Positions 1-64,000 of a stretch of 64,000 bases of DNA are shown here, piece by piece (positions within the stretch are counted from its first letter, which is position 1; each line of letters opens with the position of its first letter). Under the pieces are notes generated by a model, which saw only the letters and a program-made list of their open reading frames with translations, was not told the origin of the DNA and did not search any database. This stretch comes from Stieleria maiorica (lineage in GTDB: Bacteria; Planctomycetota; Planctomycetia; Pirellulales; Pirellulaceae), in assembly GCF_008035925.1 (NCBI RefSeq), contig NZ_CP036264.1, positions 2,538,443-2,602,442 of the forward strand, given 5' to 3'. The position numbers and the translations under genes were made by a program.

Positions 1-363
1 GCGAAGCAGTCGGTGCCGATCGACGAACAGGTGGCGAATGACAGGAAACTTACTCATTGGGCGAAGTTCGATAGCACTCCGTTCCTCATCGAGCAGACGG
101 TCAACCAGCAAAGAACAGGCTTGGCGTACACAACCGTAAATGAGCATGTTGCAGGACCCACATATCTCGTCCGGTCAGCCGGATTCGTACCCGATCGGCG
201 GTAGTTTTTGATCGTCGATCGTGATCGGATTTGCGCAAATCAGTTGAAGGACGCTGGTCACATTCATCCCCGGGCGATAGGCCAACTCAAAGGACTGCCA
301 GTACGACGGCCCTGACGGTTGGTCGCGTCTCTCGACACGTACTCGAAAAGTGTCAACTTGCAC
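1..363 (-). pseudogene. SdhB-like iron-sulfur protein, 5' part, with in-frame TGA at a cluster cysteine
   Basis: The reading frame runs off the left edge, so only the N-terminal part is visible. It closely matches the intact SdhB-like gene at 55870-56697: RPSYWQTFQV there is GPSYWQSFEL here, and MNVTSVLQ is shared. Codon 63 (bases 175-177) is TGA, where the intact copy has Cys63, the first ligand of the N-terminal [2Fe-2S] cluster. Downstream the frame stays open and conserved to the window edge, with CGSC, VRQACS and RPMSKFPVIR all present. The family is the succinate dehydrogenase/fumarate reductase iron-sulfur subunit, which passes electrons from the flavoprotein to quinone. The simplest reading is a recent Cys-to-stop mutation in a duplicate. 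Readthrough or selenocysteine insertion is possible but unsupported: the downstream hairpin I can see is only about 4 bp. Confidence 0.75.
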
Positions 364-522
364 TGCAATCCTCGTCAGCTACGCTGCCAGATAGCAGCAA
401 CGCAGAAAATGTGCATTCGCATCTGGACTTTAGGGGTATCCCGTTACGTTGTCCACTATTAATTCGTATGGGCCAGCCCCTAACTCCGGCGAGTTCCCAA
501 ATCCAGTGAGGAGCGGATCATC

Positions 523-1305
523 ATGACATGGACTCGCGTTATGTCGAACGACGAACTGCCGCCGGGCCAATCGAAGATGGTATTGGTCGGAAACACGATC
601 GTTGCACTTTTCAACGTCGATGGAACGGTTTACGCCATCGATGATGCATGCCCGCACCAGGGAGCTCCTTTGAGTGAAGGCAGGCTAGATGGTTGTGTGG
701 TATCCTGTCCTTGGCACCGTGTCGAGGTTGACGTCACCAGTGGTCGATTGCTCAGCGGCCCAGGAATTCGTGATGTCGCTTGCTACGCAATCAAAATCGA
801 TGGCGAAGTCGTCTGGGTCGACGTTCCTGATTCGGGCCCCTGCCGCAGGGCGATCGGCCGTTCAACCGGAGGCAAACAAGTGATCGCCACGACGGACGGT
901 GATCGGAAAGGTGAAGCTATGAAAAATCAACTGCCGGAGATTGAACTTGCGAGAGCCTACGACGCAGTTCCTCAGGACAACCGCCATTACCGCGTGTTGG
1001 TGGACAGGCTCTGGCCGCGGGGGGTCTCAAAAGAAAAGCTAAACCTTGATGAATGGGCGAAAGAGTTTGCGCCCAGCAACGATCTGAGGAGATGGTTCAA
1101 TCATGATCCCGACAGATGGGACGAGTTTCGCCAGCGGTACCTCAAAGAGCTTGATGAAATCGAGGGCGGATTTCGAAGCGTGATTGACGACGCGGGAAAA
1201 CGAACGATTCTTTTGATCTATGGTGCAAAAGACGAGCGGCACAATCAAGCCGTGGTGTTGAAGGAATGGCTTTTGAAGCATCATGGACCACCAGCGGATG
1301 CATGA
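523..1305 (+). CDS. Rieske [2Fe-2S] ferredoxin-DUF488 fusion protein
   Basis: This is one 260-aa frame with two domains. Residues 1-105 are a small Rieske ferredoxin: Cys43-Pro-His45 and Cys62-Pro-Trp-His65 are the two ligand pairs, and the next 35 residues complete a NirD/ferredoxin-like fold. Residues 133-256 are a DUF488 domain (motif YRVLVDRLWPRGV, then RWFNHDPDRWDEF and ILLIYGAKD), very similar to the stand-alone DUF488 gene at 54170-54544. A 27-residue polar linker joins them. A Met at residue 133 (base 919) follows a GGTGA sequence, so a separate DUF488 product from internal initiation is possible. The substrate of DUF488 proteins is not established; the Rieske domain suggests electron transfer to it. 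It is divergent from the SdhB remnant. The Rieske assignment is certain from ligands; the functional link is inference. Confidence 0.85.
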   Translation: MTWTRVMSNDELPPGQSKMVLVGNTIVALFNVDGTVYAIDDACPHQGAPLSEGRLDGCVVSCPWHRVEVDVTSGRLLSGPGIRDVACYAIKIDGEVVWVDVPDSGPCRRAIGRSTGGKQVIATTDGDRKGEAMKNQLPEIELARAYDAVPQDNRHYRVLVDRLWPRGVSKEKLNLDEWAKEFAPSNDLRRWFNHDPDRWDEFRQRYLKELDEIEGGFRSVIDDAGKRTILLIYGAKDERHNQAVVLKEWLLKHHGPPADA

Positions 1306-1457
1306 GCGGTCTGTGACCGATGGGCTGAATTGCATCAACGCCCCGTACGGCGGGGGCTTGAACAGCAAAGTCACGGAGAAAGGCAGCAAAGTGGAAGCTT
1401 GGGTTGCAGCGTAACAGCGGGCAGGTGCCGCGCGGTCTGCCTTGATTTTCGCACGCG

Positions 1458-2108
1458 TCAGGTTTGCTTTCGGGGCGAAAGAGTCGCAGGCCTCTGAGCG
1501 ATTTTGCTTCCCCTGTTGTGTCGCTTGTGCCGCCGCAAGACGCCTGCAATCGTCACTTGTAAACTCGGTAATAGCTCTTCCTCGAACCAAGGGTTGGCTT
1601 TCAACCAACCATGGTTTCTTGGGCTGGGGTGTGGCAGTGGAAAAACAGTAGGACCGTACTTGCGCCAATTCGCGACGTTTTCCGTCAGCGATTTGCTGTG
1701 CCCCTCGGCTAGGTAACGGGATTGCGCATATGCCCCAACCAGCAGTGTCAACTCGATATTTGGTAATTCGTCGAGCAATCGACGGTGCCACAATCTCTCG
1801 CATTCTTTCCGTGGAGGCAGGTCTCCAGAACGTCCGCGCCCCGGATAACAGAAACCCATTGGCATGATTCCTACCAGTTTGGCGTCGTAGAACTGTTCGC
1901 ATTCAACTCCCATCCAAGCCCGCAGACGCTTCCCGCTGGCATCGTCCCAGGGGATTCCCGACTGATGCACCTTTCGCCCGGGGGCCTGTCCGACGATCAG
2001 GATCTTCGCATCCTCGGCCGCTTGGACAACCGGTCGAGGCCCTGCCGGAAGATGCGATTCACATTCCCGGCACCTATCAATCTGCTCTAGCAGTGCGCAC
2101 AGTGACAT
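1458..2108 (-). CDS. Uracil-DNA glycosylase superfamily protein
   Basis: This 216-aa protein has the two catalytic-pocket motifs of the UDG superfamily: GQAPGRKVHQSGIPWDD at about residues 40-56 and LPHPSPRN near residue 160. CRREC-type cysteines near the N-terminus (Cys13, Cys16) recall the iron-sulfur UDG families 4 and 5, but I cannot place all four cluster ligands with confidence. The expected role is excision of uracil or related deaminated bases from DNA, leaving an abasic site for base-excision repair. Deamination is a known outcome of nitrosative stress, which fits the NO genes downstream, but that link is inference. The start at 2108 has AGGAG six bases upstream and lies 8 bases after the stop of the 149-aa gene, so the two form an operon. 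A longer antisense frame at 1039-1902 is a shadow. Confidence 0.8.
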   Translation of the reverse strand: MSLCALLEQIDRCRECESHLPAGPRPVVQAAEDAKILIVGQAPGRKVHQSGIPWDDASGKRLRAWMGVECEQFYDAKLVGIMPMGFCYPGRGRSGDLPPRKECERLWHRRLLDELPNIELTLLVGAYAQSRYLAEGHSKSLTENVANWRKYGPTVFPLPHPSPRNHGWLKANPWFEEELLPSLQVTIAGVLRRHKRHNRGSKIAQRPATLSPRKQT

Positions 2109-2116
2109 TCGCGCTC

Positions 2117-2566
2117 CTAGTCGATTCTCGTAAAGTTGGCAATTTGGATTCCTTTCGTTTCCTCCAAATCACGTAGACGTTCTGCCAAATGCAAGACGGA
2201 CGGAGCGGCGCTGCACCCCTCAAGACGTTGAAGCAATTCATCAAGCCATCGATCCGATGTCAGTGCGCACATCAGTGCCTCTTGAAACGATTGTTGATGG
2301 TCGCAACGGCAGTCTTTTGCATGGGACACCTCCCGGCTGAGCACCGGACCCGACGTTAGAAACGTTGAATGCTTTTGGTCCAACTGCCCCAACTCAATGC
2401 GAACGACATTCAGTGAATAATCCTCCAGTTCCACAAGGTGCTCAAGCAGGATTTTCGCCATTGGGTCGATTGCCTGACCGGCGAGATCTTCGTAGGTAGA
2501 TCTCCGCATGCAGTGGTAGTGTTCAAGCATTTGAAGCACCTCGTAAACCGTTCGTGGTTCTTTCAT
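2117..2566 (-). CDS. Conserved 149-aa helical protein of unknown function (paralogue A)
   Basis: I do not recognise a named family. The start at 2566 is chosen over an upstream one because GAGGAGCG precedes it at good spacing and the paralogue at 55334-55783 begins at the same point (SNPRTVYE versus KEPRTVYE). The predicted content is mostly alpha-helical: an amphipathic N-terminal half with LLEHLVELEDYSL (acidic and His residues spaced as in ferritin-like or hemerythrin-like bundles), then a cysteine pair (DCRCD), then a helix with LLQRLEGCSAAPSVL. The Cys-x-Cys pair and the GCSAAPS stretch are conserved in both copies, suggesting metal or thiol chemistry. It lies 8 bases upstream of the uracil-DNA glycosylase and near a cupin whose own paralogue neighbours copy B. 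The repeated association argues for a shared redox role; this is inference. Confidence 0.8.
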   Translation of the reverse strand: MKEPRTVYEVLQMLEHYHCMRRSTYEDLAGQAIDPMAKILLEHLVELEDYSLNVVRIELGQLDQKHSTFLTSGPVLSREVSHAKDCRCDHQQSFQEALMCALTSDRWLDELLQRLEGCSAAPSVLHLAERLRDLEETKGIQIANFTRID

Positions 2567-2892
2567 CACGATCGCTCCTCGAGTGTTGATTGTCAAATTC
2601 AAATCACGCTGAGCAATGCGAATGCCAACCAGGCAAGTTTGACCTTCAGTGCATGACGGCGTTTTGACGCACTGTGATGGAGACGCCGTCCGTGAAAAAA
2701 TCGCGATGGCACCGTCAACTTGAGTTGTCGGCGAACATGCCCGGTGACAAACGCGGCGTTCACTTTGTCACAGGGCCATTACCTGCATTTCAGTGCCATA
2801 AAACGTGCTCCAGACCTTTATGGTTCAAGGCGTTACTGAAAACATCGTCCTCCGCTTCGGACGGAAGTTGACCTTGCAAACCGAGAGAGAAG
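2567..2892. other. Intergenic control region between the 149-aa gene and the cupin
   Basis: This 326-base stretch separates divergent genes and must hold two promoters. I see no convincing ORF. The one visible element is an inverted repeat, CAGTGC at 2647-2652 and GCACTG at 2669-2674, with a 16-base spacer; its role is unknown. Confidence 0.4.
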
Positions 2893-3234
2893 ATGTCGAT
2901 TCCACATGCCGCTCCAGGAGTGCCCGTCAACCTGCGCACGCAGGGTGATGCGTTGGCTGGCAAACAATCGCGAGCCTTCATTAAGACCGAATCGTTCGAG
3001 GTGATTCGAATGGTCGTGTCGAAGGGCGACGAGGTCTGCCACAACCACAAGGTCGATGGCCCGATCACGATTCAATGTCTCGATGGCTGCATCAATCTGG
3101 AGCTCGACGGAAGTCGTCATGCCGTTCTTGCCGACCAGTGGACGTATGTGCCTGCTGGTCTTCGCCACACAATTTCGGGGGTCGAAGACTCGGTCGTGCT
3201 GCTGACTTTCATCTTTTCACAGGAGCTTCAATGA
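2893..3234 (+). CDS. Small cupin-domain protein (paralogue A)
   Basis: A 113-aa single-domain cupin. Residues about 50-105 carry the cupin core: VCHNHKVDGPITIQCLDGC, then WTYVPAGLRHTI, then a C-terminal beta strand. His residues in CHNH and RHTI are candidate metal ligands, although the classical motif spacing is not exact. It starts with MSIPHAA, identical to the paralogue at 54931-55296, and GAGAGAAG precedes the ATG. The two cupins each sit next to a copy of the 149-aa protein, so they probably work in the same pathway. Small cupins of this type often bind metal and act as sensors or detoxifying enzymes, but nothing here defines the substrate. Confidence 0.85.
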   Translation: MSIPHAAPGVPVNLRTQGDALAGKQSRAFIKTESFEVIRMVVSKGDEVCHNHKVDGPITIQCLDGCINLELDGSRHAVLADQWTYVPAGLRHTISGVEDSVVLLTFIFSQELQ

Positions 3235-3293
3235 ATCACGAAATCAGACCATCAATGCCGCTACAGCTTGATGCTGCTGGCTACCGCGCCGGT

Positions 3294-4337
3294 TTAATGT
3301 CCTCGCAGTTTCCATAGCGATCGCAGCATCGTCAGGAAAGTGAGTCCCCACGCTACGAGCGCAATGTAGACGAAGATGTTCGGAATCAACAACAAATATG
3401 GCGCGTCCAATTCCTGCGCCAAACGAATCGTGCATACGGCGTACATTCCGATCGGGAAGACGATGCTCCAGTACTGAGGGTCGTAAGCGAATGCAACCCG
3501 CTTGTAGACATGACGCCAAATGCCGAGCGTCACCAGCATGGGGATCCACCAAGTTGCCGTCGCCCAGAACAGCAATGTCAAGCCTTTGATGAACGGCAAC
3601 AATTGAAGCAAAATGGGTGAGCTATCTGCCTTCGAGACTAAAGTTGCACCCGCCAGAGTGGAGATTGCCATGGCTCCCATGTTGATCCAATAGGGAGGCG
3701 ACATCTCAGACGCACTCATCGCAAAAAAAGTGTAGCGATAAAATATCAGCGAGATGATCCAAATATAAAGCATACCCCCGGCTAACCACATCGAAGCGGA
3801 AAAGAACAGGGCGATCTCGCGGTGCGATCCCAGCCGTTCCGACAGCATGCCCCCCAGAACGGAAACCGCTTGCGTTGCGACGACCGAGACCAACCAATCG
3901 CCGTGAATTCCTTCGGCCAACGTAGGCTTGGACTGTTTCACCGTCAAACTGGTGAAAACCACATTGGTGAGTGCGAGCCCAAGGACGACTCCGACGGTCC
4001 ACAGGGTGACGGAAGCCGCAGGAGCGTTGGCAAGCAGTAAAAACTGAATTCCCACGACGCAGCAGGCGGCAACGGTCGTAAAAAAACCGACTCCGCGCTT
4101 GTGATCAATTAGATCGGCCATTAGCAGACGCGGGAAAAAGATTGCCCTTAGGGCAGAGAGAATCACCAGCGATAGAAACGCGGCGATGTTGATACCGAAC
4201 AAAGCAGTTGGGATCACAGGCAATTCCAGCAAATGGCAGGCTGTCGAAACGGTACCGGTTGCCATGACCAGAGCGAAGTAGGCAGGATTCAGCGTGGAAC
4301 TGGCTCTCAGCAGTGATTTCATCCATGATCCAGTCAT
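3294..4337 (-). CDS. TDT/SLAC1-family anion transporter (TehA-like)
   Basis: A 347-aa inner-membrane protein with about ten hydrophobic helices. The opening NPAYFALVMATGTVS is characteristic of the tellurite-resistance/dicarboxylate transporter (TDT) family, which includes TehA, malate transporters and the plant anion channel SLAC1. Length fits the family (about 320-380 aa). It faces the cupin gene tail to tail with 59 bases between stops. The transported anion cannot be deduced; in this setting nitrate, sulfite or small dicarboxylates are all possible. An alternative start at Met6 (4322) would remove only five residues. Confidence 0.85.
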   Translation of the reverse strand: MTGSWMKSLLRASSTLNPAYFALVMATGTVSTACHLLELPVIPTALFGINIAAFLSLVILSALRAIFFPRLLMADLIDHKRGVGFFTTVAACCVVGIQFLLLANAPAASVTLWTVGVVLGLALTNVVFTSLTVKQSKPTLAEGIHGDWLVSVVATQAVSVLGGMLSERLGSHREIALFFSASMWLAGGMLYIWIISLIFYRYTFFAMSASEMSPPYWINMGAMAISTLAGATLVSKADSSPILLQLLPFIKGLTLLFWATATWWIPMLVTLGIWRHVYKRVAFAYDPQYWSIVFPIGMYAVCTIRLAQELDAPYLLLIPNIFVYIALVAWGLTFLTMLRSLWKLRGH

Positions 4338-4472
4338 ACATGGTGCCGCAACAACTCGATGTGCAAATCCAAACGGAGACGATTCGCAGCAGCGGCTGGC
4401 GATACCACGCCCCTGTTGCTATCCCTCCTAAGACACATGGTGGCCGTTAACAACCACAACGAGTACATCGAT

Positions 4473-5750
4473 CTATCGTACTCCCGTCCGAATTGTATTC
4501 TTCAAGGAAGCTTGATCCGATGGTGACTCACTGGAAACGTGAATCGGCAGCAATGCATATCCGCTGGCCGGGTAGGCTGCAAGTACGGGAGCGACATCTG
4601 GTTGAAAATCGATTCCCGTCGTTAGCTCCAGTAGCTTTTCCATGAACACTTGAAGTTCCATGCGTGCGAGAGGTGCACCGGGGCAAACATGTAACCCTGC
4701 ACCATACAACAAATTTTTATCCGGATTGCGGTCCAATCTCACGGTGGTTGGTTCAGCAAATACAGTTTCATCACGATTGGCTGATATCCAATTCAGTGAC
4801 AGCCGCTCGTTCGCTTCAATCTGTCGAGCACCTATTTGGACGGGGCAGGTCGTAGTCCGTCGATTATTGACCAAAGGGTTGTGAACCCGCAGGATTTCGT
4901 CAATCGCCGTCGGTAGTAGTGTTGCCTCGCATCGCATTTGTTGCTGCAAATTCTGGTCGTCGGCTAATTGATGAACCAAAATTCCAATTGCGGCGGAAAT
5001 CGTGCCAACTTCGCCGACCGTCCAATTGCGCAAGATGCTTGTGATTTCTTCATTGCTCAGTCGGCGACCATCAACGGTTTCGTGCAGTAGCGAAGCGGTC
5101 AAATCTTCGTGCGGTCCCGCAGACGAAGCAATGCGATGCTTGATCAAACCATCCACAATCGTCTCGAACGTGCGGGCCAATTCGGAAAGTCTCTTGCGAT
5201 CGATCTTTCGTGTCGCGTCATGGTGCTTTACGTTCCAATCAATGAGTGTGTCATGCAAACTCACCGGCCAGCCGAGAAAGGCACATTGGATTTGAACGGC
5301 GAAGTGGCTGGCCACTTCCGAGATCAACTCCACGTCGTTTCCCTTTGAAACGACATTGCCTATCAGATCAGCGGCAATCCTGCGACACGTTGGCTCGAAC
5401 GACTTGATACGTTCAGGGTTGAAGTAGGGCTCGATGACTTTGCGATAGACCGTGTGTTCCGGTGGATCCATTCCGTTGGGGACCGACAAATGCTGCGAGA
5501 CATGATTGCTAAAGGACTCGGGATCATGCAGGACTCGCATGACATCAGCATGGCGAAACAGGGACCAGCCGCGGGCTTCGCTGTAAGCCACCGGACAACG
5601 ACGTCGCATCTCGTCGTATGCAGCAACTTGATCGCATTGGACTTTGGAGGAATCGGGATCCCAATCTGACTTCACGTCATCGACCTTTCTGGGGGGCGTG
5701 AAAAACAACTCGAAAACTACAGCTTCGCTCAATAGACGCAATGTTTTCAC
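4473..5750 (-). CDS. Cytochrome P450
   Basis: A 425-aa soluble bacterial P450. The heme-binding loop YGAGLHVCPGAPLAR places the thiolate ligand at Cys356, the EILR K-helix motif is at 285-288, and GEVGT at 246-250 is the oxygen-activating I-helix segment. Early PPEHTVYRKV matches the C-helix region of bacterial P450s. No membrane anchor is seen, so it is cytoplasmic and needs a separate ferredoxin partner; the Rieske protein nearby is only a loose candidate. It follows the PQQ-propeller gene by 30 bases and probably ends the long minus-strand operon that begins with the NO genes. The substrate is unknown. Some fungal P450s reduce NO, but nothing in the sequence shows that here. Confidence 0.9.
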   Translation of the reverse strand: MKTLRLLSEAVVFELFFTPPRKVDDVKSDWDPDSSKVQCDQVAAYDEMRRRCPVAYSEARGWSLFRHADVMRVLHDPESFSNHVSQHLSVPNGMDPPEHTVYRKVIEPYFNPERIKSFEPTCRRIAADLIGNVVSKGNDVELISEVASHFAVQIQCAFLGWPVSLHDTLIDWNVKHHDATRKIDRKRLSELARTFETIVDGLIKHRIASSAGPHEDLTASLLHETVDGRRLSNEEITSILRNWTVGEVGTISAAIGILVHQLADDQNLQQQMRCEATLLPTAIDEILRVHNPLVNNRRTTTCPVQIGARQIEANERLSLNWISANRDETVFAEPTTVRLDRNPDKNLLYGAGLHVCPGAPLARMELQVFMEKLLELTTGIDFQPDVAPVLAAYPASGYALLPIHVSSESPSDQASLKNTIRTGVR

Positions 5751-5780
5751 CGTCTGGTGACGGCAGCTGCGAATGAGGGG

Positions 5781-7310
5781 TCACTGCTTTGTTCCGATAC
5801 AGTAAAGACGCTGGCCGGTCCGAATCAGTAATCGATCTTGAGCGAATGCGACTCCGTACACGGCTGGGTCATCGTAGGAAAACAACTGGTGAAGTGCCTT
5901 TTCAGGCATGCCAGCCAACATCTTTTCAGGTCCGGTTTTTTCGGGTGCTTCTTCGGCGGGGAGGCGATTGGACTCGCGAGATTTTTTCGCTTCCTCCCGT
6001 GCCTGCACCATCGCTTCGGCGTCCCATAACTGATTGCGGGCAATCTGGTCGTACTCTGGGGCAGGCCTCAAAACCACGGTGAATCCATTTTTGGTGACGA
6101 AATAGATCAACTGGTTTCCAGCATCGTCGGTGACCCCAATGGCAGATGCCCAGCAGGGATTTCCGATTCGTTTGGCAAAGCAGCGTTCCCCCGTTTCTGC
6201 ATCGACGCAGTAGAGCACACCTGATTTGTTGACATAATAGACATAACCCCCAAAGACAAGTGGCGAGGAATAGTACGAGTTTGCGCGTTCGGCTGACCAT
6301 ACAACGGTAGGCGCATTGCTTTCGCTTAGATCACCCATGTCAATCTTGCAATTCGATCCCGCTATTGCTTCCTCACTCGCGCTGGAATGAAACATTTGCG
6401 TCGATCCCGTGTACACCGATCCGTCCACGACCGTTGCCGACGGGATGTGATTGCCCGCCAACCCGGAGCGTTGCCAAAGCATCGCTCCGTTGTTCGCGTC
6501 GTACGCCTCAATCGTGTCCGCGGAACTGATAACGATCAGATCGTGATTTGCGACCGTGGTGGCGACTGGAGAAGACCATGACGGAACGCGATGGCCACGC
6601 TCGGTTTTCCATGCAATCGAACCGTCGGATTTGTTGATCGCCACGATGTACGATGGTCCGCTGTGATCGATGACTAGGATAACGTGATCGTCGGTTTGGC
6701 ACGGAGAGCTGGCGGTTCCCCGTTCATTGACTGGCATGCCGAAGCGATCGAATAGTGCCACCGTCCAAAGAACCTCGCCTTGATGGTCCATCGCAGTCAC
6801 ATCGCCAGTGGCGAAGAACGAAACGATGCAATGCTCATCAACGACGCACGTCGGCGCAGCCCGGCTATTGCGAAAATAGTTCTCGAACTTTGTCGACCCG
6901 GAAACCTCGCGACTCCAACAGTGCTTGCCCGACTCCAATTCGTACGAATGAACGAATTGGCGTGTTTGCCATGGTCCGTCGCTAGAAGTCAAATAAACCG
7001 TTCCATTCCAAACAACCGGTGAAGATTGACCATAGCCGGGAATCGCGACTTGCCAAGCGATGCCATGGTCAGGTGACCAGCGAATTGGTGGAGCTTCTGA
7101 CTCGACCACCGACGTCCCCCCGTTGCGGAAACTCGGCCAGTTGTCGGCGACGGCGGAATTGGCAAGTATGGCGAGAAAGGTGAGGCAAAAAACTCGACGC
7201 AAAGGCGACGGTGCGTAGGGATGCCTAGGGACGTGGATCCGGTCGATGAATCTGCTCCAGTGGTTTACTGTCTTTGGCGTCTCTAAGTCCGTTTGCAGCG
7301 AATCACGCAT
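5781..7310 (-). CDS. Exported PQQ-like beta-propeller (outer-membrane assembly/dehydrogenase-type) protein
   Basis: A 509-aa protein from the preferred start at 7310. That ATG overlaps the stop of the upstream cupin by eight bases and has AAAGGAG nine bases before it, indicating translational coupling. A hydrophobic segment after about 40 residues (RRVFCLTFLAILANSAVA) looks like a signal peptide with cleavage before DNWPSFR. WPSFRN followed by repeated blades (GIAWQVAIPGYGQSSPVVW, KHCWSREV, GSIAWKTERG, AMLWQRSGLAG) is typical of planctomycete PQQ-binding-like propeller proteins. Residues 450-500 hold a charged insertion. No catalytic motif of quinoprotein dehydrogenases stands out, so it may be structural or a binding protein. 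The long N-terminal extension before the signal sequence is odd. Confidence 0.85.
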   Translation of the reverse strand: MRDSLQTDLETPKTVNHWSRFIDRIHVPRHPYAPSPLRRVFCLTFLAILANSAVADNWPSFRNGGTSVVESEAPPIRWSPDHGIAWQVAIPGYGQSSPVVWNGTVYLTSSDGPWQTRQFVHSYELESGKHCWSREVSGSTKFENYFRNSRAAPTCVVDEHCIVSFFATGDVTAMDHQGEVLWTVALFDRFGMPVNERGTASSPCQTDDHVILVIDHSGPSYIVAINKSDGSIAWKTERGHRVPSWSSPVATTVANHDLIVISSADTIEAYDANNGAMLWQRSGLAGNHIPSATVVDGSVYTGSTQMFHSSASEEAIAGSNCKIDMGDLSESNAPTVVWSAERANSYYSSPLVFGGYVYYVNKSGVLYCVDAETGERCFAKRIGNPCWASAIGVTDDAGNQLIYFVTKNGFTVVLRPAPEYDQIARNQLWDAEAMVQAREEAKKSRESNRLPAEEAPEKTGPEKMLAGMPEKALHQLFSYDDPAVYGVAFAQDRLLIRTGQRLYCIGTKQ

Positions 7311-7635
7311 TGGACTTTGCTCCTTTAAGCAGATGAAGCAGCATGCGAGTCGGCTTGATCGCAGCGATACCATGAGGGACGTTCGCTTGCATATAGTAGT
7401 AGCTGCCGGCGACCGCGTCGGATTTCTGGTCGCCGACCGTCACATTTGCCTCGCCATCGAGAAAGTGCATGATCGCTGGCACGGCCGCGGTGTGCTCTGA
7501 AAGCTCTTGCCCAGCATCAAACGCGAATAAAACCGTTTTCAAGAACCCGTCCTGGTGCAATGTCTTGCTGACGGTGCTCCCGTTTTGAATTTCGATCGCG
7601 TTCGTCAATTGAATGGCTTGGTTGATTTGATTCAT
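7303..7635 (-). CDS. Small cupin-domain protein
   Basis: A 110-aa single cupin domain: GQELSEHTAAVPAIMHFLDGEANVTVG forms the first motif and YYYMQANVPHGIAA the second, with His residues of both motifs (EHTA and PHGI) available for metal. Proteins of this kind often stand alone and bind Fe, Zn or Ni. It starts four bases after the stop of the GYD-domain gene and its stop overlaps the start of the PQQ-propeller gene, so it lies within a tightly packed operon. It is not close to the other two cupins of the window, which share a different N-terminus (MSIPHAA). The substrate is unknown. Confidence 0.85.
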   Translation of the reverse strand: MNQINQAIQLTNAIEIQNGSTVSKTLHQDGFLKTVLFAFDAGQELSEHTAAVPAIMHFLDGEANVTVGDQKSDAVAGSYYYMQANVPHGIAAIKPTRMLLHLLKGAKSNA

Positions 7636-7639
7636 TGTT

Positions 7640-7927
7640 CTAGTGATTTAGTAGCTCGGCGGCTTCCTTATTGTCGAAAACCTGCATCGTTTGCGTCCGC
7701 ACAAAACCGTCTCTTGCAAGTTGAACGAGCAGGCGTGTTGCGGTCTTGTCGTCGGGGGCTTCGAAAATGACACATCCATCAAACGCCCCAAGGGCCCAAT
7801 ACTGGGCGACTAGCTTGCCGCCCGCCAGTTCGACTGATCTCCCGAACGCCGTCGCCCGTTGGATCGAGTCTTGAACGTTCGACGCGCCGGTATCCGTGAA
7901 TTTGATCAAGGAGTGGTATCGCAACAT
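7640..7927 (-). CDS. GYD-domain (dimeric alpha-beta barrel) protein
   Basis: A 95-aa protein of the GYD family, related to the dimeric alpha/beta-barrel fold of small monooxygenase-like proteins. The start LRYHSLIKFTDTGASNVQDSIQRA and the mid-region GKLVAQYWALGAFDGCVIFEAPDD are diagnostic; AFDG replaces the eponymous GYDG. These proteins are usually encoded near redox or stress genes and have no established reaction. Here the gene lies 31 bases after the damaged methyltransferase and four bases before a cupin, and is probably co-transcribed with norZ and ric. Confidence 0.85.
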   Translation of the reverse strand: MLRYHSLIKFTDTGASNVQDSIQRATAFGRSVELAGGKLVAQYWALGAFDGCVIFEAPDDKTATRLLVQLARDGFVRTQTMQVFDNKEAAELLNH

Positions 7928-7958
7928 TGGAGTCTCTGTCGTGCTAAAGATGAAAAGG

Positions 7959-8423
7959 TTAAAGTGGCTTGTGTCCTGTCATGCTTACCGCGCAAAGGTG
8001 TTTAGCGTATCGTTTGAAGACACCTCGCATGGCCAAGATTCGGTGCCGGGCGACGGGAGTCCGCATCACGTTCATAGCGATTCGGGCAGCACCGAAGATT
8101 CCCTCGTCGGAAATCACGCGCCACGGTTCCAGTAGATGCATCGCAGCATTTGGGACACGTTCAACGGCGATATAAGCGGCTGGCCGAAACGCGAGCGTTA
8201 GCCGAGCGGTCGCCCCCATCCCGGGTGCAAGTTCCACAACGGTGTCGGAAGACGATATCGATAGCGAATCAAGCATCCGGCGGGTCATTTCGATACCGCC
8301 AGGACGCAGCACCCGCTTTCCCATTCGCGCCAGCAGCCAATGGCCTGGCATCTTGGACGCGTCAAGCTTGTCGCCGGGCAACGCGTCTGGCCGGCCTCCG
8401 GAATGCGTCATTGTAGTCATCAT
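7959..8423 (-). pseudogene. SAM-dependent methyltransferase with internal deletion
   Basis: A 154-aa frame that joins two ends of a larger methyltransferase. The N-terminal part (GRPDALPGDKL, ARMGKRVLRPGG, VVELAPGMGATARL) contains the glycine-rich SAM-binding loop and the following acidic strand end (AVERVPNA). It then passes directly to what looks like the family C-terminus (HLLEPWRVISDEGIFGAARIA to FKRYAKHL). From memory, planctomycete members of this family are about 260 residues long, so roughly 100 residues of the catalytic core seem to be missing in frame. The remaining protein is unlikely to methylate anything. It sits 33 bases after ric. A genuinely short family cannot be excluded without alignment. 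Confidence 0.65.
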
Positions 8424-8456
8424 TATTCGATGGAGCTTTCTAGTGAAGGATTGGTG

Positions 8457-9161
8457 TTACTCAATCGCCAGCGCTTTGACGAATAGCACATTGTTCTCCT
8501 TGTGGACATGCTGGTGCATGTCGGCTTCAAGACGTTTCAGCGCATCAAGCATCGCCCGGTAAGTATTGCATGCCCATTCAGGTGGCGAGTATTGATCCGT
8601 GGATTCGCTTAGAGTCTCTAATAGCTTGCCGGCTTCGTCGTGTTCATGCTGCATCTGACGAATCGGGTTCGCAACACTACCGCAGTGGAACTCAGGGCGG
8701 TCGGACGATGCCTCCAGTTGCCGAATAATTGGAAATAGTATGCGTTCTTCTTTCATCATGTGTGGTTCCAATTCGGCTTTTAAGGCGACAAACGCATCAC
8801 GAACCGTCTGCAGCCGCGGCTCATTGTCCCCGTGCACTCGAGCGACTTTCTCAGTCATCAAGTCCAGCCTCGGCAGCTCCTCCTTCAGGTAAGCATGATG
8901 CGTGGACTCGATGTGGTCGGCCAACTCGGTCAGCGTCATCCCATCGGCATCGACGAAACGATCGGTTTGGGCATCAGCGTTGCACTTGTCGAGTTGTTGC
9001 AAGACGTCGGCCGTGTCGATACCGCGTTTTTCGCAGGCACGCGCTAGCGTGACTTTTCCACCGCAGCAGTAATCAATGTTGAGACGTTCGAACACGCGAG
9101 CCAGACTGGGGCTTTGACGCACAAAGTCGCCCACGGTTTGATTGGGGTCGAGAGTTAACAT
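8457..9161 (-). CDS. ric: Iron-sulfur cluster repair di-iron protein (RIC/ScdA/YtfE type)
   Basis: A 234-aa protein with the ScdA N-terminal domain (residues 1-60; conserved ERLNIDYCCGG with Cys32-Cys33) and a C-terminal hemerythrin-like four-helix bundle. Histidines and glutamates for a di-iron site are visible: THHAYL, EPHMMKEERILFP, QHEHDE and HQHVHKENNVLF. RIC proteins restore [Fe-S] clusters damaged by nitric oxide and oxidants. The gene begins 30 bases after norZ, as expected for an NO-stress operon. It acts in the cytoplasm. Length and motif order match the family well. Confidence 0.95.
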   Translation of the reverse strand: MLTLDPNQTVGDFVRQSPSLARVFERLNIDYCCGGKVTLARACEKRGIDTADVLQQLDKCNADAQTDRFVDADGMTLTELADHIESTHHAYLKEELPRLDLMTEKVARVHGDNEPRLQTVRDAFVALKAELEPHMMKEERILFPIIRQLEASSDRPEFHCGSVANPIRQMQHEHDEAGKLLETLSESTDQYSPPEWACNTYRAMLDALKRLEADMHQHVHKENNVLFVKALAIE

Positions 9162-9191
9162 TTCAGTTCCGTTGGGTCAAAGCTAGATGGA

Positions 9192-11555
9192 TTAAGACGA
9201 TCGCAGTTGAGGTTGGTCGAAACCATCGTCTTGCTTTGAAAACGAATGGCCGGTCCACAAGCCGAACACGAACCACACCAGTGCGACGGCTCCCAAGAAA
9301 AAGATCGTGTCGCCTGGGACACGCATCCAACGCAAGGTCTGCATCAGATCCGTCTGCATAAACTCACTGCTGCGGGCAAACCAATAACCGGTTTCGACAG
9401 AGGCTTTCGTTTGCAGCAGTCCAACGGGCAATAGGCTCAGCACGCACATCGCCATCAAACCGATGTTCATGCCCCAGAAGCCGACCTTCAACGCACCGTC
9501 TTTCCATGATCGAGCTGGGATCAGGACTCGCAAGCACATCAACATCAGTCCGATGCCAAGCATACCGTAAACACCGAACAACGCGGCGTGCCCGTGCAGC
9601 GGTGTTGTGTTGAGACCTTGCATGTAATAAAGAGCGATGGGGGGATTGATCATGAATCCGAACAACCCGGCCCCGATCATGTTCCAGAACGCCACGGCAA
9701 CGAAGAAGTAGATCGGCCATTTGTATCGCCGAACCCACGGCGATGCCTTGCTGCGTCGAAGGTCCTCCATGGCGTCAAAGCCAATCAACGTTAACGGCAC
9801 GACCTCTAAGGCGCTGAATACCGAGCCCCATGCAAGCGCCACCACCGGAGTGCCGGAGAAGTACAGGTGATGACACGTTCCGATGATCCCCCCAGCCAGA
9901 AAGATCGTTGCCGACAACAGTGCGGCCGCCGCGGCCAATCCAGGACGCACGAGATTCAGACGCATGAACACGAATGCGATGACGGTTGTGGCGAAGACTT
10001 CGAAGAATCCTTCCACCCACAAATGAACGACCCACCATCGCCAGTACTCGACCATCGTCAGGTGAGAGTGCTGCCCCCAGGTAAGGCCGGCTCCATAGAA
10101 TAAGGCGATCGCACCAGTGGCAACCGCCAACAACGTGACCAGATGACGCTGCGATTTCGCCTCGACGTTTCCTTGGCCGGATGTTCCGATGGCTTTCAGC
10201 TCGGGACGGCTCCGGTCCACATCGAAACTTTGCACGGCTTCTGCGGTGTCTTCCGCGTGAGCGGCCTGTCGAAGGGCGGGCCAGAGTACTCGTAGCATGA
10301 GCACAAGCCACAGCAATAGTCCTGCCATCAAGGCGATCTGCCAAAGTCGGCCGAGCTCCACATACTCATAACCTTGATGTCCGAGATAAAACGAAACGGA
10401 ATCGCTCATGTAGTTCTTGACGCTGAGCCATTCTCCAGTCAATGAACCCACGACAACTAGCAACAAGGCAGCGAACAAAACGTTGACGCCTAGCCGCTGG
10501 AACTTGGGTTCGTGATTGCTGACCAGTGGTCCAATGAACAGTCCCGCGGCCAGCCAGGCGGTCGCGATCCAAAAGAGCCCGATTTGCACGTGCCAAGTCC
10601 GCGAAACGCTATAGGGTAAGTATTCGGCCAATGGAAACCCGTAGAACCCCTCGCCCTCGACGCCGTAGTGGGCCGTCACGATCCCCAGGCTCATCTGTGC
10701 AAAGATCAACGCGGCGACGACCCAAAAATACTTGATCGTTGCCTTCTGCGAGGGCGTGGCCTGCCATCGTGAAAGCGGGTCGGAAGCCGCGATCCCCTCC
10801 GCTTTTTCCTCTTCTTCGCGACGAGAAGCGTACCACCAAGCCATTGCGGAGATTCCGGCAAGCAACATGATCACGCTGACACCGGTCCACACGATGTTGT
10901 CACCCGTAGGCCGATTGCCGACCAACGGTTCGTGTGGCCAGTTGTTGGTATAGCTGGCGATGTCACTGGGCCGTGTCGTGGAAGCGGCCCAAGATGTCCA
11001 AAAGATGAACGTTGCGAATTTGTGAAGCCGCTGCTCATCGGAAATCGTTCCCGGCGGGATGGCGTAGTCGGCGTTGCCGTCGATGAACACAGTTTTGTAA
11101 TGTTCGACATTCGCTGCGAACGCCTCCGCGCGAATCGGGGCGATTGTGGCCACACCCGTCGACTCATCATAGGTGTTGGTGTGCATCATCTTCGACAATC
11201 GCCCGATGAGTTGGCCTTGGTGTTCTTCGTCCAATTCATCAAATGGCTGCCCAAACTCGGCCCCGCCCCATTTGTCAAGGATGAACATGGCTTCACGATG
11301 CAACCAGTCAGCCGTCCAGTCAGGAGCGACATAGCTACCGTGCCCCCAGATCGAACCCACCTGCATGCCACCCAACGACTGCCAAACATTTTGGCCCTTG
11401 CCAATTTCGCCGCTTTCAACAAGCGTCACTCCGTCCGTGGTGACAAACTTGTCAGGGATCGGCGGCATCTCTTGATAGATTCGTGTTCCAATCCAGCCTA
11501 GGACCAGGAACGAGACAACCATCACGGCTGTAAATGCGAGCCAAAGACGTTTCAT
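9192..11555 (-). CDS. norZ: Quinol-dependent nitric oxide reductase (qNOR)
   Basis: A 787-aa membrane protein with about fourteen helices, the size of the single-subunit quinol-oxidising NO reductase rather than the two-subunit cytochrome-c type. The N-terminal periplasmic extension between helices I and II (GKGQNVWQSLGGMQVGSIWGHGSY) is the qNOR hallmark. The catalytic domain keeps the conserved histidines (VHLWVEGFFEVF, GTCHHLYFSG, LHGHAALFGVYG) that bind heme b, heme b3 and FeB, and Glu in WVEGFFE near FeB. It reduces two NO to N2O with quinol as donor, detoxifying NO or completing partial denitrification. It lies between hmp and ric on one strand. An ATGCAT half-site resembling the NsrR consensus lies about 100 bases upstream. 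Confidence 0.95.
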   Translation of the reverse strand: MKRLWLAFTAVMVVSFLVLGWIGTRIYQEMPPIPDKFVTTDGVTLVESGEIGKGQNVWQSLGGMQVGSIWGHGSYVAPDWTADWLHREAMFILDKWGGAEFGQPFDELDEEHQGQLIGRLSKMMHTNTYDESTGVATIAPIRAEAFAANVEHYKTVFIDGNADYAIPPGTISDEQRLHKFATFIFWTSWAASTTRPSDIASYTNNWPHEPLVGNRPTGDNIVWTGVSVIMLLAGISAMAWWYASRREEEEKAEGIAASDPLSRWQATPSQKATIKYFWVVAALIFAQMSLGIVTAHYGVEGEGFYGFPLAEYLPYSVSRTWHVQIGLFWIATAWLAAGLFIGPLVSNHEPKFQRLGVNVLFAALLLVVVGSLTGEWLSVKNYMSDSVSFYLGHQGYEYVELGRLWQIALMAGLLLWLVLMLRVLWPALRQAAHAEDTAEAVQSFDVDRSRPELKAIGTSGQGNVEAKSQRHLVTLLAVATGAIALFYGAGLTWGQHSHLTMVEYWRWWVVHLWVEGFFEVFATTVIAFVFMRLNLVRPGLAAAAALLSATIFLAGGIIGTCHHLYFSGTPVVALAWGSVFSALEVVPLTLIGFDAMEDLRRSKASPWVRRYKWPIYFFVAVAFWNMIGAGLFGFMINPPIALYYMQGLNTTPLHGHAALFGVYGMLGIGLMLMCLRVLIPARSWKDGALKVGFWGMNIGLMAMCVLSLLPVGLLQTKASVETGYWFARSSEFMQTDLMQTLRWMRVPGDTIFFLGAVALVWFVFGLWTGHSFSKQDDGFDQPQLRSS

Positions 11556-11651
11556 CGGATTCCTATAGGTTCGGCAGACGCCAGATAAAAATTGCTTGAT
11601 TTGATGGTGGTATCGGGTAGCGGTGTTCGCGCCGCGTTTTGCGCTACAGTG

Positions 11652-11660
11652 AATGCATCC
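11652..11660 (-). promoter_or_regulatory. Possible NsrR-type half-site upstream of norZ
   Basis: Read on the minus strand the bases are GGATGCATT, matching one arm of the NsrR-like operators found elsewhere in the window. The second arm is not recognisable, so this is a weak call about 100 bases before the norZ start. Confidence 0.25.
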
Positions 11661-11684
11661 GGAGACGGGACCCTATCTGCAACA

Positions 11685-12920
11685 CTAAGCTGGGATCGTG
11701 GCGTGAAACTCTTGTTTGGGACCAAAAAACTCGTAGCGTACGCGATGCTCATCCACGCCTAGCTCTCGCAAACTCGCGTGCACCGATTGCATGAACGGCT
11801 TGGGGCCACAGAAGTAGAAATCTGCCTCTTCATACGGAGTCCAGGTCCGCAACAGCTCCGTTGTCACCAACCCGACGGCATCGCACGCATTGGTTTCCAC
11901 GTCACCAGGGAGCGGCTGGTCGTATAGAACATGGGTGTGCACATTCGGCGCGGCTTCGGCCAAATTGCGGAGTTCATCGGCAAAAGCGTGCAATTTGCTA
12001 TTGCGAGCAGCCTGCAAGAAGTAAATGTGAGCGTCGGGATTGGCATGCACGATGGATTTCGCCATCGAAAGCAGAGGCGTGATTCCGATACCACCGGCGA
12101 GTAATACGATCGGCTTGGCGACCCTCGTTGCATCCACCGTGAATTCACCACAGGGTGGCCCCAGTTTGATTCGGTGCCCTTCGGCAATCGCATCATGCAG
12201 GTGGTTCGAGATCAAGCCGTCGGGTGCATCGGCGATCGGCCGTTCTTCCCGTTTGACACTGATGCGAAAATGCGACTCGCCGGGGCGATCAGACAAACTG
12301 TAGTTGCGCGGAGAGGTCGGCGTATTGGGGTGTTCAATGTGGACGGTGATGTACTGACCGGGCTTGAACGGAGGGAGCGGCCCCTCGTCTTCCGGCTTCA
12401 AATAGAACGAAGTGACGACATCGCTTTCGGGAACTTTCCGGGAAACCAAAAAATTGCGTGTACCGTTCCACCCGCCGGGAGTCGACTCCTGTTCCTTGTA
12501 GATCCCAGACTCACGTTCGATGAAGATGTCCGCCAGAAACCCGTATGCCTCCGCGACGGCGTCAATGATTTCGTCGGTCGCGGCATCGCCCATGACGTCC
12601 TTGACGGCCGCGAGCAGGTTTTCGCCGACAATCGGATAATGCTCCGCCTTGATGCCCAGTGAGCAATGTTTCTGGGCGATCAACTCGACCGCTGGCATCA
12701 GGACGGCAGGATTGTCAATGTGCGTAAAGTAGGCACAAATCGCACCGGCCAAGGCCTTTTGTTGCCCACCGGTATGCTGGTGTGCCTGATTAAAAAATGC
12801 CTTCACCTCGGGGTTGGCCTCGAACATACGTTCGTAGAATCGACGCGTGATGGTCTCGGCGTTGGCGGCGACCAGGGGCGTGATTTCCTTAACGATTTGG
12901 ACCGTTTTTTCGCTCAGCAT
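11685..12920 (-). CDS. hmp: Flavohemoprotein, nitric oxide dioxygenase
   Basis: A 411-aa protein with all three Hmp domains. Residues 1-140 are the globin (proximal His85 in AQKHCSLG). Residues 150-260 are the FAD-binding domain with RNYSLSD at 205-211. The C-terminal third is the NAD(P)H-binding domain ([14 protein letters not shown] and [11 protein letters not shown]). It converts NO and O2 to nitrate using NAD(P)H under aerobic conditions, and complements norZ, which works when oxygen is low. It is divergently transcribed from the Rrf2-type regulator, with an imperfect palindrome in between, which is the classical NsrR-hmp arrangement. The norZ gene follows 129 bases downstream. Confidence 0.97.
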
Positions 12921-12998
12921 GTCGGGGTAGTACTCAGGTCAAGAGGGGGGGCATGGCGGGGAGACCAGAACATGTACCTGAATGTATATTTCTAAATC

Positions 12999-13025
12999 TG
13001 CACGTCAAGGTGCATGATGGATCTT
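12999..13025. promoter_or_regulatory. Candidate NsrR operator between hmp and the Rrf2 regulator
   Basis: Two overlapping inverted repeats lie here: TGCAC-N6-GTGCA (12999-13014) and the imperfect palindrome AAGGTGCAT-G-ATGGATCTT (13007-13025), in which seven of nine arm positions match. The second resembles the AAGATGCAT...ATGCATCTT consensus of NsrR. It lies about 80 bases from the hmp start and overlaps the upstream alternative starts of the regulator, favouring the start at 13056. Confidence 0.5.
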
Positions 13026-13055
13026 GTCAAGAATCCGGTAGAGAATCAGAAAACC

Positions 13056-13487
13056 ATGCTTTCCAAAACAGCGGAATACGCGTTGCGAGCGGTCACGTTC
13101 TTGGCTTCAAGCGAAGCGTGCGACAAAACGCCCTCATCAGCCGACGGCATCTCGGCCGGAACACAGATTCCCCGTCGATATCTCAATCGCGTGCTCCAAG
13201 ACATGGTGGCCACCGGCCTGATCGAATCGAAATGTGGTCCGCGTGGTGGATACGCGCTTGCTCGAGTGGCCGCAAAGATCACGATCCTCGATGTGGTTAA
13301 TGCGGTTGCACCACTTGGTCGAATCGCAAGTTGTCCGCTGGGGCTCAAGTCACACACATCACTCTGCCCGCTGCATGCGGAACTGGATCGCGCCTATGCG
13401 GAAACGGAAGCTGCCTTTGCCGCGGTGACGATTAAGCAACTTCTCGATTCGGCCAGCCCGATCATCCCGCTCGTTGATTCAACGTAG
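13056..13487 (+). CDS. Rrf2-family transcriptional regulator (NsrR-like)
   Basis: A 143-aa Rrf2 protein from the start at 13056, chosen because [12 protein letters not shown] is the standard Rrf2 opening; upstream ATGs at 13014 and 13017 would add a non-conserved tail overlapping the putative operator. The winged helix has [14 protein letters not shown] as the recognition region and [11 protein letters not shown] as the wing. The cluster-binding loop holds only two cysteines in [16 protein letters not shown], with nine residues between them, whereas NsrR and IscR normally have three. A [2Fe-2S] or [4Fe-4S] cluster may therefore use a His as an extra ligand. Position next to hmp supports an NO-sensing repressor, but this is inferred from context. 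Confidence 0.85.
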
Positions 13488-13507
13488 CGCGCGGCGAGAA
13501 ACGGAGA

Positions 13508-13545
13508 CGCACTGAGCCTGGGCAAATCCAAAGCCTCAGTGGGCG
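13508..13545 (+). terminator. Hairpin downstream of the Rrf2 regulator
   Basis: CACTGAG at 13510-13516 pairs with CTCAGTG at 13535-13541, with flanking GC pairing, about 20 bases after the regulator stop. There is no T-run, so it is only a possible terminator. Confidence 0.3.
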
Positions 13546-13684
13546 CATGCCCCTAGGAGCGCTCGCGGCCTGCCAATGGCATAATGGCTAGTAGCTCGCC
13601 TCCTGGCCTTGAATCAGTTTTCCCATACCATGAAGGTGGCCTTTGGCCCTCAGTGTCCCCAGCGAGTATTCGAGATGCCGTGCG

Positions 13685-13897
13685 ATGCAACAACCTATCA
13701 CTGGTTATCACAGGGACGATGAGGGGCACTGGGTTGCTCAACTTGCATGCGGCCACAATCAACACGTCCGCCACGATCCGCCATGGCTCGTTCGACACTG
13801 GGTAACCAATCAGGCTGGACGCAACGGAATGCTCGGCTTTCACCTCGATTGCAAGAAGTGTGACGAGGGAGTTCCGGCGGATGAACGCCCCTTATAA
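13685..13897 (+). CDS. DUF3565 family protein
   Basis: A 70-aa protein that matches DUF3565: QPITGYHRDDEGHWVAQLACGHNQHVRHDPPW, then a C-terminal CKKCDEG. The conserved Cys-Gly-His, the His-rich segment and the Cys-x-x-Cys pair suggest a small zinc-binding or iron-binding unit, but no function is established for the family. The start at 13685 is chosen because family members begin at this point; no clear Shine-Dalgarno is visible, and an upstream in-frame ATG at 13643 adds a non-conserved tail. It lies about 200 bases downstream of the Rrf2 regulator on the same strand. Confidence 0.85.
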   Translation: MQQPITGYHRDDEGHWVAQLACGHNQHVRHDPPWLVRHWVTNQAGRNGMLGFHLDCKKCDEGVPADERPL

Positions 13898-14124
13898 TAC
13901 GGCTGATTCGCGAGGTTCTCAGTGGCGATGCTCCCTACGCAAGCAGACGAGAACCCACCCGCTTGCAAAGGGTTACGCTTAGGCTCAATGGAGCCCGGCA
14001 TTCACTTTCGACAACTCGCGGAAATGCTTTTCGTTGATCATGAGCCGACCACGAATGATCGATCGCCAGCAAGCGGCTTGTGCATTCCTCTAGCAATGAC
14101 GTCGCTGGGAAACATGGCTGGAGT

Positions 14125-14394
14125 TCATGCCGCCGCACGTCGAGGCGGTTGCAACGGCACAATACAGAAACCTCGCATTCGAGCCTCATTCACGACGAGG
14201 TCACTGAGGAACATCTTGTCCCGTGACTTTCCGCGGCGCTTCTGGGTCTCAATTTCCGGGTCTGACGCGCCGGCGAATTCGCGAATAATCCGTGTCACCG
14301 CTTCCGTTTTTGTTCCTTCGGGAACCCTGACATCGACGTGTACCAGCGAACCGTCAGGACCGGTCGCGTAAGTGTCAAAAGCATCGATGCCCAT
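14125..14394 (-). CDS. DUF2024-like small protein
   Basis: An 89-aa protein whose N-terminal half (AFDTYATGPDGSLVHVDVRVPEGT) resembles the DUF2024 family opening. The C-terminal half has no CxFCH motif of typical members; it instead carries a basic segment (QKRRGKSRDKMF) and ends in PPRRAAA. It may be a divergent or rearranged member. An NsrR-like operator (14450-14474) sits 55 bases upstream of its start, suggesting control by NO stress. No function is known. Confidence 0.6.
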   Translation of the reverse strand: MGIDAFDTYATGPDGSLVHVDVRVPEGTKTEAVTRIIREFAGASDPEIETQKRRGKSRDKMFLSDLVVNEARMRGFCIVPLQPPRRAAA

Positions 14395-14449
14395 ACCAGC
14401 CTCTCTTTATGAAGAATCAGGTCAACTCGAATCATCAAACTGGATGCAG

Positions 14450-14474
14450 AAAGATGCATCACTCCTACATCTTT
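14450..14474. promoter_or_regulatory. NsrR-like operator upstream of the DUF2024-like gene
   Basis: AAAGATG at 14450-14456 and CATCTTT at 14468-14474 form a perfect seven-base inverted repeat with an 11-base spacer. From AAG to CTT the span is 23 bases, equal to the 11-1-11 layout of the NsrR consensus, and the left arm reads AAGATGCAT as in the consensus. It is the best operator match in the window. Confidence 0.55.
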
Positions 14475-14538
14475 AGTCTCCGGTCGTCGCGGTGCTGGAC
14501 TTGAGCGACTTTCTAGGTTTCATCCGTAAGCACTAAAC

Positions 14539-14800
14539 CTATTGGTAAGAAAGGTTCGAGGCGAGCCAGCGTTCGACCTCCTCGATGGGCTTTCCCTTGC
14601 GTCGTGCGTAGCTTTCGATCTGGTCTCGCGTCATGCGTTCGACCGTGAAATAGCGGGACTCGGGATGACCGAAATAGAGTCCGCTGACGCTTGCCCCCGG
14701 CGTCATCGCGAAGCTGCTGGTCAATTCGATGCCCGTGTTTTTCTCCGCGTCGAGTAGGTCAAACAAGGTTCGTTTCTCGGTATGGTCCGGGCACGCAGGG
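14539..14800 (-). pseudogene. metH: metH 3' fragment (activation domain end), separated by IS insertion
   Basis: This piece encodes the last 83 residues of methionine synthase ([16 protein letters not shown], then [16 protein letters not shown], then the family C-terminus [15 protein letters not shown]). Removing the IS and one 10-base duplicate joins it exactly in frame to the 5' part, restoring [14 protein letters not shown] and a protein of about 1233 aa when counted from the GTG at 19537. It has no start of its own; a TTG in the IS end could only give an implausible product. Bases 14791-14800 are the left copy of the target duplication. Confidence 0.93.
14791..14800. repeat. Target site duplication, left copy
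   Basis: GCACGCAGGG directly precedes the left IS end and is identical to the right copy. Confidence 0.9.
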
Positions 14801-16087
14801 CACGACGATCGCACCAAAATCTGGATTCAGTATTCGCCGAAGCCTTGCCTCAGTGAACCCCTCCGCCAATAAATTCAGCCGGACTGGTTTCTCACTGCCC
14901 TGTTACGGAGATGGCAATGGCTTCCCAAATCGACGTGTTTCACGAGTGTTTTGATCAAGTTGAAGATCCGCGAGTGGCTGGACGAACAACTCATCCACTT
15001 AACTCGATTCTGTTCTTGGTTGTCTCGGCTGTCATCGCTGGCGCGGACGGTCCTGATGAGATCGAAAGCTTCGGCGATGAGAAGCTGGACTGGCTATCCA
15101 AATACGCAGATTTTGAAGCCGGCATCCCTTCTCACGATACCATCACGCGAGTGTTGTCCCTGATCAAACCAGCTGAGTTTCAGAAGGCACTTCTTCAGTG
15201 GCATGCTCATCTCTGCGAAATGAATTGGGATCACGAGATTAAGGACGACGATCATCCCGTTCATGTTGCGATCGATGGCAAGACGGTACGAGGTTCCTAC
15301 ACCGACGCGGAGAAATCCGATGCGATCCACATTGTCAGCGCCTGGGCAACCGAAAACGGCGTTGCGCTTGGGCAAACCGAAGTCGACTCAAAGTCCAACG
15401 AAATCACGGCGATTCCCGAGTTACTCGAATTGATCGACATCAGCAATGCGATCGTGACGCTCGACGCTATGGGTTGCCAAAAGTCGATCGCCGAAAAGAT
15501 TATCGACGAAGGTGGCGACTATGTTTTCGCCGTCAAGGACAATCACCCCAAGCTCTGCGCCGCCATCGCTGAACATTTTGAAATGGCTCACAACGAAGGG
15601 CTCACAACTCATGGCGTGCGATCGACCACGACCAAGGGGAAGCAGGCTGGGCGTGACGAAGAACGCTTTTACGCGACTGGCCCGATTCCTGAGTCACTGC
15701 GTGCCCTGACCGATCAATGGAAAGGGGCCAAAAGCATTTGCCAAGCGAATACTTGCACGAGTCGTGGCGACAAACAAACAAGTGATATTCGCTACTACAT
15801 TTCAAGCCGACCGGCACGTGTAGGTGAATTCGCAAATAGCGCTCGTCGCCACTGGGGCATCGAAAGCATGCACTGGGTTCTCGATGTCGTGTTTCATGAG
15901 GATTCGAGTCGGCTCCGAACCAAGAACGCTACGTCGAACATGAGCTTTACTCGTCGGTTTGTCACGACGCTTCTCAAGCGAGACACCCGGAAGAAGAGTC
16001 TTAGGCGGAAACGAAAAATCGCAGGCTGGAACACCGCATTTCTCGAAAAACTCCTGTTTGCAGCCTAATTTTGGTGCGATCGTCGTG
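14801..16087 (+). mobile_element. ISAs1-family insertion sequence in metH
   Basis: The element is 1287 bases long. Its ends are perfect 20-base inverted repeats, CACGACGATCGCACCAAAAT at 14801-14820 and its complement at 16068-16087. It is flanked by 10-base direct repeats GCACGCAGGG (14791-14800 and 16088-16097), a duplication length normal for ISAs1. It contains one intact transposase. Identical ends, an intact gene and an undamaged duplication indicate a recent insertion. No second copy is seen in the window. Confidence 0.95.
14911..16068 (+). CDS. ISAs1-family transposase
   Basis: A 385-aa DDE transposase. The catalytic triad is readable: Asp122 in [11 protein letters not shown], Asp185 in VTLDAMGCQ and Glu318 in [15 protein letters not shown]. 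The N-terminal [26 protein letters not shown] is typical of the family's H_repeat-associated domain. The frame is complete, and its stop codon shares one base with the right inverted repeat. It presumably catalyses cut-and-paste movement of the surrounding element. Nothing suggests inactivation. Confidence 0.96.
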
Positions 16088-19000
16088 GCACGCAGGGTAA
16101 CCTGCGGCCGGCCGGATCCCGCGGTACCTTTCGTTGATGAGATCCTCTTTGCAAAGCCCTTCTAGTTTGCCAAACCCCCAATCAACTCTTGCTCGCTCAT
16201 GGATCATTTCCGCCAGTGCTTCAACCAGTCGATCGGCGACCGCTTGCACCATGATCGCCCGGTAGTCATCCAGCTCCGACTTGTATCTCATCGCCAATTC
16301 GCTGGCCCCAATGCCAGCAGTCACCGCGAACCCCCCAATATAGTCTTCACGCCCGTTGTCGACTGGAGCGACATAGTCGGCGAGCGACCGGAAGTCCTGC
16401 TGGCCTTTACGTTCCCATTGTTGACGTAGGAAATGCAACCGCGTCTTTTCTGTCGCTCGGGATTCATCAGTGAACAGGATCACGTCATCCCCGGCACTCG
16501 CTGCCGGCCAGAAACCATAGACCGCATTGGCCGTCAACGTGCGTTCCGCAATGATTTCATCAAGTAGTTCATTGGCGTCACGGAAAAGTTCTTGGGCTTG
16601 CGTGCCAACCGTCACATCATCAAAAATCTTCGGATACTTGCCTTTCAGCTCCCAGGTCATGAAGAAGGGGGACCAATCAATGTAAGGATGAATGTCGTCG
16701 AGCGGAATGCGACTCAGCACGCGGATGCCGGTGAAAGCGGGCTTGTTGATTTGGACCGTATCCCAATCGGTTTTGAAACGCTTTTCAAGCGCCTCTGCAT
16801 ACGGCACCAGTTTCTGTTTGCGATCCCGGAAGGTGGCGGAAAGTTTGATTTGAGTCTCCGCGTTTTCGGCGATGAAAGCATCGCGACCGTCGCCCAGCAA
16901 TCGCTCGACCACATTGACGCTTCGGCTGGCATCAAGCACGTGGACCACCGGTCCGTCGTACGCCGGTGCGATTTTCACGGCGGTGTGCTTTGCACTGGTG
17001 GTCGCACCACCAATCAACAAGGGTATCGTCATGTCGGTGCGTCGCATTTCACGAGCGACGTGAGCCATTTCATCGAGAGAGGGCGTAATCAGCCCGCTCA
17101 GTCCGATCATATCGGCATTCTGTCTAACCGCCTCTTCAAGGATTCTCTCGGACGACACCATCACCCCCAAGTCAACGACTTCGTAGTTGTTGCACTGCAA
17201 GACGACGCCGACAATGTTTTTTCCGATGTCATGGACATCGCCCTTGACGGTCGCGATCAAGAATTTGCCGCGAGCCTGCTGGTGCAGCGTACCTGCCTGT
17301 CGTTTTTCCTCTTCCATGAAAGGCTCTAAGTAGGCGACCGCCTTCTTCATCACACGCGCCGACTTGACAACTTGGGGCAGGAACATTTTTCCGGCGCCGA
17401 ACAGGTCACCAACAACGGACATCCCATCCATCAGCGGGCCTTCGATAACCTCAATGCAGCGATCAAAATGTTGGCGTGCCTCCTCGGTGTCCTCGACGAT
17501 GTACTTGTCGATTCCCCTGACCAACGCGTGCTTCATCCGCTCGGCAATCGGCTCTTTTCGCCACGCCAGATCTTCGCCAGATCGTTGTTTGCCACCGCCT
17601 TTGACGGTTTCGGCAAATTCAAGCATTCGTTCGGTGGCATCCGGACGACGATTCAGCAGCACATCTTCGACCCGCTCCAACAGGTCTTTGGGAATCTCTT
17701 CGTAAACCTCCAATTGCCCGGCATTGACGATTCCCATATCCAGTCCGGCGCGAACCGCATGAAATAGGAAGGCACTATGGATCGCCTCCCGCACCGGTTC
17801 ATTACCGCGAAAACTGAAACTGATGTTGCTAACGCCACCACTGGTCTTGGCGCCGGGGCATTCCCGCTTGATCCGACGCACCGCATTGATGAAGTCAACG
17901 GCGTAGTTGTCATGCTCCTCCATTCCTGTCGCGATGGTCAGGATGTTGGGGTCGAAAATGATGTCTTCCGGCGGGAAACCCAGTTCCTTTATGAGTAAGT
18001 CGTAGGCGCGCTTGCAAATCCGCACCTTGCTCTCTTCGTCGGCTGCTTGCCCCGATTCGTCGAACGCCATCACCACGACGGCGGCACCATACTGCCGCAC
18101 CAATCCGGCGCGGCGAAGAAACTCGTCTTCGCCGTCTTTCAACGAGATGGAGTTGACAATTGCCTTGCCCTGTACGTTTTGCAAGCCTGATTCGAGCACT
18201 TCCCACTTGCTGCTGTCGATCATCACTGGCACCGCTGCAACGACATGATCGCCCGCGATCAACCTCAGAAATCGTGTCATCGCCTCGACACCATCGAGCA
18301 TTCCCTCGTCGAAGTTGACATCGATGATTGTCGCGCCGTTTTCCACCTGTTCGCGAGCGATTTCAACTGCTTGTTCGTACTGTTCTTTACGAATCAATCG
18401 AGCAAACCGCTTGCTGCCCATGACGTTGGTGCGTTCTCCGACCATCGTGAAGGGAATCTCCGGTCGCATCACCATCGGAAGTTGGCCTGAGAGTCGGGTG
18501 TAGACCGTGCGGGGCGCATCTTGTTTGGGTCTGCACTGCTTCACACGATTGGCGATGGCTCGGATGTGGTCCGGAGTCGTGCCGCAACATCCGCCCAAAA
18601 CATTCACCCAGCCTTTGTCCGCATACTCGCCCACTTTCTCCGCCATTGCTCTCGGGCTGAGGTCAAATTCACCCATTTCATTGGGCAATCCCGCATTCGG
18701 ATGGCAGGAAATCGGGATCTCCGCAACTTTCGAGAGCTCCTCAAGGTGCGAACGCATGACATCAGGCCCCAACGCGCAATTCATCCCGACGGAAAGTAGC
18801 GGAAAGTGATTGATCGCCGTCCAGAAGGCTTCGACGCTCTGCGCGCTGACAAACGTACGCCCACCGTCGCCGAAGGTTCCGCTCGCCATCACCGCAACGC
18901 GGCGTCCACCGGCGCGGAAATACTCAGCAATCGCGAACAGGCAGGCTTTCAGGTTCAGTGTATCGATGGCAGTTTCAGGCAGAAGGATGTCAACCCCCGC

Positions 19001-19507
19001 AGCGACCAACGATTCCACCTGAGCCCGGTAGCTGTCGACCAGCTGGGGAAAGCTTGCGCCCCGATGCGCCGGATCGTCCTCGGTACTGATTGCGAGTTGT
19101 TTCGTCGTCGGCCCGATCGAACCGGCGACAAAACGCGGCTTGTCCGGCGTCCGCTCGTTCCACTCCTCCACTGCCTTCCTGGCGCACTGGACTGCCGCCC
19201 GGTTGATCTCATCGACCAGTTCAAGCGGCAGGTCAAACTCGACCATCCCGATGGGCGACGCACCAAAGGTATTCGTTTCAACAATGTCGCTCCCCGCTTC
19301 CAGGTAGGCACGATGAATCCTGGTGATCGCATCCGGTTGCGTCAGGCAGAGAATGTCTGAGAAGTTTTTGAGGTCCCGATGATGCTGCGCAAATCGCTCA
19401 CCCCGTACATCGGCTTCCGACAAACCAAGCCGCTGAATCATGGTGCCCATCGCGCCGTCGAGCAACAGAATCTTCTCGCGGATGAGATGCTCAAGGAGGC
19501 TGGTCAT
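16001..19507 (-). pseudogene. metH: Cobalamin-dependent methionine synthase, truncated by IS
   Basis: This gene encodes MetH, which moves a methyl group from methyltetrahydrofolate to homocysteine through cobalamin. Domains in order are homocysteine binding (zinc cysteines in GMNCALGP and [10 protein letters not shown]), folate binding ([15 protein letters not shown]), cobalamin cap and Rossmann domain ([12 protein letters not shown], the DxHxxG lower ligand, and [14 protein letters not shown]), and the SAM-dependent reactivation domain. The native sequence ends at base 16088, after which 28 IS-encoded residues lead to a stop at 16001. The last 83 residues of the reactivation domain are lost, so the enzyme may turn over but would not be efficiently reactivated. 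ATG at 19507 is preferred; an in-frame GTG at 19537 adds ten residues. A structured leader lies upstream. Confidence 0.95.
16088..16097. repeat. Target site duplication, right copy
   Basis: GCACGCAGGG directly follows the right IS end; it belongs to the metH codons for Pro-Ala-Cys read on the minus strand. Confidence 0.9.
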
Positions 19508-19569
19508 CGGCTCGGCTGTCAATCTATTGTCCTTCACTTGGGTGGAACGAAACGCAATTCGGGCTAGGG

Positions 19570-19614
19570 ACGGTAAGGCACCGTTCTGCTGAAAACCCGG
19601 CAGACGGGCTGCCG
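19570..19614 (-). other. Two hairpins in the metH leader
   Basis: ACGGT-AAGGC-ACCGT (19570-19584) and CGGCAG-ACGGG-CTGCCG (19598-19614) are perfect short stems with five-base loops, 30-110 bases before the metH start. I recognise no cobalamin, SAM or SAH riboswitch consensus, so the role is open. Confidence 0.35.
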
Positions 19615-19636
19615 TTGGCAGTGGACCCCGGATCCG

Positions 19637-19668
19637 CTTAAAACATGCATGAACTATACATGTTTAAG
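19637..19668. promoter_or_regulatory. Long inverted repeat upstream of metH
   Basis: CTTAAAACATG (19637-19647) and CATGTTTAAG (19659-19668) are complementary except for one extra A, with an 11-base spacer. The size and position suggest an operator for metH or a divergent gene. The regulator is unknown. Confidence 0.45.
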
Positions 19669-20050
19669 TGATTTAGGTTAACCGGCGTCCAAGCAAGGAT
19701 CGGACGTGTCAAAAGAAGTACAGAGAAAGTTATAGGCCGAACAGATTACGGAAGCCCGTGTTGGCCTGTGTGGCGGCATCGCCGCCGAATCGGCGGATCA
19801 CGGCGTCGTGACTCGCGATCAAACCAGCGATGCGTGCCGATTTTCTTTTGCTCGCCCGGTATCACCGACCTATGGGCTGGCAGTGACCGAAAGCGAACGA
19901 GCGCTACCAGACTCCGTCGCCATCCGCATTGGGGGCGTGCCCAGATAAGTTGACGGCCTGGCCGCTAAAGGTTAAAAACGATGCAACAGGGGAGCATCTT
20001 TGGGGGTTGCGAGTTTGCCACCCCCCGCGTTCTATGCGCGGAGCCATTCA
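19669..20050. other. Gene-poor stretch upstream of metH
   Basis: No complete gene is recognised in these roughly 380 bases. A plus-strand frame without a start codon is open from about 19734 to 19947 but matches nothing I know; it may be a gene remnant. Confidence 0.3.
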
Positions 20051-20203
20051 ATGAGACGGACGACTAACTTTGGAGGATTCGTTTCCGACTGTTTCGCCGC
20101 CACCATTCTCCTATCGATCGTTTCCACCGCGGGCATTTCAGCAGAAGAAGTGAAGGAAGGGCAGCCGATCGGAGCAATCAGTTACACCGTTCCGATCCAA
20201 TAG
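20051..20203 (+). CDS. Possible short secreted peptide or truncated exported protein
   Basis: A 50-aa frame whose first 30 residues look like a signal peptide: MRR start, then DCFAATILLSIVSTAGISA with a likely cleavage before EEVKEGQPIG. Only about 20 residues follow before the stop. It could be a real small exported peptide or the surviving 5' end of a larger lost gene, which would fit the decay seen on both sides. No family is recognised and no Shine-Dalgarno is visible. Confidence 0.3.
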   Translation: MRRTTNFGGFVSDCFAATILLSIVSTAGISAEEVKEGQPIGAISYTVPIQ

Positions 20204-20227
20204 TGAGGAGTCGAGGACTGTTTCGGT

Positions 20228-20704
20228 ATGGAGACGAGTACGCATCTGGTTATTCAGTATGCAGCAGGGCCTACCCTGCTGCACGATGTCGTCGCGAAAC
20301 TGTCAGCGGAGCAGCTTGATGCAGTACCGATTCCCGGGAAATGGTCCACGCGCCAAGTTGTTTGTCACATCGCGGATTTCGAACTGGTCTATGCTGACCG
20401 AATGAAGCGAGTGATCGCCGAGCATCAGCCAACGTTTTTTGGAGGAGATCCTGGAGTATTTGCAGCTGGCCTAGCCTACGAATCACGCGATCTACGCGAG
20501 GAACTTGACGTCATTGAGTCTGTGCGAAAACAGATGACACGAATCTTGCGATTGCTCAATAAGCGTGACTTTGAACGAATCGGCCACCACAGCGACGACG
20601 GTCCGATCTCGCTTGAAACGCTTTTGGGAAATGTCACGAATCATCTACCGCATCATGTCGCCTACATCGAAGACAAGCTAGCGGCGCTGGATCGTGACGG
20701 GTAG
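20228..20704 (+). CDS. DinB-like (four-helix, metal-binding) protein
   Basis: A 158-aa protein with the DinB_2/YfiT-like four-helix fold. The motifs are IPGKWSTRQVVCHIADFELVYADRMKRV at the end of helix one and two, and NVTNHLPHHVAYIEDKL near the C-terminus. His in CHIADFE and the HLPHH pair give the usual three-histidine metal site. Family members act as metal-dependent thiol transferases (bacillithiol or mycothiol in Gram positives) or are uncharacterised. It has no clear operon partner: a possible peptide precedes it and a broken monooxygenase follows. Confidence 0.85.
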   Translation: METSTHLVIQYAAGPTLLHDVVAKLSAEQLDAVPIPGKWSTRQVVCHIADFELVYADRMKRVIAEHQPTFFGGDPGVFAAGLAYESRDLREELDVIESVRKQMTRILRLLNKRDFERIGHHSDDGPISLETLLGNVTNHLPHHVAYIEDKLAALDRDG

Positions 20705-20804
20705 TGGATGCAAACTGCTGGCATCGTTTTGCCCCAAGTCGGCAAGCCTCCCCCTAATTCCGGGCGTGTTTTCTACGAAAGTTTCTTCGTACGAAGCCAT
20801 GGCG

Positions 20805-21118
20805 ATTTCCGCCGAGGTTCAACATTTCACCGGGTTCGAGACTTGGTTCACGCCGCCCGCGGCGATTCCTTTCAATGCCGCTCCGCCAAAGTATAAAATG
20901 ACGCGCGTGGTTTGGGTCGCTGTTTACCTGACAGTGCTTCCATTGATTGCGACGCTCAGGCCTTGTTCAGTTCCTTGCCGCCACTCGTCGCGAGTGCAGG
21001 GATCGCCACGATCAGTGTCGGGTCGATGACGTGGATCGTGCTGGCAGCATTGACCTGGTTGTTTCGTGGCTGGCTGTATTCGCAGTGTCGTCCAGCATCA
21101 TCGGGTCAACTTCATTAA
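20805..21118 (+). pseudogene. Antibiotic-biosynthesis-monooxygenase-type membrane protein, broken
   Basis: Two adjoining frames together give the C-terminal part of an ABM protein with a membrane tail. The first frame reads VQHFTGFETWFTPP, then PKYKMTRVVWVAVYLTVLPL. A frameshift near base 20958 moves the continuation (LFSSLPPLVASAG, MTWIVLAALTWLFRGWLY) into the next frame. Family members have an N-terminal ABM domain before TGFETWF, which is missing here. Hence the gene is both truncated at its 5' end and frameshifted. Confidence 0.6.
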
Positions 21119-21225
21119 ATGTCGTTCGGAACCGTTTTTGATGCTGTCCCGGACACTCTCGGGGCGATCAACGTCCGCGCGGCCGAGCGCAATCGGTAGC
21201 TGGTCACTTGTCGTCCCGGAGGCTC

Positions 21226-21792
21226 TCACAACGCCAATGTGTCTCGAAGTCGGTTCAGAGCATTTTGCTTCTCAGGACCAATGCGATGAAGCGACAAGAA
21301 GCTTGTGGAAACTTTGGCGACGCGAGTGGCGTGTTCCATGAGCTTTTCGCCGAGCATGTTCGCGACGGCATCGGACGATTTCTCCCGCAAGGCTTTGATG
21401 TACAGTTGCCAGGCCTCCCAAAGCGTTTCGCTTGGTTGATGCCTCAGCCACGGCTCAATGATCCGTACAAAGGAGTCGGCATCCTCGTGGGAGTATTGTG
21501 AAACGCAGTCGATCACGACTTTGCGTTCGGCTTCGGTGACGTGGCCATCGGCCCAGGCGACAAAAACGAGTGGCACCAGCAAAAGCACCGCAACGGTGTG
21601 TTCGTCGATGCCCTGCTCGATCAATTCATCAAGCGACGTCTCGTCATCAACAGGAATTGCTTGGCTGAGGCGTTTACGCTTCCCTTCACGCAAAGTCTTT
21701 TCGCGCAGTTGCTCACCAAGCTTTAAATCCACTTGGTGAAAGAACTCATCCTCCAGAGCACGTAGTCGAGTATCGAGTGCGTCGAATGCCAT
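21226..21792 (-). CDS. TerB-like helical protein
   Basis: A 188-aa mainly helical protein. The segment VFVAWADGHVTEAERKVVIDCV matches the signature of the TerB fold (acidic, possibly metal binding), though the flanking sequence differs from classical tellurite-resistance TerB. The N-terminal 60 residues form a charged coiled-coil-like region. The start at 21792 has AGGGAGAAAA upstream. No tellurite gene cluster lies nearby. The function is unknown; a metal- or membrane-stress role is a guess from the fold. Confidence 0.7.
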   Translation of the reverse strand: MAFDALDTRLRALEDEFFHQVDLKLGEQLREKTLREGKRKRLSQAIPVDDETSLDELIEQGIDEHTVAVLLLVPLVFVAWADGHVTEAERKVVIDCVSQYSHEDADSFVRIIEPWLRHQPSETLWEAWQLYIKALREKSSDAVANMLGEKLMEHATRVAKVSTSFLSLHRIGPEKQNALNRLRDTLAL

Positions 21793-22083
21793 TAGTTTTC
21801 TCCCTTCGTTGCAACAGTTCCAGGTTGTCCCGGGGTCAAGAGCCCGATTTGACTAACTGAAGTGCAACTGTCGTACCAACAGATGATACATGGCGATTTG
21901 ACGATCGAATGCCGCCCAATGTTAGTCAGGGTTGACGCGAAGACGCCGTGCGATGACGATTCTTGGCATTCATGTCCGTTGACGCAATACCGCGTCTAAC
22001 TCCTCGAAATCGATCGTGCAGTTATCTTATCAATCGCGAGCTGGATGCTTACGCCACTCTCGCAACGTCGTTACTATTTTCCT

Positions 22084-23913
22084 ATGACTACTGACATTTG
22101 GATAGTGACCTGCGTTCTGCTGGCGACAATCATTGCATTCGTGCTGGACCGCTTCCGTTTGGACGTGGTGGCATTCATCTCTCTGATGGTACTTCTGCTC
22201 ACTGGTATCCTCACACCAACCGAAGCAACCGCGGGTTTCTCTAACTCGCTGGTCCTGATGATCGCGGGACTGTTCGTCGTTGGTGGTGCGATCCTGGAAT
22301 CCGGCGTTGCCGATCTTGCAGGCAGGTGGCTCGGCCGACTTGGCGGCACGTCTACGATTCGGCTAACGGTGATCGTAATGCTGGCCAGCGCGTTGTTATC
22401 GGCATTTCTCAGCTCTACTGGGACCGTAGCGGTGATGTTACCCGTGGTTCTGAGCCTCTGTCGCCGCGCCAAAGTTTCGCCGTCAAAGCTACTAATCCCT
22501 TTGGCATTTGCCGCTTCGCTCGGAGGCATGTTGACGCTGATTGGGACGCCACCGAACATGGTCGTCAATCAGGTATTGCGAGATGCGGGGCTTGATACCT
22601 TCCACTTCTTTTCATTTGCCCCCGCCGGAATTCTGATGCTGACGCTAGGCATCGTTTTCATGTGTACGATTGGCACTCGCCTGCTTCCGGCGCAACGCAC
22701 GGGTTCCGGAAATGCGTCGCAAGATCAGGGATTCGTGTCGCGTCCGGAACTGATTCACAGCTACGGCGTCGACGGCCAGATTCGCGAAATCAGAATTCCA
22801 CACGGATCGACGTTCGCGGGTCGCACCCTCCGCGACCTTAGGCTTCGCACCGTTTTTCATGTCAATGTGATCGCGGTTTCTACCACAGGTGCGAGGGGCA
22901 CGGTGGTGCGAAAATGTGACCCGGATACTCTTCTGCAACCCGGTGACACGCTGTTGATCAAGTCATCGAATGAGGAAGCCATCGCAAACCTAATCAGCGA
23001 GGGGAAAATCGAATTGATTGCATCAACAGCGGCATTGCCCAAAGAAGTTTATTTGGCCGAACTCATTATTCCCCCGCGATCAGAGTTTGTCGGCCGGACG
23101 GTGCGGGACGTGGATTTCTTTCGCATCTACGGGGCAATGGTGCTCGCTTTACAGCATCGAAACAAACCGGTTGGTACTCGGACATCGGACACTCCGCTGG
23201 TGCCTGGCGACACGCTGTTGATCGCCGCCAATGCAAGTGCGTTGAAGAGACTAAGGAAATCGCGAAGCAATGTATTGCTGGTCAGCGAACAGGAGGAACA
23301 AAGAGAGTCGCCGCTTACTCCCGCCGCCCGTTGGGTCGTCGTCATTCTCGTCGGAATGCTGATTGCAATGAGTGCCGGCATCGTTGCCAACGTGACCGCC
23401 GTTCTCGCCGCTGCCACACTGATGGTGATAGCCGGAGCATTTCGGGGATCAAATGCTTACCAGAGCATCAATTGGGAGAGCATTGTGATGATTGCGTCCG
23501 TCATGCCACTCGCAACTGCGTTGGAGAAGACTGGGACACTCGACTTGGTCGTAGGTGAAATCGTGGAGAGCCCCGGACTTACGAGTCCGTCATCGCTTTT
23601 GTTGCTGCTTTTCGCGGTCACGTCGCTGTTAAGCCAAGCAATCTCGAATACCGCGACCGGTGTACTGATTGCCCCACTGGCACTCCAACTCGCCGAGCGG
23701 CTTGGTATCTCTCCCTATCCGTTACTGATGGGCGTTGCTTTGGCCGCGTCCACAGCGTTCTCCACTCCCGTTGCGTCACCGATCAATGCTTTGGTAGCCG
23801 GAGCGGGAAACTATCGTTTTGGTGATTTCCTAAAAGTAGGCGTGCTGCTTCAGCTGCTGATTCTTTTTGCGACACTCGCCATCGTGCCGCTGCTGTTTCC
23901 GTTCAGTCCATGA
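22084..23913 (+). CDS. SLC13-type permease with two TrkA-C domains
   Basis: A 609-aa membrane transporter. Two transmembrane halves carry family signatures: SSTGTVAVMLPVV and GTPPNMVVNQ in the first half, SQAISNTATGVLIAPLA and the final AASTAFSTPVASPIN in the second. Between them, residues about 215-400, lie two soluble RCK/TrkA-C domains (LRDLRLRTVFHVNVIAVS and VRDVDFFRIYGAMVLALQ). This architecture is common in divalent-anion:sodium symporters and related sulfate or dicarboxylate carriers; the TrkA-C units likely bind a ligand that gates transport. An upstream start at 22045 is possible. The substrate cannot be stated. Confidence 0.88.
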   Translation: MTTDIWIVTCVLLATIIAFVLDRFRLDVVAFISLMVLLLTGILTPTEATAGFSNSLVLMIAGLFVVGGAILESGVADLAGRWLGRLGGTSTIRLTVIVMLASALLSAFLSSTGTVAVMLPVVLSLCRRAKVSPSKLLIPLAFAASLGGMLTLIGTPPNMVVNQVLRDAGLDTFHFFSFAPAGILMLTLGIVFMCTIGTRLLPAQRTGSGNASQDQGFVSRPELIHSYGVDGQIREIRIPHGSTFAGRTLRDLRLRTVFHVNVIAVSTTGARGTVVRKCDPDTLLQPGDTLLIKSSNEEAIANLISEGKIELIASTAALPKEVYLAELIIPPRSEFVGRTVRDVDFFRIYGAMVLALQHRNKPVGTRTSDTPLVPGDTLLIAANASALKRLRKSRSNVLLVSEQEEQRESPLTPAARWVVVILVGMLIAMSAGIVANVTAVLAAATLMVIAGAFRGSNAYQSINWESIVMIASVMPLATALEKTGTLDLVVGEIVESPGLTSPSSLLLLLFAVTSLLSQAISNTATGVLIAPLALQLAERLGISPYPLLMGVALAASTAFSTPVASPINALVAGAGNYRFGDFLKVGVLLQLLILFATLAIVPLLFPFSP

Positions 23914-24612
23914 CCATTGCTGAACACCGATCGGATCGGCGATGTAAGCCGCGCGGCAGAGGAAACTCCCACCTTCGTTTTCCCAGCGATCGATCTCGTG
24001 TTCGTGCGTCCTGTCGATGTTCATTGTCATTCTCCTCGGATTGTGTAGTTCAGCACGTCATGCGTCGCCGCTTCATCACTCATAAATCTCGTGATGAAGC
24101 TCGCTACCACTTCACTTACGCAAACGGCGGACCAACCGGTGGTTGGCGTGCATTCACACGGAGAAAACAGTCAAGGCTCAATTGGCCGTCTGAAGCCACA
24201 CGGATCGCGAGAACCTAGAGCGTCAACCTGGGTTGGCGCTTCGCTATCCGTGGTGACGTATCCAACACGCAATTGATTTGTGAGTCCCCGAAACACCGCC
24301 GTTCGTACCTTTGGTCCGAAGATTGCTTCGAGTAAGTCCGTAGGGTAAGTCATCGGGACTTTCGACCCCGTACACATCGGAATCTTCACGGCCCTGTTGA
24401 TTCAATCGACCAGTCGATGACGAGTTCCGTTACAGCATTCTCGGCCAATAAGGGTCATCGTCATGCTCTTGTGGAAAACAACATTGTCGCCAACGGTCCG
24501 CACCAAGAGCTTGCGTCAGCCACTACCAAAGCCCCGGCGCGTGCCGCTACAAATCAACAAGGTTTCGCGATCATCACAGCACGATTCCGCCGCAGATGTG
24601 GGGAAGCGTGAC
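23914..24612. other. 700-base region without a recognised gene
   Basis: Only short frames occur on either strand and none resembles a known family. A minus-strand 66-codon frame (23830-24030) partly overlaps the permease. The stretch may hold promoters for the following small genes or be degraded sequence. Confidence 0.4.
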
Positions 24613-24711
24613 ATGGGCACCTATCGCAACGATCAGCGGCGTTACAGCGTCACCGTTTTGCTGGCGCTGCTCGTCGTGTTGCTCGTGACCGTGATCCTGG
24701 TACTGCTCTAG
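24613..24711 (+). CDS. Putative 32-aa single-pass membrane peptide
   Basis: The frame begins MGTYRNDQRRYSVTV and continues with an unbroken run of Leu, Val, Ile and Ala to the stop, giving one transmembrane helix with a basic N-terminus. GGGAAG precedes the ATG by seven bases. Small stress-associated membrane peptides of this kind are common, but the family is not recognised. It lies 60 bases upstream of rnk. Confidence 0.4.
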   Translation: MGTYRNDQRRYSVTVLLALLVVLLVTVILVLL

Positions 24712-24770
24712 CTCGTCTTCATCCCCAATTCCTCTCAGTACGACATCACCTCCAAACCGGACTTCTCGAC

Positions 24771-25184
24771 ATGGCATCCCGGAAACTGTTTGTGACACTC
24801 GAAGACTTCGATCTTCTGCTTGAACTCTTGAAGGAAGAATTGCTCGGCGCGATTTCGGACCCGAAAGCCGCTCGAGATCTAGCGACAGAACTGCAACACG
24901 CGACGATTGTCGATTCAGCCTCGGTGCCAGACGATGTCGTGACGATGAACTCGACCGTCAAGCTGACGGACTTGGAGACCAAGCGGACCGAAACCTATAC
25001 GCTCGTCTATCCCGACGACGTGAACATCACTGTGGGTCGATTGTCGATCCTTGCACCGATCGGAACGGCGATCCTCGGCAACCAAGTCGGGCACACGGTC
25101 GGCGGGTCCGACTCAGCCGACAAGAGCATTCTACGTATCGACGAAGTGATCTACCAACCTGAACGCGACTCCGTTGCCGCGTAA
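24771..25184 (+). CDS. rnk: Nucleoside diphosphate kinase regulator, GreA/GreB-like
   Basis: A 137-aa protein of the Rnk group. An N-terminal helical region (TLEDFDLLLELLKEEL) is followed by the GreA/GreB C-terminal FKBP-like domain: VTMNSTVKLTDLETKRTETYTLVYPDD, then ISILAPIGTAILGNQVG in nearly canonical form (here LSILAPIGTAILG). Rnk binds RNA polymerase near the secondary channel and is linked to nucleotide-pool and alginate control. Its short helical arm lacks the full coiled coil of GreA, so it is not a cleavage factor. It is followed by a universal stress protein on the same strand. Confidence 0.88.
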   Translation: MASRKLFVTLEDFDLLLELLKEELLGAISDPKAARDLATELQHATIVDSASVPDDVVTMNSTVKLTDLETKRTETYTLVYPDDVNITVGRLSILAPIGTAILGNQVGHTVGGSDSADKSILRIDEVIYQPERDSVAA

Positions 25185-25255
25185 ACCATGTGGCGTAAGC
25201 TCCCCGCTTGCGTTTCACCGCTGGCAGCATACCCCACCCACAAAGGATCTCAGAC

Positions 25256-26212
25256 ATGAAACGTTTCAACAATATCCTGGTCGCTACCGACACGCGACTT
25301 GAAGACCAACGTGCCATTACCGAAGCCGCGAGACTCGCCAAGGAGAGCAACGCCTCTTTGAAACTTGTCGACGTCGTACCGCCATTACCCTGGACGGTTC
25401 GTCTGCTGGTAAACGACCATGATCACATTAGCGGATTAATGGTTCGCGAGAAACATGAACAGCTTGAAAAATTGGCGGAACCGCTTCGCGCCGAAGGCAT
25501 CGACGTGGAAACGAAGGTACTCAGCGGAAAGTCGTCCGTTGAGATCATTCGTGAAGTTTTGCGAGACAAACACGATCTTGTCATGCGAATCGCCAAGGGC
25601 AGCGACAGTCGTCGCAAGGGGTTCTTTGGAACGACAGGAACTCGATTGTTGCGGGAATGTCCCTGCGCCGTTCACTTGGTGGCACCGGATTCACCCGCGA
25701 TTCTCAGGCACGTTTTGGCGTGTATCGACACTTCGACGGGCGACCCTGTCGACGCGGAGCTGAACAAGACGATTCTTGAACTGGCCGAAGCAATCAGCAA
25801 GCGGCACGGTGCAAGACGATCGATCGCCCACGCTTGGACAATCGACGGCGAACAATTGCTCCACGGACGAATGCCCCAAGGCGAATTTGAGCAAATGAAA
25901 CGAAGTCGACTGGAACACATCGAAGGATTGCTCGACAAATTTTTGCTAGGGCATGGGTGCACGATCGACGACGAATCTGTGCACATGCTCAAGGGCGACG
26001 CACCGATCGTGATCCCCGAATTCGCATCGCTCGAAGGTGTCGATCTGATCGTGATGGGAACGGTTGGTCGTAGTGGTGCCGCGGGCATGTTGATCGGCAA
26101 CACAGCCGAGCGCATTCTGGGCTCGATCGAGTGCTCGGTCATCGCCGTCAAGCCGAACAGATTTGTCTCACCGATCAAAATGGGTGATTACGTCGAGGCT
26201 GCACCGGCTTAA
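25256..26212 (+). CDS. Tandem universal stress protein (UspE type)
   Basis: A 318-aa protein made of two Usp domains. The N-terminal domain starts RFNNILVATDTRLEDQ; its ATP loop is degenerate (KGSDSRRKGFFGTTG). The C-terminal domain has the nucleotide-binding loop GTVGRSGAAGMLIGNTAE in good form. The start at 25256 follows AAAGGA by nine bases; upstream codons are not conserved. Its closest relative in the window is the tandem Usp at 61881-62891. Usp proteins bind ATP or AMP and support survival in growth arrest. It follows rnk by 70 bases, so both may be co-transcribed. Confidence 0.9.
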   Translation: MKRFNNILVATDTRLEDQRAITEAARLAKESNASLKLVDVVPPLPWTVRLLVNDHDHISGLMVREKHEQLEKLAEPLRAEGIDVETKVLSGKSSVEIIREVLRDKHDLVMRIAKGSDSRRKGFFGTTGTRLLRECPCAVHLVAPDSPAILRHVLACIDTSTGDPVDAELNKTILELAEAISKRHGARRSIAHAWTIDGEQLLHGRMPQGEFEQMKRSRLEHIEGLLDKFLLGHGCTIDDESVHMLKGDAPIVIPEFASLEGVDLIVMGTVGRSGAAGMLIGNTAERILGSIECSVIAVKPNRFVSPIKMGDYVEAAPA

Positions 26213-26252
26213 ATTATTTCGCACTATGACACGCCAACCGGAAGGACGTCGA

Positions 26253-27428
26253 TCACTCTGACGATTCGGCGAGCAGTTGCCAACAAACGAGCTGCATCCG
26301 AGGCAGATGGAAGGGCCCTTTCCAAAAGTTGCCTTTCAATGTCGAGCTGAGGGAACCGTCACGGTGCAGATAGCCGAACCATTCGCCGTGATCCGCGTCG
26401 GGGAAGTGCGAGTAGGTCCAGTCGTGAATCATCCGATGCCAGCGCTCGTACTTGGGGTCGGACGTAAGCAGAGAGGCACACAGCGTGGCGATGATCGATT
26501 CGTTCTGTGGCCACCAGAACTTCATGTCATGCCAGTATTCCTGAACCGGCAGGCCATTCACATCGACGAAGTAGAGCATGCCGCCGTTCTGCGGGTCCCA
26601 GCCCCGCTGCCACATCCAGTCCAGCATCTGACAGCCGGTGCGAATCAGTTCGCCATCACCACGCAGCTTGCCTTCCAGCATGATGAACCAGGCGCCTTCG
26701 ATAGCGTGTCCCGGATTCAGCGTACGGCCGTCGAAATGGTCGATAATTTCGCCGCTGGAACCGACCGTCTCCATCACGCACTGAATGTCCTCTTTGAGAT
26801 GGAATTGGCGGATGTCGTCGATGCTGCGGTCGATCCACTCGTTGGCCTCGGGTAAGTCGATCGACTCACGCAGCTCTTGAGCGGTCGCGATCGTGATCAT
26901 CGGAAATCCGAGTCCACGCAGGGGACGTGTGTCGGTGAATTTGGGATCGGTGCCCTGTGGATCCAGGTTGTGGTCAATGAAACGTTGAAAAGTTCGTTTC
27001 GCCCTTTCGGCATATCGCTGATCGCCAGTCGCTTTGGCCAATTCCCCGAACGCGATCGCGGCAAAACTTTCGGAGAATGCGTAGCGTCGCTTACGAATCG
27101 GTTTGCCATCGCGGGTGACATGAAACCACATCCGACCGTCACGGGGATCAAAGCAATGATCGTCGAGAAACTGTGCACCGTGCTTGGCCAGTTCGAGCCA
27201 TTCTGGCCGTTGCTCGACGTTGTTGTAAAGTTCCCCCAGCAGCCAAGTGAAGCGTCCCTGCTGCCAAACGCCCTTGTCGGTGTCGATGACGGTGCCGTCA
27301 CGATCAAGCGACATCATGAAACCACCATGCTCTCGATCGACACAGTGCTTTATCCAAAAAGGCAGCGTGTCTTCGAGCAAGCCGTCCCGGTAAGTGGAAA
27401 TCAATTTGGAGCGGCGAATCTCATCCAT
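26253..27428 (-). CDS. N-acylglucosamine 2-epimerase family protein
   Basis: A 391-aa (alpha/alpha)6-barrel protein of the AGE/RenBP family. Recognisable motifs are KGVWQQGRFTWLLGELY, HFDGRTLNPGHAIEGAWFIM with the catalytic-site His, EYWHDMKFWWPQNESIIA and LKGNFWKGPFHLPRMQ near the end. In this operon it would interconvert N-acetylmannosamine and N-acetylglucosamine, the step after NanA. It is the last gene of the sialic-acid operon, 54 bases after the symporter. Related enzymes also epimerise cellobiose or mannose, but the context makes the amino sugar the best guess. Confidence 0.9.
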   Translation of the reverse strand: MDEIRRSKLISTYRDGLLEDTLPFWIKHCVDREHGGFMMSLDRDGTVIDTDKGVWQQGRFTWLLGELYNNVEQRPEWLELAKHGAQFLDDHCFDPRDGRMWFHVTRDGKPIRKRRYAFSESFAAIAFGELAKATGDQRYAERAKRTFQRFIDHNLDPQGTDPKFTDTRPLRGLGFPMITIATAQELRESIDLPEANEWIDRSIDDIRQFHLKEDIQCVMETVGSSGEIIDHFDGRTLNPGHAIEGAWFIMLEGKLRGDGELIRTGCQMLDWMWQRGWDPQNGGMLYFVDVNGLPVQEYWHDMKFWWPQNESIIATLCASLLTSDPKYERWHRMIHDWTYSHFPDADHGEWFGYLHRDGSLSSTLKGNFWKGPFHLPRMQLVCWQLLAESSE

Positions 27429-27482
27429 CGACCTGGTCTCCTACATCCTGCATTCGGCCGGATAGGGTGAACATCATCATTG

Positions 27483-28877
27483 TTAAGAAAGGCCTTCAGA
27501 CTGCTTTGCTTCTTTGGCCGATTGGACAACCGGGCTCGATTGGGAAGCAAATTCCGGGTCGTGCAACGTATAGATGGTTAACCCCGTCAAATCGTCCAAT
27601 GGGCTACCGAACAGGAGGCTGGCGAGGAAACCCACAACGACGCAGGAGGTAATACCGCTGGCCGTGTAGAGATATCCGTTGATCGGAGTGAATTTCCACA
27701 TCGAGAACATCACAGCCGCACCCACGATCGCGCCGATCATTGCGCCTTTCGCATTCGCTCGCCGACTGAGTGCTCCCAACACGAACAAGCCACCCAGCAC
27801 CCCCATGGACAAACCGATGACCATGATGAAAGTGTCAAACAACGATTTGATCTCTGGATTGACGAAAACAAGGCCCAGCAGCGTTCCGGCCACTCCTAAC
27901 AGAAACGTCCAGAAACGGGCTGCGTTCAAATACCCGTGCTCTGTCCTGCAGGCACGCAGCGGTCTCATGAAGTCGGTTACGATCGCGGTGGCCGTCGAGT
28001 TCATGCTGGTCGAAACAGTGGACTGAGCGGCAGCAAACACGGCGGCCACGATCAGCCCCGCGATTCCGATCGGCATTTCACGAGCGATGAACAACGGGAA
28101 GACCTGATCGGTCGTGATCGTCGGATCTAATTTTTCGGGATGAGAACTGTAGAAACCAAACAGTGCTGTTCCGATCCCAAAGAACAACAGAGTTGCAGGA
28201 ATCGTCAGCACCGCGTTAGTCCAAATCGAGCGTGCCGCTAACTCTTTGGTTGCCGTTGTCATGTACCGCTGCACAACAGCTTGATCGGCGGAGTACGATG
28301 AAACGTTTTGAGCGATCGAACCAAGGATGATCACCCAGAGGGCAATCTGTGCACTGCTTGCGTCCCAGTGATAATTGGCGATTTTATACTTGTCCGCATC
28401 CGATACCGTTGTCGCAAAGCCACTGACACCGCCTTCCACACCGCCCAGCAACAAGATCAACGCCAGCAGTCCGCCGCCGAGCAACACAACAGTCTGAATC
28501 GTGTCGGTCCAAATGACGGCTTCAATACCGCCCATGGTGCAGTACGTGATGCTCAACACGCCCATCAACAACACGGATTGTGCAGGTGTCAGCGGCGTGG
28601 CGACCGCAAGCGCCAAACCGGTTAACGACATCACAACGGCCATTCGAAAAACGTGAAAGAGCGTGAAACTGGCGCTGCCAAACAAACGCACGCCAGGACT
28701 GAATCGATTTTCCAGGTACTCGTAAGCGCTGGTCGCATCGATCCGCCGGTAAAACGGCATCACCACGAAGACCGCGAGTACTGCGACCACTGGAATCATC
28801 AGATTGCCAATCGAATACACCCAGTCCTGGGCAAACGATTTTGATGGAATGCCGGTAAACGTGAGCGAGCTGAGCAT
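27483..28877 (-). CDS. Sodium:solute symporter half of a frameshifted mutarotase-symporter
   Basis: This 464-aa frame is the bulk of an SSS-family transporter with about twelve helices. The frame is open further upstream to about 28976, encoding [18 protein letters not shown] and [15 protein letters not shown], which are the normal first helices. So the annotated ATG at 28877 is not the true start. It belongs to the same protein as the propeller frame upstream, from which it is separated by a frameshift. The expected substrate is sialic acid, judged by the neighbours NanA, sialidase and AGE. Without the frameshift the protein would be about 880 aa. The lesion is a net loss of one base (or 3n+1) around 28974. 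Confidence 0.85.
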
Positions 28878-30136
28878 GGTGGCAAAGATGCTACAGCCGG
28901 CCGCCCACCACGGAATCGCCTGGCCGCCTCGGAAGAAATCGTTTGTGCTCTTGTTTTTGTTAGTGAAGTAGATACCATCGCCAACAAGTAGCCAAACAAC
29001 ACGGCGTAGTTGATCATGCCAAAGTCACGGCCTGGGCTGGTCATCGTGACCCGATAAACCTTGGGTGATCGTACACGTGGTCGAATTTCGCCGCTGGGAA
29101 TAATGATCGATCCGTCCCACTTCACCGCGATTGTCGTGACTTGATTCTGTGGCACAGGGCCGGCTTCGATCCACGTATCGGTGATCGTGTGGTACGCCAG
29201 CGATTTTTTGACAAAGCCGGGGTGATCGTCCTTGAGCTCATTGCCTTTGAGAAAAAGCGAGCCGTCTGCGCCGCCCAGGACGAAAAGATGGCTCTGGCCG
29301 AAGCCAATTCCCGTTCCAGCCATCACACACCGCGGGGCCGCTTTTCGCTCCCGCCACTGCTGCGTCGCGGGCGTGTACTCCCATACGTCTTTGAGGAACT
29401 CAACTTCGTCGCCGTGCTGTCGCCTGCCGCTGATCACATAGACACAATCGTTGTACCCATTGTGCTGCGCGACGGTCAGATTGAACGCGCGGGACGGGCC
29501 CGGACACGGCGGAAGTCCCTTCCACACGAACTCTTCCGCATCACCACGCTGTGACAAGTCCAGAGACCAAAGCGTTGACATCGTGGATTGGAGCGATGCG
29601 TCGTGTTGGCCACCAGCCAAGTAGATCGTCTCATCGATGAGAGTGGCTGCACCATGCGCACAGGGCCGTGGTAGCGACGGATAGCGTTGGGACGTGACCT
29701 TTTCGCCATCCCACTGCAACAAAAAAACGTCGGCAAAGGTATCGTCCGAGTCGCTACCACCGATGCAGACGACGCCATCGGCCGTTGAGACGGCCGAGCC
29801 ATAAGCGATTGGCGTGGAGAGTTTGCCGCCATCTTTCCACTCGAACTTGGTGCCGTCCTTACCGAGATCGCTCTTGGCGAGTACGAAAATCTGGTCATGC
29901 CATCGTTTTTCGTTTTCCCAAACCGGTTTGGCAAAGTTTGCACCTCCTGCCATGATCAGGGCGCCGTTGTGGACACCGGCAAACGGCCCCGCATACCCCA
30001 GTTCGTCGGGCACCGGTGGCAGTTCGCTCCAAGACAACCATTGCGGCTCATCGGACCAAGCCACAGAACCGGCGAACATCGACACCGAGCCAATGCAAAC
30101 GCAAGCAAGGAGGATCGACGCGGCGATCAACTTCAT
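28799..30136 (-). CDS. Kelch-type cyclically permuted mutarotase (NanM-like) half, frameshifted
   Basis: A 445-aa frame from the start at 30136, whose ATG shares one base with the nanA stop (TGATG), so the two are coupled. A signal peptide ([21 protein letters not shown]) is followed by a six-bladed kelch propeller: [37 protein letters not shown] and [10 protein letters not shown]. Such proteins speed sialic-acid mutarotation in the periplasm. After the propeller, [17 protein letters not shown] is the first transmembrane helix of the symporter. The frame then shifts near 28975 and the last 55 residues are out-of-frame. In its relatives this propeller is fused to the symporter, so epimerisation and uptake are coupled. 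Confidence 0.85.
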
Positions 30137-31074
30137 CACGAAATCGCCGAAAGGTGGGAGTTTGGCTGTGCCCACTCGAAGTATCCAAGCAATGACAGTT
30201 CGTTTCGCAAGGTTTCGGTTTCGGATTGCGACAAGCGGCCTTGGGGCAGGCGACAGCCACCCAGATCGAAGCCGCTGAAGCCGAGCACGGATTTCATCGC
30301 TGGATGGAACGGGTACTTGCCGATCGCCCGAATCATTGCCACCGAGAGCGACTGCAGACGTCGAGCTTCAACGAAATCTCCGAGGCGAAAGGCATCGATG
30401 ATTTCAAGGTACAGGGGAGCAGCGATGTTGAATGTGCTTCCGATCGCGGCGGTAGCCCCCGTCGCCAGTGCGCCGAGCATCATCTCATCACACCCCCAAA
30501 CGACGTCGAATCTTCCCTGGTCCAGCTCCAAGCATTGTTGAAATTCATGCAACTTGGTGTCGGTGTATTTGAGACCTCGCAGGTTCGGGATTCGCTTGCC
30601 CCCGAGCCTGAGAAACTCGACCATGTCCAATGTTGAACCGGTTAGGGCTGGAATATGGTAATAGTAAAACGGCAACTTCGGCGCGCCGGCGGCAACTTCG
30701 GCCATGCAATCGACCAGCGTGTCGACATCATTGACTTTGAAGTAAGACGGACACGTCGCAGAGACCGCATCCGCCCCGATTTGTTGTGCGTGGGCGGCAA
30801 GCTGTCTGGCTTCGGCGACGCTGTTGTGCCCGACCTGAACGATGACTGGCACGCGGCCAGCGGCGGACTGGACGTATGCTTCTGCAACGCTACACCGCTC
30901 AGCACTCCTGAGCGACATTCCCTCGCCGGTACTTCCGCAGGTGTAAAGGCCGCTAATGCCTTGGGCGATCAGCCATTCGGTCGTCGGTCCAATGGGGTCA
31001 GTGTCTAGCTCACCGTTGAGATCAAGCGGTGTATAGGTTGCGGCAATCAGGCCGCGGAGCTTGTTATCGTTCAT
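30136..31074 (-). CDS. nanA: N-acetylneuraminate lyase / DapA-family aldolase
   Basis: A 312-aa class I aldolase of the DHDPS/NanA family. The motifs are YTCGSTGEGMSL (carboxylate-binding GSTGE), YYYHIPALTG (catalytic Tyr) and LRGLKYTDTKL (Schiff-base Lys). NanA cleaves N-acetylneuraminate to N-acetylmannosamine and pyruvate in the cytoplasm. The start at 31074 is chosen because MNDNKLRGLIAATYTP is the usual opening; the frame extends upstream without conservation. It lies between the sialidase and the mutarotase-symporter. Another DapA-type substrate is possible, but the setting is clear. Confidence 0.92.
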   Translation of the reverse strand: MNDNKLRGLIAATYTPLDLNGELDTDPIGPTTEWLIAQGISGLYTCGSTGEGMSLRSAERCSVAEAYVQSAAGRVPVIVQVGHNSVAEARQLAAHAQQIGADAVSATCPSYFKVNDVDTLVDCMAEVAAGAPKLPFYYYHIPALTGSTLDMVEFLRLGGKRIPNLRGLKYTDTKLHEFQQCLELDQGRFDVVWGCDEMMLGALATGATAAIGSTFNIAAPLYLEIIDAFRLGDFVEARRLQSLSVAMIRAIGKYPFHPAMKSVLGFSGFDLGGCRLPQGRLSQSETETLRNELSLLGYFEWAQPNSHLSAIS

Positions 31075-31169
31075 GATCGAACCAGTCTTTGTAGCAGTGG
31101 ATGTTGGGCAAGTGAAGTGAGTGGGCACGATGCGAGACGCACGCGGCTAACGACAAAAACGCGTTAGCT

Positions 31170-32798
31170 TTAAGGCCTGATGGCGGGGGCATAGGGCTTG
31201 GTCAACCGGTCGGTCCCGTCTGTGAGCGCATCGAGCGTGAAACGGACGAAACGAATTTCGCTATAGCCGGGTTCGTACAAGACGCCGAAACTACCGTCTT
31301 TCAAAATGGTGATTTCCGAGTAGGCAGCGGGCCCTTTGTCGATCACCTTTCCGGCACTCCAGGTCACACCGTCGTCGTAGCTGATTCGGACTGCCAAGTT
31401 CTGGCGTCCTTTGTTGGAGGCAGCGTTGCAGAACAGCAGCCGATTCTTAGAGTAGCCATCGCGTTTCGCCGTGTACTGGATGATGCTGGCGTTGCAACGC
31501 GGGTCGGGAAGGCTGAAGTCGGCCGCGCTGTCCCAGGACTTGCCTCCGTCAGCCGACCGATGCACCATCCGCTTGCCTGGCGAGATCCGTGAATTGACCA
31601 TCAGGTTTCCGTCTGACAATTCCACAACTTTTGACTCGTCCCCCGGCGTGACATCGCTGAGCACTCTCCATGTCCTGCCATGGTCTCCGCTGGCGAACAG
31701 GGTGATTCCGTTGCCGACGCGAACGTAGTTGTGGATCAGTGTTCCATCGCGGGTTTGAATACCTCGGCCCGATGTGATGAACTTGAACGCATTCTGCAAT
31801 TCGGGGCCGGCGACCTGGCTTGTGAAGTCCTCTGGTTTTCCCCATGTCTTTCCATGGTCCGAACTTTTCTGCACGTAAAAACGAAACTCCTTGTTCGACT
31901 TATCATCTACCATGAAGTTGTAAAAACAGAAGATGTCGCCGGTGATTTCGTCGACCAGCAACGATGGATCGCTGCATCCTCCATCGTCAGACTGATCCAA
32001 GACCTCCATTGGCGTCCAGGTCTCTCCATTATCTGTGCTTCGGCGAAACACAATATCGATCGTCCGCTGCGGAAGCAGGTCGCCCGATCCGGTCCGCCGG
32101 GCATCGCAAGCGGCGATCAGATCACCATTGGTTGCGGTCGCAATGGCCGGGATTCGAAACGTGTGCGTGTCGTTTGTGCCTGACACAAACAGGGACTGAC
32201 TGCTGATCAGTTTCAGCGGTTCGCTCGGCATCACATCGCTCGGAATGGACGTTGGCCGTTGGGGAACCGAAGAATGCAACGACAGATCGTCGATCAGCAG
32301 CCCCGACTGGGACGCCGCTTCGGCGCTGAAACGAATGGCTTCGGTTTTGGCATTGCCCGTGATCGGAAGTTGGATGTGTGAACGGAATCGAGCGCCCACG
32401 TCGATGACACGGTCCAGTTGTGCAACATCGCGCCATTTCCCGTCCTGTTGGACTTCGACCTTGAATGCAAACGGACCTTTGGCCGTCCACCGCTCAGCAA
32501 AAAAGCGGATTCCCCTGACGCCGGACAATTCCGGTGGAAGTAAAAAGGTGACCGTGTTGTTTGCGTCGCCGAGCATGTGCAGACACTGGTCGCCGCTGCG
32601 GGCAAACCGTGAAGTGATGCCTGCCGTCCCTGTCGCCTCGATCTCGACCGAGCCCAGAGTGATCTGCCGGAACGTTGCGTCCTGTGGACGTTCAAACGAA
32701 GTGCTGAAAAGAACGTCATCGGCCGGCGCCTCAAATGGCACCACGAGTAGTAGGGCGATGACCGGAATGGTAAGAAGACGACCGAGAGTCATGTTCAT
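31170..32798 (-). CDS. Exo-alpha-sialidase with N-terminal carbohydrate-binding-like domain
   Basis: A 542-aa exported glycosidase. The start at 32798 gives a signal peptide (RLLTIPVIALLLVVPFEAPA). Residues about 25-175 form a jelly-roll-like domain, and the rest is a six-bladed sialidase propeller. The FRIP motif (HTFRIPAIATATNGDL) provides the arginine that holds the carboxylate, and Asp-boxes S-x-D-x-G-x-T-W recur (STDNGETW, SSDHGKTW, SGDHGRTW, SADGGKSW, SYDDGVTW). It releases terminal sialic acid from glycoconjugates outside the cytoplasm. It precedes nanA by about 95 bases. Confidence 0.93.
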   Translation of the reverse strand: MNMTLGRLLTIPVIALLLVVPFEAPADDVLFSTSFERPQDATFRQITLGSVEIEATGTAGITSRFARSGDQCLHMLGDANNTVTFLLPPELSGVRGIRFFAERWTAKGPFAFKVEVQQDGKWRDVAQLDRVIDVGARFRSHIQLPITGNAKTEAIRFSAEAASQSGLLIDDLSLHSSVPQRPTSIPSDVMPSEPLKLISSQSLFVSGTNDTHTFRIPAIATATNGDLIAACDARRTGSGDLLPQRTIDIVFRRSTDNGETWTPMEVLDQSDDGGCSDPSLLVDEITGDIFCFYNFMVDDKSNKEFRFYVQKSSDHGKTWGKPEDFTSQVAGPELQNAFKFITSGRGIQTRDGTLIHNYVRVGNGITLFASGDHGRTWRVLSDVTPGDESKVVELSDGNLMVNSRISPGKRMVHRSADGGKSWDSAADFSLPDPRCNASIIQYTAKRDGYSKNRLLFCNAASNKGRQNLAVRISYDDGVTWSAGKVIDKGPAAYSEITILKDGSFGVLYEPGYSEIRFVRFTLDALTDGTDRLTKPYAPAIRP

Positions 32799-32957
32799 CA
32801 CCGAAGTTTCTGTGTGGTTGATTAACAGCGTCTCTCCACGAGAACGACGCATCAGGGGAGAAGGCGTGGGAACGGACGCGAAACCGGGCAGCGCGACACT
32901 CCTGAGTAGCGCAAACCCGGTATTGCAGTTTGTAGCCCAAAGCCCGCCTTTGATTGC

Positions 32958-34169
32958 CTACTGATTGAGTTGCGTTTCAATCGTTTCCCCGCTGCCCTTT
33001 GTTCCCAATGCTCCCCACAATCCATAGGGGCTGGCGGAACCGGGTGCCAACGTGGCGCCATTGCCATTGTGAGAAACCATCGGGCCTCCACCGGCTTCGA
33101 TCGAGTCCGTCACAAAAATCACCGCACCGTCACCCATCAGAACATGACAGCCGCCCTGATGGCGACTGCTGGGAGAAAAGATTCCCCAGCGGAAGATGTC
33201 AGAGTTGGATGTGTCATAACAAACCGGCGCGTTGGGGGGAAGAATTGTCGTCATTCCGGAAAACAGGGCCAAGCCGAACGCCCATTTGAAGCCTCGCCTC
33301 TCCTCGTCCGATCCATTGATTTGAGTGCCCGGAGCCCAAAATCGGGGCCGGTCTGGATCGGTTCCATTGAAACAGATGGTCGGATCGAGATGCATTCCAT
33401 TGTCTCCTCCTTTTGCCGCCGTGGTGACGCTTCGATCACCCAAATCGGTACTGAACTCGCCAGCCATGATCGTGTTGGAGAGCCCGTCCAGGACATCGCG
33501 GAACTTGGGATTGAGATAGCCGTGCGCAAACATTCCACGCTGCGTTTTCTTCGCGTTCACAGCGTTGGGATGTGGCCTTCCGTACTGGTCGGTGATTCCT
33601 TGGTATTGAAAATAGAGCGAGTCGCCGAGACAGACGCCATAATTCGTTCGCCCCTGCGCTGGGAGACCCTCGCCCGGATCACTTGGACAACGGTACGTGG
33701 GGATACTCGTCAACCAGGGAGTGTATTCGCCCTGTGCAGCGTGATCGGCCAATAGCATCCAAGGCAACGGGCCCATTGCCGCGTAGGAGTCGCCCGAGGC
33801 GACCCGAAACGGGTTGCTGAGCTGATCCCAAAGCGCCTGCTGTTCGATGAATGGCGTGATGCCGACCAGCGCGCTGAGTTGGTTGAGATTCGTTCCGCCA
33901 CCGTTGGGGGTCGGTGTGTAGTTGGCGCCCCAGCCCGAGCCGGGCACTCGCGACGTGCCACCCGCCTGCGCGGGCAACTGTTTGTAGGCGGAGTGGTAGT
34001 TGTGGAACGCCAAACCGATCTGCTTGAAATTGTTGCTGCAGCTCATTCGCCGAGCCGCCTCGCGGGCAGCTTGCACGGCCGGCAGTAGCAAGCCGACCAA
34101 AATTCCGATGATGGCGATGACCACCAACAACTCAACTAACGTGAAACCGCGATTACGCCTGAGATTCAT
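32958..34169 (-). CDS. DUF1559 protein with prepilin-like N-terminus
   Basis: A 403-aa planctomycete-type protein. It starts at 34169 (AGAGGTG upstream), though the frame is open much further. RGFTLVELLVVIAIIGILVGLLLPAVQAAREAARR is a type IV prepilin-like cleavage and helix region, and the C-terminal HQGGCHVLMGDGAVIFV contains the H-X9-DG motif that defines the family. These proteins occur in dozens of copies per planctomycete genome and are thought to be secreted or surface-bound. Here it precedes the sialidase by about 160 bases and may help bind or present its polymer substrate; this is inference. Confidence 0.95.
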   Translation of the reverse strand: MNLRRNRGFTLVELLVVIAIIGILVGLLLPAVQAAREAARRMSCSNNFKQIGLAFHNYHSAYKQLPAQAGGTSRVPGSGWGANYTPTPNGGGTNLNQLSALVGITPFIEQQALWDQLSNPFRVASGDSYAAMGPLPWMLLADHAAQGEYTPWLTSIPTYRCPSDPGEGLPAQGRTNYGVCLGDSLYFQYQGITDQYGRPHPNAVNAKKTQRGMFAHGYLNPKFRDVLDGLSNTIMAGEFSTDLGDRSVTTAAKGGDNGMHLDPTICFNGTDPDRPRFWAPGTQINGSDEERRGFKWAFGLALFSGMTTILPPNAPVCYDTSNSDIFRWGIFSPSSRHQGGCHVLMGDGAVIFVTDSIEAGGGPMVSHNGNGATLAPGSASPYGLWGALGTKGSGETIETQLNQ

Positions 34170-34224
34170 GATACACCTCTGTAAATCAAAACGGGGAAAA
34201 ACGAAAAATGTGCTAGGGGTTGTC

Positions 34225-34413
34225 CTAGCCGGGAGCGTCGGTCGGACCGGCGAAGCCGGCCGGTTCTTCTTGGCCGCCACGTGCTGCCGCTTCGGGGTTC
34301 TCTTGCAGATATCGATCCAGCTCGCCAGGCGCGGGGGACGGTGCGCCCTGGCTGCCGCAACCGGCGGCGAGGCAGAGAGAAAGAAGGAATAACGTGAGGG
34401 GGCTCGATCGCAT
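34225..34413 (-). CDS. Small lipoprotein
   Basis: A 62-aa protein with a lipoprotein signal peptide: a hydrophobic LTLFLLSLCLAAGC with a lipobox ending at Cys19, then SQGAPSPAPGELDRYLQENPEAAARGG. The mature part is short, acidic and proline-rich. Small lipoproteins directly before or after DUF1559 genes are a regular planctomycete pattern. It is the first gene of the sialic-acid operon and has the GTTATAAC palindrome 55 bases upstream. Confidence 0.8.
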   Translation of the reverse strand: MRSSPLTLFLLSLCLAAGCGSQGAPSPAPGELDRYLQENPEAAARGGQEEPAGFAGPTDAPG

Positions 34414-34467
34414 CGCAAGTCTCCAGAGAAGAATTCGGAGTGGCCTACCGGATGTGGGGTGTTATGC

Positions 34468-34481
34468 CATGTTATAACATG
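34468..34481. promoter_or_regulatory. GntR operator upstream of the sialic-acid operon
   Basis: CATGTTATAACATG is a perfect 14-base palindrome. Its 12-base core also occurs upstream of the gntR gene at 37669-37680, and the 8-base core appears upstream of the pirin gene. It lies about 55 bases before the first gene of the operon, where a repressor would block transcription. Confidence 0.7.
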
Positions 34482-34890
34482 AGATTTCTTAGGGCAAGGG
34501 AAAAGTGAGATCTTTTTTCATTTTCTCGGAGCTCAGCATCACGCGAGCGGCGAGAACAGGCCCGCGGGAACAGGCCTGTCGTTGGTCAGGACGCCGATGC
34601 GAACTTCCGCACGGAGGCCCCCACCGCAGACGGTCGCAGTGGGCAGCAGGAGTCAAGCCGCAGACCGCGCGTCTTGATCTGATTGATGCGAGTCAGTAAC
34701 TCGAGGCCCCCCGCTTTCCGCCATCGGCGCCCCGCGGACGGCCTCAGGCGTTTCGCAAAAGAAAAATAGTTCGGACAACAAGAAACGTGTCGACGGGGGA
34801 GTCATGTGTCTATTGGGGCTCGATGGGGCCCACGAGATCACGGCGGCTGATCAGGCGGCACGCTGCCAATCGCGAACTCTTTATTCGGCG
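34482..34890. other. Intergenic region between wrbA and the sialic-acid operon
   Basis: About 410 bases with no frame I can support. It contains the promoter side of the sialic-acid operon but no other visible element. Confidence 0.4.
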
Positions 34891-35502
34891 TTAACCGACC
34901 AGCTTCTTGGTGATTTCGGCAACATGTTTCCCTTGGAATCGTGCGATTGCCAATTCGTTGTCGCTCGGTTGTCGCGCCCCATCATCGCTCGCCAGCGTCG
35001 TCGCTCCGTAGGGAGTTCCGCCGCTGATCTCGCCCATCTCGCTTAGCTCTTTGCAGGAATATGGAACGCCGACGACGATCATGCCATGGTGGAACAGCGT
35101 TGTGTGAAAGCTGGTGAGCGTCGTTTCCTGACCACCGTGCTGAGTCGCAGTCGACGCAAAGACGCTCCCGACTTTTCCGACCAAATCTCCGTTCTTCCAA
35201 AGACCACCGGTTGCATCGAGCAACGTTCGCATCTGAGCGGCCATGTTTCCGAAGCGTGTCGGTGTGCCGAAGATAATGGCATCCGCATCACCCAGTTGTT
35301 TGGCATCGATAACCGGGACGTGCTCAAACGCCTTCCTTGCGTCCTTGGCGTGCATCTTCTCGAGCACGTCATCGGGTAACGTCTCGGCGACCTGAAACAA
35401 TTTCACGTCCGCGCCGTCCACGCTCGCCGCCCCCTCGACGATCGACTCAGCCATTTTGAACACGTGACCGTACAGACTGTAAAACACAACATAAATCTTC
35501 AT
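34891..35502 (-). CDS. wrbA: NAD(P)H:quinone oxidoreductase, WrbA family
   Basis: A 203-aa flavodoxin-fold enzyme. The FMN phosphate loop is [12 protein letters not shown] at residues 8-19; [13 protein letters not shown] and [14 protein letters not shown] are the WrbA-specific loops. It transfers two electrons from NAD(P)H to quinones, avoiding semiquinone radicals. The start ATG at 35502 follows GGAGG; an in-frame GTG one codon earlier is less likely. The gene shares orientation with the pirin gene upstream, a frequent pairing in redox-stress operons. An 18-base palindrome and an NsrR-like arm lie 30-55 bases before the start. Confidence 0.95.
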
Positions 35503-35531
35503 CACTCAAACCTCCGTTTAGTTAGCTCGTA

Positions 35532-35556
35532 CATCCTCACGTGAGGATGCATCTTT
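35532..35556. promoter_or_regulatory. Palindrome and NsrR-like arm in the wrbA promoter
   Basis: CATCCTCACGTGAGGATG (35532-35549) is a perfect 18-base palindrome. Overlapping it on the minus strand, AAAGATGCATC (35556-35546) is identical to the left arm of the operator at 14450. Both lie just upstream of the wrbA start. Confidence 0.5.
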
Positions 35557-35747
35557 CTCATTTCCGTGACAGCAACCGCCGGCCGCTGGCATCGTTGTCG
35601 GTGTGGCACTCGGCCTGCGGGACAGCGATACTTTAACGTCGCGACGCTCGCTGCGGGCGCGGACACCATTGGGCATACACCTACTGGCGAAGGCAGCTGC
35701 AATCCCGGGATATCGCGGCGTTTCGTACGCAACGTGGCGTTATTTCA

Positions 35748-36446
35748 CTAGGCAAGATCGAACAGCATCAACTCGGCCGTACCATCCGTGCTTAGCTCAA
35801 TCGAATCTTCGTCGCTGATTGCCGCGCCGTCGCTTGTCCCTAGCGATGCACCGTTCAACTCCACAGAACCTCGTAACACCTGGACCCAACCATGACGTTG
35901 GTTTGCCAAGGGCATTTTGACCGCTTGAGTACCGTCCAAATCAAGCAGGTAGATCTTTGCGTCGGTATGGATGGTCAGCGAATCGGACTGCCCATCGGGA
36001 GAAGCGACGAGCTGCAATTCGTTTAATCGCTGGGACTTTTCAAACGTTTTTTGCTCATAGCTGGGTTCGAGATCGCGTTCGGATGGGATCAGCCAGATCT
36101 GGTAGAAATGCATCGGCTCGCTGGACGATGGATTGAATTCACTGTGCGAGATCCCAGTCCCCGCGCTGATCCGTTGAAATTCGCCTGGCTTGAGGACTTC
36201 CCCATTGCCCATCGAATCCTTGTGTTCAATTGCACCTTCCAGGACATACGAAACGATTTCCATGTTGTCGTGCTGATGAGTACCGAAGCCTTTTCCCGCT
36301 GCGACGCGGTCTTCGTTCATCACGCGCAGGCTGCGAAAGCCCATCTGCTCGCGATCTCGGTACGAAGTGAAGGAAAACGTGTGGTACGTCTTGAGCCAGC
36401 CGTGATCGGCATGACCGCGTTCGTCTGCGCTGCGAATCTTGATCAT
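35748..36446 (-). CDS. Pirin-family bicupin (quercetinase-like)
   Basis: A 232-aa bicupin of the YhhW/pirin family. The N-terminal cupin holds the metal ligands GTHQHDNMEIVSYVLEGAIEHKDS and a later GISHSEFN. The C-terminal cupin is degenerate, as is normal for bacterial pirins. The start at 36446 (MIKIRSADERGHADHGWLKTYHTFSF) is the usual family start; the frame continues upstream without conservation. Members can oxidise quercetin or act as redox sensors binding iron. It lies between gntR and wrbA on the same strand, with a GTTATAAC core upstream. Confidence 0.92.
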   Translation of the reverse strand: MIKIRSADERGHADHGWLKTYHTFSFTSYRDREQMGFRSLRVMNEDRVAAGKGFGTHQHDNMEIVSYVLEGAIEHKDSMGNGEVLKPGEFQRISAGTGISHSEFNPSSSEPMHFYQIWLIPSERDLEPSYEQKTFEKSQRLNELQLVASPDGQSDSLTIHTDAKIYLLDLDGTQAVKMPLANQRHGWVQVLRGSVELNGASLGTSDGAAISDEDSIELSTDGTAELMLFDLA

Positions 36447-36827
36447 TTCGGATAACCTCGAAATATTGCGACCGGCGGATAGGCATGGTTGTTCTATGCC
36501 TCCTGAACATTTCGCATCGGGAGCCGTGTTATCTTCTGTTATAACGCCAAGGTGGAGGAGGGAACATTGAAAATCCAGTTTTTTTCGTTTCAATGGCGTT
36601 CCGTCCCTCGGACGGGGCTTGGACTGGGACAGCAGCACGCTTGACAGCCGAGGGGAATGGCTGCAACTCACTCGGGCCGAATGATTTGCAAACGGCAGCT
36701 CGAATTCCATCCGCGATTGATGGTGCCTCGCCTGGAGGCGTTCTCGCCGATCGTTTCCCCGTCGGGAAATCGGCTGAGGCCTCGACACCAACGCGCTGAG
36801 TCGTCCTGCGCGTTACACGAAGGGGAT
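36447..36827. other. Intergenic region with a GTTATAAC half-operator
   Basis: This stretch lies between gntR and pirin and has no supported gene. CTGTTATAACGCC around 36538-36545 contains the 8-base core of the GntR palindrome but not its outer arms, so it may be a weaker site for the pirin gene. Confidence 0.4.
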
Positions 36828-37547
36828 CTAGATCCGCTCTCGACCTTGCTGGTTCAGAAAGTCCATGACGGTTTTTCGGCCGCGCTGGATTTGATCACTC
36901 ATCAACTGCCGTGCGCGTTTCGGGTCGCGGTCTCGCAATGCCTTCAGCAGTTCCGCTTTCGATTTGCACGTCTCCCGAGCGACCTCCGCCGTCAACAATC
37001 GCGGATCATAACGTTGGGCCGCGAAGACCATTGCGATGGCCCGGTTGTCTTTGATGACTTTTGCAAGCAACGGATTTCGCGACGCCTCGATCAACAGTTC
37101 ATGAAATTGCTGCTCGTCATCCATCCAGCGCTCCAGTTGACGTTTCGTACTGTACCCCTTGGGCGAATCACATATCTGCTTGGCGGTTTCTCCGGCTCGA
37201 TCAAGGATGAACTGGAGCTCTTCCAGTTGATCCTCAGTGATGTACTGGGCGGCTTCGGACGCAGCGCAACTCTCAAGTGCATCGCGCAAGACGTAGATGT
37301 TGTTGAGATCCTGACGACTTGTTTTGCGAACATATGCACCGGCACCCGGAACATGGTCCACCAAGCCCTCGCTGGAAAGCCGATTGATCGCCTCGCGAAC
37401 CGGAATCACACTGACCCCGATTTCTTCTGCGAGCGTTCGATTGACCAACTGTTTTCCGGGCGGATACTCCCCGCTTGCGAGCTTCTCTCGAATGTATTCG
37501 TACGACAATTCAGAAAGATTTTGACTCACGGGTGCGCTCGGTAACAT
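36828..37547 (-). CDS. GntR-family regulator, FadR/FCD subfamily (NanR-like role)
   Basis: A 239-aa regulator. The N-terminal winged helix has LAEEIGVSVIPVREAINRLSSEGLV, the GntR recognition helix; residues 85-225 form the all-helical FCD ligand-binding domain with metal-type residues (DDEQQFHELLIEAS). A palindrome with the same core stands upstream of this gene and of the sialic-acid operon. FadR-type operators commonly have such TATAAC-like palindromes. The protein is therefore proposed to repress the sialic-acid operon and itself, with N-acetylneuraminate or N-acetylmannosamine as a possible effector. Confidence 0.88.
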   Translation of the reverse strand: MLPSAPVSQNLSELSYEYIREKLASGEYPPGKQLVNRTLAEEIGVSVIPVREAINRLSSEGLVDHVPGAGAYVRKTSRQDLNNIYVLRDALESCAASEAAQYITEDQLEELQFILDRAGETAKQICDSPKGYSTKRQLERWMDDEQQFHELLIEASRNPLLAKVIKDNRAIAMVFAAQRYDPRLLTAEVARETCKSKAELLKALRDRDPKRARQLMSDQIQRGRKTVMDFLNQQGRERI

Positions 37548-37668
37548 TCTTAGACGAAAATGAAATCAGTGACGAAAGCGGGATCTTTCGTAGACTCGAC
37601 GCCGTCGACCGCAGAGACATCGCTCAACATTGCCTGATGACGGGTCTCAGCGGTTACGGTCGGCGTCG

Positions 37669-37680
37669 ATGTTATAACAT
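37669..37680. promoter_or_regulatory. GntR autoregulatory operator
   Basis: ATGTTATAACAT is a perfect 12-base palindrome about 120 bases upstream of the gntR start and identical to the core of the site at 34468. Confidence 0.65.
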
Positions 37681-37825
37681 TACATCTTCCTGCGTCCAAC
37701 GGATAGACGGCTGGACACTCTCTTTCCCCACCGAGCGGGAGCCGAAAGTTGCCAGATGGGTTGACATGCGATCCTTGGCAAAGTGGAGTTGACTTGATGC
37801 TCAATCCAGAAAGTGCGGCATTGCC

Positions 37826-38680
37826 CTACGATTTGGGTACCGTCAAAACGCTACACGGGGCTTCACGAACGACATGTCGCGCCACACCGCCAAGTCCATC
37901 GAATTTGCCGATCAGCACAAGGTCTGCGGGAAGATCGTTCGCGCGTTGAACAGCTTGCAGCGCCGGGATTCCTTGGCACGTTTCCAATGTGACATCGAGA
38001 CCCGCCAGCGGGCCATGGGCCAGCTTCGCGAAGCGATCCTCGACAGTTGGCATTGCGGCTCCGCGGCTGTGCGAGATACTCTCGATCCAACCGCGAACGT
38101 GATCGTCGTTGCTTGTCGGTGGTTGATAGACATGGACGAAGCGAAACCTGCTGTCGAAGTGTTTGGAGAGTAATCCCATCGCCGGGAGAACGGCTGTGGG
38201 AGGGTCGTAGAAATCGTGCGGAACCAAGACGGACTGAGGATCAAACGTTGTCGCATTTCCGCGCGGTCTAAACAACAGAACCGGCTTGGACGAGTGCCGA
38301 ATCACACGGTCGGCGAAGCTTCCCAACAACGCGAGAGGAATCCCGGTTCGACCAGTAGGTGAAATAACGACCAGGTCAATTTCGAGTTCGTCTTCGAGTG
38401 CCCGCTGGCGCGATCGCGTCCATCGTTTGCGTATCAGATGCGGTGTAACATCAACGCTTGCGAAGCTTGGATGCGTACACGCTTCGCTGGAGAGTGCTTG
38501 CGCGAGATTCTCAAAGTGCTGGTCTCGATCCCGCTGAGGCAACAAGCTGGGCACTACGCCGGTGAAGTGCGTTAAATGGATCATTGCATCGAGCTTTGAC
38601 GCAACGTTCACTGCACTGGCGTAAGCGCTTCGGGCAATCTCTGAGAAATCAGTCATGAGCAAGATGTGTCGGATATTCAT
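37826..38680 (-). CDS. Tandem universal stress protein
   Basis: A 284-aa protein with two Usp domains. The first opens NIRHILLMTDFSEIARSAYASA and has the nucleotide loop SPTGRTGIPLALLGSFAD, a slight variant of the canonical G-2x-G-9x-G. The second begins around FDPQSVLVPHDFYDPPTAVLPA and ends ARHVVREAPCSVLTVP without a full ATP loop. The start at 38680 has GAGGAAA upstream and lies eight bases after the stop of the HAD-HerA gene, so it ends the dps operon. It differs from the UspE-type pair of the window. Confidence 0.9.
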   Translation of the reverse strand: MNIRHILLMTDFSEIARSAYASAVNVASKLDAMIHLTHFTGVVPSLLPQRDRDQHFENLAQALSSEACTHPSFASVDVTPHLIRKRWTRSRQRALEDELEIDLVVISPTGRTGIPLALLGSFADRVIRHSSKPVLLFRPRGNATTFDPQSVLVPHDFYDPPTAVLPAMGLLSKHFDSRFRFVHVYQPPTSNDDHVRGWIESISHSRGAAMPTVEDRFAKLAHGPLAGLDVTLETCQGIPALQAVQRANDLPADLVLIGKFDGLGGVARHVVREAPCSVLTVPKS

Positions 38681-38688
38681 GGTTTCCT

Positions 38689-40431
38689 CTATTGGTGAGT
38701 TGATTCGTATCGTCGTTCGATGATCTCTGCCAGGTCGGTGGCAAAGCATTCTTTCGCTACTTCACGCTTGTGTTTTGACTCCAGCTGCCTGACATCGTTG
38801 GCAAGGTCATGGTCACAGAACAGGCTCGCGATCCAACGTGAAATGTCGTGATGCCGATTGTGGCCCGCTAAAACACTTGGCGTGGTACGACTTGCCGCCG
38901 CCGAAAGCTCTCGTAGTGTTGCCGCGGTTTCGCCAACAGGTCGACCATTTTCGGTGAAGACGAATTGGCGTCCCTCGGGGACCGGGATATCGAAATACTT
39001 GGTGCGGTGACGGACATGCGTGGTCAAACGAGGTGCGACGACGAAGCGGCGGAGCCTTCCGGCGACTTCTTCTGTAGGTGGCAACAGTGCTGCTTCGGTG
39101 ATCCCGAGATTTGCAAGTTGATCGTACCAGTCGTGAGAGTCGACGTTTGAGAACGTGGTGTCGTCGAGCATGTTTCTCAGCGCATCCACTTCCTTCTGCT
39201 CGGCCAGCCGCGTGACGGCCACCACATCGACCAGCTTCAAGACGTTGGCCGGCAACAGCGAGGGTAGGTAGGTTACCAGCGTATAGCCATCGAGTTGCGA
39301 ATCCAGCAATCCGACGCCGTCGGTACCGTCCAAGAAATAATGGCACTCGTCGAGCAAGATGCGATGTGGAAATCCGCGCTCACGGCGGTGCTGGGCCACC
39401 AAGGGCAAGTGCTGTTGGATGTATTCGCGTTTTTGGTGATGTTCCAGGTGCGACAGATTCAAAACCACACTCAACCCCTGCTGCAATAACATTTTCAAGT
39501 CGTCGCCGTGTGGCAAGAGTCGCCCCGCGCCAAGCACGACCGTATTCGGCAGCGTAGCGAGGCTGCTGTAGTCGCCCTCTGGATCAAACGCATAAACCGT
39601 ATAGCCTTGCAGGATCTGTTGTTCGACCAGCAAACCCGCCAGCCATGATTTACCGCTCTTTGTATCACCGGCCACCAGGACATTGCGTCCACGAATTGCG
39701 ATTTCAAACGGAGCCTTGCCCTCGATTTCCTCCAGGATCAGCTTGCGATGCGTCATCGTTTCTGGCGGCAACCGTATATCTGCTGAGATGCGTTTGATGT
39801 ACTCGCCAACGGCTGCGGGCCCGTGGCCCTCGATGACATGCCCCGCCACCTGCTTCAACCGTTCCGACCCCCAGGCGACAGCCACGCCGTGTTCACAACA
39901 AGCGATTAACTCGTGATCGTTTTCGGCATCGCCGATCCCGACCGCATTGTGAACCGAGACTCCAAGCGCCCCCAGCAACTCACGCAAGCCGACCGACTTG
40001 CTGATCGACGCAGGCAGCAACATCATCCGCCCGCGATTAAAAGTGATCGCCAGCGGTAGCTCCAACTCGCGGATCAGCTCAATCGCAACGTCGGCATACT
40101 CGGCATCCATTTCCACCACGCAGCGTCCCACTTTGAAATCAATACCGCGATGCGTCAGCTTCGAGATCAAGGACAAAGGTGGCGCGCTGCCGAGCACGCT
40201 GATGTGCCCATTTGGGAACGCAACGACGGCCCCGTTTTCAGCAACGACACCGTCGACAAAGTCCAAACAACCCGCGACATGACGTAGCTCTGAAAGGATC
40301 CGCCCCGTCACGATCACAACCATCACGCCGCGCTTTCGAGCGACCGCGATTGCTTCGCGGACGGCTGGATCAAGCACTCCGTCCTGGGCGATCGTACCGT
40401 CATAATCGGTGGCAATGACTCGTAGTTGCAT
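38689..40431 (-). CDS. HAD-superfamily phosphatase fused to a HerA/FtsK-like ATPase
   Basis: A 580-aa protein with two unrelated halves. Residues 1-215 are a Cof-type HAD hydrolase: nucleophile Asp9 and Asp11 in TDYDGT, motif VTGR at 41-44 and acidic GIGDAENDHEL at 165-175. Residues 240-580 are a P-loop ATPase: Walker A GDTKSGKS at 255-262, Walker B ILLDECHYF with Asp361-Glu362, and a C-terminal helical part. The ATPase resembles HerA/DUF87 proteins, which usually pump or translocate DNA, though here it lacks long partner domains. The combination is unusual. It is preceded by mgtC (30 bases) and followed by usp in an operon with dps, hinting at a starvation or stress role. Confidence 0.85.
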   Translation of the reverse strand: MQLRVIATDYDGTIAQDGVLDPAVREAIAVARKRGVMVVIVTGRILSELRHVAGCLDFVDGVVAENGAVVAFPNGHISVLGSAPPLSLISKLTHRGIDFKVGRCVVEMDAEYADVAIELIRELELPLAITFNRGRMMLLPASISKSVGLRELLGALGVSVHNAVGIGDAENDHELIACCEHGVAVAWGSERLKQVAGHVIEGHGPAAVGEYIKRISADIRLPPETMTHRKLILEEIEGKAPFEIAIRGRNVLVAGDTKSGKSWLAGLLVEQQILQGYTVYAFDPEGDYSSLATLPNTVVLGAGRLLPHGDDLKMLLQQGLSVVLNLSHLEHHQKREYIQQHLPLVAQHRRERGFPHRILLDECHYFLDGTDGVGLLDSQLDGYTLVTYLPSLLPANVLKLVDVVAVTRLAEQKEVDALRNMLDDTTFSNVDSHDWYDQLANLGITEAALLPPTEEVAGRLRRFVVAPRLTTHVRHRTKYFDIPVPEGRQFVFTENGRPVGETAATLRELSAAASRTTPSVLAGHNRHHDISRWIASLFCDHDLANDVRQLESKHKREVAKECFATDLAEIIERRYESTHQ

Positions 40432-40461
40432 GCTGGTTTCCCTGGGTAGTCGACTTTCAAT

Positions 40462-40962
40462 TCAACTTTCAAACTGTCGAACATCGGATGATTCTGTTTC
40501 AGTAACGTGTTCTTTTCCAATCACCTTGGTGATGGGGCGAAGGCTCGCCAGAACCATAATGGAGATCAATCCGGCGGCGGCGGCCAATGCGTACTCGCCC
40601 ATCCCAGCCACCGTGCCCAACGCAGCCGCCAACCAAATCGAGCTGGCTGTCGTGAGTCCCTTGATCTTCACTTCGTTGCTGAGTTTTAGGATCGTCCCCG
40701 CACCTAGGAAGCCGATTCCCGCTGCAATCCCTTGTATCACGCGTGTGACATCGTTTGAGTCATCCGGCGTGGTCGTGATTGCCGCGATCGTAAAGATGGC
40801 TGCACCTAGTGAGACCATCATGTGCGTTCGAATGCCGGCCCACTGACCGCGCAATTGACGCTCTAGCCCCAGCAAGCCTCCAAGTATCACAGCGACGATC
40901 AGCCGCAGACAATCCGCGCCGAACTTTTGGAAGGCTTCGTGGTTGAGCAACCACTCCATCAT
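40462..40962 (-). CDS. MgtC/SapB-family membrane protein
   Basis: A 166-aa inner-membrane protein with four to five helices. The family motif GLLGLERQLRGQWAGIRTHMMVSLGAAIFT is complete, followed by RVIQGIAAGIGFLGAGTILK. The MgtC C-terminal cytoplasmic ACT-like domain is absent, so it is the short SapB-like form. MgtC proteins aid survival under magnesium limitation and restrain the F-type ATP synthase in some species. The start overlaps the stop of the 81-aa gene by four bases (ATGA), showing coupling. Confidence 0.9.
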   Translation of the reverse strand: MMEWLLNHEAFQKFGADCLRLIVAVILGGLLGLERQLRGQWAGIRTHMMVSLGAAIFTIAAITTTPDDSNDVTRVIQGIAAGIGFLGAGTILKLSNEVKIKGLTTASSIWLAAALGTVAGMGEYALAAAAGLISIMVLASLRPITKVIGKEHVTETESSDVRQFES

Positions 40963-41204
40963 CCGACCGCCTCCGCTTTGACTGCCTGTTTCGATTCTGG
41001 CGTGCGAACAATGGTAGTTCGCACGCTCGATGCATCAGCAGTCGAGGTGACGGGGATTTCAGGAACGGCCACTGTGAAGGTCAGACCATGGTTCGTTTGA
41101 ATGGTCACCGTGACGGAATTCAGATCGCTGGACACGATTACTACTTTTGAAAAAGAGACAAAGAAAGGGTTTGTCGGAGGCGTTCCAGAACTCACTGGCT
41201 CCAA
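40959..41204 (-). CDS. Hypothetical 81-aa protein
   Basis: No family is recognised. The sequence is rich in Ser, Thr and Val (VVIVSSDLNSVTVTIQTNHGLTFTV), suggesting beta strands, with a charged C-terminal tail. Its stop overlaps the mgtC start (ATGA), and it starts 42 bases after dps, so it lies inside the operon and is probably translated. The small size fits a regulator or adaptor, but there is nothing to show this. Confidence 0.45.
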   Translation of the reverse strand: MEPVSSGTPPTNPFFVSFSKVVIVSSDLNSVTVTIQTNHGLTFTVAVPEIPVTSTADASSVRTTIVRTPESKQAVKAEAVG

Positions 41205-41246
41205 CGATAAAAAAAGGCGAGGCTGACCGCTGGGATCGAATTAAAA

Positions 41247-41744
41247 CTATCCCTGAAGGTGCGATTCGAGGAAGTAAAGACTCTTGTTGACTTCACGAGT
41301 GATCTCGGTAAACAAATCCGCGGTGACCGCATCGTTTTCGTCTTCGGCTCGTTTGATGGCGGCACGTGACGACGCGCCGTACGCAGCGAATCGATCCGCC
41401 ATCGCAACGACAAATTCCTTGCCATCGGTCATCTCGATCGGCAGTTCATCAATCTGCGAGTTCGTTGCCGCCAGTCTTGCGGTACCGCGTGCCAAGCCGC
41501 CCAACGCAGTCGCCCGCTCGGCGATGTCATCTGCGTAACGATCAAAGTTGGCGGCTAGATCGTCGAACAGCACGTGCAATGACATGAACTTCATTCCTTT
41601 CACGTTCCAGTGAGCCTGCTTGATCTGCGAGTACAGGTCGAACGTGTCGGCAAGCTGCTGATTTAACAGGTCGATCATCGGTTCACGCGAACACAGGGGG
41701 ATGTCGATCCGAGTCTCGAGTTCCGTTGCGGTTGCCATGCTCAT
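41247..41744 (-). CDS. dps: Dps-family DNA-binding ferritin-like protein
   Basis: A 165-aa ferritin-like protein. The ferroxidase site residues are in AHWNVKGMKFMSLHVLFDDLAANFDRYADDIAERATALGG (His, Asp and Glu at the Dps spacing). The C-terminus is short (FLESHLQG), lacking a long basic tail. Dps stores iron and uses hydrogen peroxide to oxidise it, protecting DNA during starvation. The start at 41744 is preferred because GAGGAAAC lies seven bases upstream; an earlier ATG at 41759 lacks one. It is the first gene of the dps-mgtC-HAD/HerA-usp operon. Confidence 0.93.
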   Translation of the reverse strand: MSMATATELETRIDIPLCSREPMIDLLNQQLADTFDLYSQIKQAHWNVKGMKFMSLHVLFDDLAANFDRYADDIAERATALGGLARGTARLAATNSQIDELPIEMTDGKEFVVAMADRFAAYGASSRAAIKRAEDENDAVTADLFTEITREVNKSLYFLESHLQG

Positions 41745-41759
41745 GATTTGTTTCCTCAT

Positions 41760-42228
41760 TTCGATCCGGGATATCGGTTGCGGGTCGCCCGTTGCTGACG
41801 CCGCTGAACGTCATCCCATCAATGCAGGTTCCGTTCCAATCAGTGGTTGGGGGCGAGAATGACGCAAGCTGCCCAGCAACAGAAGGATTCGGTGTGCATC
41901 GACCGATCGACAGCGTCAACCTGCGGCTTGAAGCGTCAACTCCAGGAGACACTTTTCGCGGTAGATTGGTACTTCCGTGTCGCTTTCGTAGGGCCGAGGT
42001 GGTAGGCGGCTGGAGCAACACGAGAATCCGACCCGGCCAACAGGCTAACGTGCGAGTTAATGTCGAACTTGCTTGGTCCAGCGTTTGCATGCGGTTGTGC
42101 AGTAAGCGTCGGCGAAGTGTCGACCTTGTTTCTTTCAAACTGATGTCAATGAAATGAACATGCAAACCGAACAACGCAAACAAACTACACGCCAATACAA
42201 CTTCGCGACAATCAAACCACTCAAACTG
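41760..42228. other. Divergent intergenic region between dps and the quinone oxidoreductase
   Basis: About 470 bases that must contain both promoters. No supported gene or strong palindrome is visible; long open frames here are shadows. Confidence 0.4.
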
Positions 42229-43170
42229 ATGCATGCGGTCGTCTTCGACAACTACGGCGGCGCCAGCGTTCTGCGCACGGGGGTGGTTGAGGTTCCGCGA
42301 CGACTGCCAGGCCAGCTTCTGATTCATGTGGAGGCGTCGAGCGTGAATCCGATCGACTACCGGCTTCGCAGGGGCGAGTTGAAAGGGTTGCTATTGTTCG
42401 GGTTTCCTAGAGTTCCCGGATACGACGTTGCCGGTCAGATCGTGGATTGTGATCCGGATGCTCCCTTCAAGCCCGGTGATCGAGTGATGGCGTATCTCAA
42501 CCACCTTCGTGGGGGAGCTTGTGCCGAGTTTGTTGTTTGCCCGATTGATGTGGCAGCAAAAATCCCTGACACGATGCCGATGCAGGAAGCGGCCGCGATC
42601 CCACTGGCAGGGACGACCGCGCTCCAGTCACTTCGTGATCATGGGCAGATCGCTCCCGGAAAACGGGTGCTCATCAACGGAGCGAGTGGTGGCGTGGGAG
42701 CTTTCGCCATTCAAATTGCGAAACGCTACGAAGCACACGTCACCGCGATTGCCAGTGGTTCCAATGAGGATTTCTGCATCGACCTCGGCGCGGATCGTTT
42801 CTACGACTACTCCGAAGTTGATTACACCAACTTAGGTGAACAGTGGGATCTGATTTTCGACGTCGCAGGGAAATCTGGTTATCTGGACGCACGTCGTGTG
42901 CTTTCCGAAGGCGGGCGCTATGTTTCAACCGAACCCAATGCGATCGAGATGTTCATGACAGTCGTGACGTGGCCATTGTCGAAGTCCGGGACCGTGATGC
43001 TGGCCAAACCTTCGGCCGCTGATCTCCGTGAGCTAATCGAACTCTACGAACTCGGTAAACTGAAGGTAACGATCGACAGTGTGTTTTCAATGAACCAGGC
43101 CGCCGATGCGCATCGCCGCGTCGAAGCAGGCGTCGACCACGGAAAAGTCGTGCTGGTGAACCGATTTTAG
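42229..43170 (+). CDS. Zinc-free quinone oxidoreductase / medium-chain dehydrogenase
   Basis: A 313-aa MDR-superfamily enzyme. MHAVVFDNYGGASVLR is the usual start, ASSVNPIDYRLRRG is the QOR signature, and NGASGGVGAFAIQIAK is the NADP-binding Rossmann loop. Catalytic zinc cysteines are missing, as in quinone reductases. It reduces quinones or enones with NADPH. The frame extends upstream to 42154, but the first 25 residues are not conserved. It is divergent from dps, consistent with oxidative stress. Confidence 0.9.
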   Translation: MHAVVFDNYGGASVLRTGVVEVPRRLPGQLLIHVEASSVNPIDYRLRRGELKGLLLFGFPRVPGYDVAGQIVDCDPDAPFKPGDRVMAYLNHLRGGACAEFVVCPIDVAAKIPDTMPMQEAAAIPLAGTTALQSLRDHGQIAPGKRVLINGASGGVGAFAIQIAKRYEAHVTAIASGSNEDFCIDLGADRFYDYSEVDYTNLGEQWDLIFDVAGKSGYLDARRVLSEGGRYVSTEPNAIEMFMTVVTWPLSKSGTVMLAKPSAADLRELIELYELGKLKVTIDSVFSMNQAADAHRRVEAGVDHGKVVLVNRF

Positions 43171-43331
43171 TGGGTGGACCCATCAAGACCATTGGCGCTG
43201 AGTGACGATGAGAAGCCATCGCACCAATGCCAAGCCAAGGATCGCCGAGCCGTTGCGGGACCAATGTTGCGTTTCGGAGAAAGAACGGTGCCAGGGCACG
43301 ATAAAGAAACGCCTAACGAAAAGTGCAACGC

Positions 43332-43988
43332 ATGATGATTGAAGCAGCAGTGTTTGACATGGACGGTTTGATGATTGACTCGCAGCCCTATTGGCAAGAT
43401 GCCCAATTGGCGGTCTTTCCCCCGCTTGGCGTCACCATTACCCGCCAAGACACGATCGACACGACAGGAATGCGAGTCGATGAGCTTGTCCAAAGGTGCT
43501 ACGAAAGGTCGCCTTGGGATTCGGTCAGCCGCGAAGTCGTCTGCGACCGAATCGTCGACCGTGTGATTGAACGAGTGCGAGCGCACAAGCCCGCGATGCC
43601 TGGATTGAACCAGGCGATTGACGTTTGCCAACAGGCAGGATTGAAACTCGCAGTCGCTTCGTCGTCACCGATGACGTTGATCCAGGCGACGATCGATGCG
43701 CTCGATCTGAATGACGTTTTCGAAGTGATCGTATCAGGTGCTCAATTACGGTACTCGAAGCCTCATCCCGAAGTTTACCTGAACGCCGGTGACGCACTGG
43801 GCGTCCAGCCCCAGCGGTGTCTTGCGTTGGAGGACTCGTTTATTGGGCTACTGGCCGCCAAAGCAGCTCAGATGAAAACGATCGTGATTCCCGAAACGGC
43901 CGCCGCAAATCAAAACCACTTCGTCATCGCCGATCGCCAACTCACCTCGTTGCAGGAATTGACCGTAGACCTGCTGAATTCTTTTTAA
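43332..43988 (+). CDS. HAD-family sugar phosphatase (HxpB/YniC-like)
   Basis: A 218-aa haloacid-dehalogenase-family phosphatase. The nucleophile loop is FDMDGLMIDS (Asp9 and Asp11 from the start at 43332), SSSPMTLI carries the motif-II Ser, Lys is in RYSKPHPEVYL and the acidic loop is LEDSFIGLLAAKAA. It resembles E. coli YniC/HxpB, which acts on 2-deoxyglucose-6-phosphate and hexitol phosphates. It lies 160 bases after the quinone oxidoreductase and 47 bases before the cardiolipin synthase on the same strand. The natural substrate is unknown. Confidence 0.9.
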   Translation: MMIEAAVFDMDGLMIDSQPYWQDAQLAVFPPLGVTITRQDTIDTTGMRVDELVQRCYERSPWDSVSREVVCDRIVDRVIERVRAHKPAMPGLNQAIDVCQQAGLKLAVASSSPMTLIQATIDALDLNDVFEVIVSGAQLRYSKPHPEVYLNAGDALGVQPQRCLALEDSFIGLLAAKAAQMKTIVIPETAAANQNHFVIADRQLTSLQELTVDLLNSF

Positions 43989-44035
43989 GACCGGTAGAAT
44001 GAATCGGCGATCGTCGGCACGTCTACTCCTGAAAT

Positions 44036-45583
44036 ATGAAGTTGGCGATTAACGAAGTACGGAAGGCCCAAATGATCGACATTTTGGATGAAGTATCAAA
44101 CTCGTGGAGTGTCGTTGTTCCGACTGTTTTGACCGCACTCGAATTGGGCGGGTTGGTCTCGGCATGGCACGCCATCAATAAGGTACGCACATCGCAGGGC
44201 GCCGTGGCATGGGCCGTCGGGCTCGTCGCGTTGCCGATTTTGGTTCTGCCGTTGTACTGGGTGTTTGGTCGAAACCGGTTTGCGGGCTACCGGGAAGCCA
44301 TTCGTGTTGTCGAACAACAGCACAAAGATTCAGTCGAAGCCGCTCGGCGGGCGTTGTACAAGGGTAAGATTGCCGCGATTTCATCGACCGAGTCTGTGTT
44401 GGGCGGCCTTGCCGATATCCTCGGCGCTCCGGTGAGCCACGGCAACCGTTTCGAGTTGCTGATTGACGGTGGTCCGTTTTTTGAACGACTTTTGCAGCAG
44501 ATCGCTTCGGCCCAGCGGTACGTTTATGCTCAATTCTACATCATCCGCGATGACGAACTTGGGAATCAGTTCGCCGACGCCTTGTGCGAGCGAGCTCGCG
44601 CCGGATGCGCCGTCCGATTGCTGTACGACGAGATCGGCTCCGTGACGCTTTCAGCTCGATACCTGCAAAAACTTCGAGACGGCGGTGTCGACGTTCATGC
44701 TTTCAATACTCGGCAAGGTTGGATCAACCGATTCCAATTGAACTTCCGCAATCATCGTAAGTCGTTAGTGGTCGATGGCCGGCGCACGATCGTCGGCGGC
44801 CTGAATGTTGGTGACGAATATCTGGGGCGTGTTGACTGGACAACGCGATGGCGTGACACCGGGCTTTTTGTCGACGGACCTGTTGCGCAGACAGTGCAAG
44901 CGGTGTTTGCGAAAGACTATTATTGGGCCACGCGTTCGGATTTGCCCGAAGCGGTTTGGGTTAATGACTCAAATCAGCGAGAGACGACCGACGTAGCGGA
45001 CGAGGCGACCACCGCTTCCCCACCCGAACACACCAGCGGGTCGGCGAGCGGCTTTGCGACCGGTCCCACCGACCAACTCGACCGTGCAACGATGATGTTC
45101 GCGGCAGCAGCCGGTTGCAGCAAACACCGGCTTTGGATCAGCACGCCGTATTTTGTACCCGATGAAACCTGCATCAACGCTTTATCGATGGCACTGGCCC
45201 GAGGCATCGATGTGCGGATCATCGTGCCAACTCAAACTGACCAATGGCTCGCCCACCTCGCCGGTTTCTATTACGAGGAACTGTTCGAGTCGATCGGAAT
45301 TCCCGTCTATCGATACAAGGATGGTTTTCTCCATCAGAAGTGTGTACTGGTGGACGATCAGCTTGTTCTGATCGGATCAACCAACCTGGACAACCGTTCG
45401 CTGTACCTCAATTTCGAGTTGATGCTGGCGGCGGATGAGCCAAAGCTGATTCGACAAGTCGCCGAGATGTTGCAGCAGGACTTCAAAGATTCGGTGCGGG
45501 CCGATCCCCGCCGAAGCCGTTTGCGACCTTGGTACGTACGAATTGGAACGGTGTTGGCGAGGTTATTCAGCCCCGTGCTGTAG
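44036..45583 (+). CDS. cls: Cardiolipin synthase, phospholipase D superfamily
   Basis: A 515-aa membrane enzyme. Two N-terminal helices (residues about 23-42 and 55-76) are followed by two PLD domains with HKD motifs His240-x-Lys242-x4-Asp247 and His433-x-Lys435-x4-Asp440. It joins two phosphatidylglycerol molecules into cardiolipin, or uses phosphatidylethanolamine as a second donor. An acidic, Ser/Thr-rich insert at residues 310-345 is unusual. The stop overlaps the convergent acnA stop by 17 bases. Confidence 0.93.
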   Translation: MKLAINEVRKAQMIDILDEVSNSWSVVVPTVLTALELGGLVSAWHAINKVRTSQGAVAWAVGLVALPILVLPLYWVFGRNRFAGYREAIRVVEQQHKDSVEAARRALYKGKIAAISSTESVLGGLADILGAPVSHGNRFELLIDGGPFFERLLQQIASAQRYVYAQFYIIRDDELGNQFADALCERARAGCAVRLLYDEIGSVTLSARYLQKLRDGGVDVHAFNTRQGWINRFQLNFRNHRKSLVVDGRRTIVGGLNVGDEYLGRVDWTTRWRDTGLFVDGPVAQTVQAVFAKDYYWATRSDLPEAVWVNDSNQRETTDVADEATTASPPEHTSGSASGFATGPTDQLDRATMMFAAAAGCSKHRLWISTPYFVPDETCINALSMALARGIDVRIIVPTQTDQWLAHLAGFYYEELFESIGIPVYRYKDGFLHQKCVLVDDQLVLIGSTNLDNRSLYLNFELMLAADEPKLIRQVAEMLQQDFKDSVRADPRRSRLRPWYVRIGTVLARLFSPVL

Positions 45584-48299
45584 GTGGCAGCAATTGCCTT
45601 AGAACCATTTCCAGGATGCCGCCGTTCACAAAGTACTCGACCTCGGCAGGTGCGTCGATTCTCACCATGGTATCGAAGGTCAATTGAGAGCCATCTGGCC
45701 GAACGACTGAAACGCTGACCGTTTGCTGCGGCTCTATCCCATTTCCGATGCCGGTGATGGTGTAGGTTTCATCGCCGCGTAAGCCCAGCGATTGTGCCGA
45801 CTGGCCAGCCTTGAATTGCAAGGGTAGGACACCCATGCAGACAAGGTTGCTGCGGTGGATGCGTTCGTAGCTCTCTGCAATGATCGCCTTGATACCCAGC
45901 AGCGCCGCACCCTTGGCCGCCCAATCGCGCGAACTGCCCGAGCCGTATTCTTTTCCTGCAATGACCACCAGCGGTGTGCTTTCCTGCAAATATCGCATCG
46001 CGGCGTCGTAGATGGGCATCTTGTCCCCGCTAGGCGTGTGAATCGTCCAGGGACCCTCAATGCCGGGAACCATCGCATTGCGGAGGCGAATGTTGCCGAA
46101 CGTCCCACGCATCATGACTTCGTGGTTGCCACGCCGCGAGCCGAAGCTATTGAATTCATTTATCGGAATACCGTGGCGGATCAGATATTCGCCCGCCGGT
46201 GAATCGGCAGCAATGGCACCGGCGGGAGAGATGTGATCGGTGGTGATGGTGTCTCCTAGCACCGCCAGCACGCGTGCCCGGTGGATATCTGTTGGTGGCT
46301 CTGGAGTGTCAGCAAAGTCGAGGAAAAAAGGTGGTTCGCGGACGTAGGTGGAGTCCTCGGTCCACTCGAACAACGTGCCGGTCGGCGCAGGCATACTCTT
46401 CCACTTGTCATCACCCTCGAAGATGCGACCGTATTCCAGATCAAATTGCTCAGAACTCACCGCCGTGGCCACCAAGGTTTCAATTTCTTTGGCGGTCGGC
46501 CAGATGTCCCTTAAATAAACGGCGTTGCCTTCTTGGTCGGTTCCCAGCGGGTCGACGCTGAGGTCACACAAGACCGTGCCGACCAGCGCATAGGCGACAC
46601 AGAGTGGTGGCGAAGCCAGGTAACTGGCTTTTACATGCCCATGAATGCGGCCTTCGTAGTTTCGGTTGCCCGACAACACGGCAGCGACCGACAGTTTCTT
46701 CGTGGTCACCACCTCGGCGATTTCTTTGGGCAGAGGACCAGAGTTGCCGATGCAAGTCGTGCAACCATACCCCACCAGGTTGAAACCCAACTTTTCGAGA
46801 TAGGGCGTCAGACCCGCTTTATCCAGGTATTGTGTGACGACGCGCGAGCCTGGTGCCAATGAAGTCTTCACCCAGGGCCGGCTTTGCAAGCCGGCTTCGA
46901 CCGCTTTACGAGCCAGCAAACCGGCGGCGATCATGACCGACGGGTTCGACGTGTTCGTGCAACTGGTGATCGCAGCGATGACAACCGAGCCATCCCGGAC
47001 CGATGCCGCGGCGCTGGGCTCCTCCAAATTCTCTTTGGATGCTTTGAGAAACCGGCCGGCCTCCGAACAGCCTTCGTCCTTGAACCGAGCGAGTTCTTGC
47101 CGACTTGCCTCGGCCGCCTTACCGTCAAGGATGGAGTGAAACGACTCGGTCACGCCCGCTAGTGAGACACGGTCCTGAGGCCGTTTTGGCCCGGCAACAC
47201 TCGGTTCAACTTGGCTCAAGTCAAGGTCGAGGACTTCGCTAAAGTTCGGCTCGACGGCGTCATCGGTCCGGAACAATCCCTGCTCTCGCGTGTATCGCTC
47301 GACCAGATCGACATTGTCGCCACGACCGGTCAGACGCAGGTATTCCAGCGTGTTCGAATCGACCGGAAACAGCGTGGCCGTTGCGCCGAACTCCGGCGAC
47401 ATGTTGGACAACGTGGCACGGTCTGCGATGCTCAATGAACTCAGTCCCGGCCCAAAAAACTCGACAAACTTACCCACCACACCGTGCGCCCGGAGGATTT
47501 GAGCGAGCGTCAGCACGAGATCGGTCGCGGTTGTTCCGGGCGGCAGTGTGCCGCGCGTCCGGACCCCGAGCACGACAGGTTTCGGCAGAAACATCGGCTG
47601 CCCCAGCATCGCCGCTTCGGCCTCGATCCCGCCGACCCCCCAACCCAATACACCGAGGCCGTTGATCATCGGTGTGTGTGAATCGGTTCCCACCAAGGTA
47701 TCGGGAAACGCCCAGCCGTCACGCTCGATCACGACGCGGCCCAGATGTTCGAGATTGACCTGATGACAGATCCCCATTCCGGGAGGCACCACGCGGAAGC
47801 CGTCAAAGGCCTGCTGTGCCCAGTTCAGCAAAGCGTAGCGTTCGCGATTGCGGCGGTACTCCCAACTCAGATTGGTGGCGTAGGCATCGGGGCTGCCGAA
47901 TCGGTCGACTTGGACGGAGTGATCAATGACCAGGTCGACCGGAACAAAGGGATTGACGCTCTGTGGGTCACCGCCGGCTCTGGCGACCGCGCTTCTCATG
48001 GCCGCGAGGTCCACCACGGCGGGAACACCGGTAAAATCCTGCATCAGGACTCGAGCCGGCATGAACGCGATCGACGCAGCGGGGCCATCGGGCCAACGAG
48101 CGAGTGCTTCCACGTCAGCCGGCGACACATCCCTGCCCCCCGCACGCCGAGCGATATTCTCCAGCAGGATCTTGACGGTGTGGGGAAGTCGCGTCACATC
48201 TGCGCCGGTCTTGTCGGCCAGCATTGTCAGGCTCACGTAACGTGCAGTTGTCGTGGCGGTTGTCAAAGTTGCCGCAATACCGAATGGATCATTCGTCAT
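45567..48299 (-). CDS. acnA: Aconitate hydratase A
   Basis: A 910-aa aconitase. The [4Fe-4S] ligands are in AITSCTNTSNPS and GYGCTTCIGNSGP, and the C-terminal swivel domain carries GSGSSRDWAAKG. It isomerises citrate to isocitrate in the TCA cycle. The start at 48299 (MTNDPFGIAATL) has GGGAG upstream; the frame is open for another 56 codons without conservation. The gene is convergent with cls. Its cluster is a classical target of NO and superoxide, which fits the repair protein elsewhere in the window. Confidence 0.97.
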   Translation of the reverse strand: MTNDPFGIAATLTTATTTARYVSLTMLADKTGADVTRLPHTVKILLENIARRAGGRDVSPADVEALARWPDGPAASIAFMPARVLMQDFTGVPAVVDLAAMRSAVARAGGDPQSVNPFVPVDLVIDHSVQVDRFGSPDAYATNLSWEYRRNRERYALLNWAQQAFDGFRVVPPGMGICHQVNLEHLGRVVIERDGWAFPDTLVGTDSHTPMINGLGVLGWGVGGIEAEAAMLGQPMFLPKPVVLGVRTRGTLPPGTTATDLVLTLAQILRAHGVVGKFVEFFGPGLSSLSIADRATLSNMSPEFGATATLFPVDSNTLEYLRLTGRGDNVDLVERYTREQGLFRTDDAVEPNFSEVLDLDLSQVEPSVAGPKRPQDRVSLAGVTESFHSILDGKAAEASRQELARFKDEGCSEAGRFLKASKENLEEPSAAASVRDGSVVIAAITSCTNTSNPSVMIAAGLLARKAVEAGLQSRPWVKTSLAPGSRVVTQYLDKAGLTPYLEKLGFNLVGYGCTTCIGNSGPLPKEIAEVVTTKKLSVAAVLSGNRNYEGRIHGHVKASYLASPPLCVAYALVGTVLCDLSVDPLGTDQEGNAVYLRDIWPTAKEIETLVATAVSSEQFDLEYGRIFEGDDKWKSMPAPTGTLFEWTEDSTYVREPPFFLDFADTPEPPTDIHRARVLAVLGDTITTDHISPAGAIAADSPAGEYLIRHGIPINEFNSFGSRRGNHEVMMRGTFGNIRLRNAMVPGIEGPWTIHTPSGDKMPIYDAAMRYLQESTPLVVIAGKEYGSGSSRDWAAKGAALLGIKAIIAESYERIHRSNLVCMGVLPLQFKAGQSAQSLGLRGDETYTITGIGNGIEPQQTVSVSVVRPDGSQLTFDTMVRIDAPAEVEYFVNGGILEMVLRQLLPPTARG

Positions 48300-48431
48300 C
48301 TGGATGCTCCCTCTTTCCGCCACTGGTGAAACAATCGAGTGCATAGCGTGGCACGTGCTACGTCGTCCATTGTGAGCGATGTGCAGCGCAATGGACAGTG
48401 TCTGGCAGGAAAAGAGGAGGCGGAGTCGTGA

Positions 48432-48660
48432 AGGAAGTGCCAGTTGCCCGTCAATACCGAGGGCCACGTGATCGTGACGCGCTACGGAGCGGTCGAGGCT
48501 GCGTTGATCAAGAAGCTGACGCAGTTCAAATCCCCTACATGATCCTCATGTCGGATGTCGCAGAAGCTTTGCGACTTCACGATCTGGACTTGAAAGTCGT
48601 CGTGGGTGGATTGGATGATCCAGAGACGTATCGCCTGTTGCGTACCGAATCGGCAGCACG
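48432..48660 (+). pseudogene. TrkA-N/potassium-channel domain fragment
   Basis: Two frames reconstruct the start of a TrkA-N NAD-binding domain: LPVNTEGHVIVTRYGAVEAAL in the first, then YMILMSDVAEALRLHDLDLK and VVVGGLDDPETYRLLRTE in the second. A frameshift of one base around 48525-48535 separates them. After RTESAARV the similarity ends. The missing channel pore and the rest of the domain, plus the frameshift, make this a remnant. Such domains are common in bacterial potassium channels. Confidence 0.6.
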
Positions 48661-48827
48661 TGTGAAGGTCATAGCGCAAGGGTGCGCTTACAACCACATG
48701 AACCAGTTCCGCAGCGACGGCACCACAAGCTGAATGAGGGAAAACGCCGAGTTGACGGGGATCCGGTATGCTGGCTTCGAGTCCAGCCACTGAGCAAGTC
48801 AGGAAATTCCCCGATCAGGACCGAGCT

Positions 48828-50153
48828 ATGGAAAAGATAACCGGCTTCACCCGCCTGCATGCACTGCTCGTCGACGACGACGAACTGGCGCAGGTGTGCC
48901 GCGACTTACCCGAATCTGCGTGCCGCTCGCAGCCGCACAACTACGGCGTACACATCGTGTCGCTGAGTCTCACGAAAGTCGGCGAAGGCCTGGCCGACCC
49001 CAAGCTCGTGCTCTCCTGGTTGCTTGACGCGGTCGGCACACCGACCTGGGCGCTCGGTCTGTTGGTGCCGGTGCGCGAATCACTGGCGATGCTGCCGCAA
49101 CTGGCGATCTCGGCGCGTCTTCGGCGGCTCTCCATCCGCAAGCCGGTCTACGTGGTCGGCTGTGTCGTCCAGGGCGCAGCGATCATCAGCTTCGGCCTGA
49201 TGGGCTGGTTCGCACAAATGTTCTCCGGCACCGTGGTTGGCATCGTGGCGGTCGCACTGATCGCGATCTTCGCTCTCGGCCGCAGCCTGTGCTCGATCAG
49301 CCACAAGGACTTGCTCGGAAAAACCGTGGACAAGGGCCGGCGTGGCTCGGTCAGCGGCACGACGGGGACCATCGCTGCCTTGGCGACGCTGCTGTTGGCG
49401 CTCGGCTATTCAATAGGCTGGATCCCACTCACGGTGCCGGTCGTCGCCGGCATGGTCGTGCTCGGCGGCGGCTGTTGGCTACTGGCTGCGTTTGTCTTCG
49501 GATTAGTTCGGGAAGAACCCGGCGCGACCGAAGGCAGCATTGACGGTCTGGCCGCAGTCATCGAGCAGCTCGGCCTGCTGCGTCGCGACGCACAGCTGCG
49601 CCGTCTCATCGTGACGCGTACATTATTGCTGTCAACGGCATTGGCGCCGCCGTTTTATATCGCACTCAGCGGCGATCGTGCAGCCAGTGGTCTCGGCACG
49701 CTGGGGCCTTTCATGATCGCGTCAGCGGCGGCGAGTCTGTGCAGCGCCTACGTCTGGGGCCGCTTCTCCGACCGGTCAAGTCGTCTCGTGTTGATGCTCG
49801 CGGCGACGCTCGCCGCGCTGGCCAACGCGGTTGCTGCCGTCGTCGCCCTGGCGATGCCAACCGTACTGCAAGAGGCGTCATTTTTGCCGGCGCTGCTGTT
49901 CGTACTCATGATCGCCCATCAAGGCGTACGGCTCGGGCGTTCCGTGCACGTGGTCGACATGGCGGACCGCGACAACCGCGCAACATACACCGCACTCAGC
50001 AATTCGATGGTCGGTCTGATTCTGCTCGCCGGAGGCGTTTTCGGAGTCATCGCGCAGTGGCTCGGCATCGGCGCCGTGCTGGCGATCTTTACTTCGATGG
50101 CAGCCCTGGCGATCTTCGCGGCGGCCGGGTTGGACGACGTCCAGGCCACTTAG
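48828..50153 (+). CDS. MFS transporter, GC-rich and probably foreign
   Basis: A 441-aa membrane protein of the major facilitator superfamily with about eleven or twelve helices. An N-terminal soluble stretch (residues 1-45, HALLVDDDELAQVCRDLPESA) precedes the first helix, and GRFSDRSSRLVLML is a typical MFS loop between helices. Third positions are very GC-rich compared with all neighbours, a sign of transfer, perhaps from a proteobacterium. It follows the TrkA-N fragment. The start at 48828 is preferred over 48768. The transported compound is unknown. Confidence 0.8.
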   Translation: MEKITGFTRLHALLVDDDELAQVCRDLPESACRSQPHNYGVHIVSLSLTKVGEGLADPKLVLSWLLDAVGTPTWALGLLVPVRESLAMLPQLAISARLRRLSIRKPVYVVGCVVQGAAIISFGLMGWFAQMFSGTVVGIVAVALIAIFALGRSLCSISHKDLLGKTVDKGRRGSVSGTTGTIAALATLLLALGYSIGWIPLTVPVVAGMVVLGGGCWLLAAFVFGLVREEPGATEGSIDGLAAVIEQLGLLRRDAQLRRLIVTRTLLLSTALAPPFYIALSGDRAASGLGTLGPFMIASAAASLCSAYVWGRFSDRSSRLVLMLAATLAALANAVAAVVALAMPTVLQEASFLPALLFVLMIAHQGVRLGRSVHVVDMADRDNRATYTALSNSMVGLILLAGGVFGVIAQWLGIGAVLAIFTSMAALAIFAAAGLDDVQAT

Positions 50154-50295
50154 CGATCTGTTCGATGAGCTTTGCGTTGCCCTTTGCGACCTAGGGAATC
50201 ATGTCAGCGAGGAGCTCACCGTAGCGAGAAGCGAAGTCATCAAGAATGACCAGGCGCTCAAACCACTAGCCGGGTGGATAGCTCATCCGTTGATC

Positions 50296-52728
50296 CTAGG
50301 CCGCCGATAGGCGAATCGTTCTCAATCGCAGCGCATTGCCGATGACCGACACGCTGCTGAAGCTCATCGCGGCGGCTGCGATCATCGGGTTGAGCAGCAG
50401 GCCAAAAATAGGATAAAGAACTCCCGCGGCTATCGGCACGCCAAGCGCGTTGTAGATGAAGGCAAAGAACAGGTTTTGTCGTATGTTTCGCATCGTGTGT
50501 CGGCTCAGAGTCACCGCCTTGACGATTCCTCGCAGGTCGCCCTTGACCAAAGTCACGCCCGACGACTCAATGGCAATGTCCGTGCCGGTTCCCATGGCGA
50601 CGCCCACATCGGCAGCGGCAAGCGCCGGTGCGTCATTGATGCCGTCCCCGGCCATCGCTACCTTGCGACCGCCGGCCTTCAGCGCCTTGATTCGCTCGTG
50701 CTTGTCCTCCGGGCTGACCCCCGCCTCAAACTCGTCGATGCCGAGCTGCTCAGCGACCGTTCTGGCTGTATGCTCGTTGTCGCCGGTGAGCATGATGATC
50801 CGCAGGCCAAGACCGTGCAGGGCTTTGACCGCTTCGGGTGTCGAATCCTTGAGGGGATCGGAGACGGCGATCAGTCCGACAAACACGCCATCGACCGCCA
50901 CGAACATGACCGTTCGACCCTGCTGTTGCAGTCCGACGGCCCGCTCATTGAGTGCCGACACATTGTTCACGCCGTTGTCTTCCAGGAGCGGGCGATTGCC
51001 GATCAAGACCTTTGTCCCGTCAATCGATCCGCGAACGCCGCCTCCGGTGATGGAATCGAAATCATGGGGAGCAGGGAGTGCCAGATTTCGGGCCTGCGCA
51101 CCCTCGACGATGGCACGAGCCAGCGGATGTTCGCTTTGCTGCTCCAGGCTCCCCGCCATGCGGAGCAGTTCATCTTCGGTATCGGAGTCCACTGCGATGC
51201 ACTCGGTCAGTTTTGGTCGTCCCTGGGTGAGCGTTCCGGTCTTGTCGACGACGATCGTATCGATCTTTTCCAGCGTTTCCAGGACTTCCGCGTCTTTGAT
51301 CAGCACCCCTTCTTGTGCTCCACGGCCGACTCCGACCATGATCGAAATCGGCGTGGCCAGCCCCAAGGTGCAGGGACAGGCGATGATCAGCACCGCGACA
51401 GCGTTGACCAAAGCCCAAGCGAGTGCAGGTTCTTTCGGTCGCAACACGGCCCAGACGATGAAGGTGACAATCGCAATCACGATCACCGCGGGAACGAAAT
51501 ACCCCGAAACGGTGTCGGCGATCTTCTGAATCGGCGCACGACTCCGCTGTGCATCAGCGACCATGCCCACGATCTGCGAGAGCACCGTATCCTCGCCGAC
51601 CTTTTCAGCCTCCATCAGGAACGATCCGGTTTGATTGACGGTACCGCCGATGATTTCATCGCCCACTTGCTTCTGCACCGGCAAGGACTCACCGGTGATC
51701 ATCGACTCGTCGACGCTGCTGTTCCCGTCAGTCACCCTCCCATCCACTGGAATTTTTTCACCAGGGCGGACTCGTAGAACATCGCCGCTTCGAACTTCAT
51801 CCAAAACGACTTCCACTTCATCCCCGTCTCGGACCACCCGTGCAGTCGGAGGAGCCAAGGACAGCAATTCCCGGATCGCGCTGCCCGTGCGTCGTCTGGC
51901 CCGCAACTCCAAGACTTGACCGAGCAGCACCAGTGTGACGATGACCGCCGCAGCCTCGAAGTAAACCTCGGCGTAGCCGTCGACTTGCAATTCATCCGGG
52001 AGCAAGCCTGGAAGCAGCACGGCGATCAGGCTGTAGAGATAAGCCGCTGCGACGCCGGTCGCGATCAACGTGAACATGTTTAGATTCCATGTCACGATGG
52101 ACCGAAAACCCCTCACAAAGAATGGCCATCCCGCCCACAACACGACCGGCGTGCTGAGGATCAGTTGCAGCCAGACATCAACCGATCGCCCCACCCAGAC
52201 GTCGATCGGTACGCTAACCATCGGCAGCATGGCCAACAGAAATACCGGTACGCTCAGGGCGACGCCCACCCAGAATCGCTGCGTCATGCTGCGAAGTTCC
52301 GAGTCGTCCTCTTCGTCGGCTTCGAGGTACTTTGCCTCCAAGTCCATGCCGCACTTGGGGCAGCTTCCCGGCGTCTCTTGCTCGATCTCCGGATGCATTG
52401 GGCAGGTGTAGATTGTTTTCCGACCGCCAATGGTTGGCTTTGCCAGTTCCAGGGCCATGCCGCACTTTGGGCAATTGTCCGGCACTTCGCTCGCGACGCC
52501 CTCGCACATCGGACAGATGTATTTACCGGCGACGGCCTTCTGAGTGTTTTGCGCCGCTTCACAATGCGTATGGTCGTGCTGGTGGTGCTGCGTCTTGACC
52601 GGCAAGCCTTCATCGAGAAACTTCACTCGACAATGCTCGCTGCAAAAGAAGAAAGTCTGCCCGTCGCGCTCGGCGCTACGCGCGGTCGCTTCATCGACGG
52701 TCATCTTGCAAATCGGGTCAATTGCCAT
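50296..52728 (-). CDS. Copper/silver-translocating P1B-type ATPase with YHS and heavy-metal-binding domains
   Basis: An 810-aa ATPase. Residues 1-45 are a YHS domain ([18 protein letters not shown]), and residues 68-95 and 106-133 are two heavy-metal-binding repeats (YICPMC...CPKCGM and YTCPMHPEI...CPKCGM). Eight helices follow, with CPC at 451-453 in the sixth, phosphorylation site DKTGTLT at 495-501, TGES at 345-348 and [10 protein letters not shown] in the hinge. It exports Cu(I) or Ag(I). The start at 52728 is fixed by the YHS opening (MAIDPICKM). A long antisense frame (50476-51777) is a shadow. No CopZ or CueR gene is nearby. Confidence 0.93.
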
Positions 52729-52960
52729 AATACGCGTTTCCTCCGCCAGGTAACTAATAGTGCGACGCGACAACAGAAGCTGACAGAGGTCAATCACCTC
52801 CAATCCGAACACAAGAGCTCGCGACTTGTGTTCCGTCTAAGGCAGGTGTGCACATTTCGTTCCGCATAAACGTTCTGTAGTGGAAACTCAGCGCTAACAC
52901 GACGTGTGATTCTAAAACCAGCCGAGCATGTGCACGCTAAGTCAACTGCACCTGAACGAG

Positions 52961-53938
52961 TTAGCCTCGAGATTTCGCCCGATCTCCGAACGCTTTTGAT
53001 TCGTCAACCGGTGGGCAGATCAGCACCGGCATAGAGGCACCGCGTATCACCTTGTCGGCGACACTTCCGAGCAACAGCCGCTTGAGGCCCCCTTGGCCAC
53101 GGGGCGTCAGGGCGATGGCGCCAACGCTAAGACTTGACGCAGTGTCGAGGATCGCTGTCGCCGTTTGTTCATGTGCAATCAAGCGAGTCCGTACATTCAA
53201 CGATTGCGCCCGCAGCCGCCCCGCAAGCTGATCGAGATAGTCCTGCGCTTCGGCTTCGAGCTGGCGTCTTAAGTCGTGCAGTTGTTGATGCCACGATGTT
53301 CCTAACCCCATTTTCACCCGCCCGCTGATCGGATCATGGTCAGAGAGCGTCGTCGGGACGACACGCAGCAGCGTGAATTCGCTATTGTCAGCGTTCCCAA
53401 GGGTCAGCGCGGGTTCCAGTGCTTGCTCGGCGAGTGCCGACCCATCCAGCGGGATCAGCACGTGCCGGACGGACGGCGGCTGGGCAATGTCGGGAGCATT
53501 TTCTTGCGGACGTATGACTAAGATCGGTATCGACGTTTGTCGGACGAGTGAGTCGGCGACGCTGCCGAACCAAAATCGCGATAGCGGACCGCGCCCTTGT
53601 GTTGTCATGATCAACAAATCGGCACCGCTTGTGGAGGCGTGCCGGGCAATCATGTCGACGACCGGCCCTTTGAGCTGCACAGCCGTCGCGTGCAAGCCCG
53701 TGGTTTCCGCAATACTCGCGACGACCGCATCGAGATTGTTGCCCGCGTGTTCCATCAATTCCCGATCCAGATTTGCAAACAAATCACCTTGTTTATAAAG
53801 ATCGATGTCTGCGATCGGTACATACACGCGAACGACATGAAGTGTCGCCCCGTCTCGCCGCGCGATGCCAACCGCTAGCGGCAACGCATGCTTGGCGAAC
53901 GACGATCCATCCAACAGAACTTGGACTAGCCGAAACAT
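52961..53938 (-). CDS. Tandem universal stress protein
   Basis: A 325-aa protein with two Usp domains. Each has its own nucleotide loop: TTQGRGPLSRFWFGSVAD in the first and TPRGQGGLKRLLLGSVAD in the second. AGGAGAA stands eight bases before the ATG. It differs from the UspE-type proteins of the window and has no clear operon partner; the region downstream of the stop leads to the P-type ATPase gene on the same strand after 230 bases. The expected role is survival in energy limitation or low oxygen. Confidence 0.9.
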   Translation of the reverse strand: MFRLVQVLLDGSSFAKHALPLAVGIARRDGATLHVVRVYVPIADIDLYKQGDLFANLDRELMEHAGNNLDAVVASIAETTGLHATAVQLKGPVVDMIARHASTSGADLLIMTTQGRGPLSRFWFGSVADSLVRQTSIPILVIRPQENAPDIAQPPSVRHVLIPLDGSALAEQALEPALTLGNADNSEFTLLRVVPTTLSDHDPISGRVKMGLGTSWHQQLHDLRRQLEAEAQDYLDQLAGRLRAQSLNVRTRLIAHEQTATAILDTASSLSVGAIALTPRGQGGLKRLLLGSVADKVIRGASMPVLICPPVDESKAFGDRAKSRG

Positions 53939-54169
53939 GGTGATTCTCCTGACCTCACTTGTTCAGTTCAAAGCACAACCGCACTCCAACGCAATCTCGA
54001 CTTTTGCCCTTGCTAGGATTGCACGGGTACCCGCTTCGTCTTGGACCCCATAGCCTAAGAAGATCGCCCGCAGGCCATCGGCAAGTTGTCCGTGCAATTC
54101 TCCTCCATCTGCCCGCAACTGATTGTCTCGGCAACAATATCGACGTCCAGCTTTTGACGGGCAGGCTAT

Positions 54170-54544
54170 CTATTTGGACAAATGGTTTTCGATCCACTCT
54201 TTCAGCGCGACTGCTTGATTGTGCTCGTCGTCCTTCGCGCCATAGATCAACAATATCGTTCGCTTGCCGGCAGACTCAAGCATCTCTAACACTTGGACTC
54301 TGACTTCGTCCAGCTCTTTGAAGTATCGCGTGCGAAACTCATCCCACCGTTCGGGATCATGGTCGAACCATTTGCGAAGTTCGGTACTCGGCGACACCTC
54401 CTTCATCCAGACATCAACATCAAGATCCTCTTTCTTGACACCGCGCGGCCACAACCGATCCACCAAAACCCGGTAGTGGCCATTGTCGCGAGGAATGGTC
54501 TCGTAGGCCCGGATGAGTTTGACTTTCAATTTTTGTTTCGACAT
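54170..54544 (-). CDS. DUF488 family protein
   Basis: A 124-aa stand-alone DUF488 protein: VKLIRAYETIPRDNGHYRV, DRLWPRGVKKEDLDVD, KWFDHDPERWDEFRTRYFKEL and TILLIYGAKDDEHNQA. It is very like the C-terminal half of the Rieske fusion at 523-1305, so the fusion and this gene are paralogues. The start at 54544 is chosen for conservation. DUF488 proteins have no established activity; structural relatives suggest nucleic-acid or iron binding. It lies beside the cupin/149-aa/SdhB group. Confidence 0.88.
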   Translation of the reverse strand: MSKQKLKVKLIRAYETIPRDNGHYRVLVDRLWPRGVKKEDLDVDVWMKEVSPSTELRKWFDHDPERWDEFRTRYFKELDEVRVQVLEMLESAGKRTILLIYGAKDDEHNQAVALKEWIENHLSK

Positions 54545-54930
54545 CGGTTTCGACCTTCGCGGAACGAAGAGTTCGGGCGTCGCCGTTCCCGCGGCCTCGG
54601 GTGCCCGAAGAGCCCGCAAACGGTGTACCGGAAAAAAAGTTGATCATGATGCCTGCATCCCGTTTGCCGGTCACATTGCGACCGCAAACTGGAACTGGAA
54701 TCCAACGTTCTGGCAACCGTTAATTGCCGCCGATGCTCAAGCGTCACCTTTTGTTTCCTGAGCGTCAACCAGCGTTGTCTTAATCGGTTGGATTTGCCTG
54801 CATGAGGGCGACAGTCTTGCCGACTTTCGTTACCGCAGGCATCCAGCGGTTCCTGCCTCCGAAGACGGCACGCATTTTGCGTGCAATCATATGAATATTC
54901 CGAACCCAATCGTGATGAAAGGCAATTCTC
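54545..54930. other. Intergenic region between DUF488 and cupin
   Basis: About 385 bases with no supported gene. It must contain the divergent promoters of both genes; no clear palindrome is visible. Confidence 0.4.
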
Positions 54931-55296
54931 ATGTCGATCCCACACGCGGCCGCTGGCGTGGCCGCAAATCTCCAGTCGCCGGACGAGTTGTTGCCGGAAG
55001 CTGAGACATTCGTTTTGGTGAAGAACGAATCATTCGAGGCGATCCGGATGGCGGTTCGCAAGGACTGCGAAGTCTGCCACAACCACCATGTCCCCGGTCC
55101 GATCACGATCCAATGCCTGAAAGGCTGTGTTGCCCTGACTGCCTATGGTGAAACGCATTCGCTCAAGTCGAATCAATGGACTTTCTTGCCTGGCGGTGTT
55201 CCTCACACGATCAATGGTGTCGAAGATTCTTTGGTACTTTTAACGATAATCTTCCGAGAGGGAAAAGGAGCAAGGCATGACAACGTTGGATATTAA
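54931..55296 (+). CDS. Small cupin-domain protein (paralogue B)
   Basis: A 121-aa single cupin, the paralogue of 2893-3234. It shares the start MSIPHAA and the core EVCHNHHVPGPITIQCLKGC and WTFLPGGVPHTINGVEDS. Conserved His and Cys (CHNHH) suggest metal binding. It faces the 149-aa paralogue tail to tail, with 37 bases between stops. In module A, by contrast, the two genes are divergent, so the pairing is kept while the arrangement has changed. Confidence 0.87.
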   Translation: MSIPHAAAGVAANLQSPDELLPEAETFVLVKNESFEAIRMAVRKDCEVCHNHHVPGPITIQCLKGCVALTAYGETHSLKSNQWTFLPGGVPHTINGVEDSLVLLTIIFREGKGARHDNVGY

Positions 55297-55333
55297 ATCG
55301 ACCCTCGCCGATTGGGTGACGGGAAATGTTTGG

Positions 55334-55783
55334 TCAGTCCATTCGTGTGAAGTTGGCGATTTGACGACCCTTCGTTTCTTCCAGATCACGCAACCGCTTC
55401 GCCAAGCCCAAGACCGATGGGGCGGCACTGCATCCTTCCAATCGATGAAGCAATTGATCGAGTAAGTGATCCGACTCCAATGCACAAGCGAGAGATTCCT
55501 GGAACGTGGGATCGCCCGCACAGTGGCAGTCGCCCGCGTGCGTGACTTCTTGGCTCAAAACCGGCCCCGAAGTCAGGTATGTCGCGTGCTTTGGATCAAG
55601 CTGCTGCATTTCGCCTTGAACCACCTTCAGCGAATGATCTTCAAGCACGACTAAGTGTTCCAGCAGTATCTGAGCCATCGCATCGGTCGCGTCGCCGGCG
55701 AGCCGGCTATAGGTGGCACGACGCTGGCCGTGGTACTTTTCAAGCAACTGCAGTATTTCGTATACGGTACGCGGATTGCTCAT
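55334..55783 (-). CDS. Conserved 149-aa helical protein of unknown function (paralogue B)
   Basis: This is the second copy of the helical protein at 2117-2566, beginning SNPRTVYEILQLLEKYHGQRRATY. LLEHLVVLEDHSLKVVQGEM and the Cys-x-Cys pair (DCHCAG) are kept, as is LEGCSAAPSVLGLAKRLRDLEETKG near the end. The strict conservation between copies indicates both are or were under selection. It is divergent from the SdhB-like gene, with 86 bases between starts. The function is unknown. Confidence 0.83.
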   Translation of the reverse strand: MSNPRTVYEILQLLEKYHGQRRATYSRLAGDATDAMAQILLEHLVVLEDHSLKVVQGEMQQLDPKHATYLTSGPVLSQEVTHAGDCHCAGDPTFQESLACALESDHLLDQLLHRLEGCSAAPSVLGLAKRLRDLEETKGRQIANFTRMD

Positions 55784-55869
55784 CGTTCATGTCTCCAGAT
55801 TGTGTCCGATGCCGGACCTTGGGTTCAGGATGCATGTTGCAAATGACGGGCCGAAAACAGGAGTGTCCG

Positions 55870-56697
55870 ATGAATGAACCGAAGTTGACGGTGCGTGTCC
55901 TGCGTCAGGACCACCCTGACAGGCCGAGTTACTGGCAGACGTTCCAGGTTCGTCGCGAGCCGAGTATGAATGTCACCAGCGTCTTGCAGCGTATCGCCGC
56001 CAACCCGACGACGATCGAAGGAATGAAAACGACCCCGGTTGCGTATGATGCGAACTGTCTTGAGGAGGTGTGCGGTTCTTGCACAATGGTGATCAATGGC
56101 CGTGTCCGACAAGCATGTTCAGCGCTGATCGACGACTTGCTGAAAGACAATCCGGCGCACGTTGAACTTCGTCCGATGAGCAAATTCCCCGTGATTCGAG
56201 ATTTGTTCGTGGATCGACAGCGGTTGTTTCGAGCACTTGAGAAGTTGAAGTGTTGGATTCCCGTCGACGGATACTACGACATGGGACCGGGGCCGCTGCA
56301 ATCGCAGCAGGAGCAAAGCATGGCGTATCCGCTGAGTCAGTGCATGAGCTGTGGTTGCTGCCTGGAAGCATGCCCGCAGTACACCCGGGTCGAGGTCAAG
56401 CAAGCGGATGGCGAATGCGACGAGGATTTCAAACGCCGTCGAGACGCTGAGTATGACCGTCAATTCATCGGTGCGGCTGCGATGAGTCAAAGCGTACTCA
56501 TGAACTCGCATCCCACCGGTCGAATGTCGGCTTCTGATCGTATCGAAGCGATGATCGCACCGGGTGGCATCCAAAATTGTGGCAAGGCGGGGAACTGCCA
56601 AGCGGTCTGTCCGAAGGAGATTCCGCTGATGACATCCTGGGGCCGTGCGGGTCGCGCCGCAACGTTGCATGCGATCAGAAAGTTCTTCGATGGATAA
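55870..56697 (+). CDS. Succinate dehydrogenase/fumarate reductase-type iron-sulfur protein, SdhB-like
   Basis: A 275-aa protein with the three SdhB clusters: [2Fe-2S] ligands Cys63, Cys68, Cys71 and Cys83; a ferredoxin domain with Cys158, Cys161, Cys164 and Cys168; and Cys237, Cys243 and Cys247. It transfers electrons between a flavoprotein and quinone. No SdhA or membrane-anchor gene is adjacent, so it may work with partners encoded elsewhere, or with different ones. The start at 55870 aligns with the remnant at 1-363. Later frames and an in-frame extension to 55579 are not conserved. Confidence 0.9.
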   Translation: MNEPKLTVRVLRQDHPDRPSYWQTFQVRREPSMNVTSVLQRIAANPTTIEGMKTTPVAYDANCLEEVCGSCTMVINGRVRQACSALIDDLLKDNPAHVELRPMSKFPVIRDLFVDRQRLFRALEKLKCWIPVDGYYDMGPGPLQSQQEQSMAYPLSQCMSCGCCLEACPQYTRVEVKQADGECDEDFKRRRDAEYDRQFIGAAAMSQSVLMNSHPTGRMSASDRIEAMIAPGGIQNCGKAGNCQAVCPKEIPLMTSWGRAGRAATLHAIRKFFDG

Positions 56698-56931
56698 CAA
56701 TGACTGTCACGTTGTCGATTGATCCAATCGACCAACTCGGCAGGTTCCTCTCCCTCGCTCGTCGCGAAACTGCCGATTGTTAACTCGCTTGGCACACTGC
56801 GCGCTCGCACCAGGAACCACCAGGCCGAGACACACGTTTAACCATCCGCACCAGCAAACAGTGCTCCGGCATCTGTTGGGCCGCTGTCGTCGGAGTCATG
56901 TTCATTTGGTTTCAGCAAAAAAGAGTTTGAT

Positions 56932-59619
56932 TCACGCGATTGCGGGGTCCATACTTTCGGGATCAATGTCGAGATGACGCATCGCTTCAATCAGTTGATC
57001 GTTGGCGAATCCGGACGAGTCGGGAAGAGCCTGAAGGGTCGCATAAACGATGTGTTCGGCGTCTACAGCGAAGTGACGTCGAAGACCTTTTCGTGTGTCA
57101 CTGCGACCGAAACCATCGGTGCCGAGTGTCACATACCGACCCGGAACCCACTGGCGAATTTGATCCGGAACCAGCTTAATGTAGTCCGTAACGGCAATGA
57201 TCGGATCGCTCACGTTTTCCAAGGCCTCTTCTAAATAACTGCGGCGTTTCAGTTCCCCGGGGTGCAAGTCGTTGAAGCGGTCGGCTGCTTGTGCATTGCG
57301 TCGCAACTGGCAATAGCTGGTCACGCTCCATACATCGCTTCCCAATTCGTATTGTTCAGCGAGAATTTCTTGTGCCCGCAAGACCTCCGGCAGCAGAGAT
57401 CCGCTGCCGAACAACTGCGGCCGCGCGGCACGGGGCGTTTGTTCCGGCGTGACGCTGCGAAGTCGATACATGCCCTTGAGAATTCCGGTTTCCGCTCCGT
57501 CAGGCATGTCCGGCATCGAATAAAGCTCGTTGTATCCGGTGATGTAGTAAAAGATCTCCTCGTTTTCGACATACATCCGTCGCAATCCGTCTTGAATGAT
57601 GACGGCTAGTTCATACCCATACGCAGGATCGTAAGATTGAAGCGTTGGGATCGTCGTCGCAACCAGCGGGCTATGGCCATCGCAGTGCTGCAACCCTTCG
57701 CCTTGCAACGTCGTTCTCCCTGACGTCGCCCCAATCAAAAATCCCTTCACGCGAGAATCGGCCGCAGCCCAGATGAAATCACCGACCCGCTGGAAACCGA
57801 ACATCGAATAATACAGATAGAACGGGATCAACGGTGTCTGCAGGTGCGCATGACTTGTCCCCGCTGCGATAAAACTTGACATCGCACCGGCTTCCGTAAT
57901 CCCCTCTTGCAATACCTGTCCATCTTTGGCTTCGCGATAGTACATCAACTGATCAGCGTCGACCGGTTCGTAGAGTTGGCCTTTGCTGGAATAGATTCCG
58001 TAGGTGGCGAACAGCGAATTCAATCCGAATGTGCGTGCTTCATCAGGGATGATCGGCACAATGTATTTGCCGATGTCTTTGTCTTTCAACAACTGAGCCA
58101 AAATCCTGCCGATCATCATTGTCGACGCGGCTTGACGATCTTTCGTACCTTGAAGCAGCCTGCCAAAATCGTCCAGGCTGGGGATGCTCAGTTTCGCAGT
58201 GGTCGTCTTTCTGGCCGGCAGGAAACCGCCCAATTGTTTTCTGCGAGATTTCAAATACGCGATTTCACTGCTCGATTCGTCGGGACGGCAGAATGCCATT
58301 TGCGCGATTTCGTCATCGCTGAGCGGAATTTCAAATCGTTTGCCGAATACTTGCAACTGTTCGGGGTTTAATTCGTGTTGCTGGTGTGAAACGTTGCTCG
58401 CCTCGCCAGCTGTACCGAGCCCGTAGCCTTTAATTGTCTTGGCAAGAATCACCGACGGCCCTTGCTTGTACTCCGTCGCGGTCTTGTAAGCCGCGTACAC
58501 TTTCTTCGGATCATGACCACCGCGTCCCAATCGTCGAATCTGTTCATCTGAAAGATGCGATACCAACGCTTGCAATTCAGGCGACGTGCCGAAGAAATGC
58601 TCGCGAATGTAGGCACCGGATTCAACGGCATACTTCTGGAACTCCCCATCAACGGCTTCGTTCATGCGTCTTGCCAACAATCCGTCGGTGTCTGCTGCGA
58701 ACAGCTCGTCCCAGTCGCTGCTCCAGATCACTTTGATGGCGCTCCAACCCGCACCAGTGAATACACCTTCAAGTTCCTGGATAATTTTCCCGTTGCCACG
58801 CACCGGACCATCGAGTCGTTGCAAATTGCAGTCGATAACGAAAGTCAAGTTGTCCAGATGCTCGCGTCCGGCCAGCGACAACGCGCCCAACGATTCTGGT
58901 TCATCGCTCTCGCCATCGCCCATGAAACACCACACACGTGACTGCGAAGCATTGATGATGCCCCGATTCGTCAGGTAATTTAGAAACCTCGCTTGATAAA
59001 TCGCCATCAACGGCCCCAGGCCCATCGAGACGGTGGGGAACTGCCAGAACTCCGGCATCAGCCACGGATGTGGGTAAGACGAAAGTCCTGTTTCTCGTGG
59101 CGTCTCGCGACGAAACCGCTGGAGATCGGATTCCTGCAATCGCCCTTCCAAAAACGCACGGGAATAAATACCTGGCGAGGAGTGACCTTGAAAGTACACA
59201 AAATCGCCAGGATGCTCGTCTGTCGACGCGTGGAAGAAGTGGTTGAAGCCCACTTCAAACAAGGTCGCAATCGAGGCATACGACGCAAGATGACCGCCGA
59301 TCCCGGGAAACTCCTGGTTCCCGCGAACGACCATTGCCATCGCATTCCAGCGGATGAGATTGCGGATGCGTTTCTCGATCTGTAGATCGCCGGGATAAAC
59401 GGGCTGTCGATGACTGGGGATCGTGTTTTGATAGGGGGTCGCCGTCACGGGTGGAAGTTCCGGTAACAGATGTGCCGCTCGCATTCGTAAAGCATGCAGC
59501 AATTCAACAACGCAATCCGAATCGTATCGCGCCGCCACACTGTCGAGAGATTCGTACCAATCGCTCAGCTCCGCCGGGTCAAGTTTCGTTTGGACGCCGG
59601 ATTTATCGCGTGAGCTCAT
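56932..59619 (-). CDS. aceE: Pyruvate dehydrogenase E1 component, homodimeric
   Basis: An 895-aa enzyme of the E. coli AceE type. The thiamine diphosphate motif GDGESDEPESLGALSLAGREHLDNLTFVIDCN is complete, and GQHHHSPGIYSR-like GHSSPGIYSRAFLEGRL marks the active-site loop. It decarboxylates pyruvate and acetylates the lipoyl group of E2. No aceF or lpd gene is adjacent, so the E2 and E3 subunits must be encoded elsewhere. AGGA precedes the ATG. It lies between SdhB-like and Usp genes, tying carbon entry to the stress region. Confidence 0.96.
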   Translation of the reverse strand: MSSRDKSGVQTKLDPAELSDWYESLDSVAARYDSDCVVELLHALRMRAAHLLPELPPVTATPYQNTIPSHRQPVYPGDLQIEKRIRNLIRWNAMAMVVRGNQEFPGIGGHLASYASIATLFEVGFNHFFHASTDEHPGDFVYFQGHSSPGIYSRAFLEGRLQESDLQRFRRETPRETGLSSYPHPWLMPEFWQFPTVSMGLGPLMAIYQARFLNYLTNRGIINASQSRVWCFMGDGESDEPESLGALSLAGREHLDNLTFVIDCNLQRLDGPVRGNGKIIQELEGVFTGAGWSAIKVIWSSDWDELFAADTDGLLARRMNEAVDGEFQKYAVESGAYIREHFFGTSPELQALVSHLSDEQIRRLGRGGHDPKKVYAAYKTATEYKQGPSVILAKTIKGYGLGTAGEASNVSHQQHELNPEQLQVFGKRFEIPLSDDEIAQMAFCRPDESSSEIAYLKSRRKQLGGFLPARKTTTAKLSIPSLDDFGRLLQGTKDRQAASTMMIGRILAQLLKDKDIGKYIVPIIPDEARTFGLNSLFATYGIYSSKGQLYEPVDADQLMYYREAKDGQVLQEGITEAGAMSSFIAAGTSHAHLQTPLIPFYLYYSMFGFQRVGDFIWAAADSRVKGFLIGATSGRTTLQGEGLQHCDGHSPLVATTIPTLQSYDPAYGYELAVIIQDGLRRMYVENEEIFYYITGYNELYSMPDMPDGAETGILKGMYRLRSVTPEQTPRAARPQLFGSGSLLPEVLRAQEILAEQYELGSDVWSVTSYCQLRRNAQAADRFNDLHPGELKRRSYLEEALENVSDPIIAVTDYIKLVPDQIRQWVPGRYVTLGTDGFGRSDTRKGLRRHFAVDAEHIVYATLQALPDSSGFANDQLIEAMRHLDIDPESMDPAIA

Positions 59620-59690
59620 CGTTGCATTCCTGGGTATCGCGGGCTGTTGTCAGAGGATTGCGTTGGGTGCTGTCGCATGGGTTCAAGTTC

Positions 59691-60176
59691 CTACAAAGGC
59701 TGTATCATTGGTGGCGGGAAGTCGATGGCGGGATCCTTCAAGGGGGCTTCACCACGGGGCCGGCTGGGAACGGTCAGCACAGGACACCGCGCGTGGCGGA
59801 CCACGTGTTCGGCGACGCTGCCCATCAGCAAATTAATCAAGCCGGTGCGTCCATGCGTTCCCATCACAATCTGGTCGCACCGATACTCCTGAGCGATCCA
59901 ACAAATGACTTCTCCTGGCGCCCCGGCGTAAAAGATGCGTTCGATATCAACGTCGGGCAGCTGTGACCGAACGGCCTGCAGCTGACGTCTCTTTTCGCCG
60001 GCTACGTTGTTCAAGGGGCCGACCGTTGCCGAGTCTTGTGGCACATGTAGAACGAGTATCCCTGCGCCGGTACTGGCAGCAAGACGCTCCGCGTACCCGA
60101 AAGCCGCGTTTGCGGCTGGCGAAAAGTCCGTAGGAAAAAGAATGCGTCGAATGGGTTTGATGGTATTTTTGGACAT
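59691..60176 (-). CDS. Universal stress protein, single domain
   Basis: A 161-aa Usp: PIRRILFPTDFSPAANAAFGYAERL opens it and GTHGRTGLINLLMGSVAEHVVRHARCPVLTVPSR holds the full ATP-binding loop. It is a close paralogue of 63194-63667. The start at 60176 (MSKNTIKP) matches that paralogue; an ATG four codons earlier is possible. It follows aceE by 71 bases on the same strand as the aceE gene, but reads toward it. Expected role: survival in low oxygen or energy limitation. Confidence 0.92.
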   Translation of the reverse strand: MSKNTIKPIRRILFPTDFSPAANAAFGYAERLAASTGAGILVLHVPQDSATVGPLNNVAGEKRRQLQAVRSQLPDVDIERIFYAGAPGEVICWIAQEYRCDQIVMGTHGRTGLINLLMGSVAEHVVRHARCPVLTVPSRPRGEAPLKDPAIDFPPPMIQPL

Positions 60177-60404
60177 TCCAATTTCCATTTCTAAATGCGA
60201 TGACTATGTGTTGAAAGAACTTAGTCGGCAGGTTTGGCCGTTCGCGTGGGCCGGCGACCGTTCGTCGGACACCTCGTGTTAGTTGACTTGCACAACTAGC
60301 ATCCACGCCTTGAAAAACTCTTCGATGCCTTCGAGAGTCGCAGGAGTGTTCAAACTCGCTGTAGGATTGGGGGCCAACGCAGAGCCAACACATAATCGAG
60401 TCTG

Positions 60405-61556
60405 TTAAAATCGATAAATCGCCGCCAAGCCCGATTCCGTTGGCATGCGGTCTTTCGGAACGATGATGACTTCGCCGCCTTTGGAGAGCACCAACTCGGC
60501 AAGATCATCAAGCATGTCGTCAACGTGGGGAGTTGTCGCGTCGGGCGAGTTAATTGCTCCTGTCGTTCGGTCAAGTACTCCTGGGATGACGCGATCCGCC
60601 TCCAACATGAGCGTTGCCACTTTATCCGCAACGGCTGCCCTCGCGACATCCGAAAGATCGCCTGATCCAGCGTCGCGAGAACGTGCCGCCCCAAACTTCT
60701 CCGTCATGCTCGCCAGTCGTTCCAAGTACGTCGGTTCGACCGCTTTCCAAGCCCGCTCTCGCAGTTCATTTGCGTCGAGCGATTCGGGATCGACCTTGAT
60801 TCCTCCGGCAAGCAAGAATGGGTTGTCGCTGATCCGGCGAAACTCAGCTTGGGTCTCTGCGAGTGCGACCAACATCAACGGCAATGCGGTCGTGCGAGAG
60901 TGATGTTTCAGAATCCCCTGATCGACCGCTCGAAAGAACTTCAGGACATCCGCGTCTTTGGCATCCGTACGGGGCCCATGACCATGATGCACTGCGATAC
61001 CACCTTCGCCTGAACGTTTGCCATACGAACCTACCGTTTGAGTCACCGGACTCCGTTCATCGGCCAATACGTCCGAGATGCTCGTAGGTACGTCCATCAA
61101 TTCAACTTCCGCCAACGCATCGCGGTTGCCCTCGTAGAGTTTGGCTTCGTGGCGACTGAGACACAGGACTTGATAGCGGTCGGCCGACTGAAGAATCCGT
61201 ACCAGAGGTTTCGTATGAAAGCTGTCGGCGACCACAAGCAACTCCTGAACGGGACGCTGTAGCTCGACGATTTCAAAGATGCCGGGCGAACAGAAAATGG
61301 CCAATCCATCGGTCCGATGATTCCAGAAGTTGTGATTCCGACTAAGTTGCTCAAACGGCTTCAGAGTTTCGCGAACTTGGTCGGCATCGTACTGCTGAGC
61401 CAACGACGATTCCAGTTGGCCGAGCAGATTCCGAAATCGGATTGTGTCCTGAGTGTTGTCTGGATGCCGTCGATGAGTGGGTTGATAGAGTGAGATGCAC
61501 GGCGAGGGATGAGTTGCAAGTAGCTGGGCAAAACGTTCGACAGTGATTTGACGCAT
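60405..61556 (-). CDS. baeRF-family (bacterial eRF1-like) protein
   Basis: A 383-aa protein. The opening RQITVERFAQLLATHPSPCISLYQPTHRR and the middle YQVLCLSRHEAKLYEGNR match the bacterial-archaeal-eukaryotic release factor superfamily (family 3 type). The C-terminal half has an L7Ae-like fold region (DMLDDLAELVLSKGGEVIIVPKDRMP). The family is predicted to act at stalled ribosomes but lacks the classical GGQ loop of eRF1; I see none here. The start at 61556 has AAAGGAG eight bases upstream. It lies between Usp genes, suggesting a role in translation under stress. Confidence 0.8.
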   Translation of the reverse strand: MRQITVERFAQLLATHPSPCISLYQPTHRRHPDNTQDTIRFRNLLGQLESSLAQQYDADQVRETLKPFEQLSRNHNFWNHRTDGLAIFCSPGIFEIVELQRPVQELLVVADSFHTKPLVRILQSADRYQVLCLSRHEAKLYEGNRDALAEVELMDVPTSISDVLADERSPVTQTVGSYGKRSGEGGIAVHHGHGPRTDAKDADVLKFFRAVDQGILKHHSRTTALPLMLVALAETQAEFRRISDNPFLLAGGIKVDPESLDANELRERAWKAVEPTYLERLASMTEKFGAARSRDAGSGDLSDVARAAVADKVATLMLEADRVIPGVLDRTTGAINSPDATTPHVDDMLDDLAELVLSKGGEVIIVPKDRMPTESGLAAIYRF

Positions 61557-61880
61557 GACTAAATCTCCTTTTAACACCTTGTGATTGAATCCTAAGCAGA
61601 TGATGAATCACGATGCACTTCTCGTTCCAACGCGACAATTCGATGATTCAACCTGGCGTAGGCGGCCCGTTTGCGATCAGTTCGGTAGCGCTAGCTGGCA
61701 GCCTACGCCATGCCGTGCCAACTGCAGGTGTCACGTGTCCACCACCGTTGACGTGCTGCGCGTCGCAAGACAGGTGAAGAGAGGCTTTCGACGACAACGG
61801 ACTGATTTTTGCATCACTTGAGATTCACTCGATTTAAGCCGCTGTGATCAACAGTCCTTCCCAAAGCCAGGACCATTCCC
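61557..61880. other. Divergent intergenic region between baeRF and usp
   Basis: About 320 bases, presumably holding both promoters. No supported gene or palindrome is seen. Confidence 0.4.
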
Positions 61881-62891
61881 ATGAAGCCATTTCGCCACAT
61901 TCTGCATGTCACTGACCCCTCGTTGGACGAATCGACGCGATGCCGCGCCGTTGAGTTGGCGATCCAAAACAAGGCGTCGCTGACGTTGATGAGCGTCGTC
62001 GAGCCACTGCCGCGCGCAATCGGATTATTGAATGCAATCAGCGACACCGACGGGTTGCAGCAGGCCGTCGCCGCCGATCGTCGCCGCCAACTGCTTGAGA
62101 TTGCGAGCGAGTACTCCTGCACCGGTGTTCCGTTGGATGTCGTGGTTACCATCGGCAATCGGGCGAATGAAGTCGTCCGACAAGTGATTTCCGGCAAACA
62201 CGATCTGTTGGTGAAATCCGCCGAGGGCGCCGGCGTCGTCAATCGGTTGCTCGGCAGCGTTTCACAATCATTGATGCGTATAGCTCCCTGTCCGGTCTGG
62301 CTGTTGAAACCGAAACTTCGCGGCACGTTTGACTGCGTTGTAGCTGCGGTTGATGCCACGTCAGACGACGAAGCGACAGCCAACTTGAATCACAACATCC
62401 TGGAACTTTCTGATTCCATCGCGAAACGTGAATCAGCGGCTCTGCACGTCGTCAGTGCATGGGACATTTGGATGGAAACGCCGCTGCGGATGAAGATGGG
62501 CGACTCGATCATCGACGGCATGGCCGACGAGCTTGAGGCCTCGGTGCGTCGCCGAGTGGATGACTTGATCGGTAAAACGGTAACGGTCGGTGATGTTCGA
62601 AAGCATATTAGCCGTGGGGCTGCCGCCGACAAGATTCGCGAGTTGGTCAAGCATCTCGAAACCGACTTGTTGGTCATGGGGACACAGTGCCGCACGGGTG
62701 TCGCCGGTTTCTTCATCGGTAATACGGCCGAGTCTGTCTTGTCAGACGTGAAGTGTTCTGTCTTGACGGTCAAGCCCGAGGGGTTTGTCTCGCCGATCGA
62801 GCGAGACCTCGAACGGACGGTCATCCGGGAGAACGCTGAGCCAATCTTCAGTATCTTCTCATCGCAACACGACGATGAAGGGCGGTGCTGA
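61881..62891 (+). CDS. Tandem universal stress protein (UspE type)
   Basis: A 336-aa protein similar along its length to the tandem Usp at 25256-26212. The first domain (PFRHILHVTDPSLDESTRCRAV) has a poor ATP loop (SAEGAGVVNRLLGSVSQ), while the second has GTQCRTGVAGFFIGNTAESVL. Both copies end VSPIERD or VSPIKMG, so they are paralogues of one type. It is divergent from baeRF. The two halves may differ in ligand binding. Confidence 0.92.
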   Translation: MKPFRHILHVTDPSLDESTRCRAVELAIQNKASLTLMSVVEPLPRAIGLLNAISDTDGLQQAVAADRRRQLLEIASEYSCTGVPLDVVVTIGNRANEVVRQVISGKHDLLVKSAEGAGVVNRLLGSVSQSLMRIAPCPVWLLKPKLRGTFDCVVAAVDATSDDEATANLNHNILELSDSIAKRESAALHVVSAWDIWMETPLRMKMGDSIIDGMADELEASVRRRVDDLIGKTVTVGDVRKHISRGAAADKIRELVKHLETDLLVMGTQCRTGVAGFFIGNTAESVLSDVKCSVLTVKPEGFVSPIERDLERTVIRENAEPIFSIFSSQHDDEGRC

Positions 62892-63193
62892 AGGCGATGC
62901 AGTTCCGGTTGGTGACTTGCAACGTAGCTGATTGCCTGCTTGTTGGCGAAACCTGCTCGTAAGTTACTTTTGTTCGTCGAGTTTGCCATTTTCGGAAAGA
63001 TGCTCGGAGAGCACAAACTTGGGACCGGGTGACAATCACGGCAACAACTCGCTCGTCACATTGCCTCGTCACATTGCCCGGTCGTTGCCAACATTGCACC
63101 AATGATGACGCACGGCAGAAGGGACCTTGACTGCCAGGTGTACTTGTTCGCTGTCGTTTCGATCATCACTTCCTCTGAATTCGCGTCATGACG
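62892..63193. other. Intergenic region between convergent usp genes
   Basis: About 300 bases with no supported gene. It contains ACGTTATAACG near 63192, which shares the GntR core but is at the 3' end of genes and is probably chance. Confidence 0.4.
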
Positions 63194-63667
63194 TTATAAC
63201 GGTTGGATGGGTGGCATCTCCATTCCAACCCTGGGTTCTTCTAGGGGCTTTTCATTCTCTGGTCGCAAACGGACGGTCACGACGGGACACCTTGCGTGAC
63301 GAATCACATGCTCGGCAACACTTCCCATCAGCAGGCTTGCCAATCCGGTACGGCCATGCGTTCCCATTACAATTTCGTCGCAACCACGTTCCTGTGCAAC
63401 CCAGCAAATGACCTCTCCCGCTGGACCCGAGCGGACAAGCAACTCGACGTCAACGCCTGACAGGCGAGACTGAATAATGTTGAGTTCTTGAGACGTTTCC
63501 TCGCTGGTTTCAGCGTTTCCGCTCCATCCCGGCTGAACGTGCAAGACAAGCACACTCGCGCCGCTGCATTCGGCGAGTCGTTTGGCATACTCCAAGGCAG
63601 CCTGACACGCTGGTGAAAAATCCGTGGCGTAAAGGATTCGGCGAATGGAATTTGAGTTTCTGGACAC
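63194..63667 (-). CDS. Universal stress protein, single domain
   Basis: A 157-aa Usp starting with GTG at 63667 (GCAGGA upstream). SIRRILYATDFSPACQAALEYAKRL and GTHGRTGLASLLMGSVAEHVIRHARCPVVTV are nearly identical to the Usp at 59691-60176, including REVICWVAQE-like GEVICWVAQERGCDEIVMG. The pair probably arose by local duplication. Expected function is ATP-binding stress survival. Confidence 0.92.
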   Translation of the reverse strand: MSRNSNSIRRILYATDFSPACQAALEYAKRLAECSGASVLVLHVQPGWSGNAETSEETSQELNIIQSRLSGVDVELLVRSGPAGEVICWVAQERGCDEIVMGTHGRTGLASLLMGSVAEHVIRHARCPVVTVRLRPENEKPLEEPRVGMEMPPIQPL

Positions 63668-63772
63668 GATTCAGTTCCTGCGGTGAAAGTAGGTAAGGAT
63701 GAAGTGCGCTGTTTAAGTACGGCGTTGAAGTAAAATTCGATTGAGTGCATTGCCAACCTTGTATGAGGTGCG

Positions 63773-64000
63773 CTAGCGCATCTCGATAGCTCGCTTATTA
63801 CTGGCACGAGCGTTCTGTTCGAACGATCGTGCTGTTCCCTCTCTGCATTCCGGTTGCGGTGACGTTTCGAAGCTCGTCTCGTCACCACCCTCCAGTTCCA
63901 TCTTCAACGCGATGAACTTCATCAGATCGCTGAGCGACAACAGCCCGACCAATCGATCCTCGTCGACAACCATCATTCGCGACACGCCTGCCTGACTCAT
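63773..64000 (-). CDS. CBS-domain protein, partial (C-terminal end)
   Basis: Only the last 75 residues are in the window; the N-terminal part lies beyond the right edge. VSRMMVVDEDRLVGLLSLSDLMKFIALKMELEGG is the end of a CBS domain, which binds adenosine nucleotides, followed by a disordered charged tail. A pair of CBS domains is usual, so a second one probably lies outside. It lies on the same strand as the neighbouring Usp gene. Confidence 0.85.
   Translation of the reverse strand: MSQAGVSRMMVVDEDRLVGLLSLSDLMKFIALKMELEGGDETSFETSPQPECREGTARSFEQNARASNKRAIEMR

Follow-up and report, generated by a model that had tools for sequence, protein, structure and literature searches.

An ISAs1 element interrupts metH1 of Stieleria maiorica, a second methionine synthase gene behind a predicted NsrR-type operator

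The interrupted metH1 gene

The stretch of DNA analyzed here (the window, 64,000 nucleotides of the Stieleria maiorica genome) holds a gene for cobalamin-dependent methionine synthase, metH1, which is split by an insertion sequence. The 5' part of the gene is an open reading frame of 1178 residues on the minus strand (16001-19537), the last 28 codons of which derive from the element. The stranded 3' part consists of the last 83 codons (PDHTEK...NLSYQ), running from 14790 down to 14542 and followed by the stop, within a frame that is still open (14539-14817, minus strand). These two frames bear out the arithmetic of an earlier note on this DNA, which had counted 83 residues lost and 28 gained at the junction of PAAGYPAC and PDHTEK, as well as its claim that the reactivation domain is truncated. 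The 5' frame matches the MetH models TIGR02082 and NF007024 and contains the homocysteine, folate, and B12 modules (PF02574, PF00809, PF02607, PF02310), with the insertion point lying inside the AdoMet-binding reactivation domain, severed after RPAAGYPAC. Positions 2-216 of the 273 of the PF02965 profile fall on the 5' piece and 205-273 on the 3' piece, so that the window copy lacks the four whole domains in one chain that define MetH (TIGR02082). In the alignment with E. coli MetH, the cut falls after the position of E. coli Cys1142; the truncated protein keeps the AdoMet motif RxxxGYPxC and loses the rest of the fold together with the residue matching E. coli Tyr1189, which has a ligand role. 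All domains and the RxxxGYPxC motif are thus common to metH1 and E. coli MetH (PDB 1msk, reactivation domain), the window copy differing by the cut after the Cys1142 position.

The element (14801-16087, plus strand, 1287 bp) ends in terminal inverted repeats of 20 perfect bases and has a single open reading frame, encoding a transposase of 385 residues (14911-16068, plus strand; PF13808 and PF01609) that scores 361.7 bits against the NCBIfam model NF033564 (transpos_ISAs1, cut-off 70). It is flanked by two perfectly matching copies of the 10-bp sequence GCACGCAGGG (14791-14800 and 16088-16097). Target duplications of the ISAs1 family are about 8-10 bp long, and the element shares with that family the transposase, the single frame, the inverted repeats, and the short duplication, with no notable difference. 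The splitting of metH by an ISAs1 element with a 10-bp duplication, as the earlier note had it, is therefore confirmed. Three further insertions in the same genome each carry an exact 10-bp repeat of their own (GGAGAAGCAA, GGGTTCCATG, and GCCCGTCAGC), and a 10-bp duplication is thus the habit of this element.

The same note had called the insertion recent, which is plausible in view of the perfect repeat, the open transposase frame, and the undamaged 3' piece of metH1, although the identity between element copies cannot be used as proof. A second full copy (C1:4784574-4785860) is 100% identical to that of the window. Copies at several other places run into N after 125-127 bases, probably because short-read assembly collapsed the repeat, and for this reason the identity of the full copies is weak evidence of young age. 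Chimeric elements with swapped cores were dropped as candidates, since the central part of these copies consists of N. The closest full-length relatives seen are copies in another genome (G012), 87% identical.

Two methionine synthase lineages

The genome contains a complete second gene, metH2 (C1:9402686-9406393, 1235 residues), 78% identical to metH1, in which PF02965 (2-273) and PF02574 (1-283) are matched in one open frame and whose end is 76% identical to the stranded metH1 remnant. The homocysteine-methyltransferase domain PF02574 is found at two places genome-wide, both metH, and PF02965 likewise matches only at these two genes, with no free-standing reactivation protein. Reliance on MetE or on another copy, or else cobalamin-dependent growth defects, had been anticipated from the sequence of the window. 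The other copy exists; MetE is ruled out as the fallback enzyme by the lack of any genomic match to PF01717 or PF08267. As metH2 is complete, a methionine or cobalamin-linked growth defect would not be expected under ordinary conditions. When the window and a 16-kb region around metH2 were compared with Rfam, no family matched at gathering thresholds, and hence no cobalamin, SAM, or SAH riboswitch was seen. The paralogue status of metH1 and its link by position and promoter to nitric oxide (NO) defense lay beyond what could be seen when the earlier note was made.

Among 14 genomes of the genus, metH1 occurs in seven, six of which also have metH2, and eight of the 14 have a single metH. In G004 that single gene is metH1, with no match to MetE, so that its role in that genome must go beyond that of a stress spare. 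PF01717 matches are found in two genomes (G006 and G009), neither of which has metH1. In a tree of 37 rows, with the two of seven chosen outgroup loci that passed a motif filter (L044 was absent and L098 omitted as incomplete), the metH1 genes form one set of eight with 100/100 support, and S. maiorica metH2 groups with that of G013, a genome without metH1. On sequence grounds, metH1 is a separate clade, a distinct paralogue of metH2. A split reactivation domain in another member of the order (G043) was taken as an assembly break, both pieces lying at contig ends.

For metH1, dN/dS ranges from 0.032 to 0.044 in six of seven pairs, the seventh being saturated and dS being near saturation throughout. 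Within its clade the window gene sits on the longest branch (0.2), and at columns that do not otherwise vary it has more private changes than any other gene (24 of 1130, in 20 rows; the next has 13), a pattern that could reflect weakened constraint before the insertion; no such decay is seen in dN/dS over the seven pairs, with dS near saturation.

An NsrR-type palindrome and its nitric oxide-defense neighborhood

Downstream of metH1 lies a series of genes, several of them for NO defense. A DUF2024-like frame of 89 residues (14125-14394, minus strand) scores 24.0 bits, below the Pfam cut-off of 27, and has a homologue, 37.5% identical, in the same place in locus L026 of G007. It is followed by a DUF3565 protein (13643-13897, plus strand; PF12088, 104.7 bits), an Rrf2-family regulator distinct from the candidate NsrR orthologue encoded elsewhere in the genome (13014-13487, plus strand; TIGR00738, 96.9 bits, and PF02082), the NO-inducible flavohemoprotein gene hmp1 (11685-12920, minus strand; NF009805, 545.7 bits, cut-off 432), a norB-type NO reductase with a fused cytochrome-c-like domain (9192-11555, minus strand; PF22085 and PF00115), and the iron-sulfur cluster repair di-iron protein RIC (YtfE/ScdA; 8457-9161, minus strand; TIGR03652, 255.8 bits, cut-off 204.7). 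The reductase, which has no NCBIfam match, is predicted from its domain make-up to be of the quinol type. The order metH1-DUF2024-DUF3565-rrf2-norB-RIC is common to the window and to L026, where hmp1 is missing.

Upstream of metH1, 103 bp before its first possible start (GTG), is the palindrome AAACATGTAT-AGTTC-ATGCATGTTT (19641-19665, read toward the gene). A second one, AAAGATGCAT-CACTC-CTACATCTTT (14450-14474), follows the metH1 stop and precedes the DUF2024-like frame. They rank first and second in a matrix scan of the window (39.0 and 33.7), both being themselves among the sites of the matrix. The core ATGyAT-N5-ATrCAT, with its 5-base spacer, is that of the NsrR consensus gATGyAT-(N5)-ATrCATc described by Rodionov et al. 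2005 (PMC1274295). At metH1 12 of the 12 upper-case positions agree, and 11 of 12 at the DUF2024-like frame, as in an NsrR operator; the bases flanking the core at metH1 are C/G, against g/c in the consensus. A first, strict palindrome, AAGATGNAT-N6-ATNCATCTT, had no match in the window.

The box is present upstream of all seven metH1 genes of the genus, in which they differ from E. coli MetH, and of none of the 12 metH2 genes examined, out of 13. Five of the seven matches are not independent, because the pattern was built from five metH1 promoters and the DUF2024 site; those of G002 and G007 were not used in making it. In the 9.89-Mb S. maiorica genome, allowing up to two mismatches, the pattern occurs at three places, namely metH1, the adjacent DUF2024-like frame, and hmp2, with one match for the backward control. 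Across the 14 genomes, allowing one mismatch, there are 20 places in nine genomes and none for the control; seven of them precede the seven metH1 genes, and several of the 20 stand in front of genes without an established role in NO metabolism or defense. In the 700 bp upstream of 81 of 100 metH loci, 11 rows (seven distinct genes, all metH1) have 0-1 mismatches and the other 70 at least five. No box is found at two metH1-like genes outside the genus, those of CA85 (L024) and R. maiorica SM1 (L098), the best match in 1500 bp having six mismatches. In G000 a box precedes hmp2, as it does with one mismatch in G013, placing an hmp gene in the set as in the NsrR regulon; in G004 and G007 a box stands in front of an nsrR-like gene. 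At hmp1, rrf2, norB, and RIC of the window there is no box of this type (matrix scores about -21), so that no membership of these neighbors in the metH1 regulon is apparent.

With regard to the regulator, five of the seven genus loci have an nsrR-like gene no more than about 4 kb from metH1, and nsrR or NO-defense genes are nearby in all seven. Ten of the 14 genomes encode an Rrf2 protein for which NsrR is the best single-function model and which has Cys 90/97/103. The proteins of G004 and G007 score 106 and 93 bits, both below the NsrR cut-off of 182. The S. maiorica candidate (C1:7639974), with the same cysteines, is 78% identical to the G004 protein encoded beside metH1. In G001, G005, and G007 the box sits between metH1 and a divergent sulfite reductase gene.

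The likely role of MetH1

Taken together, these data suggest that the gene split by the ISAs1 element is probably a spare B12-dependent methionine synthase for NO stress, under predicted NsrR control, with metH2 serving ordinary growth. NsrR would bind the palindrome and repress metH1 until NO destroys the iron-sulfur cluster of the regulator, and the additional MetH thus derepressed would replace enzyme lost when NO attacks its cobalamin, N2O released by the NO reductase being an alternative attacker; intact metH2 would supply methionine in ordinary growth. Even if stable, the truncated MetH1 should not undergo reductive reactivation, because the Tyr1189 equivalent and the rest of the reactivation fold are lost. 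In S. maiorica the stress isozyme would then have been knocked out naturally.

It might instead be that metH1 had no special role and that its loss was neutral, metH2 doing the same job. This ordinary pseudogenization would fit the intact and 78% identical metH2, the eight of 14 genomes that manage with one metH, the lack of metH1 in G013, the nearest genome by metH2, and the missing box in the two genes outside the genus. We consider it rather unlikely, given the purifying selection on the metH1 clade, the promoter palindrome common to all seven metH1 genes and not found at metH2, and the nsrR or NO-defense genes near all seven. It is improbable, too, that the palindrome serves an Rrf2-type sensor of iron-sulfur or sulfur status, with metH1 and sulfite reductase forming a sulfur-assimilation unit that does not respond to NO. 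The position of the box in G001, G005, and G007 would agree with such a unit, as would the score of the candidate regulator below the NsrR cut-off and the inclusion of CymR and IscR in the Rrf2 family; against it, the core and 5-base spacer equal the NsrR consensus (PMC1274295), the same box precedes flavohemoglobin (G000, G013) and nsrR-like genes (G004, G007), and NsrR is the best single-function model of the candidate. That the truncated MetH1 still works, reactivation being dispensable or given in trans by the MetH2 domain, is doubtful: the other three modules are matched over their lengths, but the partial domain with its foreign 28-residue tail may misfold, and no free-standing reactivation protein is matched in this genome of the kind for which there is a precedent in Thermotoga, where the domain is a separate protein.

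The reading of metH1 as an NO-stress isozyme touches on known effects of denitrification gases. NO poisons cobalamin-dependent methionine synthase. N2O is likewise a known poison of this enzyme, with MetE as the known way round it, and cells forced to depend on MetH are sensitive to N2O (PMC13059711). In that case, as would hold here, denitrification gases put MetH out of action and favor cells with a bypass. The bypass there is MetE; the present genome has no MetE match, and an NO-type operator precedes a second gene for MetH. In comparison with the NsrR regulon as presented in the accessible text (PMC1274295), the operator core, an hmp member, and a candidate regulator beside its targets are shared, and the difference is the methionine synthase, the word "methionine" being absent from that text. 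A literature search, which covered few subscription journals, found no NsrR-controlled metH.

On balance, we lean slightly toward a wider proposal, in which planctomycetes lacking MetE would keep a dedicated NO-stress methionine synthase, a second MetH lineage under predicted NsrR control and beside genes for NO reductase, flavohemoglobin, RIC, or sulfite reductase, that would rebuild methionine synthesis after NO or N2O has destroyed the cobalamin of the housekeeping MetH, S. maiorica being its natural transposon knock-out. If this is true, bacteria without MetE would have a second means of escape, a MetH isozyme controlled from an NO-sensor operator, and the NO response would explicitly include methionine synthase; the window would provide a natural loss-of-function mutant, with the intact metH1 copies of close relatives for comparison.

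The interrupted gene and its intact partner

The earlier note described a metH gene split by an intact ISAs1-family element, and all of its parts are found in the sequence: the element (14801-16087) has an open transposase frame and inverted repeats, and is flanked on each side by the 10-bp repeat GCACGCAGGG. The frame of the interrupted gene, hereafter metH1, lies on the minus strand and reads to ...RPAAGYPAC and then through 28 codons of the element, with the final 83 metH codons stranded beyond it in a frame that is still open, in agreement with the 83 residues said to be cut off and the 28 element-encoded residues said to be added. The first piece matches positions 2-216 of the reactivation domain (PF02965, Pfam) and the second positions 205-273. 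With the intact paralogue aligned to PDB 1msk, the cut comes immediately past the AdoMet motif RxxxGYPxC. With part of its reactivation domain gone, S. maiorica MetH1 should be non-functional or short-lived. The lost piece includes the tyrosine matching E. coli Tyr1189, an AdoMet ligand.

The insertion itself is ordinary. This ISAs1 lineage is widely spread in another genome of the genus (G012), where a related IS, 83-87% identical, is present in 20 or more full-length copies. Elsewhere in the S. maiorica genome, at about 9.20 Mb and 9.48 Mb (loci L017 and L018), a left end and a right end of the same IS as in metH1 have the 10-bp flank CCCGCGAGTA in common. The two ends are separated by about 274 kb on one strand, and each adjoins an unsized gap; the shared flank reflects either an error of scaffolding or a genuine rearrangement.

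The cell had been expected to fall back on MetE or on another metH copy, and it is the latter that was found. In the genome, where the window occupies C1:2538443-2602442 of a 9,894,293-bp sequence, a search for the reactivation domain returned, besides both pieces in the window, a single intact gene at C1:9405521 (metH2), whose 1235-aa product is 78% identical to that of metH1 across 1153 aligned positions. As the domain search gave no MetE match in the genome and the homocysteine-methyltransferase domain occurs in the two metH genes only, metH2 is the sole intact methionine synthase found among the types searched. In the relatives G016, G024, G027, G029, G035 and G044, the MetH reactivation domain is matched weakly and in part by open frames of 256-283 aa.

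Origin and age of metH1

The gene metH1 is no recent copy. A tree built from 37 MetH proteins groups it, with support of 100/100, with genes of G001, G002, G004, G005, G007 and G012 of the genus and of Rhodopirellula solitaria CA85; metH2 grouped with G013, among copies that every one of the 14 genus genomes has except G004 (13 genomes); the fork joining G003 is weak (83/54). The dS of the window metH1 against other metH1 genes is about 2.3 or more, near saturation, and that of metH2 is 0.29 against G013 and 0.67 against G001. G013 is without metH1, and DNA comparison found in it no colinear block for window positions 5000-24900 (40 of 65 candidates scored). The tree, the dS values and the G013 comparison place the window metH1 at odds with the species' own history; it was probably gained by horizontal transfer, or else is an old copy that has disappeared from other genomes. 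Its dN/dS (0.032-0.044 in six of seven pairs, one being saturated) resembles the 0.033-0.060 of the other pairs of metH1 genes and so gives no sign of decay ahead of the insertion, though the gene has the longest branch in the metH1 clade and shows 24 private changes where the columns are otherwise fixed (20 rows).

The upstream box and its candidate regulator

A search for a common promoter element first revealed a palindrome before five of the eight metH1-clade genes, located at 19641..19665 in the window. Its core and spacer are those of the published NsrR consensus, gATGyAT-(N5)-ATrCATc (PMC1274295). At up to one mismatch, the pattern occurs at 20 places in nine of the 14 genus genomes, with no match of the reversed pattern used as control, and before all seven metH1 genes of the genus, those of G002 and G007 being the two left out when the pattern was drawn. 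At up to two mismatches, the whole S. maiorica genome has three places, before metH1, a DUF2024-like ORF and hmp2 (a second flavohaemoglobin gene, outside the window), and one control match. Upstream regions of 700 bp were examined for 81 of 100 metH loci; of the rest, 16 could not be located and 3 were too short. Mismatches number 0-1 in 11 rows, which correspond to seven different genes that all belong to the metH1 clade, and at least five in the remaining 70. When the window is compared with G001, G004 and G007, similarity is 83-92% in the 12-base core, versus 32-65% for the 40 flanking bases on each side. The palindrome precedes metH2 in none of 12 full-length upstream regions (a 13th was too short). 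Against the connection, no box was found within 1500 bp in CA85 or in R. maiorica SM1 (L098; its metH comes closest to those of CA85 and G004, at 89-90%), so the link between box and metH1 is, as far as seen, limited to the genus.

Other boxes precede FabK-like genes (scoring below the FabK cut-off), a gene for a YghX-family hydrolase and genes for short uncharacterised proteins. NsrR-type boxes were also noted at L170, L178 and L181 near ORFs starting MKR..., signal-like by eye, and a weaker palindrome, AACGATGCAACAGGGGAGCATCTTT (19977-20001, matrix score 13.8), lies before a DinB-family gene at 20228.

Both G004 and G007 have a box before an Rrf2 gene whose best single-function model is NsrR, although the scores of 106 and 93 bits do not reach the 182-bit cut-off. 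Orthologues of this candidate are found in 10 of the 14 genus genomes (E <= 1e-20), which include all seven with metH1; the four genomes without the candidate have none. In G001, G002, G004, G005 and G012, no more than about 4 kb separates it from metH1. The S. maiorica locus (L166, C1:7639974-7644226) comprises the candidate nsrR, a sulfite reductase, a box and hmp2. In G001 and G005 the order is nsrR, sulfite reductase, box, metH1, so hmp2 stands here where metH1 stands there; at the nsrR locus of G012, sulfite reductase is matched over 73 residues only. The candidate has cysteines at 90, 97 and 103, a triad like the one by which known NsrR proteins bind their cluster.

metH1 and nitric oxide stress

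The window neighbours of metH1 are RIC, a quinol-type NO reductase, the flavohaemoglobin hmp1, an Rrf2 regulator, DUF3565 and the DUF2024-like ORF, and Roseiconus nitratireducens (G007, locus L026) has the same order minus hmp1: metH1-DUF2024-DUF3565-rrf2-norB-RIC. Against the connection, a matrix scan found no box of this type at the window hmp1, rrf2, norB and RIC. An NsrR-type palindrome does lie 55 bp upstream of the DUF2024-like ORF (14125-14394), whose product is possibly an NO-regulated small protein. In G004, metH1 is the sole metH and MetE has no match; therefore metH1 is able to serve alone as well. Searches of the literature on NsrR, metH and NO stress turned up no description of an NO-stress member of a methionine synthase pair.

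NsrR with an intact iron-sulfur cluster is a repressor, released when NO attacks the cluster, and NO, like N2O, inhibits MetH. Reaction of N2O with the reduced cobalamin of MetH damages both enzyme and cofactor, and cells made to depend on MetH turn sensitive to N2O (PMC13059711). A cell that lacks MetE and turns NO into N2O by its own reductase would gain an advantage from extra MetH made under NO. Of the two methionine synthase genes, the one hit by the element appears to be the one for NO stress.
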